A stretch of DNA of 64,000 bases from Litorivicinus sp. (GTDB lineage Bacteria; Pseudomonadota; Gammaproteobacteria; Pseudomonadales; Litorivicinaceae), in NCBI GenBank assembly GCA_028339155.1, contig JAOLBK010000007.1, positions 1 through 64,000 of the forward strand, written 5' to 3'. How positions within the stretch are numbered: the stretch's first letter is position 1; the number at the start of each line of letters is the position of its first letter. The notes beneath the pieces are model-generated. The model made no database searches. It was not told where the DNA came from and saw only the letters and a list, made by a program, of their open reading frames with translations. Shown here in pieces: positions 1 to 64,000 of this stretch. The position numbers and the translations under genes were made by a program.

Positions 1-139
1 TCATCGACAGACCAAGCAATAGGGCAAGAAGCATCGAAGGCATTCCATAGTAGTGGCCCAAGTATTTGGAGAAAATTGCGATCAAAATGCTGATCGCGAG
101 TCCCGGCAATAATTTTTTTATTGAAGAAATATTTTGCAT
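1..139 (-). CDS. YeiH/UPF0324-like membrane protein, N-terminal fragment
   Basis: The first 46 codons of a minus-strand gene run off the left edge. The ATG is at 139-137. The fragment reads MQNISSIKKLLPGLAISILI, then a short loop (SKYLGHYYGMP) and a second hydrophobic stretch (SMLLALLLGLSM). This pattern of 'LPG' followed by a helix, a tyrosine/glycine loop and 'LLALLLG' is typical of the YeiH/UPF0324 family (annotated in databases as putative sulfate exporters, function not firmly proven). The family normally has about 10 membrane helices and 330-350 residues, so most of the gene is missing. The call rests on a short segment. Confidence 0.6.
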   Translation of the reverse strand, partial: MQNISSIKKLLPGLAISILIAIFSKYLGHYYGMPSMLLALLLGLSM

Positions 140-390
140 AATAAATGAGAAGATCTTCGCCTCTCTTAACTCCTTGGCACGACTTTAATTAAGGTACGCT
201 GGGCTTCAAGACACATCCAATGTCTCCGAACGCGCCAGAATAGGGGCAAATAAAAATTTTTTTATAATAATCTTTTTAAAGAGGTAAAACAGAAATTAAA
301 ACTATACAAAATCAGTTTTCGTAAAGTAACAATGCGGTCGTGGTATTTTTCAAGTACGTTTCAGATATGGAACTTCAACAAGGAGCAGTA

Positions 391-582
391 ATGCCAAAAG
401 TAACGAGTGAGGTTGAGACAATAGTGAGAAGTGCACACGATCAGATAATTGAGGGATTGATGGGCCTGAATGTCGAGCAACTGGCAAAAGGACTGGAGTG
501 GTCGCGAGACAATTACTCCAAACTCGACATCGAGCGATTGCTGGAAACAGCCATACAACTTCACTCCGAAGCAAGTGAGTAA
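391..582 (+). CDS. small hypothetical protein (63 aa), possible partner of the next gene
   Basis: A 63-residue acidic, probably helical protein. I start it at ATG 391 because AAGGAG lies 5 bases upstream; an in-frame ATG at 340 and another at 370 lack such a site. No family is recognised. It has no signal peptide or membrane segment. Its stop is only 3 bases before the ATG of the 152-residue gene at 586, so the two are almost certainly co-transcribed and probably translationally coupled. The small-then-larger arrangement resembles antitoxin-toxin gene pairs, but that is only an inference. The upstream region (about 240-320) is distinctly A+T rich and includes a TATAAT at 263-268. Confidence 0.65.
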   Translation: MPKVTSEVETIVRSAHDQIIEGLMGLNVEQLAKGLEWSRDNYSKLDIERLLETAIQLHSEASE

Positions 583-585
583 GTA

Positions 586-1044
586 ATGGTAATACATCAC
601 TATTCGCACGCGCCCTTTAAAGCAGAAATCGAAGAGTCGGGATTTCTGGGATTAGAAGCATGCCGTCTGGAGCACGTTGTATCAGAGGGGCATCACCTAA
701 ATCATCCTGAGGGAGCAGACTGGAGTTATCAATGGAGATCATTAAAAAAAGAACTCAAAATAAGAGGTCGATACCTTTGGTTTACGGAGCAACTATATTC
801 AAAATCTGTGGGCAACCCAGATGTTCCAAAAATTAGATTTTCATTCGATACCAAAGATATCAAGGTATATAGCTGGTTGATGCTCATGGATATAGGATCA
901 AGTGATAAAAAACGTTTTAAAAAAATGAAAGTACTCAGTGAGTCGGGGATAGCATCTGGCGATGACCCATTTAAATGGTGGGTATCCTTCGAAGCAGTGC
1001 CTCTGTCAAAATGTATTGAGATAACAGAGGCAGGATATTTTTGA
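586..1044 (+). CDS. hypothetical protein (152 aa), possibly ADP-ribosyltransferase-fold-like
   Basis: A soluble 152-residue protein with no signal peptide. It follows the 63-residue gene by 3 bases. Residues 3-20 (IHHYSHAPFKAEIEESGF) and the later LWFTE at about 64-68 follow a loose pattern seen at the N-terminus of many small ADP-ribosyltransferase-fold proteins: a His-containing first strand, a helix ending in 'I..sGfl', then a strand with 'lWfT'. I cannot confirm the fold from the sequence alone, and a conserved glutamate is not evident. No specific family is recognised. The pairing with a small upstream gene would fit a toxin-antitoxin module, but this is a hypothesis only. Confidence 0.65.
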   Translation: MVIHHYSHAPFKAEIEESGFLGLEACRLEHVVSEGHHLNHPEGADWSYQWRSLKKELKIRGRYLWFTEQLYSKSVGNPDVPKIRFSFDTKDIKVYSWLMLMDIGSSDKKRFKKMKVLSESGIASGDDPFKWWVSFEAVPLSKCIEITEAGYF

Positions 1045-1162
1045 ACCCAATACTGATTGTTCAATGTCAAAAAAACACCAGGGCCACTCTGTTACTCAAT
1101 GATCCAGGACTTTGGCTAAGGCAATCTTGAACACGTGTAGATTAATGTCTATTTATGGGAAA

Positions 1163-2281
1163 TTAGCTGGATAAAACACGCATTAATCGGGCTCTAAGTA
1201 CTTCCGCAGCTAGGCCAAATACCAGCGCGGCCATCAGATCGTAGACAAGTGCAACTGGAACCATCGAGATGATGACTAATTGGCAAGGTAGCTTAGCTCG
1301 GAAGAGCGTTATCGGGTCACATAGAATCCAGGCAGCATATAAAACTAAAGCCCCCAAAACAGCATTCGGAACCGTTTGCAGAAGAGCGATTACTTGCTCG
1401 CCGAGTAGCCCAGCAAGCAGAATGCAGGTTATACCAAATACCGCAATCGACCACCCAGTTCTGGAACCAAGTGTGTGATGGGCAACCAAACCGCCAGCCC
1501 CATGACACATGGGCATGGCACCCATAGGCGCTAGTAGCAAATTTGCAATTCCCGACGTAAAAGCCAACCGCCGCTCCGTCAGGGCTTTTTCATTTTCAGG
1601 AAAATATTCCTTTGCGATTACGGCTGTAAGGATCATTGCATTTGTAATTGTCAACGCCAACTGCGGGAAAAAAGACGCCTTAATACTCAGAACTAAGGCA
1701 TCAGAAGATGGCCAAGAAAAAGCTGGCCAATACCAGCGTTCGACCACAAAACCGATGGGTAGTTCCGGTACTAAAAACCACCACCCAAAAACTAAAACTA
1801 AGAGACAGCTGACTATTCTTAGTGCCGTTATTTGTAAAATAATCAAGCCAGCAAGCAACAACCACAAGGGACTAGATCCAAAATCTGCCAAGCCGATCGT
1901 GGTTGACACTAAACTGATTGCGAGCGCAACACGCATTCCATGGAGTACTGTGTTTGGAATTAAACACTTCAAAGAATTAGTCACATCAGTCGTGCTTAAA
2001 ACCAGTAAAACGCCACCTAAGAGAAGTCCTGTCGCCATCAAAACTTCAGGAGTTGCCATTCCAGCAATTGCCATTGCAGCAACTGCCTTCATAGGCTGAA
2101 CCGGAATTGGCAGCCGATACACCAACGCTGTCATCAGAGCGAATAAGCCAAAACCGTAAAGAATGCCAACCGGATTCATGCCTGCAACCAGCACCGTGCC
2201 CAGCATCAACGGTAAAAACGTACCCAAATCTGCATAGGCCGAGGATATTTCGGATACAACTGATCTCAATCGTTTTTCCAT
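1163..2281 (-). CDS. MOT1-type molybdate/sulfate transporter
   Basis: A 372-residue polytopic inner-membrane protein, ATG at 2281. It carries the two hallmark motifs of the MOT1-like branch of the SulP-related transporters (MFS_MOT1 domain family): an N-terminal 'YADLGTFLPLMLG' (residues about 15-27) and 'PIPVQPMKAVAAMAI' (about 58-72). Roughly ten hydrophobic segments follow, including a second repeat containing 'GAMPMCHGAGGLVAHH' near residue 255. Characterised members take up molybdate; some related proteins are called sulfate transporters. Its position beside a tungstate ABC transporter and a Mo/W formate dehydrogenase island supports an oxyanion-uptake role. It is transcribed divergently from tupB, with 117 bases between them. 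Confidence 0.85.
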   Translation of the reverse strand: MEKRLRSVVSEISSAYADLGTFLPLMLGTVLVAGMNPVGILYGFGLFALMTALVYRLPIPVQPMKAVAAMAIAGMATPEVLMATGLLLGGVLLVLSTTDVTNSLKCLIPNTVLHGMRVALAISLVSTTIGLADFGSSPLWLLLAGLIILQITALRIVSCLLVLVFGWWFLVPELPIGFVVERWYWPAFSWPSSDALVLSIKASFFPQLALTITNAMILTAVIAKEYFPENEKALTERRLAFTSGIANLLLAPMGAMPMCHGAGGLVAHHTLGSRTGWSIAVFGITCILLAGLLGEQVIALLQTVPNAVLGALVLYAAWILCDPITLFRAKLPCQLVIISMVPVALVYDLMAALVFGLAAEVLRARLMRVLSS

Positions 2282-2398
2282 AGTGTTACCACAGTATTAT
2301 TCCAACCCGAATCTTAGAGCTTTTCAAACAGGTTGCAATTTTCTACCTAAACCTCAAAATGATGCTTGCTTTAAGAAACATGAAAAAAGTACATAATT

Positions 2399-3100
2399 AT
2401 GCTTACTGATGCTTTTGCTGAGGCCTTTCATCTAATTGTCTCAGGCAGTGACGCGTTAACTGAGATCATGGCCCTATCCATCCAGGTAAGCTTAAGCGCA
2501 CTCCTTGCATCAGTGCTCCTGGGCTTACCGATTGGGACGGCACTCGCCATCAGCCAATTCTCAGGGAAACGCATCGCGATCACCATTGTGAATGCCTTAA
2601 TGGGCCTCCCACCAGTAGTCGTTGGGCTCGTTGTCTATTTAATGTTATCGCGCTCTGGACCCTTGGGGGTGCTCGAATTGTTGTACACGCCGACAGCGAT
2701 GGTGATTGCCCAAGTCGCACTAATCACTCCAATTATTGCCGCTATGACTCATCAAGTGATGAGCGATCTGCATGATGAATATAAGGATTTGTTCAAGAGC
2801 CTTGGGATTGGTACAGGTCGAGCCGTGCCAGCTTATATCTGGGACGCAAGATACTCACTCAGCACGACGGTGCTCGCAGGCTTCGGGCGTGCGATTTCGG
2901 AGGTAGGGGCGGTCATGATTGTAGGTGGTAACATCGATCATTTAACCCGAGTAATGACGACAGCAATTGCCCTTGAAACCTCAAGAGGTGAGCTGGCAAT
3001 GGCATTAGCATTAGGAATCGTCCTGTTGATGCTAGCCCTGATTGCAAACGCAGTGGCCACATGGATCCAGGGCTTTGCACAGCGTAACGCGTATGTCTAA
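2399..3100 (+). CDS. tupB: tungstate ABC transporter permease TupB
   Basis: A 233-residue permease with about five to six membrane helices. It has the ABC-permease EAA loop near residues 125-165 ('MSDLHDEYKDLFKSLGIG') and 'GFGRAISEVGAVMIVGGNI' near residue 160, which is typical of the tungstate/molybdate permeases. The length fits TupB (about 230). It is the first gene of tupB-tupC-tupA, and its last 8 bases overlap the start of tupC. The family carries tungstate, with high selectivity in characterised cases, which is relevant because the adjacent formate dehydrogenase may use tungsten. No strong ribosome-binding site is visible before the ATG. Confidence 0.9.
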   Translation: MLTDAFAEAFHLIVSGSDALTEIMALSIQVSLSALLASVLLGLPIGTALAISQFSGKRIAITIVNALMGLPPVVVGLVVYLMLSRSGPLGVLELLYTPTAMVIAQVALITPIIAAMTHQVMSDLHDEYKDLFKSLGIGTGRAVPAYIWDARYSLSTTVLAGFGRAISEVGAVMIVGGNIDHLTRVMTTAIALETSRGELAMALALGIVLLMLALIANAVATWIQGFAQRNAYV

Positions 3101-3848
3101 TGAAATTAGAATAGGTATAGAAGCCGGCATAGTTCAGTCAAATCAATCTTCCCACCGGTCGAAAATCGCTGTGCGTCAACTCTCGCTATCGTTGGGAGGA
3201 GTTCCTTTACTTCGAGACATCAATCTTGATATTCGGGGAAACGGAATTACGATGGTTCTAGGTGCCAATGGCGCCGGAAAAAGTTTGCTTTTAAAATGTC
3301 TTCACGGATTACTAAAGCCACAAGGAGGGGAAATTAAAATTGATGGCAGTCCCCATTTCGAAACCCGACAACAACAGGCCATGGTGTTTCAAAGACCCGT
3401 TCTAATGAGGCGTAGTGTGCTAGCAAATGTCACATTTGCAGCCGCAGAGAATACGGATTCGAAAGAAATCGCTGACCTTCTGAACAGGGTACACTTGGCA
3501 GAAATAGCAAACGTCCCGGCTCGATTATTATCTGGAGGAGAGCAACAACGCCTGGCCTTAGCCCGGGCATTAATCACCAAACCAAGTATACTTTTTCTTG
3601 ATGAGCCTACTGCAAGCCTTGACCCTGCTTCTGCCTTGATCATTGAACGACTAATTCAGGATACAAGTTTAACGGGTGTCAGAATTCTCTTCATCACGCA
3701 TGACATCAATCAAGCTAAACGCCTGGGGCAAGATGTTATCTTCATGCATCGGGGGGAAATTACAGAGCACACTGATAAGAATAAATTTTTCACAAACGCT
3801 GAATCCAGGGAGGCAATAGCCTACTTGAGCGGCGAACTTATATTGTAG
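3093..3848 (+). CDS. tupC: tungstate ABC transporter ATP-binding protein TupC
   Basis: A 251-residue ABC ATPase. I start it at ATG 3093, inside the last codons of tupB, giving an 8-base overlap (ATGTCTAA); an upstream in-frame ATG at 3042 would add an implausible tail. The Walker A is GANGAGKS near residue 60, the signature is LSGGEQQRLALARAL near 150, and the Walker B is ILFLDEPTASLDP. A switch His follows in 'LFITHDINQAKRLG'. The first about 25 residues precede the core and are not conserved. It should energise tungstate import with TupB and TupA. Confidence 0.9.
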   Translation: MSNEIRIGIEAGIVQSNQSSHRSKIAVRQLSLSLGGVPLLRDINLDIRGNGITMVLGANGAGKSLLLKCLHGLLKPQGGEIKIDGSPHFETRQQQAMVFQRPVLMRRSVLANVTFAAAENTDSKEIADLLNRVHLAEIANVPARLLSGGEQQRLALARALITKPSILFLDEPTASLDPASALIIERLIQDTSLTGVRILFITHDINQAKRLGQDVIFMHRGEITEHTDKNKFFTNAESREAIAYLSGELIL

Positions 3849-3873
3849 GAATGACCGGAAATAGGAATCCCTG

Positions 3874-4710
3874 ATGACAACCCGATACGACCTTAAAATG
3901 CGTAATCTCGCAATCGGCCTTATCTTTACAGCCACATTCACTAATGCTGACTCAATCATTCTTCAGTCAACGACGTCCACCAAGAATTCTGGTCTTTATG
4001 AGCATCTGCTTCCTATAATAAAAAAGGAAATTGATCTAGTAGTGAGGGTTGTAGCTGTCGGGACGGGCCAAGCAATTAAAAACGCCGAGCGTTGTGACGG
4101 CGATGTATTATTAGTACACGCGAAAGGGGCTGAAGAAGAATTTGTGAAGGGAGGATTTGGCGTTAAGCGATTCAACCTTATGTATAACGATTTTGTGATT
4201 GTCGGACCGAAAAGTGACCCAGCTAAAATTCAGGGACTAAACGATGCCACGCAAGCTCTTAGAAAAATTGCTTCTAGTAAGTCAATATTCGTGTCTCGTG
4301 GCGATGATTCGGGAACACATAAAGCGGAACTGAGCCTTTGGAGGCAGACGTGGTCTGTTCCATCTCTAATATCGGGGAAATGGTATCTTGAGACAGGCTC
4401 TGGAATGGGAACAACCCTTAACATAGCGGTCGAAATGCGTGCATATGCGATAACCGATCGGGCGACCTGGATTAAATTCGGAAACAAGCGTGACACAAAG
4501 ATTCTTGTTGAAGGGGATTCAAAGCTAGTCAACCAATACGGCATAATTCTGGTCAGTCAGAAAAAATGTCCAACGGTGAATACGGAGGCGGGGCAAAAGT
4601 TTGTGGCTTGGCTGCTGTCGGCTGAGGGGCAAAAGGCGATCGATTCGTATAGCGTAGGCGGTAATCAGTTGTTCTTCGCGAATGCGGCGAAGAATGATAA
4701 CGAACGATAG
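3874..4710 (+). CDS. tupA: tungstate-binding periplasmic protein TupA
   Basis: A 278-residue solute-binding protein. Its N-terminal signal is best seen if translation starts at Met9 (ATG 3898: MRNLAIGLIFTATFTNADS). The start of the mature region carries 'QSTTSTKNSGLYEHLLP', matching the TupA oxyanion-binding motif (TTTST.nSGL), and 'SRGDDSGTHKAELSLW' lies near residue 146. It captures tungstate in the periplasm for TupBC. The gene order B-C-A differs from the more usual A-B-C. Its TAG stop is followed in the same frame by another binding-protein domain (see next entry). Confidence 0.88.
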   Translation: MTTRYDLKMRNLAIGLIFTATFTNADSIILQSTTSTKNSGLYEHLLPIIKKEIDLVVRVVAVGTGQAIKNAERCDGDVLLVHAKGAEEEFVKGGFGVKRFNLMYNDFVIVGPKSDPAKIQGLNDATQALRKIASSKSIFVSRGDDSGTHKAELSLWRQTWSVPSLISGKWYLETGSGMGTTLNIAVEMRAYAITDRATWIKFGNKRDTKILVEGDSKLVNQYGIILVSQKKCPTVNTEAGQKFVAWLLSAEGQKAIDSYSVGGNQLFFANAAKNDNER

Positions 4711-4737
4711 ACGCTTAAATTTACAGTTGCTCAGAAA

Positions 4738-5475
4738 TTGTCAGAAAGAAATCCGATTCTATTCGCCGCCGGCAGTATGGAACACCTCCTACCAAAGCTG
4801 ATCACAGCTTACAAAAAGCGGGGGAAGAGCGCCGACATTGAAATGGTGTTTGGTCCCTCTAGCTCGCTATGCCGCAAGATTGAAGAAAACGAAATTTTCG
4901 ATTTATTTATCGCCGCGTCAACGGTTCACACGAATGCACTCCAGAAAAAAGGGATGCTTAAAAATGTCCAATTACTGGGTATTAACGAAATGGTGATGGT
5001 TTATAGAAAAGGGCTTTCGGAGCGCATAGAGCCCATTGAACGGGTCTTAAAAGATCAAAATTTAATCATCGGAATATCTACGACGGGGCTCGATCCACAC
5101 TCCAATGAAGAACCCAGTATTTTAAAGGAAATTGGTAGAATAACCGGAGAGTCAGTACCAGAGTTAACAAAACGAACTCGTCTAATCACCGGTGGCCGTG
5201 AGACTCCTAACGCGCCTAACGGAAGAAATCAGTACGGGTGGATTATGGAAACGCAACGAGTAGAACTTCTTTTTACCTATTTTTCCAGTGCATTAGCTGC
5301 AGTGGAGGACAATCTCGACCTAAGAATTGTACAGCTGCCCAGGCGTTTGCGGACTGCGGGCGAATATGGTATTGGAATAAGGCCTGGCGCAGGCGCAATG
5401 GCGGCGGATTTTTTTGAGTGGCTTTTGTCGTTGCAAGCAAACGAGATTCTTTTTGAATTGGGATTTCAGAAATAG
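4738..5475 (+). CDS. ModA-like molybdate/oxyanion-binding protein without signal peptide
   Basis: A 245-residue type 2 periplasmic-binding-protein domain. It begins almost directly with 'ILFAAGSMEHLLPKLITAY' and continues with 'FGPSSSLCRKIEENEIFDLFIAAS', features shared with ModA-type proteins (SBP_bac_11). No signal peptide precedes the domain. The only plausible start is the TTG at 4738, which has no convincing ribosome-binding site. It lies in the same reading frame as tupA, separated by a TAG stop and ten sense codons, with no other stop between. It could be a cytoplasmic oxyanion sensor or carrier, or the second half of a TupA-ModA fusion separated by a stop codon. Uptake of molybdate beside TupABC is the general inference. 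Confidence 0.72.
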   Translation: MSERNPILFAAGSMEHLLPKLITAYKKRGKSADIEMVFGPSSSLCRKIEENEIFDLFIAASTVHTNALQKKGMLKNVQLLGINEMVMVYRKGLSERIEPIERVLKDQNLIIGISTTGLDPHSNEEPSILKEIGRITGESVPELTKRTRLITGGRETPNAPNGRNQYGWIMETQRVELLFTYFSSALAAVEDNLDLRIVQLPRRLRTAGEYGIGIRPGAGAMAADFFEWLLSLQANEILFELGFQK

Positions 5476-5739
5476 AGTTTTCAGTTGTCAAAAATCAGTT
5501 TTAGGACATGGATATTGAGCTGTAATCATAGAGTGAGCGAACAGAACAGTCGGTCGTCAAGCGGTCTAAGATAGTGCCATAGTGGCCGAAAGGATATGAG
5601 TGGAGCAACTGGAAGATTTAAAAGTTCGGTTAAGATCATGATCGATCGAAGTTCTTGCGGGCAAAAAATAAAGTTGGGCACTGCATTTTTTGTTGAAATA
5701 CTGGTGCTGAAGAAGATGCTAGTGGACTGTTATTCAAGG

Positions 5740-6438
5740 TTAAAAATTTAGTTTCAATCTTTCCATTCGTTTTGTAATTAGAGTGGACGAGATGGCAAAG
5801 TTAACCCCAGCGTCGATATCAGCGTCTTTTGTGTAGATCGCTGAGATTAAACCGAGCAAATTTCCGTTGGCGTCGACCAAAGGACCGCCTGAAGAACCGG
5901 GATTTGATGCAGCATCTGTTTGAATAAATGCCTCAATCTTGTTAAATCCAAGCGCCGTCCTGAGGGGCCCGGACACGACGCCACAGCTCATGCTAACCCC
6001 AAGCCCAAATGGGTTACCCAAGACGCACACGTGAGTCCCAGGGCCGGGCGTAATATCCAAAAGTCTCAGGGGCACACCCTTCGTAGGAACTCTTAACAAG
6101 GCAAGATCAGCGTCGTGGTCCAAACCAACGACTTCGGCGTCGACCCTTCGGCCATCGGTTAGGCGGACTTCGATACGGGTGGCATTTTTGACAACATGTG
6201 CCGCGGTCAAGATTAAAAAACCGCTGGCTTTGGTATTAGGAAGGTCCACGAAAACACCGGTCCCTTCGGGAGAGGTCCGTGATGGGGCTCCGAATCCTGG
6301 TCGAGAATATCCAGGCCAAGTCGGGAGAATTGAGACCACGGACTTGTTTGATGCTACCCACGTTTGGGGACCGTGGTTCGCATGGGTCGTCGTCGAAAGT
6401 GAAAGAGAGAAGAAAAACGACCATAGGAGATTTTTCAT
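5740..6438 (-). CDS. secreted HtrA-like trypsin-fold serine protease without PDZ domain
   Basis: A 232-residue protein with a cleavable signal peptide (about residues 1-20, ending THA). The catalytic triad is visible: His81 in 'LTAAHV', Asp111 in 'DADLALLRV' and Ser183 in 'NPGSSGGPL'. The domain is DegP/HtrA-like, but the chain stops after the protease core, so no PDZ domain is present. Its ATG overlaps the stop of the WD40-cytochrome gene as ATGA, so the two are translationally coupled. It is the last gene of the formate dehydrogenase minus-strand operon. A role in periplasmic maturation or quality control of the complex is inferred only from position. Confidence 0.85.
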   Translation of the reverse strand: MKNLLWSFFFSLSLSTTTHANHGPQTWVASNKSVVSILPTWPGYSRPGFGAPSRTSPEGTGVFVDLPNTKASGFLILTAAHVVKNATRIEVRLTDGRRVDAEVVGLDHDADLALLRVPTKGVPLRLLDITPGPGTHVCVLGNPFGLGVSMSCGVVSGPLRTALGFNKIEAFIQTDAASNPGSSGGPLVDANGNLLGLISAIYTKDADIDAGVNFAISSTLITKRMERLKLNF

Positions 6439-7751
6439 TGGGTTGTGGTGGCTCGCTTAAGGTACCGAATTAAATCGTCCCGGTCCTCCTGACGCTTAAT
6501 CCGCTGCACCGGCATTTTAGACCCAGGAGTCACAATGTCGGGGCCCTCACGGAAGAGCCGATCGATCGTATCCTCATTCCATACGAGATCTTGGGCCAGT
6601 AACTCTGGAGAATATGGATAATTTTCGACCTTCCCAACCTTGCGCCCAAACACTCCATAAAGTGTTGGCCCAGCCCTGCGCTTGCTTGAAGGAGCCAAAC
6701 TATGACAGACACTACATTTACGGGCAAATTGTTGCGCGCCGTTATCGGCTGGCTCGCCGGAGTGAAAGCGCCGGGATCCGCCAGGTAACACGCTCGGAAC
6801 GATAAGATTTTCTAGGGGTATCCGGGTAATCCAATCATCGAGTCCAGCAAACAATAAATTCTCTGAATTTTCGGTTAGCTGTAACGCCCACACCGGACCG
6901 GTAACAGCTTGAAAGTCATGTTCGATTTCACCGACTACAGCATCAGCAATTACAATTCGGCCCTCTGCAGTACCGAAAGCCATTTTTTCAGATTGAGGGT
7001 CAATCGAGAGTGCTAGAACAGGTGGTCCACCAATCCAAAGTTCGATTTCCGGTCCCTTTCCGTCAAGGCTTACACTTTTCATGACACCGTTAGAACCACC
7101 ATAAGCGAGGACATTTAACTCGTGATCAATCGCAAGGACGTTGATACCGAAACCATTTTTAACAACACTACGGACATATTCACCGTTTGACAGATCCCAG
7201 TAACGAATATGTCCATCAGCGCCGGCCGAATAAAGGTTTTGTGCGTCAGGAGAAAATACAGAGGCATTTACAAGACCCCGATGGCCTTTAAGAAATCGTA
7301 TGCGGGTGCCTTTTTGGACATCCCAAATTCCGATGCGCCGGTCCCAACTCGAAGAAGCTAATTGAGTGCTATCGGAACTGAACGCTAGATGAATGATCTT
7401 GGCGGTGTGCCCATCTAGTGGAATGGGCAGAGGCGCAATATCGGGTTTCTTTAAGTCATCTACTCGCCACAAGAAAATTTGATTATCGTCACCGGCGGTC
7501 GCGAGCCAATTTCCGTCAGGGGAGAAAGTCGCCGCATTGACTGCGGCGTCATGAGCAACAAGACGTTTCAGTTCTCTAATTGGATTAGTAGCCCAAACGA
7601 CTGCGGTATAATCAAAGCTAGTGCTGACAACAAGGCGTTGACTAGCGGAGTAGGCTAGCCCCTTTATTGGTCCACCGTGACCTGTGTATCGGTCAAAAGC
7701 GAAACACGTTACCGAAATGATCCAAAGCGTTACAACGATGACAGGACGCAC
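6435..7751 (-). CDS. periplasmic WD40 beta-propeller fused to cytochrome c
   Basis: A 438-residue protein with a signal peptide (residues 1-18, 'VTLWIISVTCFA'). Residues about 20-320 hold seven WD40-like repeats (for example 'AAVNAATFSPDGNWLATAGDDNQIFLWRV' near 70-97 and 'SPDAQNLYSAGADGHIRYWDL' near 167-187). Residues about 335-435 are a class I cytochrome c: heme attachment C346-S-V-C349-H350 and a likely axial Met413 in 'GSKMP'. The propeller probably docks onto a partner while the heme passes electrons. Its neighbours suggest an electron outlet, or a sensor or assembly factor, for formate dehydrogenase. I know of no assigned function for this fusion. Confidence 0.85.
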   Translation of the reverse strand: MRPVIVVTLWIISVTCFAFDRYTGHGGPIKGLAYSASQRLVVSTSFDYTAVVWATNPIRELKRLVAHDAAVNAATFSPDGNWLATAGDDNQIFLWRVDDLKKPDIAPLPIPLDGHTAKIIHLAFSSDSTQLASSSWDRRIGIWDVQKGTRIRFLKGHRGLVNASVFSPDAQNLYSAGADGHIRYWDLSNGEYVRSVVKNGFGINVLAIDHELNVLAYGGSNGVMKSVSLDGKGPEIELWIGGPPVLALSIDPQSEKMAFGTAEGRIVIADAVVGEIEHDFQAVTGPVWALQLTENSENLLFAGLDDWITRIPLENLIVPSVLPGGSRRFHSGEPADNGAQQFARKCSVCHSLAPSSKRRAGPTLYGVFGRKVGKVENYPYSPELLAQDLVWNEDTIDRLFREGPDIVTPGSKMPVQRIKRQEDRDDLIRYLKRATTTQ

Positions 7752-7759
7752 ATATCCCC

Positions 7760-8014
7760 CTAGACACTCAATTGATTAATTCCCGAGTTACAAATACGTA
7801 TCCAAAATATATAAGGCCGTTTAATAGTCGACATCTCAACGATTTCGTGACCCGAAAGCCCACAAAATGCTGGTACATCTTTAATCGTTGTCGAGTCTGA
7901 AGTAACGAGTTTTACCAATTGACCATGGTTTAATGATTCGATGCGTTTTTTTAACTTCAGCACTGGTAATGGGCACTTGAGCCCGACGACGTCGACCTCA
8001 AGATCTGCGATCAT
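7760..8014 (-). CDS. TusA-family sulfur carrier protein
   Basis: An 84-residue cytoplasmic protein with the TusA signature 'GLKCPLPVLKLKK'; Cys14 of the CPxP motif is the persulfide-carrying residue in the family. It lies between the 41-residue membrane peptide and the WD40-cytochrome gene, in the formate dehydrogenase operon. TusA-type proteins pass sulfur between desulfurases and acceptors. Here the likely route is toward FdhD and the sulfido ligand of the Mo/W cofactor, which is inferred from position. The C-terminal tail after residue 65 (RPYIFWIRICNSGINQLSV) is somewhat longer than usual. Confidence 0.85.
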   Translation of the reverse strand: MIADLEVDVVGLKCPLPVLKLKKRIESLNHGQLVKLVTSDSTTIKDVPAFCGLSGHEIVEMSTIKRPYIFWIRICNSGINQLSV

Positions 8015-8024
8015 AATTACTATC

Positions 8025-8150
8025 TTAGTATAACCGGACAGATGGCGCGGACTGCATTTCAGCCGATGAAAATCCCATTCCGCTCATAATGTAATAAGCG
8101 GCGAATGACAACACAATGGTTGCCGCAAAAGCTGTGAACATCGTTTTCAT
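8025..8150 (-). CDS. 41-residue single-pass membrane peptide in the fdh operon
   Basis: A short gene directly after fdhC. It encodes MKTMFTAFAATIVLSFAAYY followed by a short polar tail ending SAPSVRLY. The start is ATG 8150-8148, preceded by a strong ribosome-binding site (GGGAGG, then 5 bases), and fdhC ends only 2 bases upstream. The first 25 residues form one hydrophobic helix, either an anchor or an uncleaved signal. It may be an accessory subunit that stabilises the FdhC heme subunit; this is inferred. The spacing and ribosome-binding site make a real gene likely although it is very short. Confidence 0.75.
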   Translation of the reverse strand: MKTMFTAFAATIVLSFAAYYIMSGMGFSSAEMQSAPSVRLY

Positions 8151-8152
8151 CG

Positions 8153-9319
8153 CTACCTCCCTGCCTGACCGGCTTTGGCCTCTTCTTCTTCTACCCAAAG
8201 ATCATGGTGCTGACGAGCCCACTCCAAGTCGACTTGGCCACTTCCCATCGCGTCGAATGCGCCTTCCATACCAACACTACCTATATAGATATGCGCCACA
8301 ATCGCTATGATCATAGTAATTGCTACGATAGCATGCCACAAATGTGACAACTGCATTTCTTCATGAGGTAGTAACTCGGCCGGTAGGGCAGAGCCGGTAA
8401 CCGCATTAATCAATGCGAAGGTTTCAGCAAACATAGGCATCTGAAATGGAAATAAAAGTGAAAGGCCTGAGACTGAAACAGAGGCCCCCATAATTATAGT
8501 CATCCAGAAAATAATCTTCTGCCCCGCATTGAATTTCTGAGCCGATGGGTGGGCGTTACCGATAATGCCGCCACCCTGCTTCAGCCAATCCCAATCAAGT
8601 TTATTTGGGATATTGTGAGCGACCCACATCAGAAAAATAGCGACGAGGGATCCCATAAATACCCAAGCGATATTGTTATGGACCCAGATTGAAAAGGTCG
8701 CGATGGCGGCGTTGGCTTCATGTCCAAAAACAGGAATTAAAATTGCGCGCCCAAATAAAAGCAAAAGGCCTGTGGCAGACAACATAATGAATGATCCTGC
8801 CAAACACCAATGGCCAAAACGCTCGAATGACTTAAAGCGCTCAATAGTTTGGCCCGAAGGGCCTCCCTCTATTGTCATCCGACCGCGAGTGAAATAGAAC
8901 GCGATCAGTGCAACTAAAATCCCACCAATGCCATAACCAGCATATCCACGGATACTAGTTGCACGAGTTATTAGCCATGAAATACCACCGTCCTGAACTA
9001 AGACATCTGCAGCTGGCCCATTGTTAGAGACTTTGATATCTACTTCAGAATAGCGGATACCCCGATATACATCAGCATTTGATATTCCACCCTGAGTGCC
9101 CAGCATATTGTTTATGGACTGTGCTTTATCAGGATCACCTAAATTTTCGCGACGGAAACTTTCGTCGACTTCTATTCCTTTTTGTCGCGCAAGAACATCT
9201 TGAAGTGTCTGCGCTCCACCCGTGGACGCTCGCTGGCCGTCTGATTGTTCTGCATAAGACGGAGCTATCGCTAAGGTTAGGACTGCAACCAAAAATGAAC
9301 CAATCACTTGTATTTTCAT
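8153..9319 (-). CDS. fdhC: formate dehydrogenase cytochrome b556 (gamma) subunit
   Basis: A 388-residue membrane subunit that hosts two b hemes and passes electrons to quinone. It has an N-terminal signal peptide (residues 1-23), a periplasmic extension of about 95 residues, then a helix near 125-143 and four core helices. Candidate heme ligands are His170 ('FERFGHW'), His214 ('WVHNN'), His329 ('SHLWHAI') and His343 ('VAHIYIGSVGMEGAF'). The C-terminal 'MGSGQVDLEWARQHHDLW' is characteristic of the family. The extended N-terminus is like the long FdhC subunits of the FdhABC type and unlike the short E. coli FdnI. It is preceded by a strong hairpin in the fdhB-fdhC gap. Confidence 0.93.
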   Translation of the reverse strand: MKIQVIGSFLVAVLTLAIAPSYAEQSDGQRASTGGAQTLQDVLARQKGIEVDESFRRENLGDPDKAQSINNMLGTQGGISNADVYRGIRYSEVDIKVSNNGPAADVLVQDGGISWLITRATSIRGYAGYGIGGILVALIAFYFTRGRMTIEGGPSGQTIERFKSFERFGHWCLAGSFIMLSATGLLLLFGRAILIPVFGHEANAAIATFSIWVHNNIAWVFMGSLVAIFLMWVAHNIPNKLDWDWLKQGGGIIGNAHPSAQKFNAGQKIIFWMTIIMGASVSVSGLSLLFPFQMPMFAETFALINAVTGSALPAELLPHEEMQLSHLWHAIVAITMIIAIVAHIYIGSVGMEGAFDAMGSGQVDLEWARQHHDLWVEEEEAKAGQAGR

Positions 9320-9352
9320 GACGACCTCAGGAAAAATTATTTAGTAAATAAG

Positions 9353-9380
9353 AAACGGGCGGACTATTGTCCGCCCGTTT
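9353..9380 (-). terminator. strong hairpin between fdhB and fdhC (terminator/attenuator-like)
   Basis: A perfect 12-bp inverted repeat (arm 9353-9364, AAACGGGCGGAC on the plus strand; 4-base loop; arm 9369-9380). Read on the minus strand, the hairpin is followed by UUUCUUAUUU, so it resembles a partially efficient intrinsic terminator. It sits inside an otherwise continuous operon, so it probably tunes the ratio of fdhAB to fdhC messages or protects the 3' end of the upstream mRNA. Confidence 0.75.
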
Positions 9381-9389
9381 ATCGGCTTC

Positions 9390-9998
9390 TTAGCCGCCTT
9401 TCTTTTCGTAGGCTGTTCCCCAGCCCCATGCGCCCGAGCCGAAGCCACGGGTAACAACGCGCTCGCGGTAAACCGCTGCCACATCATCCCCGTCGCCGGC
9501 TAGAAGTGCTTTTGTCGCGCACTGCTCTGCGCACGCTGGTAATTTACCTTCGGCAATTCGGTTACTTCCATACTTTTGGTATTCAGCTTGCGAATTATCT
9601 TCCTCAGGTCCACCCGCACAAAATGTACACTTGTCCATTTTGCCGCGAGATCCAAAGTTACCCGCTTGGGGAAACTGTGGAGCACCGAACGGACAAGCAT
9701 AAAAGCAGTATCCGCAACCGATACACAGATCCTTCGAGTGCAAAACTATGCCGTCATCTGTCTGATAGAAACAGTCGACAGGGCATACCGCCATACACGG
9801 GGCATCCGAACAATGCATACAAGCGACAGAAATTGATCTCTCACCTGGGCTACCGTCGTTAATAGTGACTACCCTGCGGCGATTGATACCCCACGGGACG
9901 TCGTTTTCGTTCTTGCATGCGGTAACACAAGCGTTGCATTCGATACACCGCTCCGCGTCGCATAGGAACTTGGCTCTCGCCTTTCCACCTAATGACAT
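9390..9998 (-). CDS. fdhB: formate dehydrogenase iron-sulfur (beta) subunit
   Basis: A 202-residue ferredoxin-like subunit carrying Cys motifs for four [4Fe-4S] clusters: 'CIECNACVTACK' near residue 18, 'CMHCSDAPCMAVCPVDC' near 60, 'CIGCGYCFYACPFG' near 92, and 'CTFC' plus 'PACAEQC' farther on. It relays electrons from FdhA to FdhC on the periplasmic side. At about 200 residues it lacks the C-terminal membrane helix of E. coli FdnH (about 290). This fits FdhABC-type enzymes, where the beta subunit is held only by its partners. It starts 12 bases after fdhA. Confidence 0.93.
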   Translation of the reverse strand: MSLGGKARAKFLCDAERCIECNACVTACKNENDVPWGINRRRVVTINDGSPGERSISVACMHCSDAPCMAVCPVDCFYQTDDGIVLHSKDLCIGCGYCFYACPFGAPQFPQAGNFGSRGKMDKCTFCAGGPEEDNSQAEYQKYGSNRIAEGKLPACAEQCATKALLAGDGDDVAAVYRERVVTRGFGSGAWGWGTAYEKKGG

Positions 9999-10010
9999 GT
10001 TTCGCCCTCC

Positions 10011-12902
10011 TTAAGCTGGCATGATTCTACATAGGGTTGCTTTGGTTTCCTGCATTTGGGTAACCGCGTCATAACCATATGTAGTAACTACGTTTGCTGA
10101 TTCTCCGATCACGTACGGGTCAGCTCCATCCGGATATTTATCACGGCGATCTTCGCCCTGGTACATCCCGCCGAAGTGGAACGGCATAAACGCTACACCT
10201 TCTCCAACACGCTGGGTCACCATTGCCATTACCTTCACTTTTCCGCCCTCAGGACCTTCGACCCAGACCTGATCTCCATCACGGATTCCGAGGTTATTTG
10301 CATCACGAGGATTGACCTCAACAAACATATCTTGCTGCAATTCAGCCAGCCACGGATTAGAACGCGTTTCGTCTCCACCGCCCTCGTATTCGACTAAACG
10401 TCCTGACGTCAGGATCATCGGATAGTCTTTCGAGAAGTCATTTTTCTGTATTGAGGCATACAACGTTGGTAGACGAAACGAGAAGCGATCTTTGTACGTT
10501 GGATAATCCGCCACTAAATCTCGACGATTCGTGTACAAAGGCTCACGATGGAGCGGCACTGGATCTGGGAAATTCCAAACAACGCAACGAGCCTTCGCAT
10601 TCCCGAATGGTGCACACTCATGTTTGATTGCAACTCGCTGGATACCACCAGAAAGATCTGTTTTCCAGTTAGTTTTAACGCCAGCAACCTTTTTAATAGC
10701 TGCACGTTCGTCGTCAGTTAGATCTTTATCCCAACCTAAGTCCATCAGCATTTGCATCGTGAACTCTGGATAACCATCCTTGATTTCAGAACCGACGGAA
10801 TAAACACCTTCGGCAAGAAGATTCTCGCCTTCTCTTTCAACACCAAATCTGGCACGGAAAGTTAAACCACCCTCGGAGACCCGCTTCGACATGTCATACA
10901 GGTTAGGAGTTCCTGGATGCTTCATCTCTGGTGGACCCCATGATGGCCACGGCATTCCGTAGTAATCGCCGTCTGCCGGCCCACCAATTGCTTTGAGAGT
11001 CGTCTTGTCAAACGTATGCTGATTAGCCATATGTAATTTAATACGCTCAGGCGACTGACCTGTATATCCGATAGTCCACATACCACGGTTAATTTCGCGA
11101 GTTATATCCTCAATAAGAGGCTCATCACCATTAATCTTGATGTTTCTAAAGAGGCGATCCGTATATCCAAACTTATCTGCAAATAACTTCATAATTACGT
11201 GATCTGGCTTTGAATCGAATAATGGTTCAATTACCTTATCTCGCCACTGAATCGAACGATTAGATGCTGTCACTGAGCCATACGTCTCAAATTGGGTAGT
11301 CGTTGGCAGCAAATAAACACCGTCCTTTCGATCATGAAGAATCGCCGATACTGTCGGATGTGGGTCAACCACAACCAACAAATCGAGTTTTTCCATGGCC
11401 TTCTTCATGTCGGTCATTCGCGACTGAGAGTTAGGCGCATGACCCCACAAAACCATCGCCCGAGTGTTGTTGGGCTGACCGATATTTTCTTTGGCTTCTA
11501 AAACACCATCGATCCATCGTGAAACAGGAATGCCCGTCTCATTCATCATCGCTTTGGTTTTACCATCTTTGGTTTTCATAGACGCAAAGCGCCCTTTCAA
11601 CCAACCCAGATCCTCTTCCCAAACACGCGCCCAGTGGGCCCATGAGCCAGGCTTCAGTCCGTAGTAGCCAGGTAATGTATTTGCAAGAACGCCTAAATCA
11701 GTTGCGCCCTGTACGTTACAGTGACCACGGAAAATGTTAGTACCGCCGCCACTAGTGCCCATATTGCCGAGCGCCAATTGAAGAATGCAATAAGCGCGAG
11801 TATTGTTATTTCCGTTTGTATGCTGGGTACCACCCATACACCAAATAACAGTACCTGGGCGGTTATTTGCTAGGGTCCTTGCAACGCGCTGAAGTTGTGA
11901 ACCAGGCACGCCCGTGACGCGCTCAGTTTCTTCAGGCGTCCACTTAGAAACCTCTTTCTGAATGTCGCCCATACCCCAAACACGGGTACGAATGAACTCT
12001 TTGTCTTCCCATCCATTCTCAAAAATATGGTAAAGGAGGCCCCAGATCAGCGCAACATCTGAACCCGGACGAAAACGAACATATTCGTCAGCGTGAGCAG
12101 CCGTTCTGGTAAATCGAGGATCACAAACAATAAGCGGAGCATTGTTCTGCTCCTTGGCCTTCATAACGTGCTGAAGTGAGACAGGATGAGCCTCAGCCGG
12201 ATTTCCACCAATTATGAAAATGGCCTTGGATTTGTGAATATCATTATACGAATTCGTCATTGCACCATAGCCCCAAGTGTTTGCAACACCCGCTACCGTT
12301 GTGGAATGACAAATACGTGCCTGGTGATCAACGTTGTTGGTCCCCCAGTAAGCCGCAAATTTTCGATACAAATACGACTGTTCATTGTTCGTCTTGGCCG
12401 ACCCTAACCAATAAACACTGTCTGGTCCGCTTTCTTCGCGGATTTTAAGCATTTGGTCGCCAATATCGTTAATGGCATCTTCCCACGAAACTCTTGTATA
12501 AGTGCCGTTAACAAGTTTCATAGGATATTTTAAACGACGCTCCCCGTGTCCCAGCTCGCGAACCGACGAACCCTTTGCACAATGAGCACCAAGATTAAAT
12601 GGTGAATCCCAGCCCGGCTCTTGACCGACCCACACCCCGTCGCGCACTTCAGCTTGAACGGTACAGCCGACGGAACAGTGTGTACAAACACTCTTGACTA
12701 GTTGAGTTTTTCCATCAGTAGAATTAGCACCAACGGCCGCTTCAACAGTACGTGGCGTCATAGAAAATGCAGCCAAACCACCCACGGCCAAACCGGTTGA
12801 ACGTAAAAACGTCCGACGATCTAGTTTGTGAGAGGCTACATTCTTCAGTAAGGACGACACTCGGGAGCCAACTGCTACCCCATTCGTCTTTTTCCTTAAC
12901 AT
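10011..12902 (-). CDS. fdhA: formate dehydrogenase catalytic (alpha) subunit, Cys-type, Tat-exported
   Basis: A 963-residue Mo/W-bis-MGD enzyme that oxidises formate to CO2 in the periplasm. A Tat signal is present (RR at residues 29-30, 'DRRTFLRS', then a hydrophobic stretch). The N-terminal [4Fe-4S] ligands are Cys73, Cys76, Cys80 and Cys108, with Lys110 likely in the electron path. The metal ligand is Cys198, followed by the conserved His199 ('QARICHSTTV'), so this is a cysteine enzyme and no UGA/selenocysteine is used. 'GNPAEAHP' and the C-terminal dinucleotide-binding domain are present. Whether Mo or W is used cannot be read from the sequence, but the nearby tungstate transporter makes W plausible. 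Confidence 0.96.
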   Translation of the reverse strand: MLRKKTNGVAVGSRVSSLLKNVASHKLDRRTFLRSTGLAVGGLAAFSMTPRTVEAAVGANSTDGKTQLVKSVCTHCSVGCTVQAEVRDGVWVGQEPGWDSPFNLGAHCAKGSSVRELGHGERRLKYPMKLVNGTYTRVSWEDAINDIGDQMLKIREESGPDSVYWLGSAKTNNEQSYLYRKFAAYWGTNNVDHQARICHSTTVAGVANTWGYGAMTNSYNDIHKSKAIFIIGGNPAEAHPVSLQHVMKAKEQNNAPLIVCDPRFTRTAAHADEYVRFRPGSDVALIWGLLYHIFENGWEDKEFIRTRVWGMGDIQKEVSKWTPEETERVTGVPGSQLQRVARTLANNRPGTVIWCMGGTQHTNGNNNTRAYCILQLALGNMGTSGGGTNIFRGHCNVQGATDLGVLANTLPGYYGLKPGSWAHWARVWEEDLGWLKGRFASMKTKDGKTKAMMNETGIPVSRWIDGVLEAKENIGQPNNTRAMVLWGHAPNSQSRMTDMKKAMEKLDLLVVVDPHPTVSAILHDRKDGVYLLPTTTQFETYGSVTASNRSIQWRDKVIEPLFDSKPDHVIMKLFADKFGYTDRLFRNIKINGDEPLIEDITREINRGMWTIGYTGQSPERIKLHMANQHTFDKTTLKAIGGPADGDYYGMPWPSWGPPEMKHPGTPNLYDMSKRVSEGGLTFRARFGVEREGENLLAEGVYSVGSEIKDGYPEFTMQMLMDLGWDKDLTDDERAAIKKVAGVKTNWKTDLSGGIQRVAIKHECAPFGNAKARCVVWNFPDPVPLHREPLYTNRRDLVADYPTYKDRFSFRLPTLYASIQKNDFSKDYPMILTSGRLVEYEGGGDETRSNPWLAELQQDMFVEVNPRDANNLGIRDGDQVWVEGPEGGKVKVMAMVTQRVGEGVAFMPFHFGGMYQGEDRRDKYPDGADPYVIGESANVVTTYGYDAVTQMQETKATLCRIMPA

Positions 12903-12973
12903 AAAAAACCCTCCTCAGGATTTTGGAGCGATTATTCGGGGCCAAATGCTACCCGCACTCGCTCAGTTTTTGT

Positions 12974-13168
12974 TTAGAATCGTGTTGTTTCTAAGTACTT
13001 CTTGTAATGCGCGTTCTTACTGAGTCCGCTCGACTTGCGAATCTCTGTTTCAGTGCCAGCGACCGCTTGGGTTCCCGCTGCGGCTGCAACTGCAGCCATT
13101 GGTAACCCGGCCGTTAGTAGTTTTAAGAAACTACGGCGTCCCGTCTTAGTTATTTTCTGCTCACTCAT
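12974..13168 (-). CDS. small Tat-signal protein of formate dehydrogenase regions
   Basis: A 64-residue protein. I start it at ATG 13168 (MSEQKITKTGRRSFLKLL) because AAGGAG lies just upstream; an in-frame ATG at 13213 would add 15 unlikely residues. It has a perfect twin-arginine motif (GRRSFLKLL), an Ala-rich h-region and a short mature part. It matches the known family of small Tat substrates found next to FDH genes ('formate dehydrogenase region TAT target'). Its role is unknown; it may be an accessory subunit or help export FdhA. It lies between torD-like and fdhA. Confidence 0.88.
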   Translation of the reverse strand: MSEQKITKTGRRSFLKLLTAGLPMAAVAAAAGTQAVAGTETEIRKSSGLSKNAHYKKYLETTRF

Positions 13169-13214
13169 GAACATCTCCTTTTGTGCTCTCACACGTATTG
13201 GCTCTCGGCCCATT

Positions 13215-13826
13215 CTACTCGATACGAAACGCTTCCTGTTCTATCGCCATAAATGCACTCCCTAAGGAGCCCACCGGCGCATAAAGCACGGCGCTTTCCG
13301 TTTTTTCGAGATCACTAAAACAATGCGCTGCCCAAGGGGCAATGTGCGCATTGAAAAATTCTTTTTGAAGATCAAGAGATTGTGACTGAACGAGTGATCC
13401 GCTCGCCAACCCAGACATTATTTCACACAGTGAACCAATATGGTCTTCTGGCTCCACAACACCACTGATCCGTTGAATTCCAAGAAATCGCATCTTTGCC
13501 CGTAAGTCTGCCAGCGGCTTCTCATGCAGAAATCCCGTTAAATAATAGCTTGCGTACGGAAGAACTTCTCCGCGACTGACACCAATAAAAACTTGGTTAA
13601 ACTCACGCTCAACAGTTGGCTGATCCAAAACCTTCGCAACTTGAGCAAGCGCAGAAATTGCTGAACCAATTTCACCATCGCCCGCCTTTAGTTTACGCAA
13701 AGAAATCAATGTGGATTCTGATGGCGCTCCTAAAAGAAGACTGCCTAAAAGCGCATACAAATCAGAGCGAGCCTGATCTTCTGGGGATACACTACTGTCG
13801 AATTCTGCTGCCGACTCCGCGATCAT
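13215..13826 (-). CDS. TorD/DmsD-family chaperone for formate dehydrogenase
   Basis: A 203-residue all-helical cytoplasmic protein of the TorD family (redox-enzyme maturation proteins). Its family motifs are 'EFNQVFIGVSRGEVLPYASYYLTGFL' (about residues 96-121) and 'EPEDHIGSLCEIMSGL' (about 151-166). Such chaperones bind Tat signal peptides and hold the apo-enzyme until the cofactor is inserted. Its place immediately upstream of the Tat-signal protein and fdhA makes FdhA the likely client. The 46-base gap to the next gene suggests co-transcription. Confidence 0.88.
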   Translation of the reverse strand: MIAESAAEFDSSVSPEDQARSDLYALLGSLLLGAPSESTLISLRKLKAGDGEIGSAISALAQVAKVLDQPTVEREFNQVFIGVSRGEVLPYASYYLTGFLHEKPLADLRAKMRFLGIQRISGVVEPEDHIGSLCEIMSGLASGSLVQSQSLDLQKEFFNAHIAPWAAHCFSDLEKTESAVLYAPVGSLGSAFMAIEQEAFRIE

Positions 13827-13923
13827 TTATTCTTATCCCGTTATATTTCAACTGCCGTTTCCGACATTCTTCTTATATTGCACTGTATCGCAACCTTTTA
13901 CAGTGAGCAACACCTTAAACTTA

Positions 13924-14607
13924 CTAACTGAATTGCATCCTTGGCGGAGCGGAGATTTCCGCGGTCACCACATCAGTTTCTTCTACTTTTTCCCATTCCG
14001 CCTGCTCTTGCTCTTGCTCTTGCTCTTGCTCTTGCTCTTGCTCTTGCTCTTGCTCTTGCAAATTATCAAATTCGCTCTCTGTCTCAATCAATTCAGCACC
14101 ATGAACCTCAGCTTTAGATTGGCTATCTACGCCAACGACATCCTCAGAGCTCTCATCAGAAAGTGACTCGAGAGTATCAAGGACCAAGGACGCATACCCT
14201 TTTCCTACCTCGTAAATAGTTTGCATATTCTCTATGCACATTACTGCGTCCGTATAATCATCACAATATTCATCAAGTCCATCTATATTGGCCAGTAATG
14301 GATTTGTTTTCCAAAATGCCCTGAGGGCTTTATGCCGAATTCGATCAGGAACACGGCCATCCATGAAACCCACAACATTATCCCCAAGCTTCAATGTTTC
14401 GGGGTCAGGAAGCTCTAATGTTTGGAGGATTTCCGAATCAGTCTTGCCTGCAAACTCATCTTCTTCTATGGCTTCAGCCTGACCCTGAACCTCTTTAGTA
14501 AGCGGAAGACTCGTCTCATCCAATTGCTTGAGATCAAGACGTTTTTTCTCATCCGCAACTTTTAATTTCCGTTGAGACCAGCTAGACAACACCCCATCGT
14601 CACTCAA
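13924..14607 (-). CDS. DUF3306 protein with Glu-Gln repeat tail
   Basis: A 227-residue soluble protein of the DUF3306 family. The conserved part is residues about 1-125, starting 'SWSQRK' and including 'ALRAFWKTNPLLANIDGLDEYCDDYTDA'. The C-terminal third is acidic and low-complexity, with about ten Glu-Gln pairs encoded by a hexanucleotide repeat at 14003-14059. Its ATG overlaps the stop of the DUF3305 gene as ATGA, so the two are translated together. DUF3305 and DUF3306 genes occur with formate dehydrogenase clusters in proteobacteria. Their function is unknown, though assembly of the enzyme is a common guess. Confidence 0.88.
   Translation of the reverse strand: MSDDGVLSSWSQRKLKVADEKKRLDLKQLDETSLPLTKEVQGQAEAIEEDEFAGKTDSEILQTLELPDPETLKLGDNVVGFMDGRVPDRIRHKALRAFWKTNPLLANIDGLDEYCDDYTDAVMCIENMQTIYEVGKGYASLVLDTLESLSDESSEDVVGVDSQSKAEVHGAELIETESEFDNLQEQEQEQEQEQEQEQEQEQAEWEKVEETDVVTAEISAPPRMQFS
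14003..14059. repeat. hexanucleotide tandem repeat in the DUF3306 gene
   Basis: Nine and a half perfect copies of TGCTCT (plus strand), encoding alternating Glu-Gln on the minus strand. The unit length is a multiple of three, so slippage would change tail length without shifting the frame. No interruptions are seen in the array. Confidence 0.95.
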
Positions 14608-15239
14608 TGCTTTTTCCTCTTTTTTAAAGATCCCGGCGTTCGGTACACATCGGCCACCTGCTCAACTCGCGCATCACCAATGCCATCGTCAACTTGATCG
14701 ATATCAAGTCGGTCACGCTTCCGCTTTTTAAAAGGCTCTTCAATGTAATGATAGTTAATAAATTCCTGTGCCCAACCAATGATGACTGGCGGCAACGGCA
14801 CCGGCTCAACTAACCCGAATCCACTATCTAGCTCATCTTGAGCCGCATAAGCAGAAAGCGTCACTTCTTTAACAACCCAGCCCACTGCGGACTCGCTTTC
14901 ATCTTCATCCAAAACTACAAATGCAGAAGGTGGTGACATGGTCAATGAAACTTTATAAGCCTCAACCTCCGAACGGTGCAGCTCGATCTCAACTGATCTA
15001 GCGTGATACTCCACAACCTCACCTTCACGGCGCAACTCCGTCCACTCAGGAAAATTGGCACCTGGGACCAAAGCCACAGGCGTCCATACGTCAGTCGCCC
15101 AGCGGGTCACGCCAGGAGATTTTTTCATCACGACACCCACGGGCATACGCACCATCCGCGCCGAGAAAATGTCTGATTGGTCAGATTTCGAAGATTTATC
15201 GACCATTATTTCGACCCCAAATTCGTCTTTAATTATCAT
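14604..15239 (-). CDS. DUF3305 protein
   Basis: A 211-residue protein of the DUF3305 family. Diagnostic stretches are 'MPVGVVMKKSPGVTRWATDVW' (residues about 32-52), 'REGEVVEYHARSVEIELHRSEVEAYKVSL' and 'SAYAAQDELDSGFGLVEPVPLPP', followed by 'HYIEEPFKKRKRDR'. It is the first gene of the minus-strand fdh operon and is divergent from the polyferredoxin gene, with 60 bases between them that must hold both promoters. Function is unknown; a role in FDH biogenesis is inferred from its constant association with these clusters. The C-terminus is rich in Lys/Arg. Confidence 0.88.
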   Translation of the reverse strand: MIIKDEFGVEIMVDKSSKSDQSDIFSARMVRMPVGVVMKKSPGVTRWATDVWTPVALVPGANFPEWTELRREGEVVEYHARSVEIELHRSEVEAYKVSLTMSPPSAFVVLDEDESESAVGWVVKEVTLSAYAAQDELDSGFGLVEPVPLPPVIIGWAQEFINYHYIEEPFKKRKRDRLDIDQVDDGIGDARVEQVADVYRTPGSLKKRKKH

Positions 15240-15299
15240 TTTTATGCCTATGAAGAGTAATCTATTGACTTCAATGAGAGAAGAAATAGCCCGAAATAT
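15240..15299. promoter_or_regulatory. divergent control region between DUF3305 and polyferredoxin genes
   Basis: Sixty A+T-rich bases separate two divergent operons of the FDH island, so promoters for both must overlap here or extend into the coding regions. I see no convincing -35/-10 pair or obvious operator palindrome in it. Confidence 0.4.
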
Positions 15300-17303
15300 A
15301 TGGACGAAACAAAAAAACTAGTTCTTTGTAGCTGTGACAAAACAATTAATTATCAAGCCAAGGCCTTTAGTGACAGGGGCTTTGATGAAATTATATTGGT
15401 CGATCAGCTATGCGGTACAGACCTCAATATAGCAATCCGAGAGCTGTCAAAAACCCAAGAAGTCGTGTTTGCATGCGAACAACAGGCTCACATTTTTGAA
15501 CAACTGACAGGGGAACTCACGAACGAAGATGGCTTAAAAGCATCCTTAAGTCTTCTGGACTTACGAGACCGAGCCGGATGGACCGCCAAAGGACAAGACC
15601 AAGATCTTGTAACAGCAAAGCAAATAGCTCTTCTTGAGGACGCTAAACTCCAGCGACCAGGCACTCCAGTCAAAGAAGTTACTTCAATTGGGACCTGCTT
15701 GATTATTGGAAAAGATGGTAGTGCGCTGAAAATAGCAGAGGCTTTAGGCCAGGAGCTTGCTGTGACCTGCGTGCTCGAGGCCGCTCCAGAGCGCACCTTA
15801 CCCTCTAATAACTTTGACCTTGCGACGGGGAAAATCAGATCTATCTCGGGCGGGTTGGGCGCTTTTGATGTGATTTTTGATCAATTTGCAAGCCTTGTGG
15901 TGACCGGCCGAGGGGAAGCATTATTTACAGCACCTCGAGATGGGGCACAGTCAGCATGCGATATTGTTATAGACTTAGTCTCAGAATCGTCGCTATTGCA
16001 CGCAGAGTCGGTAAGAGATGGCTATTTACGAGACACACCCTCTAATGAAACTGAACTTGCTGTATTAGTGACCCGCGCCAAGAGCTTAGTTGGGACCTTT
16101 GAAAAACCTTTTTATGTAAAATATGAAAGTGCTATCTGTGCACACTCTAGATCGCAAAAAATAGGCTGCACTCGATGCATAGACACTTGTGGAGCAAAAG
16201 CAATTCGATCGAATGGTGATTCCGTCTATATTGACCCAGACATGTGTGGCGGCTGCGGAGGCTGCGCTGCGGTTTGTCCGACAGGAGCAATCACTTACGA
16301 CGATCCACCATTCGAATTCATGGTAGATCGATTGCGAACGCTAATCGAAACATACCGCTCACTCTCGGGTCGCTCCCCCCGAGTACTCTTTATAGATAGC
16401 TCCTATGGTCGAGGCTTAATTGCGAAGTCAGCGCGATTCTCACGAGGACTCCCAGCTGATTTAATCCCCTACGAAGTCGATAATGTCGAATTAATTGGAC
16501 ACGCCGAGCTGCTCACAACGCTCGGTGCGGGAGCAAATGAAGTCATTATTCTAAAATCACCTAAAACCGGCGAGACAGCTATCACAAGCGAGCACGGCCT
16601 CACAAATCGTTTGCTGGACGGCTCCAATATTGACTCAAAGCGAACGCGTGTCATTGAAGCAAACTCAATCGAAGATTTAGAATCTGCTCTTTATAAAAAA
16701 CGTTTACCTGAAATAGAAGGCATCGATACCGCGCTTTTAGGAAGCAGAAGGGAAGTCACAAAGCAGCTTATGTCAGCATTTACTGGATATGACGGCGAAA
16801 CTCCCATAACGATAGCTTTAGAAGCTGGCGATCCTTACGGCACTATCGAAGTTGACACTAACAAATGCACACTATGCTTGGCATGCGTTTCACAGTGCCC
16901 AACCGGCGCACTAAATGATCGCTCAGACAGACCCGAAATTAACATTGTAGAAAACGCTTGTGTGCAGTGCGGCCTTTGCGCAAATACTTGTCCAGAGACA
17001 GCTATTACACTAAAACCGCAACTCAGCTTAGGAAAACACACTTTAAATCAGCAAATGCTGCACGGCGAGGAACCCTTTGACTGCATCGAGTGCGGCCGTC
17101 CTTTTGGCGTAAAATCAACAATTGAGCGAATCATCGAAAAGCTTGATGGCAAACACTGGATGTACACGGACTCCGACAATACCAAGCTCGTAAAAATGTG
17201 CGACGACTGCCGAGTGGGTGCACAATTCCACGATGAAAATGCACCTATGAAAGGAGCTCCGCGGCCAAGAGTGCGTACAACAGATGATTACCTCGATAGT
17301 TAG
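15300..17303 (+). CDS. 667-residue polyferredoxin of the formate dehydrogenase cluster
   Basis: A large soluble iron-sulfur protein. Residues 1-270 are a conserved N-terminal part with 'LCSCDKTI' but no recognised enzyme motif. Then come 'CTRCIDTCGAKAI' and 'CGGCGGCAAVCPTGAI' (about 290-325), a middle alpha/beta region, and 'CTLCLACVSQCPTGAL' plus 'CVQCGLCANTCPETAI' (about 522-562). A C-terminal pair of two-Cys motifs, 'CIECGRPFG' and 'CDDCRVG' (about 597-640), could bind zinc or a cluster. Four [4Fe-4S] clusters look likely. Similar proteins accompany DUF3305/DUF3306 genes. It may carry electrons in the cytoplasm or serve assembly; the physiological partner is unknown. Its stop overlaps the convergent cytochrome gene by 4 bases. 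Confidence 0.85.
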   Translation: MDETKKLVLCSCDKTINYQAKAFSDRGFDEIILVDQLCGTDLNIAIRELSKTQEVVFACEQQAHIFEQLTGELTNEDGLKASLSLLDLRDRAGWTAKGQDQDLVTAKQIALLEDAKLQRPGTPVKEVTSIGTCLIIGKDGSALKIAEALGQELAVTCVLEAAPERTLPSNNFDLATGKIRSISGGLGAFDVIFDQFASLVVTGRGEALFTAPRDGAQSACDIVIDLVSESSLLHAESVRDGYLRDTPSNETELAVLVTRAKSLVGTFEKPFYVKYESAICAHSRSQKIGCTRCIDTCGAKAIRSNGDSVYIDPDMCGGCGGCAAVCPTGAITYDDPPFEFMVDRLRTLIETYRSLSGRSPRVLFIDSSYGRGLIAKSARFSRGLPADLIPYEVDNVELIGHAELLTTLGAGANEVIILKSPKTGETAITSEHGLTNRLLDGSNIDSKRTRVIEANSIEDLESALYKKRLPEIEGIDTALLGSRREVTKQLMSAFTGYDGETPITIALEAGDPYGTIEVDTNKCTLCLACVSQCPTGALNDRSDRPEINIVENACVQCGLCANTCPETAITLKPQLSLGKHTLNQQMLHGEEPFDCIECGRPFGVKSTIERIIEKLDGKHWMYTDSDNTKLVKMCDDCRVGAQFHDENAPMKGAPRPRVRTTDDYLDS

Positions 17304-18061
17304 GGGTTCATCTGAACAGGCTTTCCTAAATCAAGCGGTTCAAGCGAGTGGACAAAGGCCACTATATCGTTGATGTCATTAAATGTAAGTTTGATCGGCG
17401 CGATAGGAATAAGATCGGGATTTTGATCGATCCCGGAACCCGCCACCTGAATAAGAGCCTTGTGCGGACTAACCGTATAAAAGATAGAGAATCTTACAAA
17501 CCAATCATCAAATGAGCGCATTGCGTGAAATGATGGAGAGCTATCCATACCGCTATATTTGTCGGCCCGATCAACCTTGTGACAGCGCCTACAATGGGAA
17601 ACTGAGAGAATCTTTCCAGCATCTAAGTCCCCAACAATCACAACCGAAATCGCCGCCTTTGCCTTGACATCAACTGGCTCTGCAATAGTCCGATCGTCCT
17701 CACGATAATCAGAAATCGTTGCTCTACCAGGAGGGCTTAATAACCAATCCCTGAATCGTTCGTAAGAAGGATCCTCTAGTGCGGCCTCAGTAGCGGTCAA
17801 ATAGCCAGTCCTGCCACCGACAAGTTTAAAAATCGAAACCGCACCCTCGTGAGGGTTTACTGTAAAAGATAAATCTCCATTATCAATTACACGATCAAAT
17901 CTCACTCTGGTTTTCAAAGTAAATCGAGGGATTAAATAGTCCACTAGGCCTTTAGGAATCGGCTCCTCAACAGATAAGCTAAGAGCCAAAACGCGAGGGC
18001 CCGCTAACAGCCCCGTCCACATAACGACCAATGTCATAACAATTCTTATTGCTTTTTTCAT
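17300..18061 (-). CDS. periplasmic c-type cytochrome, unclassified
   Basis: A 253-residue protein with a signal peptide (residues 1-27, ending LALS) and one heme-binding motif C157-R-R-C160-H161. The N-terminal 130 residues before the heme are not a known domain to me. Candidate distal Met ligands include Met172 in 'YSGMDSSP' and the Met in 'FHAMRSF'. It is convergent with the polyferredoxin gene and divergent from the DUF6494-mrp operon. An electron-transfer role linked to formate oxidation is likely but inferred. It is unrelated in layout to the WD40-cytochrome at 6435-7751. Confidence 0.8.
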   Translation of the reverse strand: MKKAIRIVMTLVVMWTGLLAGPRVLALSLSVEEPIPKGLVDYLIPRFTLKTRVRFDRVIDNGDLSFTVNPHEGAVSIFKLVGGRTGYLTATEAALEDPSYERFRDWLLSPPGRATISDYREDDRTIAEPVDVKAKAAISVVIVGDLDAGKILSVSHCRRCHKVDRADKYSGMDSSPSFHAMRSFDDWFVRFSIFYTVSPHKALIQVAGSGIDQNPDLIPIAPIKLTFNDINDIVAFVHSLEPLDLGKPVQMNP

Positions 18062-18124
18062 AGTCTGGCATTACCTCTATATCTACCAGAAGTACTATCT
18101 ACCATCATTACACAGGAAAAGCAC

Positions 18125-18322
18125 ATGAGCGAAGATCACTTTAATTTGTCGATGAGAAAATTTTTAAAATCAGTGGGTGTAACATCCCAACAGAAAATCG
18201 AAGAAGCTATCCGTCAACTGGGTGAAGACCAACATCCAAAGTCTGTCACTGTTAAAGTACACCTTACTAGTAATGAGATTGGCCTTTCACATGAAGTGAT
18301 TGGCGAAATTGAGCTTCCATAG
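18125..18322 (+). CDS. DUF6494 family small protein
   Basis: A 65-residue soluble protein starting 'MSEDHFNLSMRKFLKSVGVTSQQKIEEA', which matches the DUF6494 family (short proteins found beside mrp and formate dehydrogenase accessory genes). A ribosome-binding site (AGGAAA) precedes the ATG. It is the first gene of a compact operon with mrp, the DUF4444 gene and the DUF6505 gene. Function is unknown. Confidence 0.82.
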   Translation: MSEDHFNLSMRKFLKSVGVTSQQKIEEAIRQLGEDQHPKSVTVKVHLTSNEIGLSHEVIGEIELP

Positions 18323-18337
18323 TCCAAGGATCAAATA

Positions 18338-19192
18338 GTGAGCGACCCTAAATTTAAAGATGCCGGAATGATTGCCACCGACGGTGGTTCAAAGCAGGCT
18401 CCTAAAAAGGAAAGCCAGCAGCCAATTAAAATTGATGGCGTCAAACATATTGTAGCGATCGCTTCGGGCAAAGGCGGTGTCGGAAAGTCAACCGTCTCGG
18501 CAAATCTAGCGGTCGCATTAGCAATGCGTGGCCTAAAAATCGGTCTATTAGATGCCGACGTTTATGGCCCTAGCCAGCCACGAATGTTAGGTGTTAGCGG
18601 ACGGCCATCAAGTCCGGACGGCACGACTATCCTTCCTCTCCGCAATCATGGTGTCACGCTTATGTCACTTGGCCTTATGATGCCTGAGGACGAAGCTTTA
18701 ATCTGGCGTGGGCCGATGCTTATGGGCGCATTGCAGCAAATGCTGTCACAAGTTCAGTGGGGGCAGCTCGACGTATTGATGGTTGACTTACCTCCCGGTA
18801 CAGGGGATGTGCAAATGACGCTGAGCCAAAAAGTTAGTGTGACTGGATCAATTATTGTATCGACACCACAAGATGTTGCACTTATCGATGCAAGAAAAGG
18901 AATAGATATGTTTAAGCGCATGAACGTTCCAAGAATTGGCCTGATTGAAAATATGGCTTCATTCGTCTGCGATGGCTGCCAAAAAACGCACCATCCATTT
19001 GGTCATGGAGGTGCAAAAGCAGAAGCTGAGAAGCAAGAAATCCCATTCCTTGGAGAGATTCCGCTCGATTTAGAAATACGAATTGCGTCAGATGGCGGTG
19101 TCCCAATGGTTATTTCCAAACCATCAAGCCCACAAGCGAAGGCCTTTTTAGACATAGCTGACATTCTAATCGCAAGCGAGGTATTAAAGTGA
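18338..19192 (+). CDS. Mrp/ApbC-type iron-sulfur cluster carrier ATPase
   Basis: A 284-residue P-loop protein of the Mrp/NBP35 family. The deviant Walker A is 'SGKGGVGKST' near residue 48, followed by 'LLDADVYGPSQP', 'MVDLPPGTGDVQMTL' and a C-terminal 'CDGCQ' near 209-212, where Mrp proteins carry the CxxC that binds a bridging [4Fe-4S] cluster. It starts with GTG at 18338. It lacks the N-terminal DUF59 domain of E. coli Mrp. Inside this cluster it probably delivers clusters to FdhA, FdhB or the polyferredoxin. It overlaps the next gene as GTGA. Confidence 0.9.
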   Translation: MSDPKFKDAGMIATDGGSKQAPKKESQQPIKIDGVKHIVAIASGKGGVGKSTVSANLAVALAMRGLKIGLLDADVYGPSQPRMLGVSGRPSSPDGTTILPLRNHGVTLMSLGLMMPEDEALIWRGPMLMGALQQMLSQVQWGQLDVLMVDLPPGTGDVQMTLSQKVSVTGSIIVSTPQDVALIDARKGIDMFKRMNVPRIGLIENMASFVCDGCQKTHHPFGHGGAKAEAEKQEIPFLGEIPLDLEIRIASDGGVPMVISKPSSPQAKAFLDIADILIASEVLK

Positions 19193-19911
19193 TTTTGGGC
19201 GACCTACTTGCAGATCCAACATTCCCTCCCTTGCTGCGAGGAAAAAAGTTGGATCACTCAATTGACCCTCTCCAAAAAGCAATTTCTGCGGCAACGCTCG
19301 GTGAAGATCCTGGAACGATTTTCTATAACGAAGACAATGAGACTTTTCGAGTCGCCGTGATCCTATGCCCTGAAGAAACTCTTCTACAAAGTGTTGGAGT
19401 GACACACGCAGTGATGCTAGCACTGGCGGATAGTTTAGGCGCTTTAGGCCCACCAGAATTAGCGATTCACTTTGAATGGCCTTTTGGGTTTAAGGTAAAC
19501 GGTGCAAAATGCGGACAACTCCAGTTAACGGCCTCAACGACAGAACTTGACTCAGTGCCTGATTGGATTGCAATCGGAATTCAACTTCCATTTATTCGTC
19601 CAGTACAGATGATTGCAGGAGAAAATCCAAATCAAACATGGTTACATGAAGAAGGGTGCATTGAACTCAACGTACCTCAAATCATAGAAAGCTGGTCGCG
19701 ACATCTACTAATTTGGTTGAATACCTTTCAAGATGATGGCTATATGAAAATACAGGGTCATTGGCGTGCTAAATGCGACACCATTGGCGAAGAAATCAAT
19801 TTCCCCGAAACGGGGATCTTCGTAGGGATTGATGAAACGGGTGGGTTATTGATGCGCAAAGACGGTCTTACCATAATCCATTGCCTTACAAAACAGATGA
19901 CTCAATCATGA
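19189..19911 (+). CDS. biotin/lipoate-ligase-like protein (DUF4444)
   Basis: A 240-residue protein. The N-terminal about 180 residues resemble the biotin/lipoate protein ligase fold ('AIHFEWPFGFKVNGAKCGQLQL' near 98-119). The C-terminal about 60 residues ('INFPETGIFVGIDETGGLLMRKDG') form the DUF4444 domain. It starts with GTG, overlapping the stop of mrp as GTGA. The classical ligase glycine-rich 'GRGRxG' motif is not evident, so it may not be an active biotin ligase. Its constant company with FDH accessory genes suggests a maturation function. Confidence 0.82.
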   Translation: MILGDLLADPTFPPLLRGKKLDHSIDPLQKAISAATLGEDPGTIFYNEDNETFRVAVILCPEETLLQSVGVTHAVMLALADSLGALGPPELAIHFEWPFGFKVNGAKCGQLQLTASTTELDSVPDWIAIGIQLPFIRPVQMIAGENPNQTWLHEEGCIELNVPQIIESWSRHLLIWLNTFQDDGYMKIQGHWRAKCDTIGEEINFPETGIFVGIDETGGLLMRKDGLTIIHCLTKQMTQS

Positions 19912-20384
19912 AGCTCGCACGAACGATCCGACTCGACGAGTCCGATGACAACGTCTTTGAGCAATCTGCTGCCGCCGGCGAGTGGGCAGTCTCTGGAGGA
20001 TTTGAGTTTTCCAACTGGCATGAAGATGACTTAACCGGCAAGCCCCGACAAGCATTTGCAAATGGTTGGTTATCTTTAGACTCCTTCGGCAGAGCCACAT
20101 TCGCTGCAATTACCTCTATCACTGAATCAGAATACGATGGCCTAATAGAGCTACTCGCTACACATTTCGTAAACAACTACGGTGCACCAGATATAGAAGC
20201 GGCGCGACCTGTCGCAACTGAAGAGCTCGATCATATGCGAGCGATGTGTGATGACCACGACGACAATACTATCCTCATGGTAAGTCGCTCCATGACGAAC
20301 TCAGGCATCCATGAATCCTATCGCTTCACCGGTCCACAAGATGCATCTCTTGAGACGTTCGCTGTTCACGGCACAGTTGACTGA
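19908..20384 (+). CDS. DUF6505 family protein
   Basis: A 158-residue protein starting at ATG 19908 (MKLARTIRLDESDDNVFE), which overlaps the preceding TGA as ATGA; an earlier in-frame ATG at 19881 lies inside that gene. The conserved text 'GEWAVSGGFEFSNWHEDDLTGKPRQAFANGWLSLDSFGRATF' identifies the DUF6505 family, found in formate dehydrogenase and Mo-cofactor gene clusters. Function is unknown. Its 3' end overlaps the convergent moeA gene by 19 bases, which is unusual and suggests tight packing or transcriptional interference. Confidence 0.82.
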   Translation: MKLARTIRLDESDDNVFEQSAAAGEWAVSGGFEFSNWHEDDLTGKPRQAFANGWLSLDSFGRATFAAITSITESEYDGLIELLATHFVNNYGAPDIEAARPVATEELDHMRAMCDDHDDNTILMVSRSMTNSGIHESYRFTGPQDASLETFAVHGTVD

Positions 20385-21652
20385 GAGGGCCTCAAGAACT
20401 CTTCATAGGAAATATAGCGAACCAACACGCCTGGCTCAATCAATTCAGCCTCAAAGGCTAATTCAACAAAGCCTTCGGCCCAACTGATACTTGAAATCCG
20501 CCCCGATCCTTCCGAGGGAAAAACCTCGATTTCACCGTTCTCGTTAATACGAGCACGCAGATATTCCGAGCGTCCTCGCCGTTTATTTTTCTTGAATGCA
20601 GCAGGGAGCAAAATCCCTCTGGGCTCTCGCCAAAAACCGCCAGCCAACACTTCCATGGCCGGGCGACCAAAAACCAAGGTGCACACCCAAGCTGCAACGG
20701 GGTTCCCTGGTAATCCAATTACTGGAGTTTTATCCCAAACACCGAGCGCGAGTGGACGCCCAGGCTTGAGTGCAATCCGCCAACTCGTCAGCTCACCTTC
20801 GGATTTTAAAATCGCAGATATATGATCTTCGTCACCGGCTGACGCACCTCCTGACGTAATAATGAGATCACAACCAACTGCACCACGATTTAAAGCGTTG
20901 CGGACTGCAGCACGAGTGTCTTCAACCAACCCCAAATCAATAGCTTCAAACCCAAGACCACGGACCATCGCCAGCAACATCAAACGATTCGCATCATAGA
21001 TTTGCCAGTCAGATGCTGGCTGGCCGGGTTCTCTGATCTCATCGCCTGTTGATAAAATCCCAATCCGAAGCCTTGTAAAAACAAATACCTCAGCAACACC
21101 AGCGGACGCTAATAAAGATAGGTCGGTCGGGGATAAACGTCTGCCAGCACGAAAAATTGGTGTATTGGTGGTGACATCTTCACCCGCATCACGGGCATTG
21201 GCACCAGCCTTTAACGGCCCATTGAAAGCAATGCGATCTAACTCAATCGTGCAGTCCTCTTCTAAAACAATCGTATCCACGCCCGGCGGCAGAATAGCCC
21301 CCGTTAATATCCGTACTGCTTGATCTGACGCGACCACACCCTCAAATGGGAGACCAGCTGCTGCCCGCCCCTTGGCTAAATCCAAAATATGTGACCCATC
21401 GCCTACAGGCCCAATAAAACCATACCCATCAACCGCAGAATTCGTAGCCGGAGGGTTGCAACGCAGTGCAACGACATCTTCTGACAAGATGCGGTCGCAA
21501 GCATCTTCGACAGAAATTAATTGACCGCTTGCAACTACCGGCTGTAGCGCCGTGCGCAAAAGCATTTTAGCCTCCCCAACAGGAGTCCAGTCAACGCCTG
21601 GAGGCAGAGCAAAACAATCATTTTTTAGCGGTGGCGGGATAATGGTACTCAT
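20366..21652 (-). CDS. moeA: molybdopterin molybdotransferase MoeA
   Basis: A 428-residue enzyme that inserts molybdate (or tungstate) into adenylylated molybdopterin. I start it at ATG 21652, which overlaps the mobB stop as ATGA; an upstream TTG at 21667 is less likely. Motifs: 'NSAVDGYGF' (MoeA usual 'AMDGYA'), 'LSTGDEI', 'IITSGGASAGDEDH', 'ALKPGRPLALG' and 'GLPGNPVAAWV'. It is downstream of fdhD, mobA and mobB and presumably cotranscribed. MoeA completes the cofactor before MobA adds GMP to make the bis-MGD form needed by FdhA. Confidence 0.93.
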   Translation of the reverse strand: MSTIIPPPLKNDCFALPPGVDWTPVGEAKMLLRTALQPVVASGQLISVEDACDRILSEDVVALRCNPPATNSAVDGYGFIGPVGDGSHILDLAKGRAAAGLPFEGVVASDQAVRILTGAILPPGVDTIVLEEDCTIELDRIAFNGPLKAGANARDAGEDVTTNTPIFRAGRRLSPTDLSLLASAGVAEVFVFTRLRIGILSTGDEIREPGQPASDWQIYDANRLMLLAMVRGLGFEAIDLGLVEDTRAAVRNALNRGAVGCDLIITSGGASAGDEDHISAILKSEGELTSWRIALKPGRPLALGVWDKTPVIGLPGNPVAAWVCTLVFGRPAMEVLAGGFWREPRGILLPAAFKKNKRRGRSEYLRARINENGEIEVFPSEGSGRISSISWAEGFVELAFEAELIEPGVLVRYISYEEFLRPSQSTVP

Positions 21653-22143
21653 CGGCGGTGCTCCCAAATAAAATCAGCAATTCCTGTCACGTCATTTAGC
21701 GACTTTACAACGCGGTTAGCCACTTCAACGGGATAATCAGAGGCTACAGCCAAAATATTCATATCATCAAGTGCCAACAGTCTCTTTTGCGCAACTTGAC
21801 GAGAAACTTCAATTTTTGCATGTAAAGCAAATTTGTATCCCTCAACTAATACCAAATCGCATGGACTCAATTTAGCCAGCAAACTATCTAAGTCGGGCTC
21901 AATCGCACCCCGACATTCATGCATCAAAGCAAACCTGGATCCTCCAGCAAGAATCACTTCGTGGGCCCCGGCTTTGCGATGACGATAACTATCCGTACCG
22001 GGTTGATCCACATCAACCGAATGGTGCGCATGCTTAATAGTTGAGACCTGCAGACCGCGCCCAGTGAATTCAGAAATCAACCGCTCCGTCAAAGTAGTTT
22101 TTCCGCAATTTTTCCAACCCACAATGCCAAATACTAAGCTCAT
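21649..22143 (-). CDS. mobB: molybdopterin-guanine dinucleotide biosynthesis protein MobB
   Basis: A 164-residue GTP-binding protein with P-loop 'GWKNCGKTTL' (residues 9-18) and the MobB motifs 'STIKHAHHSVDVDQPGTDSYRHRKAGA' and 'DLVLVEGYKFALHAKIEVSR'. It assists MobA in MGD synthesis. Its ATG overlaps the mobA stop as ATGA, and its stop overlaps moeA in the same way, so the three form a translationally coupled set. The length fits the family. Confidence 0.92.
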   Translation of the reverse strand: MSLVFGIVGWKNCGKTTLTERLISEFTGRGLQVSTIKHAHHSVDVDQPGTDSYRHRKAGAHEVILAGGSRFALMHECRGAIEPDLDSLLAKLSPCDLVLVEGYKFALHAKIEVSRQVAQKRLLALDDMNILAVASDYPVEVANRVVKSLNDVTGIADFIWEHRR

Positions 22144-22766
22144 CGACTGCTCTCCATCGCAATCGCTTTATCAAGATCTTGGGGTGTATTCACATTAAAA
22201 AATGGATCCCGATTGTTACTATCACGGTCAAAGCGCACCTCAGATCCACCCACGGAGTCGGTCCAAAGTACAATTTTTCGTACGCCACTATCGAGCGCTT
22301 CCGTTAAATTAGCGATTAATGATACATGCCAAAGTCCAAAGGTGGGGTGCCTCATATATTTGTTCTTTTCTGCGTCAAAGCTCGAGGCTAAAACCACCGG
22401 AACATGGACGTTATCAGCCACATCTTGACAGCGGTGGACAAAATCTTGAGGGAAAAATGGGGTATCTGCTGCCACAGTGGCAACCCAATCAAATCCCTCT
22501 GCCCTGGCAAACTCCATCCCAGCCAATACACCAGCAAGAGGCCCAAGAAAACCAGCTTTAGAATCGGAAATCACGGGCAACCCATAATCATCAAAACGTT
22601 CCGACGGCCCGTTTGCATTAATTAGCAACGTGTCCACCTGGGGCGTCAGGGTCGCCACCACTCGATCTAAAATCGTCTGGCCATGCAACTGTAAAAGCCC
22701 TTTATCCTGACCACCCATCCGTGTCGCAAGACCACCAGCAAGGATAACGCCAATTATTTTAGACAT
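22140..22766 (-). CDS. mobA: molybdenum cofactor guanylyltransferase MobA
   Basis: A 208-residue nucleotidyltransferase that joins GMP to Mo-molybdopterin. I start it at ATG 22766, because the family begins 'SKIIGVILAGGLATRMGGQDKGLL'; an ORF extending to 22829 adds unrelated residues inside fdhD. Motifs: the LAGGxxxRMGGxDK nucleotide site, 'DTPFFP' near residue 100 and 'NVNTPQDL' near the end. The start overlaps the end of fdhD by 8 bases (ATGTCTAA), the same overlap form as tupB/tupC. Confidence 0.92.
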   Translation of the reverse strand: MSKIIGVILAGGLATRMGGQDKGLLQLHGQTILDRVVATLTPQVDTLLINANGPSERFDDYGLPVISDSKAGFLGPLAGVLAGMEFARAEGFDWVATVAADTPFFPQDFVHRCQDVADNVHVPVVLASSFDAEKNKYMRHPTFGLWHVSLIANLTEALDSGVRKIVLWTDSVGGSEVRFDRDSNNRDPFFNVNTPQDLDKAIAMESSR

Positions 22767-23646
22767 TGCTTCCACTCTTCCTACGATGTTTCTTTTCTTC
22801 GTCAGCAACAGCATTTGGATCGGCATCAAAAATTAATCGGTCATGACCACTCAGGCATATAAATTTACGCCCTCGCATCCGACCGATCAGGGTCAAACCA
22901 ACTTGCCGAGCAATGTCGACGCCCCAAGCGGTAAAACCAGAGCGACTGATCAATACAGGAATACCCATGAGCGCAGTTTTAATCACCATCTCCGAGGTCA
23001 GACGGCCAGTGGTGTATAGAATCTTATCTTCAGGGTACACCTTATTGAGATACATCCACCCTGAAATCTTATCCACTGCGTTGTGACGACCAACATCCTC
23101 CATATAAACCAAGGGTGAATCCGCCTCGCAAAGAACAGTGCCATGGATCGCACCGGTTTCGAGGTACAAACTTGGGGTGCGGTTAATCAGATGAGATAAT
23201 TGATAAAGCCATGAAGTTCTTGTAGGCGCCTGGGTCAGAGAAACTGAATCTAAACCTTCCATCATATCGCCAAAAACGGTGCCAACTGCACACCCCGAGG
23301 TTCGCGTTTTTTTACTCAGTTTTTCCTCATAGTCAGATTCCACCTCGGTCCTCACAACGACCACCCTCAGCTCTTCATCAAACTCAACCATTGTTAAGAC
23401 ATCGGTAGGCTTTAGCATCCCCTGATTTTTTAGAAAGCCAACTGCTAAATATTCTGGATAGTCGCCGATTGTCATGGCTGTTACGATCTCTTGCGCATTT
23501 AAATAAATGGTTAAAGGGCGCTCTTCGATTACTGAAGCAGTAGAGGGTTTTCCGTGCTGATCAACGCCATCAATCAATCGAGACAGACTGGGATTAGCAG
23601 GGTCGGGACGTACCAGATAACTACTGATTTGATCAAGAGTGGACAT
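22759..23646 (-). CDS. fdhD: FdhD sulfurtransferase for formate dehydrogenase
   Basis: A 295-residue protein needed to activate FDH: it passes sulfur from a cysteine desulfurase to the Mo/W centre. The key loop is 'SGCAVGTVFGD' with Cys119; only one Cys is present where E. coli has CxxC, and that first Cys is the essential one. 'MEDVGRHNAVDKISG' and 'LYTTGRLTSEMVIKTALMGIPVLISRSGFTAWGVDIARQ' are conserved. It heads the mobA-mobB-moeA operon and is divergent from the MFS gene. The TusA-like protein at 7760-8014 may be the sulfur donor. Confidence 0.94.
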   Translation of the reverse strand: MSTLDQISSYLVRPDPANPSLSRLIDGVDQHGKPSTASVIEERPLTIYLNAQEIVTAMTIGDYPEYLAVGFLKNQGMLKPTDVLTMVEFDEELRVVVVRTEVESDYEEKLSKKTRTSGCAVGTVFGDMMEGLDSVSLTQAPTRTSWLYQLSHLINRTPSLYLETGAIHGTVLCEADSPLVYMEDVGRHNAVDKISGWMYLNKVYPEDKILYTTGRLTSEMVIKTALMGIPVLISRSGFTAWGVDIARQVGLTLIGRMRGRKFICLSGHDRLIFDADPNAVADEEKKHRRKSGSNV

Positions 23647-23730
23647 GAATCACCTGTTCTTTTGTGTTTGACGAATATAGAAGTTTATTCTATGTCGCTC
23701 TAAGCAATGCTGAAGCCATAAGAGTATCCC

Positions 23731-24927
23731 ATGAGACACCCTACCGACACCCTTGCTATTGCGAACGTCTATGCACTCTTAACTGCCAGCGGCGGCTCAG
23801 TAACGCCCATAGTCATCGCACTAGGAGGCTTGACGGGTTCTTTTTTGTTAGGAGATGACAAATCACTCGCCACTTTACCCGTCGCTGGATTCAATATCGG
23901 TGTAGCATTAATGGCTTCCCCAGCCGCTATATTGATGTTTTGGATTGGACGCAAATATGGGTTCATGATTGGGGCTGGACTGGGTTTCGTCGGCGTATCG
24001 CTCGCCGGATATGCGATTACCGTCAGTAGTTTTACGCTGTTTCTATTTTCATTAATTCTAATCGGTTGCGCCAACAGCTTTTCACAACAATACCGCTTTG
24101 CAGCTTCAGATTATGTCGATTCGAACCTCAAATCAAAGGCCATTTCTCGAGTTCTAATTGGCGGCATAGCTGCGGCTATTCTCGGTCCGCAGATCGTGAT
24201 GCATTTCAAAGATATTTTATACCCAACCCCCTTTGCGGGTCCATTTATTGTCGGCAGCCTATTCTACCTGATCAGCTTTTTATTAATGTACCAACTGCCA
24301 AATCAACCATTAGAACGCAGCACCAAAAGCAGAACTACTGGTCGAAGCCGCGGGGCAATTGCAATTCAACCGAAGTTTATCGTCGCAGTGCTTTGCGGTG
24401 CCTGCAGTTACGCAATGATGGCATTTGTCATGACCGCAGCACCCTTGGCAATGGTCGGGCATGGTTTTCAGGTCTCGGAGGCTGCCCTTGGGATTCAGTG
24501 GCACATACTAGCCATGTATGTACCAAGCTTGATTACCGGGTCATTGATTACGCGCTTTGGTAAAATTTGCATTATAAGCTGGGGCATGACAAGCCTCATA
24601 GCCAGTGCTCTAGTGGCGCTGAATGGCATTACACTCGGGCACTTCCACCTCTCCCTAGTCCTCCTGGGGCTAGGTTGGAACTTTGGCTTTATTGGGTCAA
24701 CTGCTCTACTCACGGAGACCTATACGACAGATGAAAAACATAAGGCACAAGGTTTAAACGACACAATCGTATTCAGCGCTGTTGGTCTTTGCAGCCTGAG
24801 TTCCGGTCTCGCCTACCACTGGATCGGATGGGAATTCATGAATTGGCTCGTGATTCCCGCCGGCCTCATCTGCCTAGGGGGATTATTTTTTCTCTCCAAA
24901 CAACCACCAAATTTTCGTTTACAATAA
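23731..24927 (+). CDS. MFS-type membrane transporter, substrate unknown
   Basis: A 398-residue protein with about 12 hydrophobic segments, arranged in two halves around a basic loop near residues 190-210 (LERSTKSRTTGRSRG). The 'FWIGRKYGFMIG' loop between early helices matches the MFS loop 2-3 signature (GxxxDRxGRR-like). The substrate cannot be read. Its location next to fdhD suggests a link to formate or to a cofactor component. It is divergent from fdhD with an 84-base gap. No strong ribosome-binding site is obvious. Confidence 0.8.
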   Translation: MRHPTDTLAIANVYALLTASGGSVTPIVIALGGLTGSFLLGDDKSLATLPVAGFNIGVALMASPAAILMFWIGRKYGFMIGAGLGFVGVSLAGYAITVSSFTLFLFSLILIGCANSFSQQYRFAASDYVDSNLKSKAISRVLIGGIAAAILGPQIVMHFKDILYPTPFAGPFIVGSLFYLISFLLMYQLPNQPLERSTKSRTTGRSRGAIAIQPKFIVAVLCGACSYAMMAFVMTAAPLAMVGHGFQVSEAALGIQWHILAMYVPSLITGSLITRFGKICIISWGMTSLIASALVALNGITLGHFHLSLVLLGLGWNFGFIGSTALLTETYTTDEKHKAQGLNDTIVFSAVGLCSLSSGLAYHWIGWEFMNWLVIPAGLICLGGLFFLSKQPPNFRLQ

Positions 24928-24976
24928 TGACACTGCCTGCCCCCTTTCCGCTCGGCATTGAACTAGGAGACAACAG

Positions 24977-25483
24977 ATGAAGGGTTTCTTTATTGCCTTC
25001 ACACTCGCGCTCTTTTTTAGCTCGGCTTTTGCCATGAATGATGGACACACACTCCCAGAAATACCCTCGCATATGAATACCAATTCCACAAAAAGTAATG
25101 CAGAAAACGGCCTGAAATTTACAAACTTCCGAACACGCGCGTCTATTGGGAATAGTCCAAATTCTGCGGCGTACGGAATAATTGCTATCAAAAGTGGCAG
25201 TGACCGATTGATCAAAGTTTCATCAAGTAAAGCTAATGCCGTCGAACTACATGAACATCTCAATGACAACGGTGTAATGAGGATGCGACACGTAAAAGGC
25301 GGTTTACAGGTTAACCAAGAAACCCCTCTAATATTTCAACCAGGCGGTTATCACATCATGCTCTTAGGGCTAAAAGAAGCGATTCGACCGCACACAGAGG
25401 TGGACCTTTCGTTAGAATTCACCTCAGGAAAAATAATGAAATTAACCATTCCCGTAGTTCCAATTACTGAAATGCATCATTAA
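24977..25483 (+). CDS. periplasmic copper chaperone, PCu(A)C family
   Basis: A 168-residue exported protein (signal residues 1-19, ending SAFA; AGGAGA upstream of the ATG). Residues 50-160 carry a PCu(A)C domain with His92 or His94 ('ELHEHLND'), Met101/Met103 ('VMRMRHV') and His126-x-Met128 ('YHIMLL'). These match the H...M...HxM copper-binding pattern with a spacing close to the canonical one. Such chaperones load Cu(I) onto cytochrome oxidase in other bacteria. The His-rich region before the domain (24-32) may add copper ligands. It follows the MFS gene by 49 bases and may be cotranscribed. Confidence 0.88.
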   Translation: MKGFFIAFTLALFFSSAFAMNDGHTLPEIPSHMNTNSTKSNAENGLKFTNFRTRASIGNSPNSAAYGIIAIKSGSDRLIKVSSSKANAVELHEHLNDNGVMRMRHVKGGLQVNQETPLIFQPGGYHIMLLGLKEAIRPHTEVDLSLEFTSGKIMKLTIPVVPITEMHH

Positions 25484-25658
25484 TCGACTCGCTAGTTTCT
25501 TGATATAAAATCAGGCTGTATTCCGAGCATATGTATTAAAAGATGCCTCAGTTCGACCATCAGTCAGCAATGGATAGATTGCGAAGACGTTTTCCAAAAA
25601 ATCATACAATTTCAATGATTTCCGTAAAGCCTGGTGAAGCCAAGCCTGATAAAACCGA

Positions 25659-26561
25659 TTAACTGTTTGTATTAGGAGTTGGCATATACATCACGTAACG
25701 ATTCGCCATGTACTGTGTCTGCAAGGTCTGATTTCGCTCGATTCGAATCAATAAGAACAACAGCGCGCTCAGTGCAAAGATGACCAAAGAAACTAGTGTT
25801 AGCACAGCATTTCTCTGCATTCTCTGATCTGCCAAAGCGGCTGAAAAACGATAGTCGGCAAGCGCCGATTCTTGCCGATCAGAGCCACGAGCCATTAAGC
25901 TTGCTCGTTCTAACACCTGCTGCGCAAACCAAGTTACATGAAGCAACGGATACTCCGCCAGAAAGCGATTTACTCGCTGTCTTGTCTGCCCAGCAACACT
26001 TGCCTGTGTTGGAAAGAAACTCGGCTGCATAGATGCTTCCATCAGATGATCAAAAAACAAGGTTGCAAAGGAAATTTCTGGCGAACCTGGCTGCATCTGA
26101 ATTCGCTGGTGAGTGTGTCGAATAAGCTGGGAAACTTGCTCGCGTCTTTGCTCGTCTTTTTCGGCCCCACGCGATGCAATCAAACTTTCTAGTAACGCAG
26201 AACTACCCTGAATCGCTTTATTTTCTGTATCGGTAAGGTCCGTTCCAACATCAACCGAAAGATCACTGTCTAAAGTCCGCACCTGTGGCCATAGAACAGT
26301 GCCTTCCAACAAACGCCCTGCAAAAAGCTCAAATTCACCAACTGTGGGATTCTGAAAACCAATAACATCGTCAACATTGGGCGAGGATGGAACGTCGACA
26401 GCCACCACTTGATAAGAAAAATAACCAGTACCCACGAAACCAAGGAGGGCAATCAAGGAAAAGCAAACTAAGAAAAAGCCCCGAAAGAAATCAGCGAATC
26501 GATGAAAGACTGCATCCGAAGACATGAACATTGCGGCCGTAATATCCTTAAGTATTTCCAA
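25659..26561 (-). CDS. hypothetical membrane protein in the bactofilin/M23 operon
   Basis: A 300-residue protein with two membrane helices, at residues about 27-55 and 250-272, separated by a largely helical periplasmic region that includes many Gln and Arg. The start may be Met11 or Met13 rather than Met1. No family is recognised. It lies 3 bases after the bactofilin gene, so it belongs to the same operon (M23 peptidase, bactofilin, this gene). By analogy with other bactofilin loci it could be a scaffold or adaptor for cell-wall remodelling; that is an inference. Confidence 0.7.
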   Translation of the reverse strand: MEILKDITAAMFMSSDAVFHRFADFFRGFFLVCFSLIALLGFVGTGYFSYQVVAVDVPSSPNVDDVIGFQNPTVGEFELFAGRLLEGTVLWPQVRTLDSDLSVDVGTDLTDTENKAIQGSSALLESLIASRGAEKDEQRREQVSQLIRHTHQRIQMQPGSPEISFATLFFDHLMEASMQPSFFPTQASVAGQTRQRVNRFLAEYPLLHVTWFAQQVLERASLMARGSDRQESALADYRFSAALADQRMQRNAVLTLVSLVIFALSALLFLLIRIERNQTLQTQYMANRYVMYMPTPNTNS

Positions 26562-26564
26562 AAA

Positions 26565-27101
26565 TTAAGCCGTTTTTGACTTCTCAGAAGCGGCGACAGA
26601 TTTCGCCTCAGACGCTTCCGATTGCTCCCCAACAGCCTTCATCGCGGCATCGCCAAAGGCTAATGCACCAGCTTTCGAACGTGTCTTTTTGTTACTAAGC
26701 GCCGTAATATCAAGCTCTGTTTCAGAAAAACTACAATTACCATTTAATCGAGCACCGCGTGAGACAGACAATGCTTGGTAGTGAATATCGCCCTCAATCA
26801 CCGCTGACTCCTCAAGAATTAACTCACATGCCGTGACTGACCCCACTACCCGCCCAGACACTTTCACTTCCTTTCCAAAAACCCGACCTTTAACAATGCC
26901 TGTCCCCCCAATCGTAAGCTCGACGGTTTGAACATCCCCTTCAACCGTGCCATCGATATGGATATTGCCTTCACTTACAAGATTTCCTGAAACAACTAGA
27001 TTTGGGGCTAGTATTGCAAAGGTTTCATTAGGTGATTTCATTGAGCCGCTCCTTAAATTATCGTTCGATTGCGATTGTTGGTTTTTGTTCTTTGAAAACA
27101 T
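26565..27101 (-). CDS. bactofilin (polymer-forming cytoskeletal protein)
   Basis: A 178-residue protein. The core, residues about 30-135, is a repeating beta-helix ('NLVVSGNLVSEGNIHIDGTVEGDVQTVELTIGGTGIVKGRVFGKEVKVSGRVVGSV') typical of bactofilins, flanked by polar, disordered tails. Bactofilins polymerise without nucleotide and recruit cell-wall enzymes. Its start lies inside the 3' end of the M23 peptidase gene (44-base overlap). Pairing with an M23 peptidase is a known arrangement, and the peptidase probably works at a bactofilin-marked site. Confidence 0.92.
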   Translation of the reverse strand: MFSKNKNQQSQSNDNLRSGSMKSPNETFAILAPNLVVSGNLVSEGNIHIDGTVEGDVQTVELTIGGTGIVKGRVFGKEVKVSGRVVGSVTACELILEESAVIEGDIHYQALSVSRGARLNGNCSFSETELDITALSNKKTRSKAGALAFGDAAMKAVGEQSEASEAKSVAASEKSKTA

Positions 27102-28338
27102 AGCGTCCCGCCTCTATAAATTGATATGGATCGACCGGTTTGTCTCGCACCCGAACTTCGTAATGCACATGAGGACCAGTAGACCTACCGGCACTTCCCA
27201 CGGCTCCAATCACATCACGATATGAGACAATTTGACCTTTTTTGACATTAATCGATTTCAGATGCCCATAGGCAGTCTCAATACCGCAACCATGATCAAT
27301 CACTATGAGACGCCCATATCCGCCTTTGGGTCCCGCGAATCGGACGGTACCGGCAGCGGTTGTTCGAACCTTAGTACCAGGCCAGGCTCCCATATCAATT
27401 CCCTCATGCCAATCTGGGCGTCCAGTAAATGGATCCTTTCGATTTCCAAACTTACTCGTGAGATTATAGTAATCAACAGGGGTCGACAAAGGCGCGCAAC
27501 TGAGCAATTGTTGTAATTGCTCCCAATCTTGACTCAGTACCTTTAAGTCACGCGCTCGATTTTCGAAGCGCTGAAACACATGACTTTCCTGTGTATTCAA
27601 CGATTCGGGGCCGCCTGTCCCAAACGCGGGAGAAAAACCGGCAATATCGGGCGCGGCCAACGGCGTTTCTTCAATTGTTGCGTAACTACTAACCAGATTT
27701 TTTGTGAAGATCTGATAAAGCTTTTCCATTGCCTCTGATTGAGCTTGATAAGCATCCGTTAGATCACCAGCGACGTCCTCAAGCCAAGAGTCCACTTCTT
27801 CAATTGATTCAGGCGGGGGATGGCCAGAAATTTCAGCGACCGAACTCGACAAATCCATTACGAGAGAAGACAGGTTCTCATTACGCTGATCAACATCATA
27901 AATACGCGATACTAATTGTGGCCTAAACCAAGCTACAAATTCCTCTGCATTCTCTGGAGCTTGATCCTCAACAGCATCTTCAGAGATTGACTTGATAGAC
28001 TCATAACGTTCGGCAAGCATCAGGTTTTTTCCAATTTCCGCTTGGTATTGTTGACGCAACTGATAAGCGTTCGCCTGATCTGACTCAAGCTGCTCGATAA
28101 ATGCCTCATTTTTGGCAACAATTTGTTGGAGCTCGACCTGAGTGGCGACTAAATTTGTGTAATTAACGAAAAAGCCGATACTTGCGACCAAAATCCAAAG
28201 AAAAGCAATCAAAACTGACGTTATTAAAAATAGTTGATACCAAGATTTCAGGACAAAATAAGACGCATCCGATCCTGAACGGATTACCAATGACCGGTCA
28301 GGAAATTTTGCGATAATCTTGTGAAATGCTGTCTGCAT
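27058..28338 (-). CDS. membrane-anchored M23 (LytM) metallopeptidase
   Basis: A 426-residue protein: N-terminal cytoplasmic part, one membrane helix (about residues 35-58), a coiled coil (about 65-125), a central region, and a C-terminal LytM domain (about residues 300-410). The zinc-binding residues are present: 'HEGIDMG' (His and Asp) and 'HVHYEV' (the HxH pair). Members cut peptidoglycan cross-bridges. With the bactofilin it probably shapes the cell wall locally. It is the first gene of the three-gene operon. The short C-terminal tail after the domain is basic. Confidence 0.9.
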   Translation of the reverse strand: MQTAFHKIIAKFPDRSLVIRSGSDASYFVLKSWYQLFLITSVLIAFLWILVASIGFFVNYTNLVATQVELQQIVAKNEAFIEQLESDQANAYQLRQQYQAEIGKNLMLAERYESIKSISEDAVEDQAPENAEEFVAWFRPQLVSRIYDVDQRNENLSSLVMDLSSSVAEISGHPPPESIEEVDSWLEDVAGDLTDAYQAQSEAMEKLYQIFTKNLVSSYATIEETPLAAPDIAGFSPAFGTGGPESLNTQESHVFQRFENRARDLKVLSQDWEQLQQLLSCAPLSTPVDYYNLTSKFGNRKDPFTGRPDWHEGIDMGAWPGTKVRTTAAGTVRFAGPKGGYGRLIVIDHGCGIETAYGHLKSINVKKGQIVSYRDVIGAVGSAGRSTGPHVHYEVRVRDKPVDPYQFIEAGRYVFKEQKPTIAIER

Positions 28339-28783
28339 CGGTCTTTACCGTCTCAAGGGTTCATTACCCAAATCGAAAACATCAATTATGTAACCAAGAC
28401 GCGCATCAACATGGGCGAACATTGTTGGCCAGAAACGGTCTCGATTCAACCTCCTTTTAGGCTAACCCAAAGTTTGGGCCAGACTTGTCGAGTCAAATAA
28501 AATTCAAACGGTTTTTAAGTAAGGCGGGCTAAAAATCGCAAATAGATCAACTTTCAACTACCATTTCTCAACTATATTCCCAATATGTAAAGTTATAAAA
28601 TAAATGCCCAAGCAAATAAAATTCTGGCAGTGCGCGCGACCAAATCAACGCAATGGAACCAACGGAAATTGTTCGCTAAAGCACAGTACAAACCGATTTC
28701 TAGGTAAATTACGCGCCGACCACAGTAAACCTATCGGATGAACGACCGATTATTTAACAACTACAGCAAACATTAAGGTGCCC
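28339..28783. other. gene-free region upstream of the M23 operon and the Rap1a/Tai gene
   Basis: A 445-base divergent intergenic region. Most of it is A+T rich and holds the promoters for both neighbours. The only clear structure I see is a 13-base inverted repeat at 28466-28478 (CCCAAA-G-TTTGGG), a possible operator or small hairpin. No supported open reading frame or known RNA motif was found. Confidence 0.4.
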
Positions 28784-29128
28784 ATGAAAAAAACCGTAGC
28801 CGCCATCGCCGTTTCCCTTTGTCTTGTCGGGCCTTCGAAATCGATGGCCTATTCAGGGGAGCTATGGCTTTCGCAGGCTGAGACGAAGTTTGCCCAGCCT
28901 GCAAGTATGCTCGCGCACGGCTTTCTTGCCGGAGTAGTCCATAGCTGGAATGGGCGGAGGGGTCAAAAGAACCCTCAGTTATGTTTTGATAGCCCGGCGT
29001 CAGAGCTCCAAATCCGGAACTTAATGGCAATCGTAAAAGACTACATTTCAAAAAAATCGCCAGATTTAAAAGTGTCGGCCCAGGGTATTATTCGTGCCGC
29101 CATGATGACTGAGTTCCCCTGTCGTTGA
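28784..29128 (+). CDS. secreted Rap1a/Tai-family protein
   Basis: A 114-residue protein. The start is ATG 28784 (MKKTVAAIAVSLCLVG, a clear signal peptide); a GTG two codons upstream is less likely. The mature part matches the Rap1a/Tai immunity domain: 'GFLAGVVHSW', a Cys in 'PQLCFDSP', 'ELQIRNLMAIVKDYISKKSPDLKVSAQGIIRAAMMTEFPCR' with the typical closing 'aFPC'. Characterised members neutralise T6SS Rhs/Ssp effectors in the periplasm, but many are orphans with no known toxin. No effector gene is adjacent. Its stop abuts the stop of the convergent 29129-29917 gene. Confidence 0.78.
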   Translation: MKKTVAAIAVSLCLVGPSKSMAYSGELWLSQAETKFAQPASMLAHGFLAGVVHSWNGRRGQKNPQLCFDSPASELQIRNLMAIVKDYISKKSPDLKVSAQGIIRAAMMTEFPCR

Positions 29129-29917
29129 TCAGAGTTGTTTGTCGGAAAAAATGGTTTCGCGGCGAAAATCTTGGTACGCACGCATCACTGCAGGGTCAAC
29201 TTTTGCGCAATGAACTTCGATATCACTGAGTGTCATTATCAATGTTCGGCGATCAATTGAACCAAAAGGTTTGCCAAGCCTATCAATCAATTGATAAGCC
29301 TCTAAAGTAGTCGCACTGACCACCGCGGCTGGAATAAGGACTGCCTCATCCACGTCGAAACGCCACAGTGTTAGTTCCATATTGGGAAAAGCTACCCTCA
29401 TTAAGTAATGGTATTCAGGTAGGCCAAGAAAATTGGTCGGCGGCTTATTTTGAGCGCATTCAAGTGCAGAAAAGTCATCCAATGATAGATTCTTTGAAAA
29501 AAGATGATCCCAGTAACCGCCCTCATCGTTGATTTTCATCAAGAAGTGCCGCATGTGAACGTCTGTTAGCTCATCCTCGCGTCCTAGAGATGAAAAGAAC
29601 GTAGCCAACTGCACATGAAGTTGAGGCGAATAAAATCCGGCGGATCTTAATTTTTTCGAGGCCATTTCTAAATCAGGCGCTACTGAAATCGCGAGCCTTG
29701 CCGCCTTCCATTGCCTAATAAAAACCTCTGGATTTTCGAGACCGACCTGCGTCAGGTACTGAATTTCGGTCCTTTCTTCCAAGGCCTCAAGGGCGTTGAC
29801 TGCAGCTTTCCGAAAGTCGGCCGGGAAATATGTAATATCTTGGCGATAAAGTGATTCGGCACTCGCTCCGTTAACAAACAGCAAATATCCAAAGCAAAAA
29901 ATAATCATGCGTCTCAT
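29129..29917 (-). CDS. secreted hypothetical protein
   Basis: A 262-residue protein. I start it at ATG 29917 (MRRMIIFCFGYLLFVNGASAES), which gives a clean signal peptide; in-frame ATGs farther upstream at 29953 and 29929 would disrupt it. The mature part is helical and contains no motif I recognise. It is convergent with the Rap1a/Tai gene. Whether the two work together is unknown; the shared location and secretion are only suggestive. Confidence 0.68.
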   Translation of the reverse strand: MRRMIIFCFGYLLFVNGASAESLYRQDITYFPADFRKAAVNALEALEERTEIQYLTQVGLENPEVFIRQWKAARLAISVAPDLEMASKKLRSAGFYSPQLHVQLATFFSSLGREDELTDVHMRHFLMKINDEGGYWDHLFSKNLSLDDFSALECAQNKPPTNFLGLPEYHYLMRVAFPNMELTLWRFDVDEAVLIPAAVVSATTLEAYQLIDRLGKPFGSIDRRTLIMTLSDIEVHCAKVDPAVMRAYQDFRRETIFSDKQL

Positions 29918-30114
29918 ACAATCAACCATACCGAAGCTTTTGCTGGAATACACCCTTGATCACACGTAAACGAGTACAAAATTAACTTCATCAATTGGCA
30001 GCTCAAATTCTCCATATTTAAAAGGCTCTACTTCCAATTCGGGCAAACGCGACTAAACAGGTAGATCTAACCGGGTCAAAACAAATCTGTCATACAGGGA
30101 GCTAGGTGGCCGGT

Positions 30115-31215
30115 TCAAAAAGGCTGTTCAATATGAACATTAGCGGAACCCTCTTCTTTTAAGTCCAAGGGAAATACCACTAAATGCTCTACATCAAGTC
30201 GCACACCAATCTGTTCGCCGATTTCGTGATTGTGATGAGATGGAGCAAAACAACCCAATACAACACCACTATCTAACTGCACTTCATATAAGTGATGCGC
30301 TCCGCGGAAATGTTTGCGTACAAGCTTAGCAAGATAATCAGAGCTATCGTCATGGATAAGGTCGTCTGGACGTAAGAATAGTTGCACAGGGGTGTTAAGC
30401 GGATATGGAAGGTCTTGATCAGTAGATAGAATACCTAAGGGGCTTTTAACAGATCGAGGCCCATGGATAATTGCATTAACGGTCTCACCTTGACCAACAA
30501 AATGGGCTACAAATCGATTTTTTGGCTCGTGATATAAATTAAAAGGAGTGTCAATCTGCGATATACGGCCATCGCTCATTACCGCAATTCGATCAGCGAA
30601 ATCAAATGCCTCCCGCTGGTCGTGAGTGACTAGCAATGCACAGATGCCGTCACTTTTGAGTATCGTTCGCACCTCACTAGCAAGGCGCCCCCTCAGTTCA
30701 GTGTCCAATCCAGAAAAGGGTTCGTCGAGTAATAAAAGATTAGGCTTTGGTGCCATTGCTCGTGCAAGTGCCACCCGTTGCTGCTGTCCGCCTGATAATT
30801 CGTGCGGGTATCGGGGTCCAAGTCCTTCAAGACCGATTAGAGATAAAAGTGCGTTAATTCGTTCACGTCGATTGAGTTCACTCCAATCGGCCAACCCGAA
30901 GCCAATATTGGCTTCAACTGATAAATGAGGAAATAAGGCAATATCCTGAAAAACCATTCCAACCCGGCGCTCCTCTGGGGGAACGGACCAACTTATTGAA
31001 GAAAGCAGCCGATCGGAAAGCCAAATTTCTCCTGATGAAAGAGGCTGAAATCCTGCTATTGCACGTAAAAGCGAAGACTTTCCACAACCGCTAGGGCCTA
31101 ACAAGCACACTAGTTCTTGGTTTTTTAGGTCCAGTGAAATCCTGCTAACCACCTCTAAGGATTGGTAACCAAGGGAAACATCGCGAATTATTAAAGCGGC
31201 AGTGTCCAAGGTCAC
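30115..31215 (-). CDS. fbpC: iron(III) ABC transporter ATP-binding protein FbpC
   Basis: A 366-residue ABC ATPase. Walker A is 'GPSGCGKSS' near residue 41, the signature is 'LSGGQQQRVALARAM' near 141, Walker B is 'LLLLDEPFSGLD', and the switch His is in 'LVTHDQREAFDFADRI'. The C-terminal 120 residues are the TOBE-type regulatory part seen in FbpC ('GVRLDVEHLVVFPLD'). It is the last gene of fbpA-fbpB-fbpC and starts within the last codon of fbpB (4-base overlap). It powers uptake of ferric iron delivered by FbpA. Confidence 0.92.
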   Translation of the reverse strand: MTLDTAALIIRDVSLGYQSLEVVSRISLDLKNQELVCLLGPSGCGKSSLLRAIAGFQPLSSGEIWLSDRLLSSISWSVPPEERRVGMVFQDIALFPHLSVEANIGFGLADWSELNRRERINALLSLIGLEGLGPRYPHELSGGQQQRVALARAMAPKPNLLLLDEPFSGLDTELRGRLASEVRTILKSDGICALLVTHDQREAFDFADRIAVMSDGRISQIDTPFNLYHEPKNRFVAHFVGQGETVNAIIHGPRSVKSPLGILSTDQDLPYPLNTPVQLFLRPDDLIHDDSSDYLAKLVRKHFRGAHHLYEVQLDSGVVLGCFAPSHHNHEIGEQIGVRLDVEHLVVFPLDLKEEGSANVHIEQPF

Positions 31216-32858
31216 TCCCTCCCAACAGAACGGTTAAGCCAAATAACAGGTAAGAGACCAACTACAACAATCATAAGGGATGGGGCTGCCGCGTCAATCA
31301 ATCGCTCATCGCCGGCCAGCTCATAAGCTTTCACCGCCAAAGTATTAAAATTAAAAGGCCTAAGAATCATAGTCGCAGGCAGTTCTTTTAGAATATCAAC
31401 AAAACAAACAAGAATCGCTGTCATCACGGAGCCTCTCATCAAAGGCATATGAAGCCGATGCAAGACGCCCATCTGTGATAACCCGAGCAGCCGACCTGAC
31501 TGATCCAAACTAGGACGTATCCTAGATAATCCACTTGACACATTGCCGTAGCCGACGGCTAAGAAGCGAACTAAGTAGGCGAAACCGAGGGCAAACAAAC
31601 TGCCAGAAAGCCATAGTGAAGGTTGGACGCCAAAAATCGACAACATATCTGAGATTAGTGAGTCTAAATTGCCGAATGGAATCAGTACCCCAATAGCAAC
31701 AACCACTCCTGGTAGCGCGTAACCAAGACCCACAACAACGGTCAGATAAAATAACCATTTAGACGGATACAATCGGTTTGCGTAAGCAATTGCTAGCGCC
31801 ATAAAAACGATAATTGCAGAAACAACCCCGGCTAAAGCAAAACTATTCCAGGTCAACCGCCAGAGCGATTGCCATTCGGCGTAGATAAAAATCCATTTTA
31901 ACAAGATGGCTGTTGGCAGCAAAAACCCGAAGAAAATAGGTAGGCAACATAGCAATTGCATTAAAACTGCTTTTAAGCCACGAACTTCAACAGCTGTCTG
32001 ATCGAGCTTTCGAAGACGATCTGAGTAATATCGAATTCTATGCCTCGAAACTCGCTCTGCCAAAACGAGAAAGGCAACGAATCCGAGCAATAATGAGCTT
32101 AATTGAGCAGCCCCAATAGTGTCGCCCAACCCGTAATAAGTCCTTACGATACCAGTTGTAAAGGTTTGCACGCCGAAAAATTGCACTGTTCCAAAATCGG
32201 CTAGGGTTTCCATAATAGCCAACATGGTACCTGCAGCTATTGCAGGGCGGGACATCGGCATTACGACCCTGCGAAAGACCGCCCACCGGCCTTGGCCTAA
32301 GGTATACCCTGCTTCCATCAAATTAACGGACTGATCCAAGAAGGCAGCTCGGGACATCAAATAGACATAGGGATAAAGCACGAGAGACAGCATTAAAGCA
32401 GCGCCTGGTAGTGAACGCAAACCAAGCAAGGGAGCCATCAACCATTCGGACATACCCATCTCTCTCATCCAAGTTAGGACTGGACCAGAAAAATCGAGAA
32501 CGCTAGTGTAAGTGTAAGCAAGAATATAGGCAGGGTAAGCCATTGGTAGCAATAGCAGCCACGAAAGGATCGATCGCCCCGGAAACCGATAGACGGAGAC
32601 TATCCAAGCTGTCGGCACACCAATAACCACGACACCACAGGCCACTAGCAACGACAGCCAAGCAGAGTTGGCAACATAGCGGCCAAGTAGTGTATCCAAT
32701 AAATGAGTCCAAACATCGGACGCACCGGTGAACAGGTATGCGAATATCACACCGATAGGAAGGGCCACACACAAGGCAGCGACCACAGTTATCAGCAAAA
32801 AGGCGTTTGGACGCAATGATCTGAAACAGCCGATTATTTTAGATAACACTACTGCCAA
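31212..32858 (-). CDS. fbpB: iron(III) ABC transporter permease FbpB
   Basis: A 548-residue protein made of two fused permease halves, each with about six helices; the family is about 500-560. The EAA-like loops are 'LMEAGYTLGQGRWAVFRRVVMPMSRPAIAAG' near residues 180-210 and 'SGRLLGLSQMGVLHRLHMPLMRG' near 455-480. It forms the membrane channel for iron brought by FbpA. It overlaps fbpA by 10 bases at its start and fbpC by 4 bases at its end. Confidence 0.9.
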   Translation of the reverse strand: MAVVLSKIIGCFRSLRPNAFLLITVVAALCVALPIGVIFAYLFTGASDVWTHLLDTLLGRYVANSAWLSLLVACGVVVIGVPTAWIVSVYRFPGRSILSWLLLLPMAYPAYILAYTYTSVLDFSGPVLTWMREMGMSEWLMAPLLGLRSLPGAALMLSLVLYPYVYLMSRAAFLDQSVNLMEAGYTLGQGRWAVFRRVVMPMSRPAIAAGTMLAIMETLADFGTVQFFGVQTFTTGIVRTYYGLGDTIGAAQLSSLLLGFVAFLVLAERVSRHRIRYYSDRLRKLDQTAVEVRGLKAVLMQLLCCLPIFFGFLLPTAILLKWIFIYAEWQSLWRLTWNSFALAGVVSAIIVFMALAIAYANRLYPSKWLFYLTVVVGLGYALPGVVVAIGVLIPFGNLDSLISDMLSIFGVQPSLWLSGSLFALGFAYLVRFLAVGYGNVSSGLSRIRPSLDQSGRLLGLSQMGVLHRLHMPLMRGSVMTAILVCFVDILKELPATMILRPFNFNTLAVKAYELAGDERLIDAAAPSLMIVVVGLLPVIWLNRSVGRE

Positions 32859-33862
32859 TCGGCACGATCCATCAACATCACTGCTGCTGAGTTGTTAACT
32901 CCTAGAACACCCAGGTTCAACGAGTCGGCCTTAAATGAACCGAGGGATGCAATAGTTTGTGAAGCGCTGGCGGAGGTTGAGACCGGAAATTCGTGGTTAA
33001 TTTCCGCATAATAGTTTTGAGCCTCATCAGACACCATAAATTCCAGGAACTGACGTCCTTCGGCTAGATTTTTAGAGTACTTTACCAGACCCGCTCCGGA
33101 AACATTGACGTGCGTGCCCCGCCCTGACTGATTAGGCCAGAATACTGAGATTTTTGCGGTCACATCCTTATCTGCTGGCTTTTTTGAGTCTAAAAGACGC
33201 CCGTAATAGTAGGTATTGGCAATTGCCAAAGCACACTCTCCAGCAGCTAAAGCACGTAATTGATCTGTGTCGCCTCCTGTTGGTTTCCTCGCAAAATTAG
33301 CGACCAACCCCCTTGCCCATTTTTCTGTAATCATTTCGCCATTTGCTTCAATCATTGAGGCCACCATGGACTGATTGTAGATATTGCTCGACGAACGGAT
33401 GCAAATTTTGCCAGCCCAAGTCGGATCAGCTAAAAATTCATAGGTAGATAACTCACTGACATCAACACGATCTTTTAGGTAAAATATTGGACGAGCCCTT
33501 ACTGTCAAGCCAGTCCAGAAATCGCCGGGGTCTCGAAGGTTTTTCGGTACCGTGCCTGCAATTTTCCTACTGTTGATGGGCTGCAGAACACCGGCCATTT
33601 TCGCCCTATGTAGATTACCTGCATCGACAGTCACCAAAACATCAGCGGGCGTTGCTTTTCCTTCGGCCTTGATACGACTTAATAATGCGCCTGCCTTGCC
33701 TGTGAGAAGATTAACTTTGATACCTGAAGTTTCCGTGAATTTTTCTAGCAATGGAACGATTAGCGCATCCTTACGAGCCGAATAAACATTAACTTCAGAA
33801 GCGAGTGCTGGCAGCGAAATCAAACTCGTAGCCAGCACAGGTAGAAACTTTCGTAAAGTCAT
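32849..33862 (-). CDS. fbpA: periplasmic iron(III)-binding protein FbpA
   Basis: A 337-residue solute-binding protein with a signal peptide (residues 1-21, ending ALAS), then 'EVNVYSARKDALIVPLLEKF', the standard FbpA start. The paired tyrosines that hold ferric iron are visible in 'IANTYYYGRL' (near residue 218). It captures Fe(III), possibly bound to anions, for FbpBC. The promoter and Fur-like site upstream (33898-33944) indicate iron control. It is the first gene of the operon. Confidence 0.92.
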   Translation of the reverse strand: MTLRKFLPVLATSLISLPALASEVNVYSARKDALIVPLLEKFTETSGIKVNLLTGKAGALLSRIKAEGKATPADVLVTVDAGNLHRAKMAGVLQPINSRKIAGTVPKNLRDPGDFWTGLTVRARPIFYLKDRVDVSELSTYEFLADPTWAGKICIRSSSNIYNQSMVASMIEANGEMITEKWARGLVANFARKPTGGDTDQLRALAAGECALAIANTYYYGRLLDSKKPADKDVTAKISVFWPNQSGRGTHVNVSGAGLVKYSKNLAEGRQFLEFMVSDEAQNYYAEINHEFPVSTSASASQTIASLGSFKADSLNLGVLGVNNSAAVMLMDRADWQ

Positions 33863-33876
33863 TCTTTAATTCCCCC

Positions 33877-33895
33877 GTTTGAAAAAATTTCAAAC
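33877..33895 (-). promoter_or_regulatory. perfect 19-base palindrome in the fbpA leader
   Basis: GTTTGAAA-AAA-TTTCAAAC lies between the fbpA promoter and its ribosome-binding site (GGGGGA, about 33871-33876). It could be an operator for a dimeric repressor or a hairpin in the leader RNA. It is separate from the Fur-like site and does not match the Fur consensus well. Confidence 0.5.
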
Positions 33896-33897
33896 TT

Positions 33898-33944
33898 ATT
33901 ATAATCCATGCAAATTTTAATGCAACCGATTCGCATTCGCATTT
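33898..33944 (-). promoter_or_regulatory. fbpA promoter with overlapping Fur-like box
   Basis: On the minus strand, -35 TTGCAT (33925-33920) is followed by 16 bases and a perfect -10 TATAAT (33903-33898). The -35 overlaps a run of hexamer-like repeats read on the minus strand as GCGAATGCGAATCGG (about 33928-33942), resembling Fur-binding half-sites (GATAAT-like). Iron-replete repression of fbpABC by Fur is the standard arrangement, so this is likely. Exact binding was not tested. Confidence 0.65.
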
Positions 33945-33945
33945 G

Positions 33946-34333
33946 GGAGAAAAGTTACTCTATGAAACTCCAACCAATACCGGCTAAGAGATCGTCTTTA
34001 AAGAAATACACTCTAATTTCGTTTTTTCTTTTATAGACCCCAATAAATGAAGAACATCATAAAACTGACAACTCATTTAGTGCCCTGAAAGGGGCCGTCC
34101 ATTGCCTACCTAAACCGATGGATCAAGGATTTCTGAAAATAATTCTCTACTTCTCGTGCCCTTGAATTAGGCTCAGGGCGCCTAACCTTGGAGGCCTAAA
34201 ATGATCGAGTATGCCGAGAAAATAGGGCACTAAAACAGATAATTACTAACCGCATCAAGTGCACCTTCATCTAACTTCTGAAGGTTAACTTTCTCTCACA
34301 ATTTTTATTATGAAGAAAAAAGGAAAAACGGAT
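33946..34333. other. gene-free region between fbpA and nagA
   Basis: About 390 bases lie between the fbpA promoter and the nagA stop. The region is A+T rich with several short direct runs but no supported gene, RNA motif or terminator hairpin with a T-tract. It may hold the 3' end of the nagA transcript; nothing else is visible. Confidence 0.4.
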
Positions 34334-35413
34334 TCAACGGATTTGCTCGCCATCAATCCAAACAGATTCAAGACCATCTTTTGAAAATACAGAAAAATCT
34401 GCAGGAGCTCCCAATCTAATCTCACCGCCTCGCTCATAGCCAATCCAAGAAGCCGGCCGCTTAGAGACGAAGTCACTGATCTCTAGCCAATCAAGACCAA
34501 GGGCCAGAAGATTGGAAACAGTGCCCTCCGCCGTCGCCGCACTTCCTGCCAGCGTGCCGTCAGCAAGACGAACGTAACAACCAACTTTTTCTACCTCATG
34601 TGAGCCCAAACGATAGCTACCATCTGGCATTCCCGAAGCAGCAGTGGCGTCTGTCACACTATAAAGTTGATTGATCATGCGTCGTGCCAAATGAAAAGCA
34701 GCCGGATCTACATGCACCCCGTCGCAAATAATCTCAGCATAATCGGCTCGGTTCAGAGCCGCTAACGCGACACCAGGATCTCTGTGATGAACTCCGCTCA
34801 TAGCATTGAACAAGTGCGTTATCCCAACTCCAGCTTCCAGAAGGGATTCAGCTAGGTGATAAGGACACCCCGTGTGGCCCAATTGGAGGCGAACATCATA
34901 TCTTTGAGCCAATGCCGGTAATACCTGATCTGGATCCTGTTCAGGCGCGTAAGTCATCACCCGAACAATCCCAGTTTTAAACCATGCAGCGGCCTTCGCT
35001 GCATCAACTAGGCGGGTCTTTGGCGGTTGTGCCCCCAACTTAAACGCACTGAGATAAGGTCCCTCTAAATGCACGCCTAGGCATTTCGCCTCATCCGATT
35101 TGCGGCTGAACATAACTTGATTGACGGCTTCAATTGCCCGATCAATAGCGTCATCCTCTGCAGTAACGGTGGTCGCAAGAAAGCCAGTCATACCGAAAGC
35201 AGCATGGGTTTTAGCCAGTTGCCGAATCCCAGACTCTCCGTCCATTACATCACCACCACCACCACCGTGGTTATGTAAATCCAATATTCCAGGCAGTATC
35301 CAGCGATCCGGGGCAGACGAAACATTGGTCAATTCATCAACCGTTGACCCAAAGGATATGCACTGACAGCTAATCGATTTGGAACCAACAACGTGACCAA
35401 TCAATTTATTCAT
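34334..35413 (-). CDS. nagA: N-acetylglucosamine-6-phosphate deacetylase NagA
   Basis: A 359-residue amidohydrolase. Metal-binding and catalytic residues can be seen: His47-x-His49 ('DLHNHGGGG'), Glu117 ('HLEGPYLS'), His180 ('LGHTG'), His200 ('ITHLFNAMS') and the catalytic Asp255 ('VTDATAA'). It removes acetate from GlcNAc-6-P to give glucosamine-6-P. Its ATG overlaps the end of the upstream kinase-like gene by 8 bases (ATGAATAA), so the two are coupled. It is the last gene of the decarboxylase-kinase-nagA operon. Confidence 0.93.
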   Translation of the reverse strand: MNKLIGHVVGSKSISCQCISFGSTVDELTNVSSAPDRWILPGILDLHNHGGGGGDVMDGESGIRQLAKTHAAFGMTGFLATTVTAEDDAIDRAIEAVNQVMFSRKSDEAKCLGVHLEGPYLSAFKLGAQPPKTRLVDAAKAAAWFKTGIVRVMTYAPEQDPDQVLPALAQRYDVRLQLGHTGCPYHLAESLLEAGVGITHLFNAMSGVHHRDPGVALAALNRADYAEIICDGVHVDPAAFHLARRMINQLYSVTDATAASGMPDGSYRLGSHEVEKVGCYVRLADGTLAGSAATAEGTVSNLLALGLDWLEISDFVSKRPASWIGYERGGEIRLGAPADFSVFSKDGLESVWIDGEQIR

Positions 35414-36269
35414 AATTTGTCCAAATATCTACAGATGCCTGGACTCGATAGGAGCCGATTAACGCAAGACCATCCAGTGCATTACCTTTAGGTTCGGTAA
35501 CGTTAAAACCCAGCTGATGAAGCTTCGGGGTATAAACGGTTGCCAGACCCCCGACTAATGCAATCGGCAACCCTTGAGGCAACTCATCTAGTATCTCGAC
35601 CAAGTAACTCACCCCTTCATCAAGTAAATCTCTCGCAAATTGATTTCCTAAAATCGATTGACCGCATACGATCTGGGCCAACAACGCAAAATCAGCTGGG
35701 CTCGCTGTATGCGCAAAAACAATAAAATCCTCTCGCGCTGATCCAATTTTCATCTCCTCTACCACCGCATAATGCGATGCCTGCCAAGCGCTGCGATCCG
35801 CTAATTTCAGAAGCTGCTGCAGCACTCTAAGTCCTATCCAAGCACCACCACCCTGATCCCCGAGCACGAATCCGAAACCACCGCGCCGATTGATTTTTCC
35901 ATCATGATCAAGCCAAGACAAGACGACCCCTGTACCTACAGTCAAACACCCACCGACACAGCCGCCATGCGCCCCTAAGAGACCGGAATCACGATCCGAT
36001 ATGAGCTGCGTCGGACAGGACGAAAGCGTAAGAAATTGGTCGCGCTCAAAGGCATATTCAGTGCCCGCAAGACCTGCGATTATTCGATCCGGCCTGGAGC
36101 ATTGCAATATATTGCAGGCGTTATTAATAGAAGCGTAGACGGCGCCTGCGCCAAGGCCCAAATTCCCTGGGCCGGAGACCGTCTCACCAATTATTGAACC
36201 GGTCTCAAAATGAATAAGGCGAACCCGCGTCTTGGATCCGCCACCATCGATCAGGGCTGCAATAGTCAT
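35406..36269 (-). CDS. N-acetylglucosamine-kinase-like protein (BadF/BadG ATPase fold)
   Basis: A 287-residue ASKHA-fold protein. The start is ATG 36269, overlapping the decarboxylase stop as ATGA; it gives the conserved N-terminus 'MTIAALIDGGGSKTRVRLI'. Other motifs are 'PGNLGLG', 'LISDRDSGLLGAHGG', 'CLTVGTGVV' and 'GGFGFVLGDQGGGAWIG', which define the GlcNAc-kinase side of the BadF/BadG family. With NagA directly downstream, phosphorylation of free GlcNAc to GlcNAc-6-P is the best call. Confidence 0.85.
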   Translation of the reverse strand: MTIAALIDGGGSKTRVRLIHFETGSIIGETVSGPGNLGLGAGAVYASINNACNILQCSRPDRIIAGLAGTEYAFERDQFLTLSSCPTQLISDRDSGLLGAHGGCVGGCLTVGTGVVLSWLDHDGKINRRGGFGFVLGDQGGGAWIGLRVLQQLLKLADRSAWQASHYAVVEEMKIGSAREDFIVFAHTASPADFALLAQIVCGQSILGNQFARDLLDEGVSYLVEILDELPQGLPIALVGGLATVYTPKLHQLGFNVTEPKGNALDGLALIGSYRVQASVDIWTNYE

Positions 36270-37423
36270 AATGACTGACCAACGCCCGGCAAAAGACATG
36301 GCAAAACACGTGTTACTACCTGAGGCGGTGAAATACCATTGAACTGAGTTGCACTGGCAAGCGTATAAGCACCCATCTCATGAAACACCACCACATCATT
36401 CATATTCAGAATTGGAAGCTCAGGAAAACGACCTAGCTCATCAATCGAATCACAAGTCGGCCCGGCAAATACACAAGGAGACCTCTCTTTGGCAGATGTG
36501 TAGACGGTCATCCGATATTGCATCCCATCAAATAGACGGCCCGATTGCGCGCCATAAACGCCATCATCAAGATAAAACCACCAACCATCACTTCGCTTGG
36601 CACGACCCACCACCCTGCAAACAAGTGCCATTGATGGTGCCGAAATGACCCGCCCTGGCTCTGCCATAATCTCTATCCCTTTCGGGACCTCAGAAAGCAC
36701 GTTTCGAATAGGCGCACAAAAGGTCTCGAGGTCTACCGGCTCCCCCAAGTAATGGGCTGGAAAACCACCACCAATGTCAATGCGCACAATTGGGGTGAGC
36801 TCCTCTAATTGAACCTGCCTCGAAAGGCCAATACAGAAAGAAAGTGCATCTGCATGGGTGTTCGCACTTGCAGCCTGAGAACCCACGTGAAAGCAGAGAC
36901 CATCGACTCGAATTCCGGAGTCATTAGCAACAGCCAACAAACTTAAAGCATCTGGGGGCGGGGCTCCAAACTTTTTACTCAAATCAATCGGGGCGTCCGG
37001 AGCGATGAAGGACAACCGAAGCATCACCCGAATAAAGTGTCTATAAGGGATAAGCTTCCAAAGTTCATCCACATTATCAACAACAAAAGTAGTCACGCCG
37101 AACGCAACAGCTTTTTCAATTTCTAGTTCTGTTTTAATTGGGTGAGTATGGATCATCCGTGATGGACTAACGCCCAGTTGCTCAAGCATCCGAATCTCGG
37201 CAGCACTAGCCACGTCAAAATGCCCATTAGCCTCAAAAATAGTTTGCAGTAATCCAGAGTAAGGATTTGATTTAACTGCGTAATATAACTCGACGCCCGG
37301 CAAGGCATTGCGCAAAGCAGACCACTGACCACGACAAACATCCGAGTCAAACACCAAAGAAGGCGTCGTTTCGATCAGACTAAGCCAAGAGCTAGCCGAT
37401 TCACGGGGAGCGATATCGATCAA
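36266..37423 (-). CDS. group IV PLP-dependent decarboxylase, ornithine-decarboxylase-like
   Basis: A 385-residue alanine-racemase-fold decarboxylase. The PLP lysine lies in 'YYAVKSNPY' (about residue 50), 'FHVGSQ' and 'RIDIGGGFPAHY' follow, the phosphate-binding 'AEPGRVIS' is near 250, and the catalytic Cys lies in 'FAGPTCDSIDEL' near 316-327. That 'GPTCDS.D' form is typical of ornithine/lysine decarboxylases rather than LysA, where 'GPICESGDF' is found (see lysA at 41455). It would make putrescine or cadaverine. It shares an operon with amino-sugar genes, an unusual partnership. Confidence 0.85.
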   Translation of the reverse strand: MIDIAPRESASSWLSLIETTPSLVFDSDVCRGQWSALRNALPGVELYYAVKSNPYSGLLQTIFEANGHFDVASAAEIRMLEQLGVSPSRMIHTHPIKTELEIEKAVAFGVTTFVVDNVDELWKLIPYRHFIRVMLRLSFIAPDAPIDLSKKFGAPPPDALSLLAVANDSGIRVDGLCFHVGSQAASANTHADALSFCIGLSRQVQLEELTPIVRIDIGGGFPAHYLGEPVDLETFCAPIRNVLSEVPKGIEIMAEPGRVISAPSMALVCRVVGRAKRSDGWWFYLDDGVYGAQSGRLFDGMQYRMTVYTSAKERSPCVFAGPTCDSIDELGRFPELPILNMNDVVVFHEMGAYTLASATQFNGISPPQVVTRVLPCLLPGVGQSL

Positions 37424-37490
37424 TCACGCGTCCTCAAAAGCAAATACTGGACGCGCGATATTAGTGAAATTAGTTTAATTTTCAAGCGTT

Positions 37491-39383
37491 TTAGGCTGTA
37501 TCAGCTAAATGTCCGCTTGCTTCAAGCCAAATTTTACGATCAGACGCGCGTTTTTTCCCGAGCAACCGATCCATCGCATCATCTGTGGACATTTCGCCCT
37601 CACGATCGTCAACAAATAGTTGAATTAGCCGGCGCGTATCAGGATCGATTGTCGTGACTCGTAATTGAGATGGATTCATCTCACCCAAACCTTTAAACCG
37701 GGTGACCGAAATTTTTCCCCGTCGATTCTCCGTTGACAGCCTATCCAAAATGCTCTGTTTCTCAAGATCATCCAGGGCATAGAACACCTCCTTACCAACG
37801 TCAATTCGGTACAGTGGCGGCATAGCAACAAAAACATGGCCACCATGGACCAAAGGCCTGAAATGTTTGACGAATAATGCACACAAAAGAGTCGCGATAT
37901 GCAAGCCATCACTATCTGCATCAGCCAAAATACAAACCTTCCCATAGCGAAGACCGGCAAGATCACTTGAGCCTGGATCAACCCCAAGCGCAACAGAGAT
38001 ATCATGAACTTCCTGACTCGCCAAGATATCACTACTATCAATTTCCCACGTATTTAAGATCTTCCCTCGGAGAGGCATAACTGCCTGAAATTGACGATCC
38101 CTAGCTTGTTTGGTGGACCCACCAGCAGAATCACCTTCCACCAAAAAAAGTTCGCCTGCCATCGCGTCACTACCCGAGCAGTCGGCGAGCTTGCCAGGCA
38201 ATTGAGGGCCCTGAGAAACCCGCTTGCGTGCGACCTGCTTCCTCGATTTTAAGCGTTTTTGAGCTGCCAAAATTGCAAGTTCGGCGAGCTGATCCCCCAC
38301 TTCAGTATTGGAATTCAAATAAAGGCTAAATGCATCGCGTACCACACCGCTGACAAAGACTGCGCACTCTCTGGAGCTAAGTCGCTCTTTGGTCTGGCCC
38401 GAAAACTGCGGATCTTCCTGCTTGACACTAAGTACGTAAGCACATCGTTCCCAGAGATCATCTGGTGACAACTTCAACCCACGAGGCACCAGATTACGAA
38501 ACTCGCAATATTCCCGCAATGCATCCATAAGCCCCGTCCTCAGACCATTTACATGAGTCCCTCCTTGCACCGTGGGAATCAAATTGACATAAGATTCCGT
38601 GACTAGCTCACCTCTCTCGGGCAACCACGTCAAAGCCCATTCGACAGACTCATGAATTGCACTAAAATTGCCAATATAAGGATCGTCAGGGACGGAAAAA
38701 ACATCACCGATCTCAGCCTGCAAGTAATCGGTCAATCCTTTTTCAAAACACCAAGTAACTTCTTCGCCTGTTTTCAAATCCCGCAAAGAAATCGTAAGCC
38801 CGGAACACAAAACGGCTTTGGCCTTAAGTAAATGACGCAATCTCGGAATTGAGAGATTGGCTGAGTCGAAATATTTGGGGTCAGGCTGAAATCGCACAGT
38901 GGTGCCGGTATCTTTTTTGAGACAAGCACCAACCTCAGAAAGCTCCCGAATCTTCTCGCCGCCAGAAAATCCAATATCGAAGCGCTTTCCAAGACGTCGA
39001 ACCTCTACATCCAGAGCAATGGACAATGCATTAACGACGCTCACGCCAACTCCATGCAACCCTCCAGAGAACTGATAATTTTTATTAGAAAACTTTCCGC
39101 CGGCATGAAGCCGCGTTAGTATCAGCTCAACACCAGGAATTCCTTCTTCCGGGTGAATATCGACCGGCATCCCACGGCCATTATCTGAGACAGCAATAAA
39201 TCCGCTAGATTCAATCACCACGTCAATCCGGGTGGCATGTCCAGCCAATGCTTCATCCACCGAATTATCAATTACTTCTTGAACAAGGTGATTTGGTCTG
39301 GTGGTGTCTGTGTACATGCCGGGCCGGCGTTTAACGGGGTCTAGCCCCGAAAGGACTTCAATATCCTGTGCCTGATAACTCAT
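37491..39383 (-). CDS. parE: DNA topoisomerase IV subunit B ParE
   Basis: A 630-residue GHKL ATPase/topoisomerase subunit. The start is ATG 39383 (MSYQAQDIEVLSGLDPVKRRPGMYTDT); an upstream ATG at 39449 adds unrelated residues that overlap DUF1249. Motifs: 'EVIDNSVDEALAG' (Mg-ATP), 'LHGVGVSVVNALS', Toprim 'LFLVEGDSAGGSTKQARDR' and 'DADSDGLHIATLL'. The residues 'NRRGKISVTRFKGLGEMNP' close the C-terminal domain. It decatenates daughter chromosomes with ParC. It overlaps the DUF1249 gene by 26 bases. Confidence 0.95.
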   Translation of the reverse strand: MSYQAQDIEVLSGLDPVKRRPGMYTDTTRPNHLVQEVIDNSVDEALAGHATRIDVVIESSGFIAVSDNGRGMPVDIHPEEGIPGVELILTRLHAGGKFSNKNYQFSGGLHGVGVSVVNALSIALDVEVRRLGKRFDIGFSGGEKIRELSEVGACLKKDTGTTVRFQPDPKYFDSANLSIPRLRHLLKAKAVLCSGLTISLRDLKTGEEVTWCFEKGLTDYLQAEIGDVFSVPDDPYIGNFSAIHESVEWALTWLPERGELVTESYVNLIPTVQGGTHVNGLRTGLMDALREYCEFRNLVPRGLKLSPDDLWERCAYVLSVKQEDPQFSGQTKERLSSRECAVFVSGVVRDAFSLYLNSNTEVGDQLAELAILAAQKRLKSRKQVARKRVSQGPQLPGKLADCSGSDAMAGELFLVEGDSAGGSTKQARDRQFQAVMPLRGKILNTWEIDSSDILASQEVHDISVALGVDPGSSDLAGLRYGKVCILADADSDGLHIATLLCALFVKHFRPLVHGGHVFVAMPPLYRIDVGKEVFYALDDLEKQSILDRLSTENRRGKISVTRFKGLGEMNPSQLRVTTIDPDTRRLIQLFVDDREGEMSTDDAMDRLLGKKRASDRKIWLEASGHLADTA

Positions 39384-39840
39384 TGGTCTCGATCCCGTAA
39401 ATTGAAAGGTCTGAGCGACCATAATGAAGGCAATAAGACAACCACTCACTCAAGAATTGATCAAGTTGTTCTCTCTCGTTAGGCTGCAACATTTTAGGAT
39501 TGGGATAAGGGTATGCTCCGCGGATAAAGTCGTTCGATGTTTCGTCCGTAACTTCAGCAAGCTTCATATCATGATACATGCGCACCGAAAATGCTGGCAA
39601 AGGCAGCCAAGTCTTATGTCCCGTCGAAAGGCTGCACTGACTTTCACACAAACCAGTATATGGACCCAACTCCTTAATCCGTATATGGACAAAACAATCT
39701 TGACCGCCAAAAGGCAAGACAAACCGCATTTCACTACCCTGGCCAAAACGCTTAAGCATGCGTAGCAGCAGGCTGTAATTTAGTCCACAACTGGCATGAT
39801 GACGCTTTAAATCAGGTACGTGTCGTACTTTTTTTGGCAA
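39358..39840 (-). CDS. DUF1249 (YqiB-like) protein
   Basis: A 160-residue protein. I choose the TTG at 39840, because AGGAGGGG lies at the right distance upstream and the family begins near 'PDLKRHHASCGLNYSLLLRM'; an ATG at 39909 would extend far into nudF. Family motifs: 'LGPYTGLCESQC', 'FSVRMYHDMKLAEVT', 'FIRGAYPYPNPKMLQPNEREQLDQFLSEWLSYCLHYG'. YqiB is found between nudF and parE in many gammaproteobacteria, as here. Function unknown. Confidence 0.85.
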   Translation of the reverse strand: MPKKVRHVPDLKRHHASCGLNYSLLLRMLKRFGQGSEMRFVLPFGGQDCFVHIRIKELGPYTGLCESQCSLSTGHKTWLPLPAFSVRMYHDMKLAEVTDETSNDFIRGAYPYPNPKMLQPNEREQLDQFLSEWLSYCLHYGRSDLSIYGIETNELSGTGY

Positions 39841-40471
39841 GTTCCCCTCCTTCCTCAAACCGAGATCGATTTGCGCACAGCCACTGCAAGCCAATAATGG
39901 TGGCTGCATTATTCACCTGCCCAGTAACAAGCGCGTCAAGCGCGTCCGAGATTGGTATTACATGAACCTTCAAATCTTCAAACTCCCCAGTCTGACCGCG
40001 AAAAGAAGCCGCGCGAGAAGAATCGCAGGTAGCCACAAACAAGTAAATCAGTTCATTGGATCCGCCAGGGCTTGGGCAATAGGTGTAAAGTAATGTAGGT
40101 TTCTCCGTAAGTACAAGGCCAGTCTCTTCAAATACTTCACGGCGGCAGGTCTCCGCTGGATTCTCACCCTCATCACAAATCCCAGCAACCCACTCAAGCA
40201 TCCACGGACTTTTTTTTAGCTGAGACATCGCCGCACCTACCCGAAACTGCTCGACCAAGACCACGGCCTGAATTGTAGGATCCACTAAGATCACGACCAT
40301 AGCGGGATCTCGCAATATCAGCTCTCGCTGCATTGGACCGAGCGATTCAATCTTATAACCCCGATGACGGAGCGTCAGCTGATCCAGCTGAAAAAATCCA
40401 GTCGCGAGGCGAGATGAAGCATCCAGCGACCAATCTTCAAGCCCAAATTGTGGCTTCGGCCAAAAGCTCAA
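39812..40471 (-). CDS. nudF: ADP-ribose pyrophosphatase NudF
   Basis: A 219-residue Nudix hydrolase. The Nudix box is 'GICDEGENPAETCRREVFEETGL' (about residues 91-113), with the Glu residues that bind Mg. The protein hydrolyses ADP-ribose and related sugars. The start is a TTG overlapping the thiD stop (TTGA), so no free ribosome-binding site is needed. In E. coli the order is nudF-yqiB-cpdA-yqiA-parE; cpdA and yqiA are absent here. Confidence 0.9.
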   Translation of the reverse strand: MSFWPKPQFGLEDWSLDASSRLATGFFQLDQLTLRHRGYKIESLGPMQRELILRDPAMVVILVDPTIQAVVLVEQFRVGAAMSQLKKSPWMLEWVAGICDEGENPAETCRREVFEETGLVLTEKPTLLYTYCPSPGGSNELIYLFVATCDSSRAASFRGQTGEFEDLKVHVIPISDALDALVTGQVNNAATIIGLQWLCANRSRFEEGGELAKKSTTRT

Positions 40472-41271
40472 TTACTTCTCCGTAGGTTCCAAAAGTGATG
40501 GACTGGCCCATGTCCCCGGCCAACCGATAATTCATTAGCAGCCGAAATCGCCTCGAATACATAGATTTTTGCCTTGGAAACCGAGACCTCCAGCCCTAGG
40601 CCTTGACCAAGATAAGATGCAAGCGCGCTCGACAAAGTACAACCTGTTCCGTGCGTGTTTATGGTTTCAACACGATTCATTTCAAACCACTGAGTGCCCG
40701 CATCCGATGCCAGCAAGTCCGGCGACTCATCAACAGTCAAATGGCCCCCCTTGATCAAAACTGCTTGCGCGCCCATCTCTAACAAAAGGTCGGCTTGACG
40801 CATCATTTCGTCGCGGGTTTTCGCTTCTGGCAAAGACAACATATCAGAGGCCTCAGGCAAATTTGGCGTGATTAAAGTGGCTTTCGGAATCAGCTGCGCG
40901 CTCAGCGCCGCAACGGCATCCGCGTGCAACAACCGATCACCACTCTTGGCCACCATGACTGGATCTACAACAACTGGACACCTCAAAGTATCAATAAACT
41001 GCGATACAGCCTCAATCACATCCGGCGTCCCGAGCATTCCGATTTTGACCGCATCAATACGGATATCGCACGCTACCGCCTCCATTTGCGCCCTGAGAAA
41101 ATCAATCGCTACTGGATATATAGCCGCCACACCTAAAGTGTTTTGCGCTGTCAAAGCGGTAATTACGCTAAGCCCATAAGCACCAGTTGCCGAAATCGTC
41201 TTTAAATCAGCCTGAATTCCCGCCCCACCCCCGGAATCTGAACCGGCAATTGTTAATATATTTGCGTACAT
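40468..41271 (-). CDS. thiD: hydroxymethylpyrimidine/phosphomethylpyrimidine kinase ThiD
   Basis: A 267-residue ribokinase-fold enzyme that phosphorylates HMP twice in thiamine synthesis. Motifs: 'IAGSDSGGGAGIQADLKTISATGAYG' at the N-terminus, 'PVVVDPVMVAKSGDRLL' near residue 108 and 'THGTGCTLSSALAS' near 210, which contains the catalytic Cys/anion hole. The ATG at 41271 is divergent from lptM. It heads the thiD-nudF-DUF1249-parE set. Confidence 0.93.
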   Translation of the reverse strand: MYANILTIAGSDSGGGAGIQADLKTISATGAYGLSVITALTAQNTLGVAAIYPVAIDFLRAQMEAVACDIRIDAVKIGMLGTPDVIEAVSQFIDTLRCPVVVDPVMVAKSGDRLLHADAVAALSAQLIPKATLITPNLPEASDMLSLPEAKTRDEMMRQADLLLEMGAQAVLIKGGHLTVDESPDLLASDAGTQWFEMNRVETINTHGTGCTLSSALASYLGQGLGLEVSVSKAKIYVFEAISAANELSVGRGHGPVHHFWNLRRSN

Positions 41272-41334
41272 ATTTGCTCTCTAATTTGTCAATAGTGTAG
41301 CCGATTTCATACAAAATCCGGGTATACTTCATAC

Positions 41335-41451
41335 ATGAAAAAATTTCTCCTTTCCATGCTTGTAGGATCATGTCTTCTCATCGGAGGCTGTGGACAAACA
41401 GGTCCTTTATATTTGGCTGATAACCCAGAAAAAACAGTCGACGGACGATAG
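41335..41451 (+). CDS. lptM: small lipoprotein LptM (YifL family)
   Basis: A 38-residue lipoprotein: MKKFLLSMLVGSCLLIGGCG, with the lipobox 'LIGGC' and lipidated Cys19, followed by the conserved 'QTGPLYLADNP'. LptM helps mature the LPS export protein LptD in the outer membrane. It stops 3 bases before lysA, as in many gammaproteobacteria. A candidate sigma-70 promoter (TTGTCA at 41286-41291) lies upstream, in the gap shared with thiD. Confidence 0.88.
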   Translation: MKKFLLSMLVGSCLLIGGCGQTGPLYLADNPEKTVDGR

Positions 41452-41454
41452 CTC

Positions 41455-42711
41455 ATGGATCATTTTGGCTACCGGGGATCGGATCTTTACGCTGAAGACG
41501 TTTCTATTAACGAAATAGCTGAACGGTTTGGCACTCCTTGTTTTGTATATTCGAAAGCAACGCTGATTCGCCATTTTCACGCTTATGCGGATGCCATCGC
41601 AGATATACCTCACCTAGTGTGTTACGGCATGAAAGCGAACTCAAATCTCGCGGTATTAGAGCTCCTGGCTAAGGAAGGCGCTGGATTTGATATTGTTTCG
41701 ATAGGCGAACTTGAGCGCGTAATCCAAGCTGGAGCGAATCCACACAAGATCGTCTTCTCTGGTGTTGGCAAACAGGCACACGAAATGCAACGCGCACTCG
41801 AGGTAGGCATTCACTGCTTTAATATCGAATCCTTAGCAGAACTTGATCAACTTAACTCCGTGGCTACAAAAATAGGCATAACGGCCCCCGTGTCGCTCCG
41901 CATCAATCCAGATGTGGACCCCAAAACCCATCCCTATATCTCTACCGGACTTAAGGACAATAAGTTCGGCATTGCGCACAATAATACACTGCAAGCGTAC
42001 AAATACGCGCAGTCTCTTAAGGGGCTCCGGGTTATAGGAATTGACTGCCATATTGGCTCCCAACTCACAGAAACCGGCCCATTGCTAGAGGCTCTCGACA
42101 AGCTATTGGAGTTGATTGAATTATTGAACGCCGAAGGAATCGTTATAAAGCATATCGACTTAGGTGGTGGCCTTGGGGTCACTTACCAAGACGAAACCCC
42201 ACCACATCCGGCCGAATATCTTGCTGCAGTGAAATCGCGCTTGGCTGGGCGAAACTTAAAATTAATTCTGGAACCAGGTCGATCAATCGCAGCCAATGCG
42301 GGAATTTTTATCACTCGAACAATCTTGATAAAAACCAATCAGGAACAGAATTTTGCCATTGTCGATGGAGCAATGAATGATCTAATTCGACCCGCTTTAT
42401 ACGGCGCATGGCAGCGTATCATTCCTGTGAGCACGACGGATAAGGAAGGGCAAATTGAGGCGCTTTTTGATGTAGTTGGGCCCATCTGTGAATCAGGAGA
42501 TTTTTTTGGAAAAAATCGTCTTCTAAAAATAGCAGCTGGTGACTTATTGGCTGTGCGCTCTTCCGGTGCTTATGGGTTTGTCATGGCGTCCAATTACAAC
42601 TCAAGACCTCGCGCCCCAGAAATTCTAGTCGACGGGAAAGAAATATACTTGATACGTGAGCGCGAATCATTGGAGAGCCTGTGGGCTTTAGAACATCGGG
42701 TGAATAAATAA
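41455..42711 (+). CDS. lysA: diaminopimelate decarboxylase LysA
   Basis: A 418-residue PLP enzyme that makes L-lysine from meso-diaminopimelate. The PLP lysine is Lys60 in 'VCYGMKANSN'. 'CHIGSQLTETGP', 'DLGGGLGVTY', 'LEPGRSIAANAG' and 'GPICESGDFFGKNR' are the DAPDC motifs. It overlaps dapF by one base (TAATG). The lptM-lysA-dapF-DUF484-xerC-HAD order is the classical gammaproteobacterial one. Confidence 0.95.
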   Translation: MDHFGYRGSDLYAEDVSINEIAERFGTPCFVYSKATLIRHFHAYADAIADIPHLVCYGMKANSNLAVLELLAKEGAGFDIVSIGELERVIQAGANPHKIVFSGVGKQAHEMQRALEVGIHCFNIESLAELDQLNSVATKIGITAPVSLRINPDVDPKTHPYISTGLKDNKFGIAHNNTLQAYKYAQSLKGLRVIGIDCHIGSQLTETGPLLEALDKLLELIELLNAEGIVIKHIDLGGGLGVTYQDETPPHPAEYLAAVKSRLAGRNLKLILEPGRSIAANAGIFITRTILIKTNQEQNFAIVDGAMNDLIRPALYGAWQRIIPVSTTDKEGQIEALFDVVGPICESGDFFGKNRLLKIAAGDLLAVRSSGAYGFVMASNYNSRPRAPEILVDGKEIYLIRERESLESLWALEHRVNK

Positions 42712-43547
42712 TGCGTGTTCAATTCACTAAGATGCATGGCCTAGGAAATGATTTTTTAGTGGTCGATGCTATTAGTCAGCAGGTGAGCTTACACCCAAGC
42801 CAAGTTGCCAAGTTATCTAACCGAAATACCGGGATTGGCTTTGATCAATTACTTTTGATCGAACCGCCCTCGCGCCCTGATGCTGATTTTAATTATCGAA
42901 TCTTTAACTCTGACGGCTTCGAAGCTGACCATTGTGGAAACGGTGCGCGCTGTTTCGCCAAATTCGTTAAAGATCGCGGGCTGACGGAAAAATCAGTAAT
43001 GACCGTAAATACTGCAAAAGGGCTAATCGAACTGGAACTAATTCAAGCAAACGAAGTTCGGGTCAATATGGGCAGCCCAAACCTTGATCCTAATTCATTA
43101 CCGTATCTTGGCCTGCCTCACCCAAAAAACCAGTCCGTATTATTAGAAACGCACGCTGGACAGCTGCAGTTTGGCTTAATCAGCATGGGCAATCCTCATG
43201 CTGTAACGCTCGTTGACGATTTAGATCAAACCGAGGTATCGGAAATTGGTCGCGCCATCCAAGCGGCACCACAATTTCCAGAATCAGTTAATGTAGGATT
43301 TCTAAAGATTGAATCTCGTACTTTTGTTCGACTACGTGTTTTTGAGCGGGGAGCGGGGGAAACACTAGCCTGCGGAACTGGCGCCTGTGCAGCTGTAGCT
43401 TTTGCATACACCCAACGCCTTGTCGATGAATCAGTAACAGTTGCAACGACAGGGGGAAACCTGCAAATTAGTTGGCAAGGGCCGGGTAGCGATCTGGTTA
43501 TGATTGGACCTGCAGAATCCGTATTTGAAGGGGAGTTCCAACTGTGA
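42711..43547 (+). CDS. dapF: diaminopimelate epimerase DapF
   Basis: A 278-residue epimerase converting LL- to meso-diaminopimelate. The two catalytic cysteines are in 'DHCGNGARCFAKF' (Cys75) and 'LACGTGACAAVAF' (near residue 221). 'MHGLGNDFLVVD' is the family start. It directly precedes the DUF484 gene, overlapping it as GTGA. Confidence 0.95.
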   Translation: MRVQFTKMHGLGNDFLVVDAISQQVSLHPSQVAKLSNRNTGIGFDQLLLIEPPSRPDADFNYRIFNSDGFEADHCGNGARCFAKFVKDRGLTEKSVMTVNTAKGLIELELIQANEVRVNMGSPNLDPNSLPYLGLPHPKNQSVLLETHAGQLQFGLISMGNPHAVTLVDDLDQTEVSEIGRAIQAAPQFPESVNVGFLKIESRTFVRLRVFERGAGETLACGTGACAAVAFAYTQRLVDESVTVATTGGNLQISWQGPGSDLVMIGPAESVFEGEFQL

Positions 43548-44221
43548 CGGAAACACAGCAGATAGAGGCTTACCTGAACGAACATCCAGAATTTTTTGTC
43601 GATCATCCATACTTAATTACGGCACTAAAAATTCCCCTCGACACGGGGCCTGCAATTTCATTGATCGAATACCAACTAAGAAAACTTAGGGATCAAGTCA
43701 AACATCTTGAACGTGAGAACGATCATATGATTGAAGTTGCTCGAATTAATAGCGTGCTCTTCGAAAAAACTAGGGGTTTGGTGCTCGCGTTACTCGGTGC
43801 ACGGAATCTCCATGATCTGTCGATTGCACTCGACGAACAATTAGGCCGGAGCTTTGACATACCAGTCGTCCGCTTACTTCTGTCAGATCAGTTCGAGATC
43901 CAAGATGGCCTCAACTTAATACGATCAATTACGAGTCGGTCCCTCGAGGATGGGGGAGATTTTGCGGAAGCAATATCTAGCAAAGAATCTTGGGTCGGAC
44001 GTGTGACACAAAGTCATAAAAAGGCGCTTTTTGGAAACGACACTACCGATATTGCCAGTTGCGCAACTTTGGGGTTAGTCCGTGGACATACCTACGGGTT
44101 ATTAGTCCTTGGACATCCAGATGCCGAGCATTTTCAATCCAATCAAGACACCTTATTCCTAGATCATATCGGTGAGGCATTGGCGATGATTTTACCGCGT
44201 CTTCTGCCAGAAACCAATTAA
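43544..44221 (+). CDS. DUF484 family protein
   Basis: A 225-residue cytoplasmic protein, GTG start overlapping the dapF stop. It starts 'IEAYLNEHPEFFVDHPYLITALKIP', then a coiled coil at residues about 45-66, and a GAF-like domain to the end ('GHPDAEHFQSNQDTLFLDHIGEALA'). This is the DUF484 family, which sits between dapF and xerC in many Gammaproteobacteria. Function unknown. Confidence 0.9.
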   Translation: MTETQQIEAYLNEHPEFFVDHPYLITALKIPLDTGPAISLIEYQLRKLRDQVKHLERENDHMIEVARINSVLFEKTRGLVLALLGARNLHDLSIALDEQLGRSFDIPVVRLLLSDQFEIQDGLNLIRSITSRSLEDGGDFAEAISSKESWVGRVTQSHKKALFGNDTTDIASCATLGLVRGHTYGLLVLGHPDAEHFQSNQDTLFLDHIGEALAMILPRLLPETN

Positions 44222-44223
44222 TC

Positions 44224-45117
44224 ATGGAACTTGGCTCTTTTGTCCGCGCCTATTTGGAAGGTATGCGCCAAACGCAGAGACACCAGCCAAAAACAGTGGA
44301 AGCGTATACCAGAGATCTAAATCAAATCACTGAGTTTATCGGCCATGACTGTGCGCTCAAAGATATTGACACTATGAGCATCATAAATTGGGTACGTATC
44401 CTCAGCAGCAGAAATATTGGTGGTCGCTCTATTAGTCGGAAACTCTCAGCCCTGCGCGGGATGTTTCAAGACGCCATTAATAAAAAGCTGATTACATCAA
44501 ACCCAGCAGTAGATATTCGAGCTCCAAAAACTGGGAAACATTTACCCCACGCACTGAGTCCCGACTCCATGAGCCGGCTGCTTGATGCAGCCTACGATCA
44601 ATCCGATCCTGAGGCCGTTCGTGACCAAGCAGTGTTTGAATTACTTTACTCGTCGGGGTTGCGCTTGAACGAAGCGTTAAGCCTTAAAATGAGAGTTGTG
44701 CATGATCTTCGTGGGGAAATCCGAATTCTAGGGAAAGGCGGCAAAGAGCGTATCGTGCCGGTGGGCAACGTCGCCATCCGAGCGATTAATCATTGGCTTG
44801 AAGTACGTTCTGCACTAGATCACGGCCTAACTGACCGTCTTTTTCTCTCGAAAAAAGGCAGCCCGCTGAGTGCTCGTACCTTGCAGCGCCGGCTTGAGGT
44901 TAGAGCAATCAAAGTGGGTATTGATCAGCATGTGCATCCCCACGCGCTCAGACATTCTGCTGCCACACACTTATTGGAATCCTCAGGTGACCTGAGAGCA
45001 GTTCAAGAATTTTTGGGGCACGCAAGCCTCTCAACTACTCAGATATACACTCACCTTGACTTTCAGCATCTTGCCGAGGTTTACGATAAAACACACCCAA
45101 GAGCAAAGCTAAAATGA
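44224..45117 (+). CDS. xerC: tyrosine recombinase XerC
   Basis: A 297-residue recombinase for resolving chromosome dimers with XerD at dif. Catalytic residues visible: Arg147 ('SSGLRLNEAL'), Lys171 ('LGKGGKER'), His240 and Arg243 ('HPHALRHSAATHLL'), His266 ('FLGHASLS') and Tyr275 ('TQIYTHLD'). Position after dapF/DUF484 supports XerC rather than XerD. The next gene starts inside its stop (ATGA). Confidence 0.94.
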   Translation: MELGSFVRAYLEGMRQTQRHQPKTVEAYTRDLNQITEFIGHDCALKDIDTMSIINWVRILSSRNIGGRSISRKLSALRGMFQDAINKKLITSNPAVDIRAPKTGKHLPHALSPDSMSRLLDAAYDQSDPEAVRDQAVFELLYSSGLRLNEALSLKMRVVHDLRGEIRILGKGGKERIVPVGNVAIRAINHWLEVRSALDHGLTDRLFLSKKGSPLSARTLQRRLEVRAIKVGIDQHVHPHALRHSAATHLLESSGDLRAVQEFLGHASLSTTQIYTHLDFQHLAEVYDKTHPRAKLK

Positions 45118-45806
45118 TCAGAGACATTAGAGCCCTCACCTTCGATCTCGACAATACGTTGTGGGAAACCGATATTTCCATCCTAAACGCAGAAGCTGTA
45201 ATGGCTAGTCACCTCCGCAATCTCGCCCCCGAAGCCTGGATGGCCGACTTCACTTTGGAAAATTTTCGAAAGATCCGGGCATTAGTGGAAACAAATCATA
45301 GCGAGATCAGTCATAATTTTTCGGCGGTTCGCCGGAAAACACTTGCCCTATGGTTTCAATCAAAAGGAGCTAAAGTATCCCAATCTGAAGATCTGGCTGA
45401 TGAGGGATTCCGTGCATTTTATCGAGAGAGGCAAAACGTCACTCCCTATGCAGATGCAGAAAGCACACTCGAGGCTCTTGCAAGAAAATATCCGATTGGT
45501 GCGATCACAAACGGCAACGCCGATGTCATGGAAATGTCATTGGGACGCTTTTTCCAATTCTCTCTACAAGCACAGGAATTCCCTAAGGCGAAGCCACATC
45601 CAATGATGTTCAAAGAGGCGCTAACTCGATTTGCGATTGAACCGCACCACTGTCTCCATATTGGAGATAATCTCGAGCATGACATCGTCGGAGCTCAGGC
45701 AGCTGGAATGAAAGCGGCCTGGATTAACACTCGCCAACACTCTGCTGCTCATGTTATTGCAGATATTACAATTGAATCACTACGTGATTTACTAAAGTAT
45801 CTTTAG
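45114..45806 (+). CDS. HAD-family phosphatase, YigB-like
   Basis: A 230-residue HAD hydrolase. Motif I is 'TFDLDNTLW' (the nucleophile Asp and its partner), motif II 'AITNGN', motif III Lys in 'PKAKPHP', motif IV 'HIGDNLEHDIVGA'. E. coli YigB dephosphorylates FMN to riboflavin, and it occupies the same place after xerC, so that is the most likely activity; the substrate was not tested here. It ends overlapping the convergent dehydrogenase gene by 3 bases. Confidence 0.88.
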   Translation: MIRDIRALTFDLDNTLWETDISILNAEAVMASHLRNLAPEAWMADFTLENFRKIRALVETNHSEISHNFSAVRRKTLALWFQSKGAKVSQSEDLADEGFRAFYRERQNVTPYADAESTLEALARKYPIGAITNGNADVMEMSLGRFFQFSLQAQEFPKAKPHPMMFKEALTRFAIEPHHCLHIGDNLEHDIVGAQAAGMKAAWINTRQHSAAHVIADITIESLRDLLKYL

Positions 45807-46762
45807 GCTACCCGATTGATGGGGGCACCTTCAAAAAATGCTTCTAAATTCCCTTGCAAGATATCTACAATACGCTGCCGCGACTCGCGGCTTGCCCAAG
45901 CCGAATGAGGTGTTATGACCAAATTAGGATGCGCGCACGCCAAAAGCCTAGACTCCAGCGAGGGAGGCTCGACGGTAAGCACGTCAAGTCCCGCACCGCC
46001 AAGATGGCCAGATTCAAGAGCATCACAAAGCGCATCCTCATCAACCAGCCCACCTCGAGCTGTATTGATGAGAAACGAGCCAGGCTTCATTCGAGCAAAT
46101 GCTTTCTCGTTCATCATTTTCTCAGTTTCAGCATTCAATAACCCGTGCAAACTTATGAAATCTGACTGTTCCAACAACAAGTCAAAACTAACACGCTGCG
46201 GACCATTGGTGTATTTCACACCATCTCGACTCATGACCAAAACCCGCATTCCAAAAGCCTCAGCCAGCTTACCGACAGCTTTTCCAAGCTCCCCGTAACC
46301 AATAAGGCCCAGAGTTCTACCTGACAGATCAAGAATCGGATAATCCATGAGGCAAAACATGGGGCTGGCTTGCCAAATTCCAGCCTTAACCTCATTTCGA
46401 TAACGCTCGGCCTGAGTTGCAACCATCAGCATCAACATCATGGTGTGCTGACTTACTGAAGATGTGCCATAAGCAGTGACGTTGCATACCACAACATCAT
46501 GGTCTACCGCGGCGGACTTATCCACATTATCTGTTCCAGTCGCCGCAACAAGAATTAACTTTAAGTCTTTCGCTTGTTCAAAGTGTTCGCGAAGAAACCT
46601 CACTTTATTGAGGATCACTACCTCAAATCCAGCAATATACTCGGCGATCAAATCTGGCGATGTGGCATCGTAAGTAACGAATTCAGAAGTGGCCGAAGCA
46701 AGTTGGTCGAAATCGAGTTCAGCAGGCTTCATAGACTGATAATCAAGAAATACTGCGCGCAC
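45803..46762 (-). CDS. D-2-hydroxyacid dehydrogenase (hydroxypyruvate/glycerate type)
   Basis: A 319-residue NAD(P)-dependent enzyme. It has the Rossmann motif 'GLIGYGELGKAVG' (about residues 153-165), the substrate Arg in 'NTARGGLVDE', Glu in 'LTVEPP' and catalytic His in 'TPHSAWAS'. The family includes glycerate dehydrogenase/hydroxypyruvate reductase; exact substrate not resolved from sequence. A coupling to formate/C1 or serine metabolism is possible but only inferred. It is downstream of amtB, past the terminator. Confidence 0.85.
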   Translation of the reverse strand: MRAVFLDYQSMKPAELDFDQLASATSEFVTYDATSPDLIAEYIAGFEVVILNKVRFLREHFEQAKDLKLILVAATGTDNVDKSAAVDHDVVVCNVTAYGTSSVSQHTMMLMLMVATQAERYRNEVKAGIWQASPMFCLMDYPILDLSGRTLGLIGYGELGKAVGKLAEAFGMRVLVMSRDGVKYTNGPQRVSFDLLLEQSDFISLHGLLNAETEKMMNEKAFARMKPGSFLINTARGGLVDEDALCDALESGHLGGAGLDVLTVEPPSLESRLLACAHPNLVITPHSAWASRESRQRIVDILQGNLEAFFEGAPINRVA

Positions 46763-46808
46763 GTTATTTTCTCTTTTGAGGATGAAGAACGAGTTTAACG
46801 CTTTTGAT

Positions 46809-46834
46809 TAAAAAAAAGGCGGCCAAAGCCGCCT
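46809..46834 (-). terminator. intrinsic terminator for amtB
   Basis: A perfect 7-bp stem AGGCGGC (46817-46823) / GCCGCCT (46828-46834) with a 4-base loop. On the minus strand it is followed by a run of eight T (the A-run at 46810-46817), 24 bases after the amtB stop. It is a textbook rho-independent terminator. Confidence 0.93.
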
Positions 46835-46857
46835 AAACTTACTTTCCTTTGGGAAGG

Positions 46858-48126
46858 TTAAGAACGCTTAAACTCTGGATAGGCCTCATTGCCGCAATCA
46901 ACAAGGTCAAGGCCCAAATATTCCTCTTCTTCGGTTACGCGAATCCCCATCACTACCTTAATGATTCCCCACACAATCAAAGAAGCAATAAAGGTGAATC
47001 CGAAGATAGAAACGATACCTAGAATTTGGCCACTAACAGTCGCGTCACCGTTAGATAGCAATACCGCAAACAAGCCCCAAATACCGACGACACCGTGGAC
47101 AGAGATAGCACCGACGGGATCATCAATTTTGATGCGGTCGAATGCAATAATTGAGAATACAACCAAAACACCTCCAATCGCACCAATCATCGTTGCAAGA
47201 GGTGCTGTTGGAGCAAGTGGCTCTGCTGTAATAGCGACTAGACCAGCCAAGGCACCGTTCAAGGTCATCGAAAGATCAGCCTTACCAAATAAGATTTTAG
47301 CGATCAATGCGGCTGCAATCGCACCCCCGGCTGCGGCCATATTTGTATTCAAGAAAACCTGAGCAACAGCATTTGATTCGTCAACATTTGACACCTTAAG
47401 CTCAGATCCACCGTTAAATCCAAACCAACCAAGCCAAAGAATAAATGTACCCAGTGTTGCTAAGGGCATATTAGCGCCCGGAATCGCATTGATTTGACCA
47501 TTCGGGCCATATTTACCTTTCCGCGCGCCAAGAACTATGACACCAGCCAATGCTGCTGCAGCTCCGCACATGTGGACAATACCTGAGCCTGCAAAGTCGC
47601 TGAATCCGGCTTCTGATAAGAAACCACCGCCCCAACTCCATGACCCTTGAATTGGATAAATAAAACCAGTGAAAATGACTGAGAACGCTAAAAAGGCGAA
47701 CAGCTTCATTCTTTCAGCAACCGCACCCGAAATAATTGACATTCCGGTCGCGACAAATACGACTTGAAAAAAGAAGTCCGAGCGCCCTGCATAATAAGGA
47801 GCATCGTCTCCACCAGCCAGAACCGTATCGGCCGTATTCTCTTCACCAATAAGAAATCCTAGGTCTGGAATTACACCGCCCCAACTGTCATTGATGTACA
47901 TCAAGTTGTATCCAATAGCGAGATACATGACTGAAGCGATCGAATACAGCAAAATATTCTTAGTTAAAATTGTAGTAGTGTTTTTGGTACGCACCAATCC
48001 GGCTTCAAGCATTGCGAAGCCGGCTGCCATCCACATAACAAAGGCGCCCATGAGTAAGAAATAAAACGTATCAAGTGCATAAGCTAGTTGGGCTAATTCG
48101 CCGCCTAGGGTAGCTAAATCGTTCAC
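46858..48126 (-). CDS. amtB: ammonium transporter AmtB
   Basis: A 422-residue transporter with 11-12 helices. The twin-His pore pair is visible in 'GSGIVHMCGAAAALAG' (near residue 190) and 'AISVHGVVGIWG' (near 340). 'DFFFQVVFVATGMSIISGAVAERMK' and the N-terminal 'MAAGFAMLEAGLVRTKNTTTILTKN' are the other standard motifs. It moves ammonia/ammonium inward and is gated by GlnK. It follows glnK by 44 bases in the same direction and has its own terminator. Confidence 0.95.
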   Translation of the reverse strand: MNDLATLGGELAQLAYALDTFYFLLMGAFVMWMAAGFAMLEAGLVRTKNTTTILTKNILLYSIASVMYLAIGYNLMYINDSWGGVIPDLGFLIGEENTADTVLAGGDDAPYYAGRSDFFFQVVFVATGMSIISGAVAERMKLFAFLAFSVIFTGFIYPIQGSWSWGGGFLSEAGFSDFAGSGIVHMCGAAAALAGVIVLGARKGKYGPNGQINAIPGANMPLATLGTFILWLGWFGFNGGSELKVSNVDESNAVAQVFLNTNMAAAGGAIAAALIAKILFGKADLSMTLNGALAGLVAITAEPLAPTAPLATMIGAIGGVLVVFSIIAFDRIKIDDPVGAISVHGVVGIWGLFAVLLSNGDATVSGQILGIVSIFGFTFIASLIVWGIIKVVMGIRVTEEEEYLGLDLVDCGNEAYPEFKRS

Positions 48127-48170
48127 AATGACTCTCCTGCGAAGTTTGTCGTTGACCGAATGGTTTAAAT

Positions 48171-48566
<396 letters not shown>

Positions 48567-48577
48567 CTATTGCTTCT

Positions 48578-48594
48578 TGCAGATCACGTGCCAA
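48578..48594 (-). promoter_or_regulatory. sigma-54 promoter of glnK-amtB
   Basis: On the minus strand TTGGCACGTGATCTGCA matches the sigma-54 consensus (TGGCACG-N4-TTGCA) with GG and GC separated by exactly 10 bases. The transcript should start about 12 bases downstream, leaving a leader of roughly 60 bases before glnK. NtrC-dependent control is expected. Confidence 0.85.
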
Positions 48595-48646
48595 CCAATC
48601 ACTTCGCAGGAGATTGCGGGCTAGGGCGGGGGAGGCCCCACAAAAA

Positions 48647-48663
48647 AGCACCGAAATTGCGCA
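48647..48663. promoter_or_regulatory. NtrC-like binding site(s) upstream of glnK
   Basis: AGCACCGAAATTGCGCA matches the NtrC dyad TGCACC-N5-GGTGCA at about 13 of 17 positions. A second, weaker dyad overlaps it just to the right (about 48658-48674). Both lie about 55-80 bases upstream of the sigma-54 promoter, a normal enhancer distance. Nitrogen-limitation control of glnK-amtB follows from this. Confidence 0.6.
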
Positions 48664-48769
48664 CACTTGGCACTGTAACGACTTTCTGAGCACCAGAATA
48701 GTGCGAATATGCGTAGATGATTTTTTTGTAACTGCCCTTATCATTAAGAGTGAACAGAAGGAGCTCATA

Positions 48770-49015
48770 ATGTTTGATCGCGATACGCTTAATGAAATGG
48801 CCACGAGAATTTCCGAAGCTTTACCGGAACCAGCCCGTAAAATGCAGAAGCAATTCAAGAATCAAGTAGAAGAAATGATTACTCAGGGCTTGAAAGATTT
48901 AAAGGTAGTGACACGTGAAGACTTTGAGCGTCAAAATGAAAAACTCTCCAAAGCCGAGGCTAAATTAGCAGAACTTGAAATCCGCATCACACAATTTGAA
49001 AAAACAAATACGTAG
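48770..49015 (+). CDS. ubiK: ubiquinone biosynthesis accessory factor UbiK
   Basis: An 81-residue helical protein. The ATG at 48770 has GAAGGAG upstream; earlier in-frame starts are not supported. The sequence 'FDRDTLNEMATRISEALPEPARKMQKQFKNQVEEMITQGL' and the C-terminal coiled coil ('REDFERQNEKLSKAEAKLAELEIRITQ') define the BMFP/YqiC family, now UbiK, which helps the Ubi complex in aerobic ubiquinone synthesis. It is divergent from glnK. Confidence 0.9.
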   Translation: MFDRDTLNEMATRISEALPEPARKMQKQFKNQVEEMITQGLKDLKVVTREDFERQNEKLSKAEAKLAELEIRITQFEKTNT

Positions 49016-49056
49016 CAGATGACCCAGTCAAATAATTTCAGATTCAGCAGAAAATG

Positions 49057-49072
49057 CTGTATATATATACAG
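49057..49072 (+). promoter_or_regulatory. LexA (SOS) box at the dnaE2 start
   Basis: CTGTATATATATACAG is a perfect CTGT-N8-ACAG LexA site, one base before the dnaE2 ATG. A promoter TTCAGA (49037-49042)-N17-TATATA (49060-49065) overlaps it, which would put the transcript start at about the ATG. Repression by LexA would therefore block the promoter directly. Confidence 0.9.
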
Positions 49073-49073
49073 T

Positions 49074-52000
49074 ATGTTTGCCGAACTTTGTTGTTACTCG
49101 AATTTCAGTTTTTTGACTGGAGCATCGCATCCAGAAGAATACGTTCGTGAAGCAAAAAAACTTAACTACCAAGGACTCGGGATTACTGACGAGGCATCTG
49201 TCTCGGGCTCAGTGAGAGCGCATTTAGAAGCAACAGCGTGTCAAATATCACTTATACATGGCGCCTATTTTCAAACCGAAGAACGTATTGAAATCACCCT
49301 TTTTGCGCCAACACGTGAGGCCTGGGGAGAACTTTGTCAAATAATTTCCCTCGCTAGGCGCCGTGCAAACAAAGGAAACTACCAGATTGCCACTCAAGAC
49401 TTGATCGGTCGGGCAAACACATTGCTATGCCTTTGGCACCCAGATCCACAGAACCACAAATGGACAGAACAAACTCAGGCTATCCAACACGCTTTCCAAG
49501 GGCGTTTTTGGATCGCGGCACACCTTCCTGAGTTTGGGGGCCAAGCAGAACTGGCTGAACGTTTAGATCGTATGGCATTCGAGTCGAATCTACCCATTGT
49601 AGCGACACAACGTCCGTTGATGCACTCCCGAAAACGCTTGAAATTGCAGCATACGCTCACGGCTATTCGCCTCAACAGCGCACTCTCTAATGTCGTAGAT
49701 CAACTGGAGCGCTCGAGCGAACGCTCGCTGCTAAACTTCGATGCACTGACCTTACGCTATCCAGCACCATGGCTGCATGAATCACTGAATATTTTGGATA
49801 GGCTCGAATGGTCTCTTTCAGAACTGCGTTACGAATACCCAAAAGAAATCTGTCCGCCCCATTACTCGTCAGAACAACAATTTTTATTGGATCTTGTGGA
49901 GGAAGGCGCAAAAAAACGCTGGCCAAAAGAAGTGCCAAAAAATATTCAGGACTTAATTCACAAAGAATTGATGCTAATAAAAGATTTAGATTATACCTGC
50001 TTCTTCTTAACCGTTCATGACATTGTTGCCTATGCTCGGTCACAGAATATTCTCTGCCAAGGACGAGGGTCCGCTGCTAATTCAGTGGTGTGCTATTGCC
50101 TCTTTATTACAGAAGTAGACCCCAGCCAAGTTTCTGTCTTATTTGAACGATTCATATCCAAAGAAAGGAACGAACCACCAGACATCGACGTAGATTTTGA
50201 ACACCATAGACGAGACGAGGTTATCAACTATATTTATCAAAAATACTCCAAAGAGCGTGCAGCATTAGCAGCAGCTGTCATCACCTACAAAAAGCGCTCG
50301 GCCATCCGTGACGTAGGTAAGGCGCTAGGCATGCCTCCAGATCTCACTAGAACACTTTCAGGCAGTCTTGCTTGGTGGGATGAGCAAGGAACAATGAATC
50401 TGCGATTTGCAGAACTTGGCATTGATCCTCATAGCCAAAAAATGCAACAACTCATCGAACTGGTCAACACGCTAATCGGCTTTCCAAGACACTTAACACA
50501 GCACTCAGGAGGCTTTGTGATTTCTCAAGGGCCTTTATCTGAACTCTGCCCTATCGAAACCACCACTATGGGAGCACGCACCTGCCTGCAATGGGACAAG
50601 AATGATATTGACGCGTTAGGCCTTCTGAAAGTAGACATTCTGGCGCTTGGAACATTGACTGCGATCCGCGAAAGTCTTGGTCTGGCACAAACGTTTTATA
50701 AACACTATCAACCTACTTCTGGAGTTTTTGCAAACCCACCTAAGTCTATCGCAGACATTCCACCAGAAGATCCGGCTGTATACGACATGCTCTCTCGAGG
50801 TGATGCGGTCGGCGTATTTCAGGTCGAATCTAGAGCGCAACTTGCGATGTTGCCAAGGCTCAAACCTCGTACATATTATGATTTGGTAGTGCAAGTCGCC
50901 ATAGTCAGACCCGGTCCAATTCAAGGCGACATGGTACATCCCTATTTGAGGCGACGTGAAGGGATTGAGCCCAAAGATCTTGAACCAACAGAAATTTCAG
51001 TAATCCTAAATCGCACTTTGGGAGTACCAATCTTTCAAGAACAAGTTATCCAACTAGTCATGGTCGCTGCCGACTTTAGCGCTGGAGAAGCGGATGCTTT
51101 GCGGCGAGCCATGGCCAGTTGGAAGGGCGGAAAAGGCCTATCACATTTTCATGAGAAAATACTGTCTGGAATGCGCGCGCGAGGATACGACGATGTCTTT
51201 GCAGATCGATTGTGTAACCAGATTGAAGGATTTGGAAAATATGGCTTTCCGGAGTCTCATGCAGCAAGCTTTGCATTACTTGTGTATATATCCGCCTGGC
51301 TCAAATGTCACTTACCAGCTGCTTTTTACTGCGGTCTCCTCAATGCACAGCCCATGGGCTTTTACACACCATCACAGCTCCTGCAGGATGCCATACGAAA
51401 AGGAGTTCAGGTCCGACCAATCGATGTAAATCATTCTGAATGGTTCTCAACACTGGAAGATAGCCTCAAAGGACCAGTAATTCGCCTTGGCCTTCACCTC
51501 ATTAAGGGATTCAAAAAACAAGCAGCAATAGATCTACTGAATGCGCGAGTGCAATCTTTTGTTAGCCTGAATGACTTTCGGTATCGAACAGAGCTATCCA
51601 AAGGAGATCTCGAAGTTTTAGCACACGCACATGCATTCAGAACATTGACCAACAATAGATTCGATAGTTTTTGGCAATTAGGCGATCACGAATCACAGTT
51701 GCCGCTGTTCCGAGCTTTAACCCCACCAGACGAGTTATATCGACCCAGAGAACCAGTTCTTGGGGAAACTCTAATAGCGGACTTCAGCTCCACTAGGCTG
51801 TCATTGGAAGCCCATCCAATGGGACTTCTTCGAATCAAAACACCATTCAAAAACTGTAAACGCTCATCAGAGTTACTCTGTTTATCACAAGATCTCAATC
51901 TGAACGTTTGGGTGGCCGGAATTGTAGCAGCCAAGCAACGCCCAGGATCTGCATCAGGAGTCGTCTTCATTACCCTTGAAGATGAAGAAGGTCACATTAA

Positions 52001-52181
52001 CTGCATCGTCTGGCCAAAAATTGTTGAGCGATTCCACAATATAATTTTACAAAGCCGGCTACTCAAAATTCGCGGCTCTATACAAGAAAAAAAAGGAGTG
52101 ATTCATATCGTCGCAAACGAACTACAAGATGCCTCTCTGTGGCTCGGGAAATTAATCCCAAGTTCACGACATTTTCACTGA
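49074..52181 (+). CDS. dnaE2: error-prone DNA polymerase III alpha, DnaE2/ImuC
   Basis: A 1035-residue polymerase. It starts 'MFAELCCYSNFSFLTGASHPEEYVREAKKL' (DnaE2-type PHP domain), has the catalytic 'PDIDVDFEHHRRDEVINYIYQKY' and 'GRGSAANSVVCYCL', and ends 'SSRHFH' like other DnaE2. It lacks the extra C-terminal part of DnaE1. DnaE2 makes mutagenic bypass synthesis during the SOS response, usually with ImuA/ImuB. These partners are not next to it here. Its last 7 bases overlap the convergent TolC-like gene. There is no ribosome-binding site before the ATG. Confidence 0.93.
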   Translation: MFAELCCYSNFSFLTGASHPEEYVREAKKLNYQGLGITDEASVSGSVRAHLEATACQISLIHGAYFQTEERIEITLFAPTREAWGELCQIISLARRRANKGNYQIATQDLIGRANTLLCLWHPDPQNHKWTEQTQAIQHAFQGRFWIAAHLPEFGGQAELAERLDRMAFESNLPIVATQRPLMHSRKRLKLQHTLTAIRLNSALSNVVDQLERSSERSLLNFDALTLRYPAPWLHESLNILDRLEWSLSELRYEYPKEICPPHYSSEQQFLLDLVEEGAKKRWPKEVPKNIQDLIHKELMLIKDLDYTCFFLTVHDIVAYARSQNILCQGRGSAANSVVCYCLFITEVDPSQVSVLFERFISKERNEPPDIDVDFEHHRRDEVINYIYQKYSKERAALAAAVITYKKRSAIRDVGKALGMPPDLTRTLSGSLAWWDEQGTMNLRFAELGIDPHSQKMQQLIELVNTLIGFPRHLTQHSGGFVISQGPLSELCPIETTTMGARTCLQWDKNDIDALGLLKVDILALGTLTAIRESLGLAQTFYKHYQPTSGVFANPPKSIADIPPEDPAVYDMLSRGDAVGVFQVESRAQLAMLPRLKPRTYYDLVVQVAIVRPGPIQGDMVHPYLRRREGIEPKDLEPTEISVILNRTLGVPIFQEQVIQLVMVAADFSAGEADALRRAMASWKGGKGLSHFHEKILSGMRARGYDDVFADRLCNQIEGFGKYGFPESHAASFALLVYISAWLKCHLPAAFYCGLLNAQPMGFYTPSQLLQDAIRKGVQVRPIDVNHSEWFSTLEDSLKGPVIRLGLHLIKGFKKQAAIDLLNARVQSFVSLNDFRYRTELSKGDLEVLAHAHAFRTLTNNRFDSFWQLGDHESQLPLFRALTPPDELYRPREPVLGETLIADFSSTRLSLEAHPMGLLRIKTPFKNCKRSSELLCLSQDLNLNVWVAGIVAAKQRPGSASGVVFITLEDEEGHINCIVWPKIVERFHNIILQSRLLKIRGSIQEKKGVIHIVANELQDASLWLGKLIPSSRHFH

Positions 52182-53467
52182 ATCAGCTGATCATCGATAC
52201 GAAAAATCGCCTCTTCGGATAAATCACCCACAGCCTCACCTACCCCCAACTCCCTTAACGCATGAGTATGCCGTGTCTTAGCAAGATCGCGTTCTGCTGC
52301 AATCAAATCTTTTTTCGCATTCAGCACTTCAACAATATCACCAGATCCAACAGAGTAAGCGACTTCAGTCGCTTCGACCCGGCTGGCCGCAGATACAATA
52401 ACCAAGCGTCTCGCTTCAAGCGTCCTCGCACTAGCCTCAAGCATTCTCAAGGCGACTTGGATCGACGCACGAACTTTTCGACGGATACTCGCTAACTCGG
52501 CATCGGCCTTTATTACCGATGCTGCGGAAACCGCTAAAGCCGACTCATTGGCTCCATTACTGAAAATTGGTGCAGACAATGTGAGCGCCAACACATTTTT
52601 TCTTGTGGAGGCATTAGTCGCCGATGATGAGCCCCCAGATGAATCTCCTATCGAAAAAGTGGATGAAAGATCCAACTTCGGCCGCAGACTAGCTCGAGAT
52701 TTATCAAGATCAGCCAAAGCACTTTGATAAGCTTCAAATTTAGCAACGACGTTAGGGTGGTCGAGAACTATTGAATCAATTTCACGATTCAACTTTCTAT
52801 ATTTTTTTTCAGCAAAGTCAAAAGGAAAGTCTGCGAGCCCCGTCACTGGCCCATCAATCAACTGCTCTACCTCCGACTTGGCTGTCTCCAAGGCCACTTC
52901 ATGCGAAATTAATTCCACCTTAGATAAGTCCAATTTTGCACGCGCCTGATCCACATCGACACGAGTACCAATGCCAACACTCAACCGCTCCTGAGCTTGC
53001 TCGAGCTGACGCTCAAAGGCAACGACTTCCGCATAAGTTGCCTGAAGATCCTGCTCAGCTGATAAAACTCTAAAATAAACTTCGGCGACCTTAACTATAT
53101 GAGCCTGCCTGTACCCTTTTAACTTGGCATCGGCCGAACGAACATTTGCTTCTTGGGCTACGATAGAGGCATCAAGTGCCCGATTGAAAACTGGTAGGGT
53201 CAGCTTCATTGACAACGAACCGGTCTGAAAATTGTCATCATTGACTAGATTATCAGTGCGACTCCCTGTAACGGTTCCATCAACAGACAACCCTTTGCCT
53301 GCAGTTACCTTGTCTCTGGTTGCTATGGCAATGGAACGCCCTGCAACTTCCGCACTTAGAGATGGATCATTGGCTACAGCCAAATTGTAAATTTGAGACA
53401 AGCCCTGAACCTCAGCCATGGCAGATCCTGCCAGAGCGAGACCAAACACAAACACAGTTAAGCGCAT
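52175..53467 (-). CDS. TolC-family outer-membrane efflux protein
   Basis: A 430-residue protein with a signal peptide (residues 1-18, ending SAMA). Two similar helical repeats (about 25-215 and 235-415) with the TolC-type text 'AQEANVRSADAKLKGYRQAHIVKVAEVYFRVLSAEQDL' form the trimeric channel. It could serve type I secretion or efflux pumps; no pump or membrane-fusion gene is adjacent. In E. coli tolC is next to nudF; here the two are 12 kb apart. Confidence 0.9.
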   Translation of the reverse strand: MRLTVFVFGLALAGSAMAEVQGLSQIYNLAVANDPSLSAEVAGRSIAIATRDKVTAGKGLSVDGTVTGSRTDNLVNDDNFQTGSLSMKLTLPVFNRALDASIVAQEANVRSADAKLKGYRQAHIVKVAEVYFRVLSAEQDLQATYAEVVAFERQLEQAQERLSVGIGTRVDVDQARAKLDLSKVELISHEVALETAKSEVEQLIDGPVTGLADFPFDFAEKKYRKLNREIDSIVLDHPNVVAKFEAYQSALADLDKSRASLRPKLDLSSTFSIGDSSGGSSSATNASTRKNVLALTLSAPIFSNGANESALAVSAASVIKADAELASIRRKVRASIQVALRMLEASARTLEARRLVIVSAASRVEATEVAYSVGSGDIVEVLNAKKDLIAAERDLAKTRHTHALRELGVGEAVGDLSEEAIFRIDDQLIQ

Positions 53468-53479
53468 TCTATTGACCCC

Positions 53480-54553
53480 TCAAGAACCGGCGTGGATTTC
53501 CCGGCTTATTTGTTGCACTGCTTTAATCATAGTGGCTGGACGGTCAGGATCAACAAATTGATTAATACCATGACCCAAATTAAATACATGGCCAGGGTGC
53601 GCTCCAAAGCTTTGGAGGAGCCGACCCACTTCTAAAATCACCTGTTTATCTGACCCAAAGAGCACTGAAGGATCTAGATTCCCCTGCAACGCAACACGGT
53701 TTCCGACGCGACGACGGCACGCTCCCAGATCCACCGTCCAATCGAGTCCAAGCGCGTCACATCCAGTATCTGCCATGGCTTCAAGCCAGCCGCCACCGCC
53801 CTTGGTAAAAAGAATCACAGGTACTTTTTGGCCACCGCATTCACGTTTTAAACCAGAGATAACCTTTGCCATGTAGGCCAATGAAAATTCGCGGTATGCG
53901 GGTTCTGTCAAAACGCCGCCCCACGTATCAAATATCTGTACGGCCTGAGCGCCAGCATCAATTTGCGCATTCAAATAGTCTGTCACTGCCATAGTTAGTT
54001 TCTCAAGCAGTACATGCAAAGCAATCGGGTCAGAATACATTAGGCCTTTGGCGTAACGGTATTCTTTAGAACCACAACCTTCGATCATATACGTTGCAAG
54101 GGTCCACGGACTTCCTGAGAAACCTATCAGGGGAACCTTTCCGTTTAATTCGGCTCGGATCGTCTTTATAGCTGACATGACATAATCCAATGCTTCGGCC
54201 ATTGGTGGAATGGGTAACGCATCTATATCAGCAGACGTTCGCACCGGGCGCTGGAAGCGCGGGCCTTCCCCAGCCTCAAAATACAAACCACATTCCATAG
54301 CATCTGGAATGGTCAATATATCCGAAAATAAAATAGCCGCATCTAGGGGGTACCGCTCAAGTGGTTGCATGGTGACCTCACACGCCAACTGCGGATTTTT
54401 GCAAAGGCTCATGAAATCTCCCGCTTGCGAGCGGGTCATACGATATTCTGGCAGGTAACGTCCTGCCTGCCGCATCATCCAGACTGGAGTCTGGTCCACT
54501 GGCTGTCTATTCAACGCCCTCAGAAAGCGGTCATTCCGCAGAGGTGGGATCAT
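53480..54553 (-). CDS. hemE: uroporphyrinogen decarboxylase HemE
   Basis: A 357-residue enzyme of heme synthesis. The N-terminal '[28 protein letters not shown]' and '[22 protein letters not shown]' motifs are diagnostic; Asp of 'FSDIL' is catalytic. Its ATG overlaps the metY stop as ATGA. It lies downstream of gltD, as in Pseudomonas-like orders, with metY inserted between. Confidence 0.95.
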
Positions 54554-55821
54554 CCGTGTGAAAGCGCCTGCTCAAGATCAGCCAAGATGTCATCAATATG
54601 TTCGATCCCAACACAAAGACGGATCGCCTCAGGTTTTACACCAACATTAATTTGCTCTTCTTCAGACAACTGGCGATGCGTGGTGGACGCCGGGTGACAC
54701 GCCAACGAGCGAGCATCACCAATATTTACCAGCCTCTTGAAAAGATTCAATGAATCGTAAACACGCACTCCAGCCTCTAATCCACCTTTTACACCAAAGG
54801 TCAAAAGAGCCGAGGGCTTGCCGCCCAGCATAGTTTTAGCAAGTTCATAATGAGGATGATCGTGAAGCCCTGCATAGCTTACCCATTCAACACGAGTATG
54901 ACTCTTAAGATACTCTGCAACTTTCTGCGCATTCTCGCAATGCCGCTCCATGCGAAGATTAAGAGTCTCAATACCCTGGAGAAGCAGAAATGCGTTCATT
55001 GGCGCCAAAGCAGCTCCCGTATTACGAAGCGGCACAGTTCGAGCACGCGCAATAAATGCAGCAGGCCCAAATGCCTCAGAATACACCACATCATGGTAGG
55101 CCGGCTCCGGCGCTGTCATACCCGGGAATTTCGCCGCATTTGCGTTCCAATCAAAATTTCCCCCATCGACTATAATACCACCGAGTGAATTTCCGTGGCC
55201 GCCCATAAACTTGGTCAATGCATGAACCACAATATTGGCGCCTAATTCAATCGGCTTGCAGAGAACAGGTGTTGCGACCGTATTATCAACCACAAGCGGT
55301 ATGCCTTGGCGTGAAGACATAGAGGCCATCGCAGCAATATCGATGATATTACCTGCCGGATTGCCAATCGTTTCACAGAAAATTGCCCGGGTATTTGCAT
55401 CGACAAGCTTTTCTAAATCTTCGGGACGATCAGACTCTGCAAATCGCACTTCCACACCTTGGCTCGGCAACATATGCGCGAACAGCGTATAGGTTCCGCC
55501 GTAGAGCTGTGGAGTAGTAACAATGTTGTGGCCTTGACTTGCCAATGTTTGAATCGCATACGTTATAGCGGCCATTCCAGACGAGACAGCTAACGCCGCA
55601 ATACCGCCCTCAAGTGCAGCAACACGCTGCTCAAGCACATCGCAGGTAGGATTCATGATCCGCGTATAGATATTTCCTGGCACCTCCAAATTAAAGAGGG
55701 CTGCGCCATGAGCAGCGTCATCAAATTCAAACGCCACATTCTGGCAGATCGAGGGGATAACTGCCTTAGTTGTTGGATCAGTTTTGTACCCAGCATGAAT
55801 GGCTAGAGTTTCGTCACGCAT
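54550..55821 (-). CDS. metY: O-acetylhomoserine sulfhydrylase MetY
   Basis: A 423-residue PLP enzyme (Cys/Met metabolism family) that makes homocysteine from O-acetylhomoserine and sulfide. It opens '[24 protein letters not shown]'. The PLP lysine lies in '[18 protein letters not shown]' and the acceptor pocket in '[18 protein letters not shown]'. The length (about 425) and text favour MetY over the shorter MetB/MetC. It sits between gltD and hemE, 5 bases after gltD. Confidence 0.92.
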
Positions 55822-55826
55822 TATTT

Positions 55827-57257
<1,431 letters not shown>

Positions 57258-60200
57258 TTATTGTGCGTCTGCGCGCGATGTTGTCAGCAAATCAGATAAA
57301 CTTGCTGCCTTTGGCTTCACCAACCAGAAGCGGCCAATAAAGGTCTCGTAATCGTCCAAGATCTCACGACCCCACTTACTACCAGTCTGCTCGGTATAAT
57401 CTTTTAAATGGCTGCGGAGATGCGCACGGTACTCTTCCATATGCTCCGTGCTTATACGCGTAATTTCTACAAGCTCATGATTATACCGATCCACAAATGC
57501 TCGAGATTCATCCAATACATAAGCAAAACCGCCTGTCATTCCGGCCCCAAAGTTACGGCCCGTTTCCCCAAGAACAATCACTAGACCACCTGTCATATAT
57601 TCGCAACAGTGATCACCCGCCCCTTCAACAATAGCAATTGCACCCGAATTTCTAACGGCGAACCGCTCTCCAGCGCAACCTGCTGCGTATAAAATTCCCC
57701 CAGTGGCGCCATACAAACAGGTATTTCCAATAATTGCTGTCTCTTGAGACGCAAATTCCGAGGACTGATGTGGGGCAATAATCAAGCTGCCTCCCGCCAT
57801 CCCTTTACCGACATAATCATTAGCATCTCCCTCAAGCGACATCTCCAATCCCGGCGCATTGAAAACTCCAAAACTCTGTCCCGCAGTCCCTTTTAACCTT
57901 AATCGAATTGGATAGGGCATGCCATTTAGACCGTGATTGATGCAAATTTCTCCTGATAATGTGGCGCCGATCGATCGATCACAGTTGGTTATCGAGTAGC
58001 TATATTCACCACCCTGACCACTTGAAACAGCATCCCTGGTGGCCTCCACAATCTTCTGATTCAACAGGCCTTTATCATGTGGTGGATTTTTTTCTAATAC
58101 ACAAAGTTGAGGTTTACCAACGTGCTCAGGACCTTGATATAAAATTGGACCAAAATCTAATTTTTTCTGACGCTGTGTATTTCCAGCTATTTGGGACAAT
58201 AAGTCCGTGCGCCCAACCAGGTCAGCCATACGGCGGATACCGAGCGCTGCCATCCATTCTCGCGTCTCTTCCGTCACAAAGATGAAGAAGTGCTTAATCA
58301 TTTCCACAGTTCCACGGAAATGCTGTTCTCGCAAATATTCATTCTGCGTCGCCACACCAGTCGCACAATTATTTAAATGACAAATCCTCAAGTATTTGCA
58401 GCCCATAGCTACCATAGGCGCTGTGCCAAATCCAAAACTTTCTGCGCCCAAAATAGCTGCTTTTATCACATCAAGACCTGTCTTTAGACCGCCATCTGCC
58501 TGCAATCGCACCTTGTCACGCAAGTCATTCGCTCTGAGCGCCTGATGTGCCTCGGATAAACCAAGTTCCCATGGAGAGCCAGCATATTTAATCGATGTTA
58601 AAGGGCTGGCTGCCGTTCCTCCGTCATACCCAGAGATTGTAATGAGATCTGCATATGCTTTGGCCACGCCAGCCGCGATAGTTCCAACTCCGGGCTCACT
58701 CACAAGTTTAACTGAGACCAACGCCTTTGGATTGACCTGTTTCAAATCAAAGATTAACTGAGCAAGATCTTCAATCGAATAAATATCGTGATGAGGGGGC
58801 GGAGAAATCAAGGTAACACCAGGAACTGAATAGCGAAGACGAGCAATCAAAGAATTAACTTTGCCACCAGGCAACTGACCGCCTTCACCAGGTTTGGCGC
58901 CCTGAGCTACCTTGATCTGCAACACCTCAGCATTAACCAAATAGTGAGGCGTCACACCAAAACGACCGGATGCAATTTGTTTGATTTTCGACATTTTAGA
59001 AGTGCCAAATCGGACAGGATCCTCGCCACCTTCTCCAGAATTTGAGCGGGCGCCAAGCTCATTCATAGCTTCGGCCAGCGCTTCATGCGCCTCAGGGCTT
59101 AGCGCACCAAGGGACATGCCCGCGGAATCAAAACGCTTCAAGATGGAAGCTGCAGGCTCAACTTCATCCACAGAAATCGAAAGGTTCTCATCTAATTCAA
59201 GCTTCAAAAGATCTCGAAGTGTGGCTACGGGCCGATCGTTAACCAACTTGGCGTACTGCCGGTATGTCGAGTAAGAACCGGTTTGCACTGCCTGCTGAAG
59301 CGTCTGAACGACTTCCGGATTATATGCATGGTATTCACCACCATGCATATACTTCAAAAAACCACCTTGAGGCACCGGTTTTCTTCGAGACCAAGCGGTC
59401 GACTGACGAATTCGCTGATCATTTTCGAAATCCGAAAAATCAGCACCTGCAATTCGACTTTGAACTCCAAAGAAGCAAAGTTTCACGACTTCTTCAGCCA
59501 AACCAATCGCTTCGAATAATTGAGCCCCTCGATAGCTTGCAATGGTTGAGATCCCCATCTTAGAGAGGATTTTCAAGAGTCCCTTGTTGATGCCTTTACG
59601 GTAGTTTTGATGTAGCTCAAGAGGATCACCGATTAGCTCTGCACTATTCACCAACTGATTTATGACGCGGTAAGATAAATAGGGATAAACGGCCGTGGCA
59701 CCAAAACCCAGTAGGACTGCGAAATGATGCGAATCACGAGCCTCTCCTGTATCGACTACAATATTAGCTGCACAACGGAGGCCCTCAGAGATCAAACTAT
59801 GATGCACCGCACCCGTCGCCATAATCGCAGAAATCACCCATTGATCTGAACGAACTTCTCGATCACTCAAAATCAATAGGGACTTACCAGACCGGACCGC
59901 TCTCACTGCCCGCTCACATACTGATTGAACTGCTTCTTTCAAACCAAGTGAGGGGTCGAACGCTAATTTAATATGCTCTTGTTCATAACCCTCTTGATCC
60001 AGTGCTTTTAAACGATCCATTTTGGGTGCGGACAACACAGGCGATTGCAAAATAATCCGCCCCGCATGTGCAGCAGTCTCCTCAAACGGATTGAGTTCAA
60101 CCCCTAGACACGTCTCAAGACTCATCACGATAGATTCTCGCAGCGGATCAATGGGCGGATTAGTTACTTGAGCAAACTGCTGGCGAAAATAATCTGCAGT

Positions 60201-61706
60201 GTGTCGCTGCTCAAGCGACAGCACCGCCATAGGAGTATCATCCCCCATAGACCCAACGGCTTCCTGACCCAACTCGGCAAGCGGCTTAAGCACCGACTCC
60301 GCCTCTTCTCGCGTGAGGTTAAATAATTTCAAATACGGATCAAGCCCCTGCTCACTCAATGGCTTTAAATCCGAAAATGGATCCCTCATCGAACCTTCGA
60401 ATCGAATCGTCTGCTCGCGCAACCATTTTTTATAAGGCTGCCGAGTTTTAAGAGTCCGGTCGATCTGGTTTGACGTCAGCAAAGCACCAGTTTCAGTGTC
60501 AATGGCAAGTAACTCACCCGGCCCGACGCGGCCTTTTGCAATGACATCCTCAGGCTTATAACGCCATGTGCCGATCTCCGATGCTACTGTAAAATAACCG
60601 TTTTTGGTCCGAACCCAGCGTGCAGGACGTAAGCCGTTCCGATCAAGCAAGCAGCAAGCAAATCGCCCATCTGTCAGCACCACACCGGCCGGACCATCCC
60701 ATGGCTCCATATGCATGGAATTATATTCATAAAATGCTCTAAGATCTGGATCCAGATCATCTACGTTTTGCCACGCTGGAGGCACCAGCATGCGAATTGC
60801 GCGGAATAAGTCCATGCCCCCAGCCACCATTACTTCTAGCATGTTATCGAGACTTGATGAATCCGACCCAGTGGCATTGACCAATGGCAAAATGCTCTCA
60901 ATTTCAGGCAAGCGATCAGATTTAAATAAGTGACCTCGCGCTTTCGCCCAGCTACGATTGCCGGAAATCGTATTAATTTCACCGTTATGGGCTAACAACC
61001 GAAATGGCTGAGCTAGCGGCCAGAGGGGTAATGTATTAGTTGAAAATCGCTGGTGAAAAACACAGATACCCGTTGCCATGACTGGGTCATTCAAGTCCGG
61101 ATAAAAGTTTGGCAAGTCAACCGGCATCATCAAACCCTTATATGAGATAACGCGCCGCGACAGAGAACAAAGATAACTCTCGGGGTTCTTTTCAAGTGCA
61201 CGCTCTAAAAGCCGAGAGGCCATAAATAATTCATTATCAAAATCCGCTTTATTCTGCCCGTCAGGCTCCACAAAAACCTGCGCAAATGCAGGCATATTAC
61301 CTTTAGCAATCGGGCCTAGATTAGACGGATCAATGGGCACCTTGCGCCATCCACAAACCCTAAGACGCCTAGCCTCTAACACACCCTCTAAACGAAGCAG
61401 TGACTCAGCATATTCGATCGGATCCTGTGGAAGAAAAAACATGCCAACTGCAAACAGTTCTCCTAGGTCATAATCAAGATCGGACATAGCGGCAACACGC
61501 ATGAAGGTATCCGGCATTTGAAATAAAAGCCCACATCCATCACCAGTTTTTCCATCAGCCGCTATTCCTCCACGATGGGTCATGCAGGTTAACGCCTCAA
61601 TAGATGTCATCAATAAGTGGTGGCTGGACTCACCATCACAATGCGCGATCAATCCAAAACCGCAATTGTCACGAAATTCACCAGGTGTATAGAGGCCCTT
61701 AGTCAT
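57258..61706 (-). CDS. gltB: glutamate synthase large subunit GltB
   Basis: A 1482-residue enzyme. The amidotransferase nucleophile is Cys15 in '[16 protein letters not shown]' (the short propeptide is cleaved before it). '[20 protein letters not shown]' near residue 1100 marks the [3Fe-4S] cluster/FMN region. It converts glutamine and 2-oxoglutarate to two glutamates with GltD. It is preceded by a promoter and a leader of about 155 bases. Confidence 0.96.
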
Positions 61707-61870
61707 ATAAAATTTTTCCTAGATTTAACTGTCGAGAGACCAAGATCTTAAGTTTGCGAAGTGCTCATGAAAATCAAAGCCAGCCTGCTCAAGAGGAGGC
61801 GAAAGGCTCAGACGTCTGCGTCTTTAGTAGTAGCCGCGCACCTCTGCTTCAATAAAGCAAAAGACTAACT

Positions 61871-61899
61871 AGTATATGTCTGGTGTTCGTTTGGAGCAA
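61871..61899 (-). promoter_or_regulatory. candidate sigma-70 promoter of gltB
   Basis: On the minus strand -35 TTGCTC (61899-61894), 17 bases, then -10 TATACT (61876-61871). The gltB ATG is about 160 bases downstream, so a structured leader is possible. That leader holds a 10-base palindrome CAGACGTCTG at 61809-61818. Confidence 0.6.
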
Positions 61900-61926
61900 A
61901 TCCAACAAATTGATCAATTTAAAAAC

Positions 61927-62745
61927 TCAAGGCTTTATATTGATCGGTATATGCCTAGGATTCTCCTCACGAGGGCCTGCTCCGCTAAGATTTAGGGAAA
62001 CGATTAAAATTCCTGCAAGTAAGAGGAGCGCCACAAGCATAACAACCATGCGAAATAATCTTGGTTTGACCAGCTTGGTAGAACTGACCTCTGACATATC
62101 TGCATCAGATCCAGAAGCAGATGGCGCACCTTGCATTAAAGACCGCAACAAGTGCGTAGGCGTTTGGCCAAGTGTTCCAGAAAAAATAGAATCCCCTATT
62201 CCCGACGCGACGTCCGGCTGAATCGTAGTAATACCACTTTCAAGATCTTTCTGATCCCAGGCTGGCAGCCTGACGATACTTGGCAATACCGAAAACGGCT
62301 CGAGCGCAAGTAACCTTTTTAATACATACGCCTCGCCAATTAGTAAAACTGACCATCGGCGACCATACTCACCCTCAGAAAGTTCAAAAAACAGCTCAAG
62401 GACATCGTCCGTCAAGCAATGGGAGTCCTCAACAACAATTTCAGGAATGCCATGAGCAGTGCTCAATGCATGCTTAGTTTGCATTCGAGCCAGCATGTTA
62501 ACATCCGAGCCATCAGGCCGCAGCCCAATTAGGCCAATCAAGCGCAAGACCGCGTCATGCCGATCTGCAATCAATTTGCCATCTAGTTGCAAAGTCAAAA
62601 ACGGGCTGCCCAGCAACAAACCCCGAACCACCGTGGACTTTCCTTGTCCCGCCGACCCGATTAGCAGCACTATACCACGCGTCCACTTCACAGCAGAACG
62701 AATACGCTCAAGGCAGGCTCGCTGTGACCGGACTAATTGCAGCAT
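61927..62745 (-). CDS. shortened DamX-like AAA protein without SPOR domain
   Basis: A 272-residue protein with an AAA/ExeA-like domain (Walker A 'GSAGQGKSTVVRG' near residue 32, Walker B-like 'EIVVEDSHCL') followed by a membrane helix (about 232-254) and a short tail. In related bacteria the gene between aroB and gltB (DamX/ExeA-like) carries a C-terminal peptidoglycan-binding SPOR domain. Here the chain stops about 20 residues after the helix and no SPOR is found downstream. It overlaps aroB by 13 bases. Its role in division is therefore uncertain. Confidence 0.82.
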   Translation of the reverse strand: MLQLVRSQRACLERIRSAVKWTRGIVLLIGSAGQGKSTVVRGLLLGSPFLTLQLDGKLIADRHDAVLRLIGLIGLRPDGSDVNMLARMQTKHALSTAHGIPEIVVEDSHCLTDDVLELFFELSEGEYGRRWSVLLIGEAYVLKRLLALEPFSVLPSIVRLPAWDQKDLESGITTIQPDVASGIGDSIFSGTLGQTPTHLLRSLMQGAPSASGSDADMSEVSSTKLVKPRLFRMVVMLVALLLLAGILIVSLNLSGAGPREENPRHIPINIKP

Positions 62746-63809
62746 GCAATCAGCAGTTCCATCAGATCTGACTGGCTGACTTCAGGCTCAATGTAAGCAT
62801 TGCCCAGCTTATAAAGAAGCACCAAACGCATTTGACCATCAATATTTTTCTTGTCGGCCGCCATATATGTTAAAAAATCTACAGGAGTCATTTTTTTAGG
62901 TGGATCCACCGGCAAACCTGCTGATAAGCACAAATAACGCACACGCTCAACGTCGCTTTCACTAAGATGGCCAAGATAGCAAGAGAAGCGCGCAGCCATC
63001 ACCATGCCTACTGACACCGCATCGCCATGTAGCCAATTACCAAAGCCCACATATGCTTCTATTGCATGCCCAAAAGTATGACCAAGATTCAGTAAAGCAC
63101 GCACGCTACCCTCGCGCTCATCCTGGGCAACAATTTCAGCTTTCATCCGACAAGAATGAAAAATCGCATGTTCAAGCACATCTATAGACCCTGATATTAG
63201 TTGATCAATATTTGATTCAATCCAAGCCAAAAATTCGACGTCCCCCAATAGCCCATATTTAATGACCTCAGCAAGACCAGCTGACAATTCTCTTGCCGGC
63301 AACGTCTGTAAAACTGAGGTATCAATTAAAACACCAACTGGCTGATGGAAAGCGCCAATCATGTTTTTGCCCAAGGGATGATTAACCCCAGTTTTACCGC
63401 CAACTGATGAGTCGACCTGCGCTAACAATGTGGTTGGAATTTGAACAAACGGCACACCACGCTGATAAGTCGCTGCGGCAAAGCCGGCCATATCACCGAC
63501 CACACCGCCGCCGAGCGCAATAAATGTTGCATTACGTGAAAAATTGCGGCGAAGCGCTTCCGTATGGATAAGGTCAAGCACCTGCATTGTCTTATGTCTT
63601 TCACCATCAGGCAGAACAACAACAGCTGTCTCGAAGACTGCCAGCGCGCGCTGGACATGAATAAGATAAAGTGGAGCAACGGTCTCATTCGTCACAATCA
63701 GCACCTGACGTCCAGAAACAAAAGTGCTCAGCTCAGACTCTTTCAATAAGTCACTGCCAATTCGAATAGGATAAGTACAGGTCGCCAAATTCATGTTTAA
63801 AATGCGCAC
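62733..63809 (-). CDS. aroB: 3-dehydroquinate synthase AroB
   Basis: A 358-residue NAD-dependent enzyme of the shikimate pathway. I choose the GTG at 63809 because GAGGG lies 9 bases upstream and this gives the family N-terminus 'RILNMNLATCTYPIRIG'; the longer frame to 63902 lies inside aroK. Motifs: 'GGGVVGDMAGFAAATYQRG', 'PTTLLAQVDSSVGGKTGVNH', 'LNLGHTFGHAIE' (metal-binding His). It starts one base after aroK. Confidence 0.94.
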   Translation of the reverse strand: MRILNMNLATCTYPIRIGSDLLKESELSTFVSGRQVLIVTNETVAPLYLIHVQRALAVFETAVVVLPDGERHKTMQVLDLIHTEALRRNFSRNATFIALGGGVVGDMAGFAAATYQRGVPFVQIPTTLLAQVDSSVGGKTGVNHPLGKNMIGAFHQPVGVLIDTSVLQTLPARELSAGLAEVIKYGLLGDVEFLAWIESNIDQLISGSIDVLEHAIFHSCRMKAEIVAQDEREGSVRALLNLGHTFGHAIEAYVGFGNWLHGDAVSVGMVMAARFSCYLGHLSESDVERVRYLCLSAGLPVDPPKKMTPVDFLTYMAADKKNIDGQMRLVLLYKLGNAYIEPEVSQSDLMELLIACCN

Positions 63810-63810
63810 G

Positions 63811-64000
63811 TCAATGGACCCTCGAAAGCTGTAAAATCTGACGAACCACTGAGGCCGGACTGGCTTTACCGGTTTGAATCTGAATGCTCGAACAAGCTTC
63901 ATAGAGCGGTTCGCGCTCTATGGCCATTTTTCTCAGTTTTTCCTTAGGATCACGTACCTGTAACAGCGGACGATTTTTATCATGCTTAAGCCGCTCAGCC
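63811..64000 (-). CDS. aroK: shikimate kinase AroK, C-terminal fragment
   Basis: The last 62 complete codons of a minus-strand gene cut by the right edge. The text 'HDKNRPLLQVRDPKEKLRKM' followed by 'REPLYEAC' matches the C-terminal part of shikimate kinase, including the nucleotide-binding Arg in 'NRPLL'. The stop TGA at 63811-63813 is one base before the aroB start codon, as expected for aroK-aroB. Confidence 0.88.
   Translation of the reverse strand, partial: AERLKHDKNRPLLQVRDPKEKLRKMAIEREPLYEACSSIQIQTGKASPASVVRQILQLSRVH

Follow-up and report, generated by a model that had tools for sequence, protein, structure and literature searches.

The stretch of DNA analysed in our study (the window; 64,000 nucleotides from a Litorivicinus sp. 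genome of 1.88 Mb, 88% complete) carries the genes tupB, tupC and tupA of an ABC importer, followed on the same strand by a gene for a ModA-like protein, which is present in one copy in this genome (Table 1). The MOT1-like permease gene on the other side of the cluster adjoins tupB in several relatives as well. In comparison with the NCBIfam models, TupB matched its family at E 1.4e-47 (162 bits, cut-off 320), TupC gave 110.6 bits (cut-off 400), with a match to only positions 1-219 of the 319, and TupA gave 220.5 bits (cut-off 400). Because all three proteins fall below these cut-offs, tungstate is a substrate which we infer rather than assign for the transporter. The start of tupC is placed at an in-frame ATG, while the ORF listing begins at TTG 3042. 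TupA is 59-66% identical to its near-full-length relatives and its N-terminus has a hydrophobic peak of 2.12.

Table 1. Genes and other features of the window at the tup cluster and the formate dehydrogenase genes.
Feature	Position	Strand	Basis
MOT1-like molybdate permease	1163..2281	-	PF16983 MFS_MOT1, E 2.4e-39
tupB, ABC permease	2399..3100	+	NCBIfam ABC_perm1, E 4.1e-76, above cut-off
tupC, short ABC ATPase, named by position	3093..3848	+	ABC_tran, E 1.4e-31
tupA, tungstate-binding protein, N-terminal signal sequence, 278 aa	3874..4710	+	NCBIfam TupA, E 2.5e-65
Spacer, 27 nt (nine sense codons), no clear Shine-Dalgarno	4711..4737	+	sequence
ModA-like protein without signal peptide, 245 aa, TTG start	4738..5475	+	SBP_bac_11, PRK03537 group, fold
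Intergenic stretch	5476..5739	.	convergent HTH_17 + PBP_like regulator of relatives absent here
Formate dehydrogenase genes	8153..12902	-	ORFs
Formate dehydrogenase, cytochrome-type subunit	8153-9319	-	role read from sequence
Formate dehydrogenase, iron-sulphur subunit	9390-9998	-	role read from sequence
Formate dehydrogenase, catalytic subunit	10011-12902	-	TIGR01591, E 3.1e-143, below cut-off

The domain of the ModA-like protein is complete, as Pfam SBP_bac_11 was matched at E 1e-24 over residues 8-244, and neither a TOBE match nor a DNA-binding domain was found in the protein by the domain search. Its best family match, nearly full length, is the PRK03537 group (NF002915-NF002920), named 'molybdate ABC transporter substrate-binding protein', in which PRK03537.1-4 matched residues 8-244 at E 1.6e-42. 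The score of 145.5 bits is below the curated cut-off of 288 (NF002918), and the missing signal peptide contradicts the periplasmic transport which this name implies. The curated cut-off of TIGR01256 (ModA) was also not reached (37 bits against 62.5). The AlphaFold2 model, built with 11 sequences, has pLDDT of 86.8 and pTM of 0.81, and the whole length of the protein is predicted to take the ModA fold. Structural comparison placed it with ModA (1atg, 1wod, 4rxl and 7t4z; Z 19.8-20.5), the top three solved structures being 7t4z, 1atg and 4rxl (Z 20.5, rmsd 2.9-3.0 over 215-217 residues). However, AcfC (4jb7, Z 19.3) and a sulfate-binding protein (6ddn, Z 19.1) lie within about 1.5 Z of ModA, so that the fold leaves the ligand undecided. 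The serines which we take to line the oxyanion pocket of ModA appear aligned in the window protein, and the block ITGGRE..P.AP.GRNQYGWIMETQ is nearly invariant within the genus. On the other hand, the protein is only 14-24% identical to these ModA proteins, has no signal peptide and adjoins tupA instead of modBC.

At the junction, tupA ends with TAG (4708-4710). From 4711 on, its frame meets no further stop before the TAG at 5473-5475. The first nine codons after the tupA stop are sense codons, and the tenth, TTG 4738, is the sole ATG, GTG or TTG in this frame before the ModA-like domain. The next in-frame ATG is at residue 14 (AAGSM), and a start there would drop strand 1 together with a serine presumed to belong to the pocket. 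The initial annotation, which had described a TAG between tupA and an in-frame, complete ModA-like domain with a TTG as its only start and no ribosome-binding site, was confirmed on this point, TTG 4738 being the only ordinary start and no ribosome-binding site being clear. In all 11 same-genus relatives compared at the junction (the ten complete orthologues and G017), the ModA-like gene has its own ATG, 16-25 nt past the tupA stop; in ten of them the two genes are in different frames, and in one (L026) they share a frame. The frame is shared also in the distant genome G250 and at the start of the pseudogene of G008, and such sharing is by itself a one-in-three coincidence. A ribosome-binding motif of AGGA, GGAG or GGAT type was seen by eye in 10 of the 11 relatives, and none is clear in L027 or in the window. 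In the alignment of the complete orthologues, which omits G017, G019 and G011 (contig ends) and G008 (pseudogene), all starts fall in the first column, and the window protein has one or two extra residues ahead of strand 1. The window TupA also runs past the usual end in the relatives by the C-terminal residues AKNDNER (4690-4710), so the junction has drifted in the window lineage. Since the relatives have their own ATG, mostly out of frame, the ModA-like gene is taken as a separate gene, the fourth after tupB, tupC and tupA. It is most likely translated from TTG 4738, and translation from a TTG lacking a clear ribosome-binding site may be weak.

The window protein and the ten complete orthologues have at most four residues between the first possible start and strand 1, which leaves no room for a signal peptide; a cytoplasmic location is therefore predicted for the window protein as well as for the orthologues of the genus. 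An N-terminal hydrophobic segment (peak 2.1-3.2) was found in all ten signal-bearing homologues from other genera (G076, G262, G298, G408, G250, G812, G789, G722, G856 and G650), two of which look lipoprotein-like by eye. In the matched part, which does not include the lipobox cysteines, each of these ten proteins contains two cysteines and no more, at the positions of V86 and F182 of the window protein and in the contexts NxxC and YC. None of the 27 signal-less rows (11 of the genus and 16 from two other gammaproteobacterial families) retains both cysteines: the second is missing from every row, and the first from 11/11 of the genus and 8/16 of the others. One row of the cysteine table and of the tree, L048, was included in a form truncated at 179 aa and is a near-copy of L049. 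The loss of the pair fits a disulphide which would be superfluous in the cytoplasm, and one or two events lie behind the correlation between cysteines and signal peptide. Both cysteines are missing in the seven ModA rows too; the pair is thus a trait of the subfamily and does not settle the older state. These features support, as to location, the cytoplasmic oxyanion-binding protein which was one of the readings initially offered, a role as sensor being a hypothesis.

Homologues were searched in 369 genomes of the class, and in 398 of the phylum and 390 of the order (both E up to 1e-15). In the order outside the genus, G076 gave the only full-length match; G934 and G1051 matched at about 1e-17 in the N-terminal half only. 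The signal-bearing gene lies directly after tupA in 7 of the 10 genomes (not in G076, G262 and G650), where it could possibly encode a second binding protein for TupBC. This order, tupA and then a ModA-like gene with signal peptide, was observed in several proteobacterial families (L135, L136, L137 and L140-L143). Signal-less homologues are held by 10 of the 12 matching genomes of one family and by 6 of the 121 genomes searched of another, whose seventh match is an ordinary ModA; from gene content, the former family is probably Enterobacterales and the latter Pasteurellaceae. In 14 of these 16 homologues, at most 12 residues separate the first possible start from strand 1. L147 and L148 have a longer open frame overlapping the preceding gene, with hydrophobic peaks of 0.22 and 1.5, and hydrophobic residues stand upstream of the first start codon in L149. 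A MolA orthologue, directly before the signal-less gene or beyond the transporter genes, was found in the cluster at 13 of the 15 loci fetched from the two families (G808 is outside this set), the exceptions being L191, with an adjacent ATPase gene, and L194. As MolA query we used the L145/L195 protein, whose match to HI_1472 (3psa) has E 2.6e-142. Four of the six signal-less copies in the Pasteurellaceae-like family are clustered in this way. In three genomes of the genus (G001, G003 and G014), the ModA-like gene has FecBCD-like genes after it, and the binding protein linked to them in G001 is only distantly MolA-like (E 4.3e-13; best 4pag at 1e-49). By gene content, the signal-less genes are thus located at tungstate or molybdate import loci.

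In the phylogenetic tree, the window protein joined PRK03537-type relatives, apart from the seven ModA rows (100/100). The clade of the genus (99/100), whose branch is long (2.36), clusters with nine of the signal-bearing proteins (82/88), while the signal-less proteins of the two other families form a clade of their own (94/94). By parsimony two changes are needed, and a single signal-less clade gave AU p of 0.096; a common origin of all the signal-less proteins is neither shown nor rejected by this value. With the window protein as sole query, no relative was confirmed in viral contigs.

We give a probability of about 0.6 to the reading that the fourth gene is a separate one whose product, a formerly periplasmic protein of ModA fold, buffers or accepts and/or senses imported tungstate or molybdate in the cytoplasm. 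The ancestor would have worked in the periplasm, next to TupA, as a second binding protein containing one disulphide. With the later loss of both the signal peptide and the cysteine pair, the protein would have moved to the cytoplasm, where it would bind tungstate or molybdate delivered by TupBC and act as a buffer or acceptor and/or as a sensor damping the uptake. The sequence features suggest that the protein probably works inside the cell and make it a candidate sensor or buffer for the imported oxyanion; binding in the cytoplasm as buffer or acceptor, possibly as sensor, is the best-supported proposal for its function.

Intracellular binding of molybdate and tungstate in bacteria is assigned, in the part of PMC11980592 consulted, to TOBE proteins and a cage-like storage protein. 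Mop/molbindin and Tub, which are TOBE proteins, would do the same intracellular binding as proposed here but with a different domain, no TOBE match being found in the window protein or in its genome. Further, signal-less members are already included in NCBIfam, as residues 1-244 of L152, a signal-less homologue, are matched by NF002916 (244 positions) with 508 bits. No description of a cytoplasmic ModA was found in the literature searched, the scope of which mostly excluded subscription papers. An excerpt of PMC3928620 lists HI1469, 'modA', beside molABC and modD-salX-cysU in Haemophilus influenzae; by this listing, the gene is of modA type and stands at a mol locus, as do four of the six signal-less copies of the Pasteurellaceae-like family. 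In the section seen of PMC4031551, repression of molB implies a factor coupling cytoplasmic molybdate to the transcription of molABC, and by analogy a signal-less ModA at a mol locus would be a natural candidate for it. As a tentative generalization, which we consider rather doubtful at present, the signal-less ModA-type proteins may form a class of cytoplasmic tungstate/molybdate receptors, relocated at tup and mol loci in one or two events and supplying trans-inhibition or transcriptional feedback for importers without TOBE, including the molABC factor. If so, a binding-protein fold in the cytoplasm would be a different solution to oxyanion binding, reached through loss of the export signal. 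The names of the signal-less members would also need correction, as a transporter binding protein in the usual sense is impossible without export. Moreover, the feedback on molABC uptake discussed in that section of PMC4031551 would become testable through one gene.

A narrower form of the preferred explanation, with which it can hold together, is that the protein chiefly serves as a partner in regulation: once loaded with oxyanion it would bind TupBC or MolBC from inside, or the neighbouring protein with helix-turn-helix (HTH) and PBP domains, and stop the uptake. We regard this as possible, at well below even odds. TupC shows no TOBE regulatory domain, and therefore any feedback would need another protein; signal-less copies stand at the mol loci for which the coupling factor was deduced in the portion of PMC4031551 cited above. 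A convergent HTH_17 + PBP_like gene is present in 15 of the 22 genus genomes, including all ten near-complete ones, on the far side of the tup cluster, directly or after the FecBCD-like genes. The binding domain of its product is similar to the C-terminal region of PRK14498 molybdopterin biosynthesis proteins. However, the ModA-like protein itself has no DNA-binding domain, and G008 retains the regulator without an intact ModA-like copy. Moreover, the regulator gave no match in the window genome, and no remnant of it was detected at 5476-5760 of the window (best E 1.0); absences from this genome, 88% complete, are weak evidence. A TOBE domain was not found in the window genome, nor in G005, G013 and G015, which retain the ModA-like gene. 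Small TOBE proteins were found in five genus genomes. Those of G001, G003 and G014 are encoded close to the tup cluster and are single-TOBE (Mop-like) proteins (L206 in G014, L204 in G003 and L205 in G001), and those of G021 and G018 are encoded elsewhere.

The profile search matched 18 of the 22 genus genomes, with an intact full-length copy in 11, the window included. Contig ends truncate the copies of G017 and G019, that of G011 is a 37-residue fragment at a contig end, and G020, G006 and G007 gave weak matches only; in G020 the matching protein, judged by eye, is an ordinary signal-bearing ModA whose gene has permease and ATPase genes after it. No match was obtained in G012, G016, G004 and G018. 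The tupA gene is present in 16 of the 22 genomes; tupABC was counted in 15 of 25 genomes in the part of PMC8269220 consulted, where the OM252 clade, which includes HIMB30 and LSUCC0096, is named 'Ca. Halomarinus'. The ModA-like gene was not found in G020 and G012, though tupA is retained there, and in G008 the orthologue (L034, contig C41, 3693-4406) is a pseudogene with nine stops beside open frames of tupA and the regulator; the gene is therefore dispensable. In the relatives it is under purifying selection, with dN/dS (NG86) of 0.15, 0.14 and 0.16 in three close pairs against 0.04, 0.08 and 0.14 for tupA. Nine relatives share 72 invariant columns, of which 61 (85%) are retained by the window protein, as compared to 94-100% for the relatives in leave-one-out comparison, while for tupA the window retains 126 of 138 (91%; relatives 91-100%). 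These comparisons omit the partial L033 and L022, in which tupA is cut by a contig end and lies in two frames. In L022 (G015:C354, 10-322) the end of tupA is split over the two frames, either a frameshift or an assembly error being possible.

An early pseudogene, with a degraded start, scarcely made and having lost its function together with the regulator, is an unlikely alternative for the window copy. It would agree with TTG in place of ATG, the unclear ribosome-binding site, the regulator not found in the window genome, the clear pseudogene of G008, the 85% retention and the end branch of 0.93, by which the window copy has diverged further than any other member of its clade. It is opposed by 245 open codons and by the 61 of 72 invariant columns retained, far above the overall identity of 42-46% with the relatives. 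Moreover, this identity, at TupA identity of 65-68%, is little below the 47-55% among relatives whose TupA proteins are 69-73% identical. By these comparisons the ModA-like gene is fast-evolving everywhere, and the window copy looks functional.

Against the preferred cytoplasmic location, the protein could still reach the periplasm by unconventional export and feed TupBC as a second binding protein, as the position of 7 of the 10 signal-bearing homologues directly after tupA might suggest; in view of the absence of any N-terminal hydrophobic stretch and of the cysteine pair broken in every signal-less row, this is very improbable. Least credible of all is readthrough of the TAG at 4708, giving some two-domain TupA-ModA protein exported through the TupA signal peptide, for which the open frame and the poor TTG would speak, since all 11 relatives have separate ATG genes (not in the tupA frame in 10 of them, the tupA stop being TAA in eight and TAG in three), the RNA of 101 nt around the TAG folds no better than shuffles (z 0.33) and the window protein lacks the cysteine pair of the signal-bearing homologues. 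A recent split of a fused gene, also proposed in the initial annotation, found no support: no fusion was seen in the 11 relatives or among the other homologues read, and the two-gene order occurs outside the genus too, as 7 of the 10 signal-bearing homologues directly follow tupA. The separate genes with proper starts which the annotation had named as refuting evidence are what the relatives have, and both readthrough and the split fusion were discarded on this gene arrangement and on the RNA fold.

A Moco/Tuco riboswitch or other RNA element was rejected, as the Rfam scan of positions 1-16000 gave three matches (E up to 1), all far under the gathering scores and none a Moco element. The scan for promoters and terminators showed no excess over shuffles. 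At 5740-7751 on the minus strand of the window, beside the formate dehydrogenase genes, a gene pair encodes a trypsin-like protein and one of WD40 type, the latter with a CxxCH motif of the cytochrome c type. The pair is not seen in L127 (G020) and L034 (G008); by eye, it stands beside formate dehydrogenase genes in 11 relative loci too.
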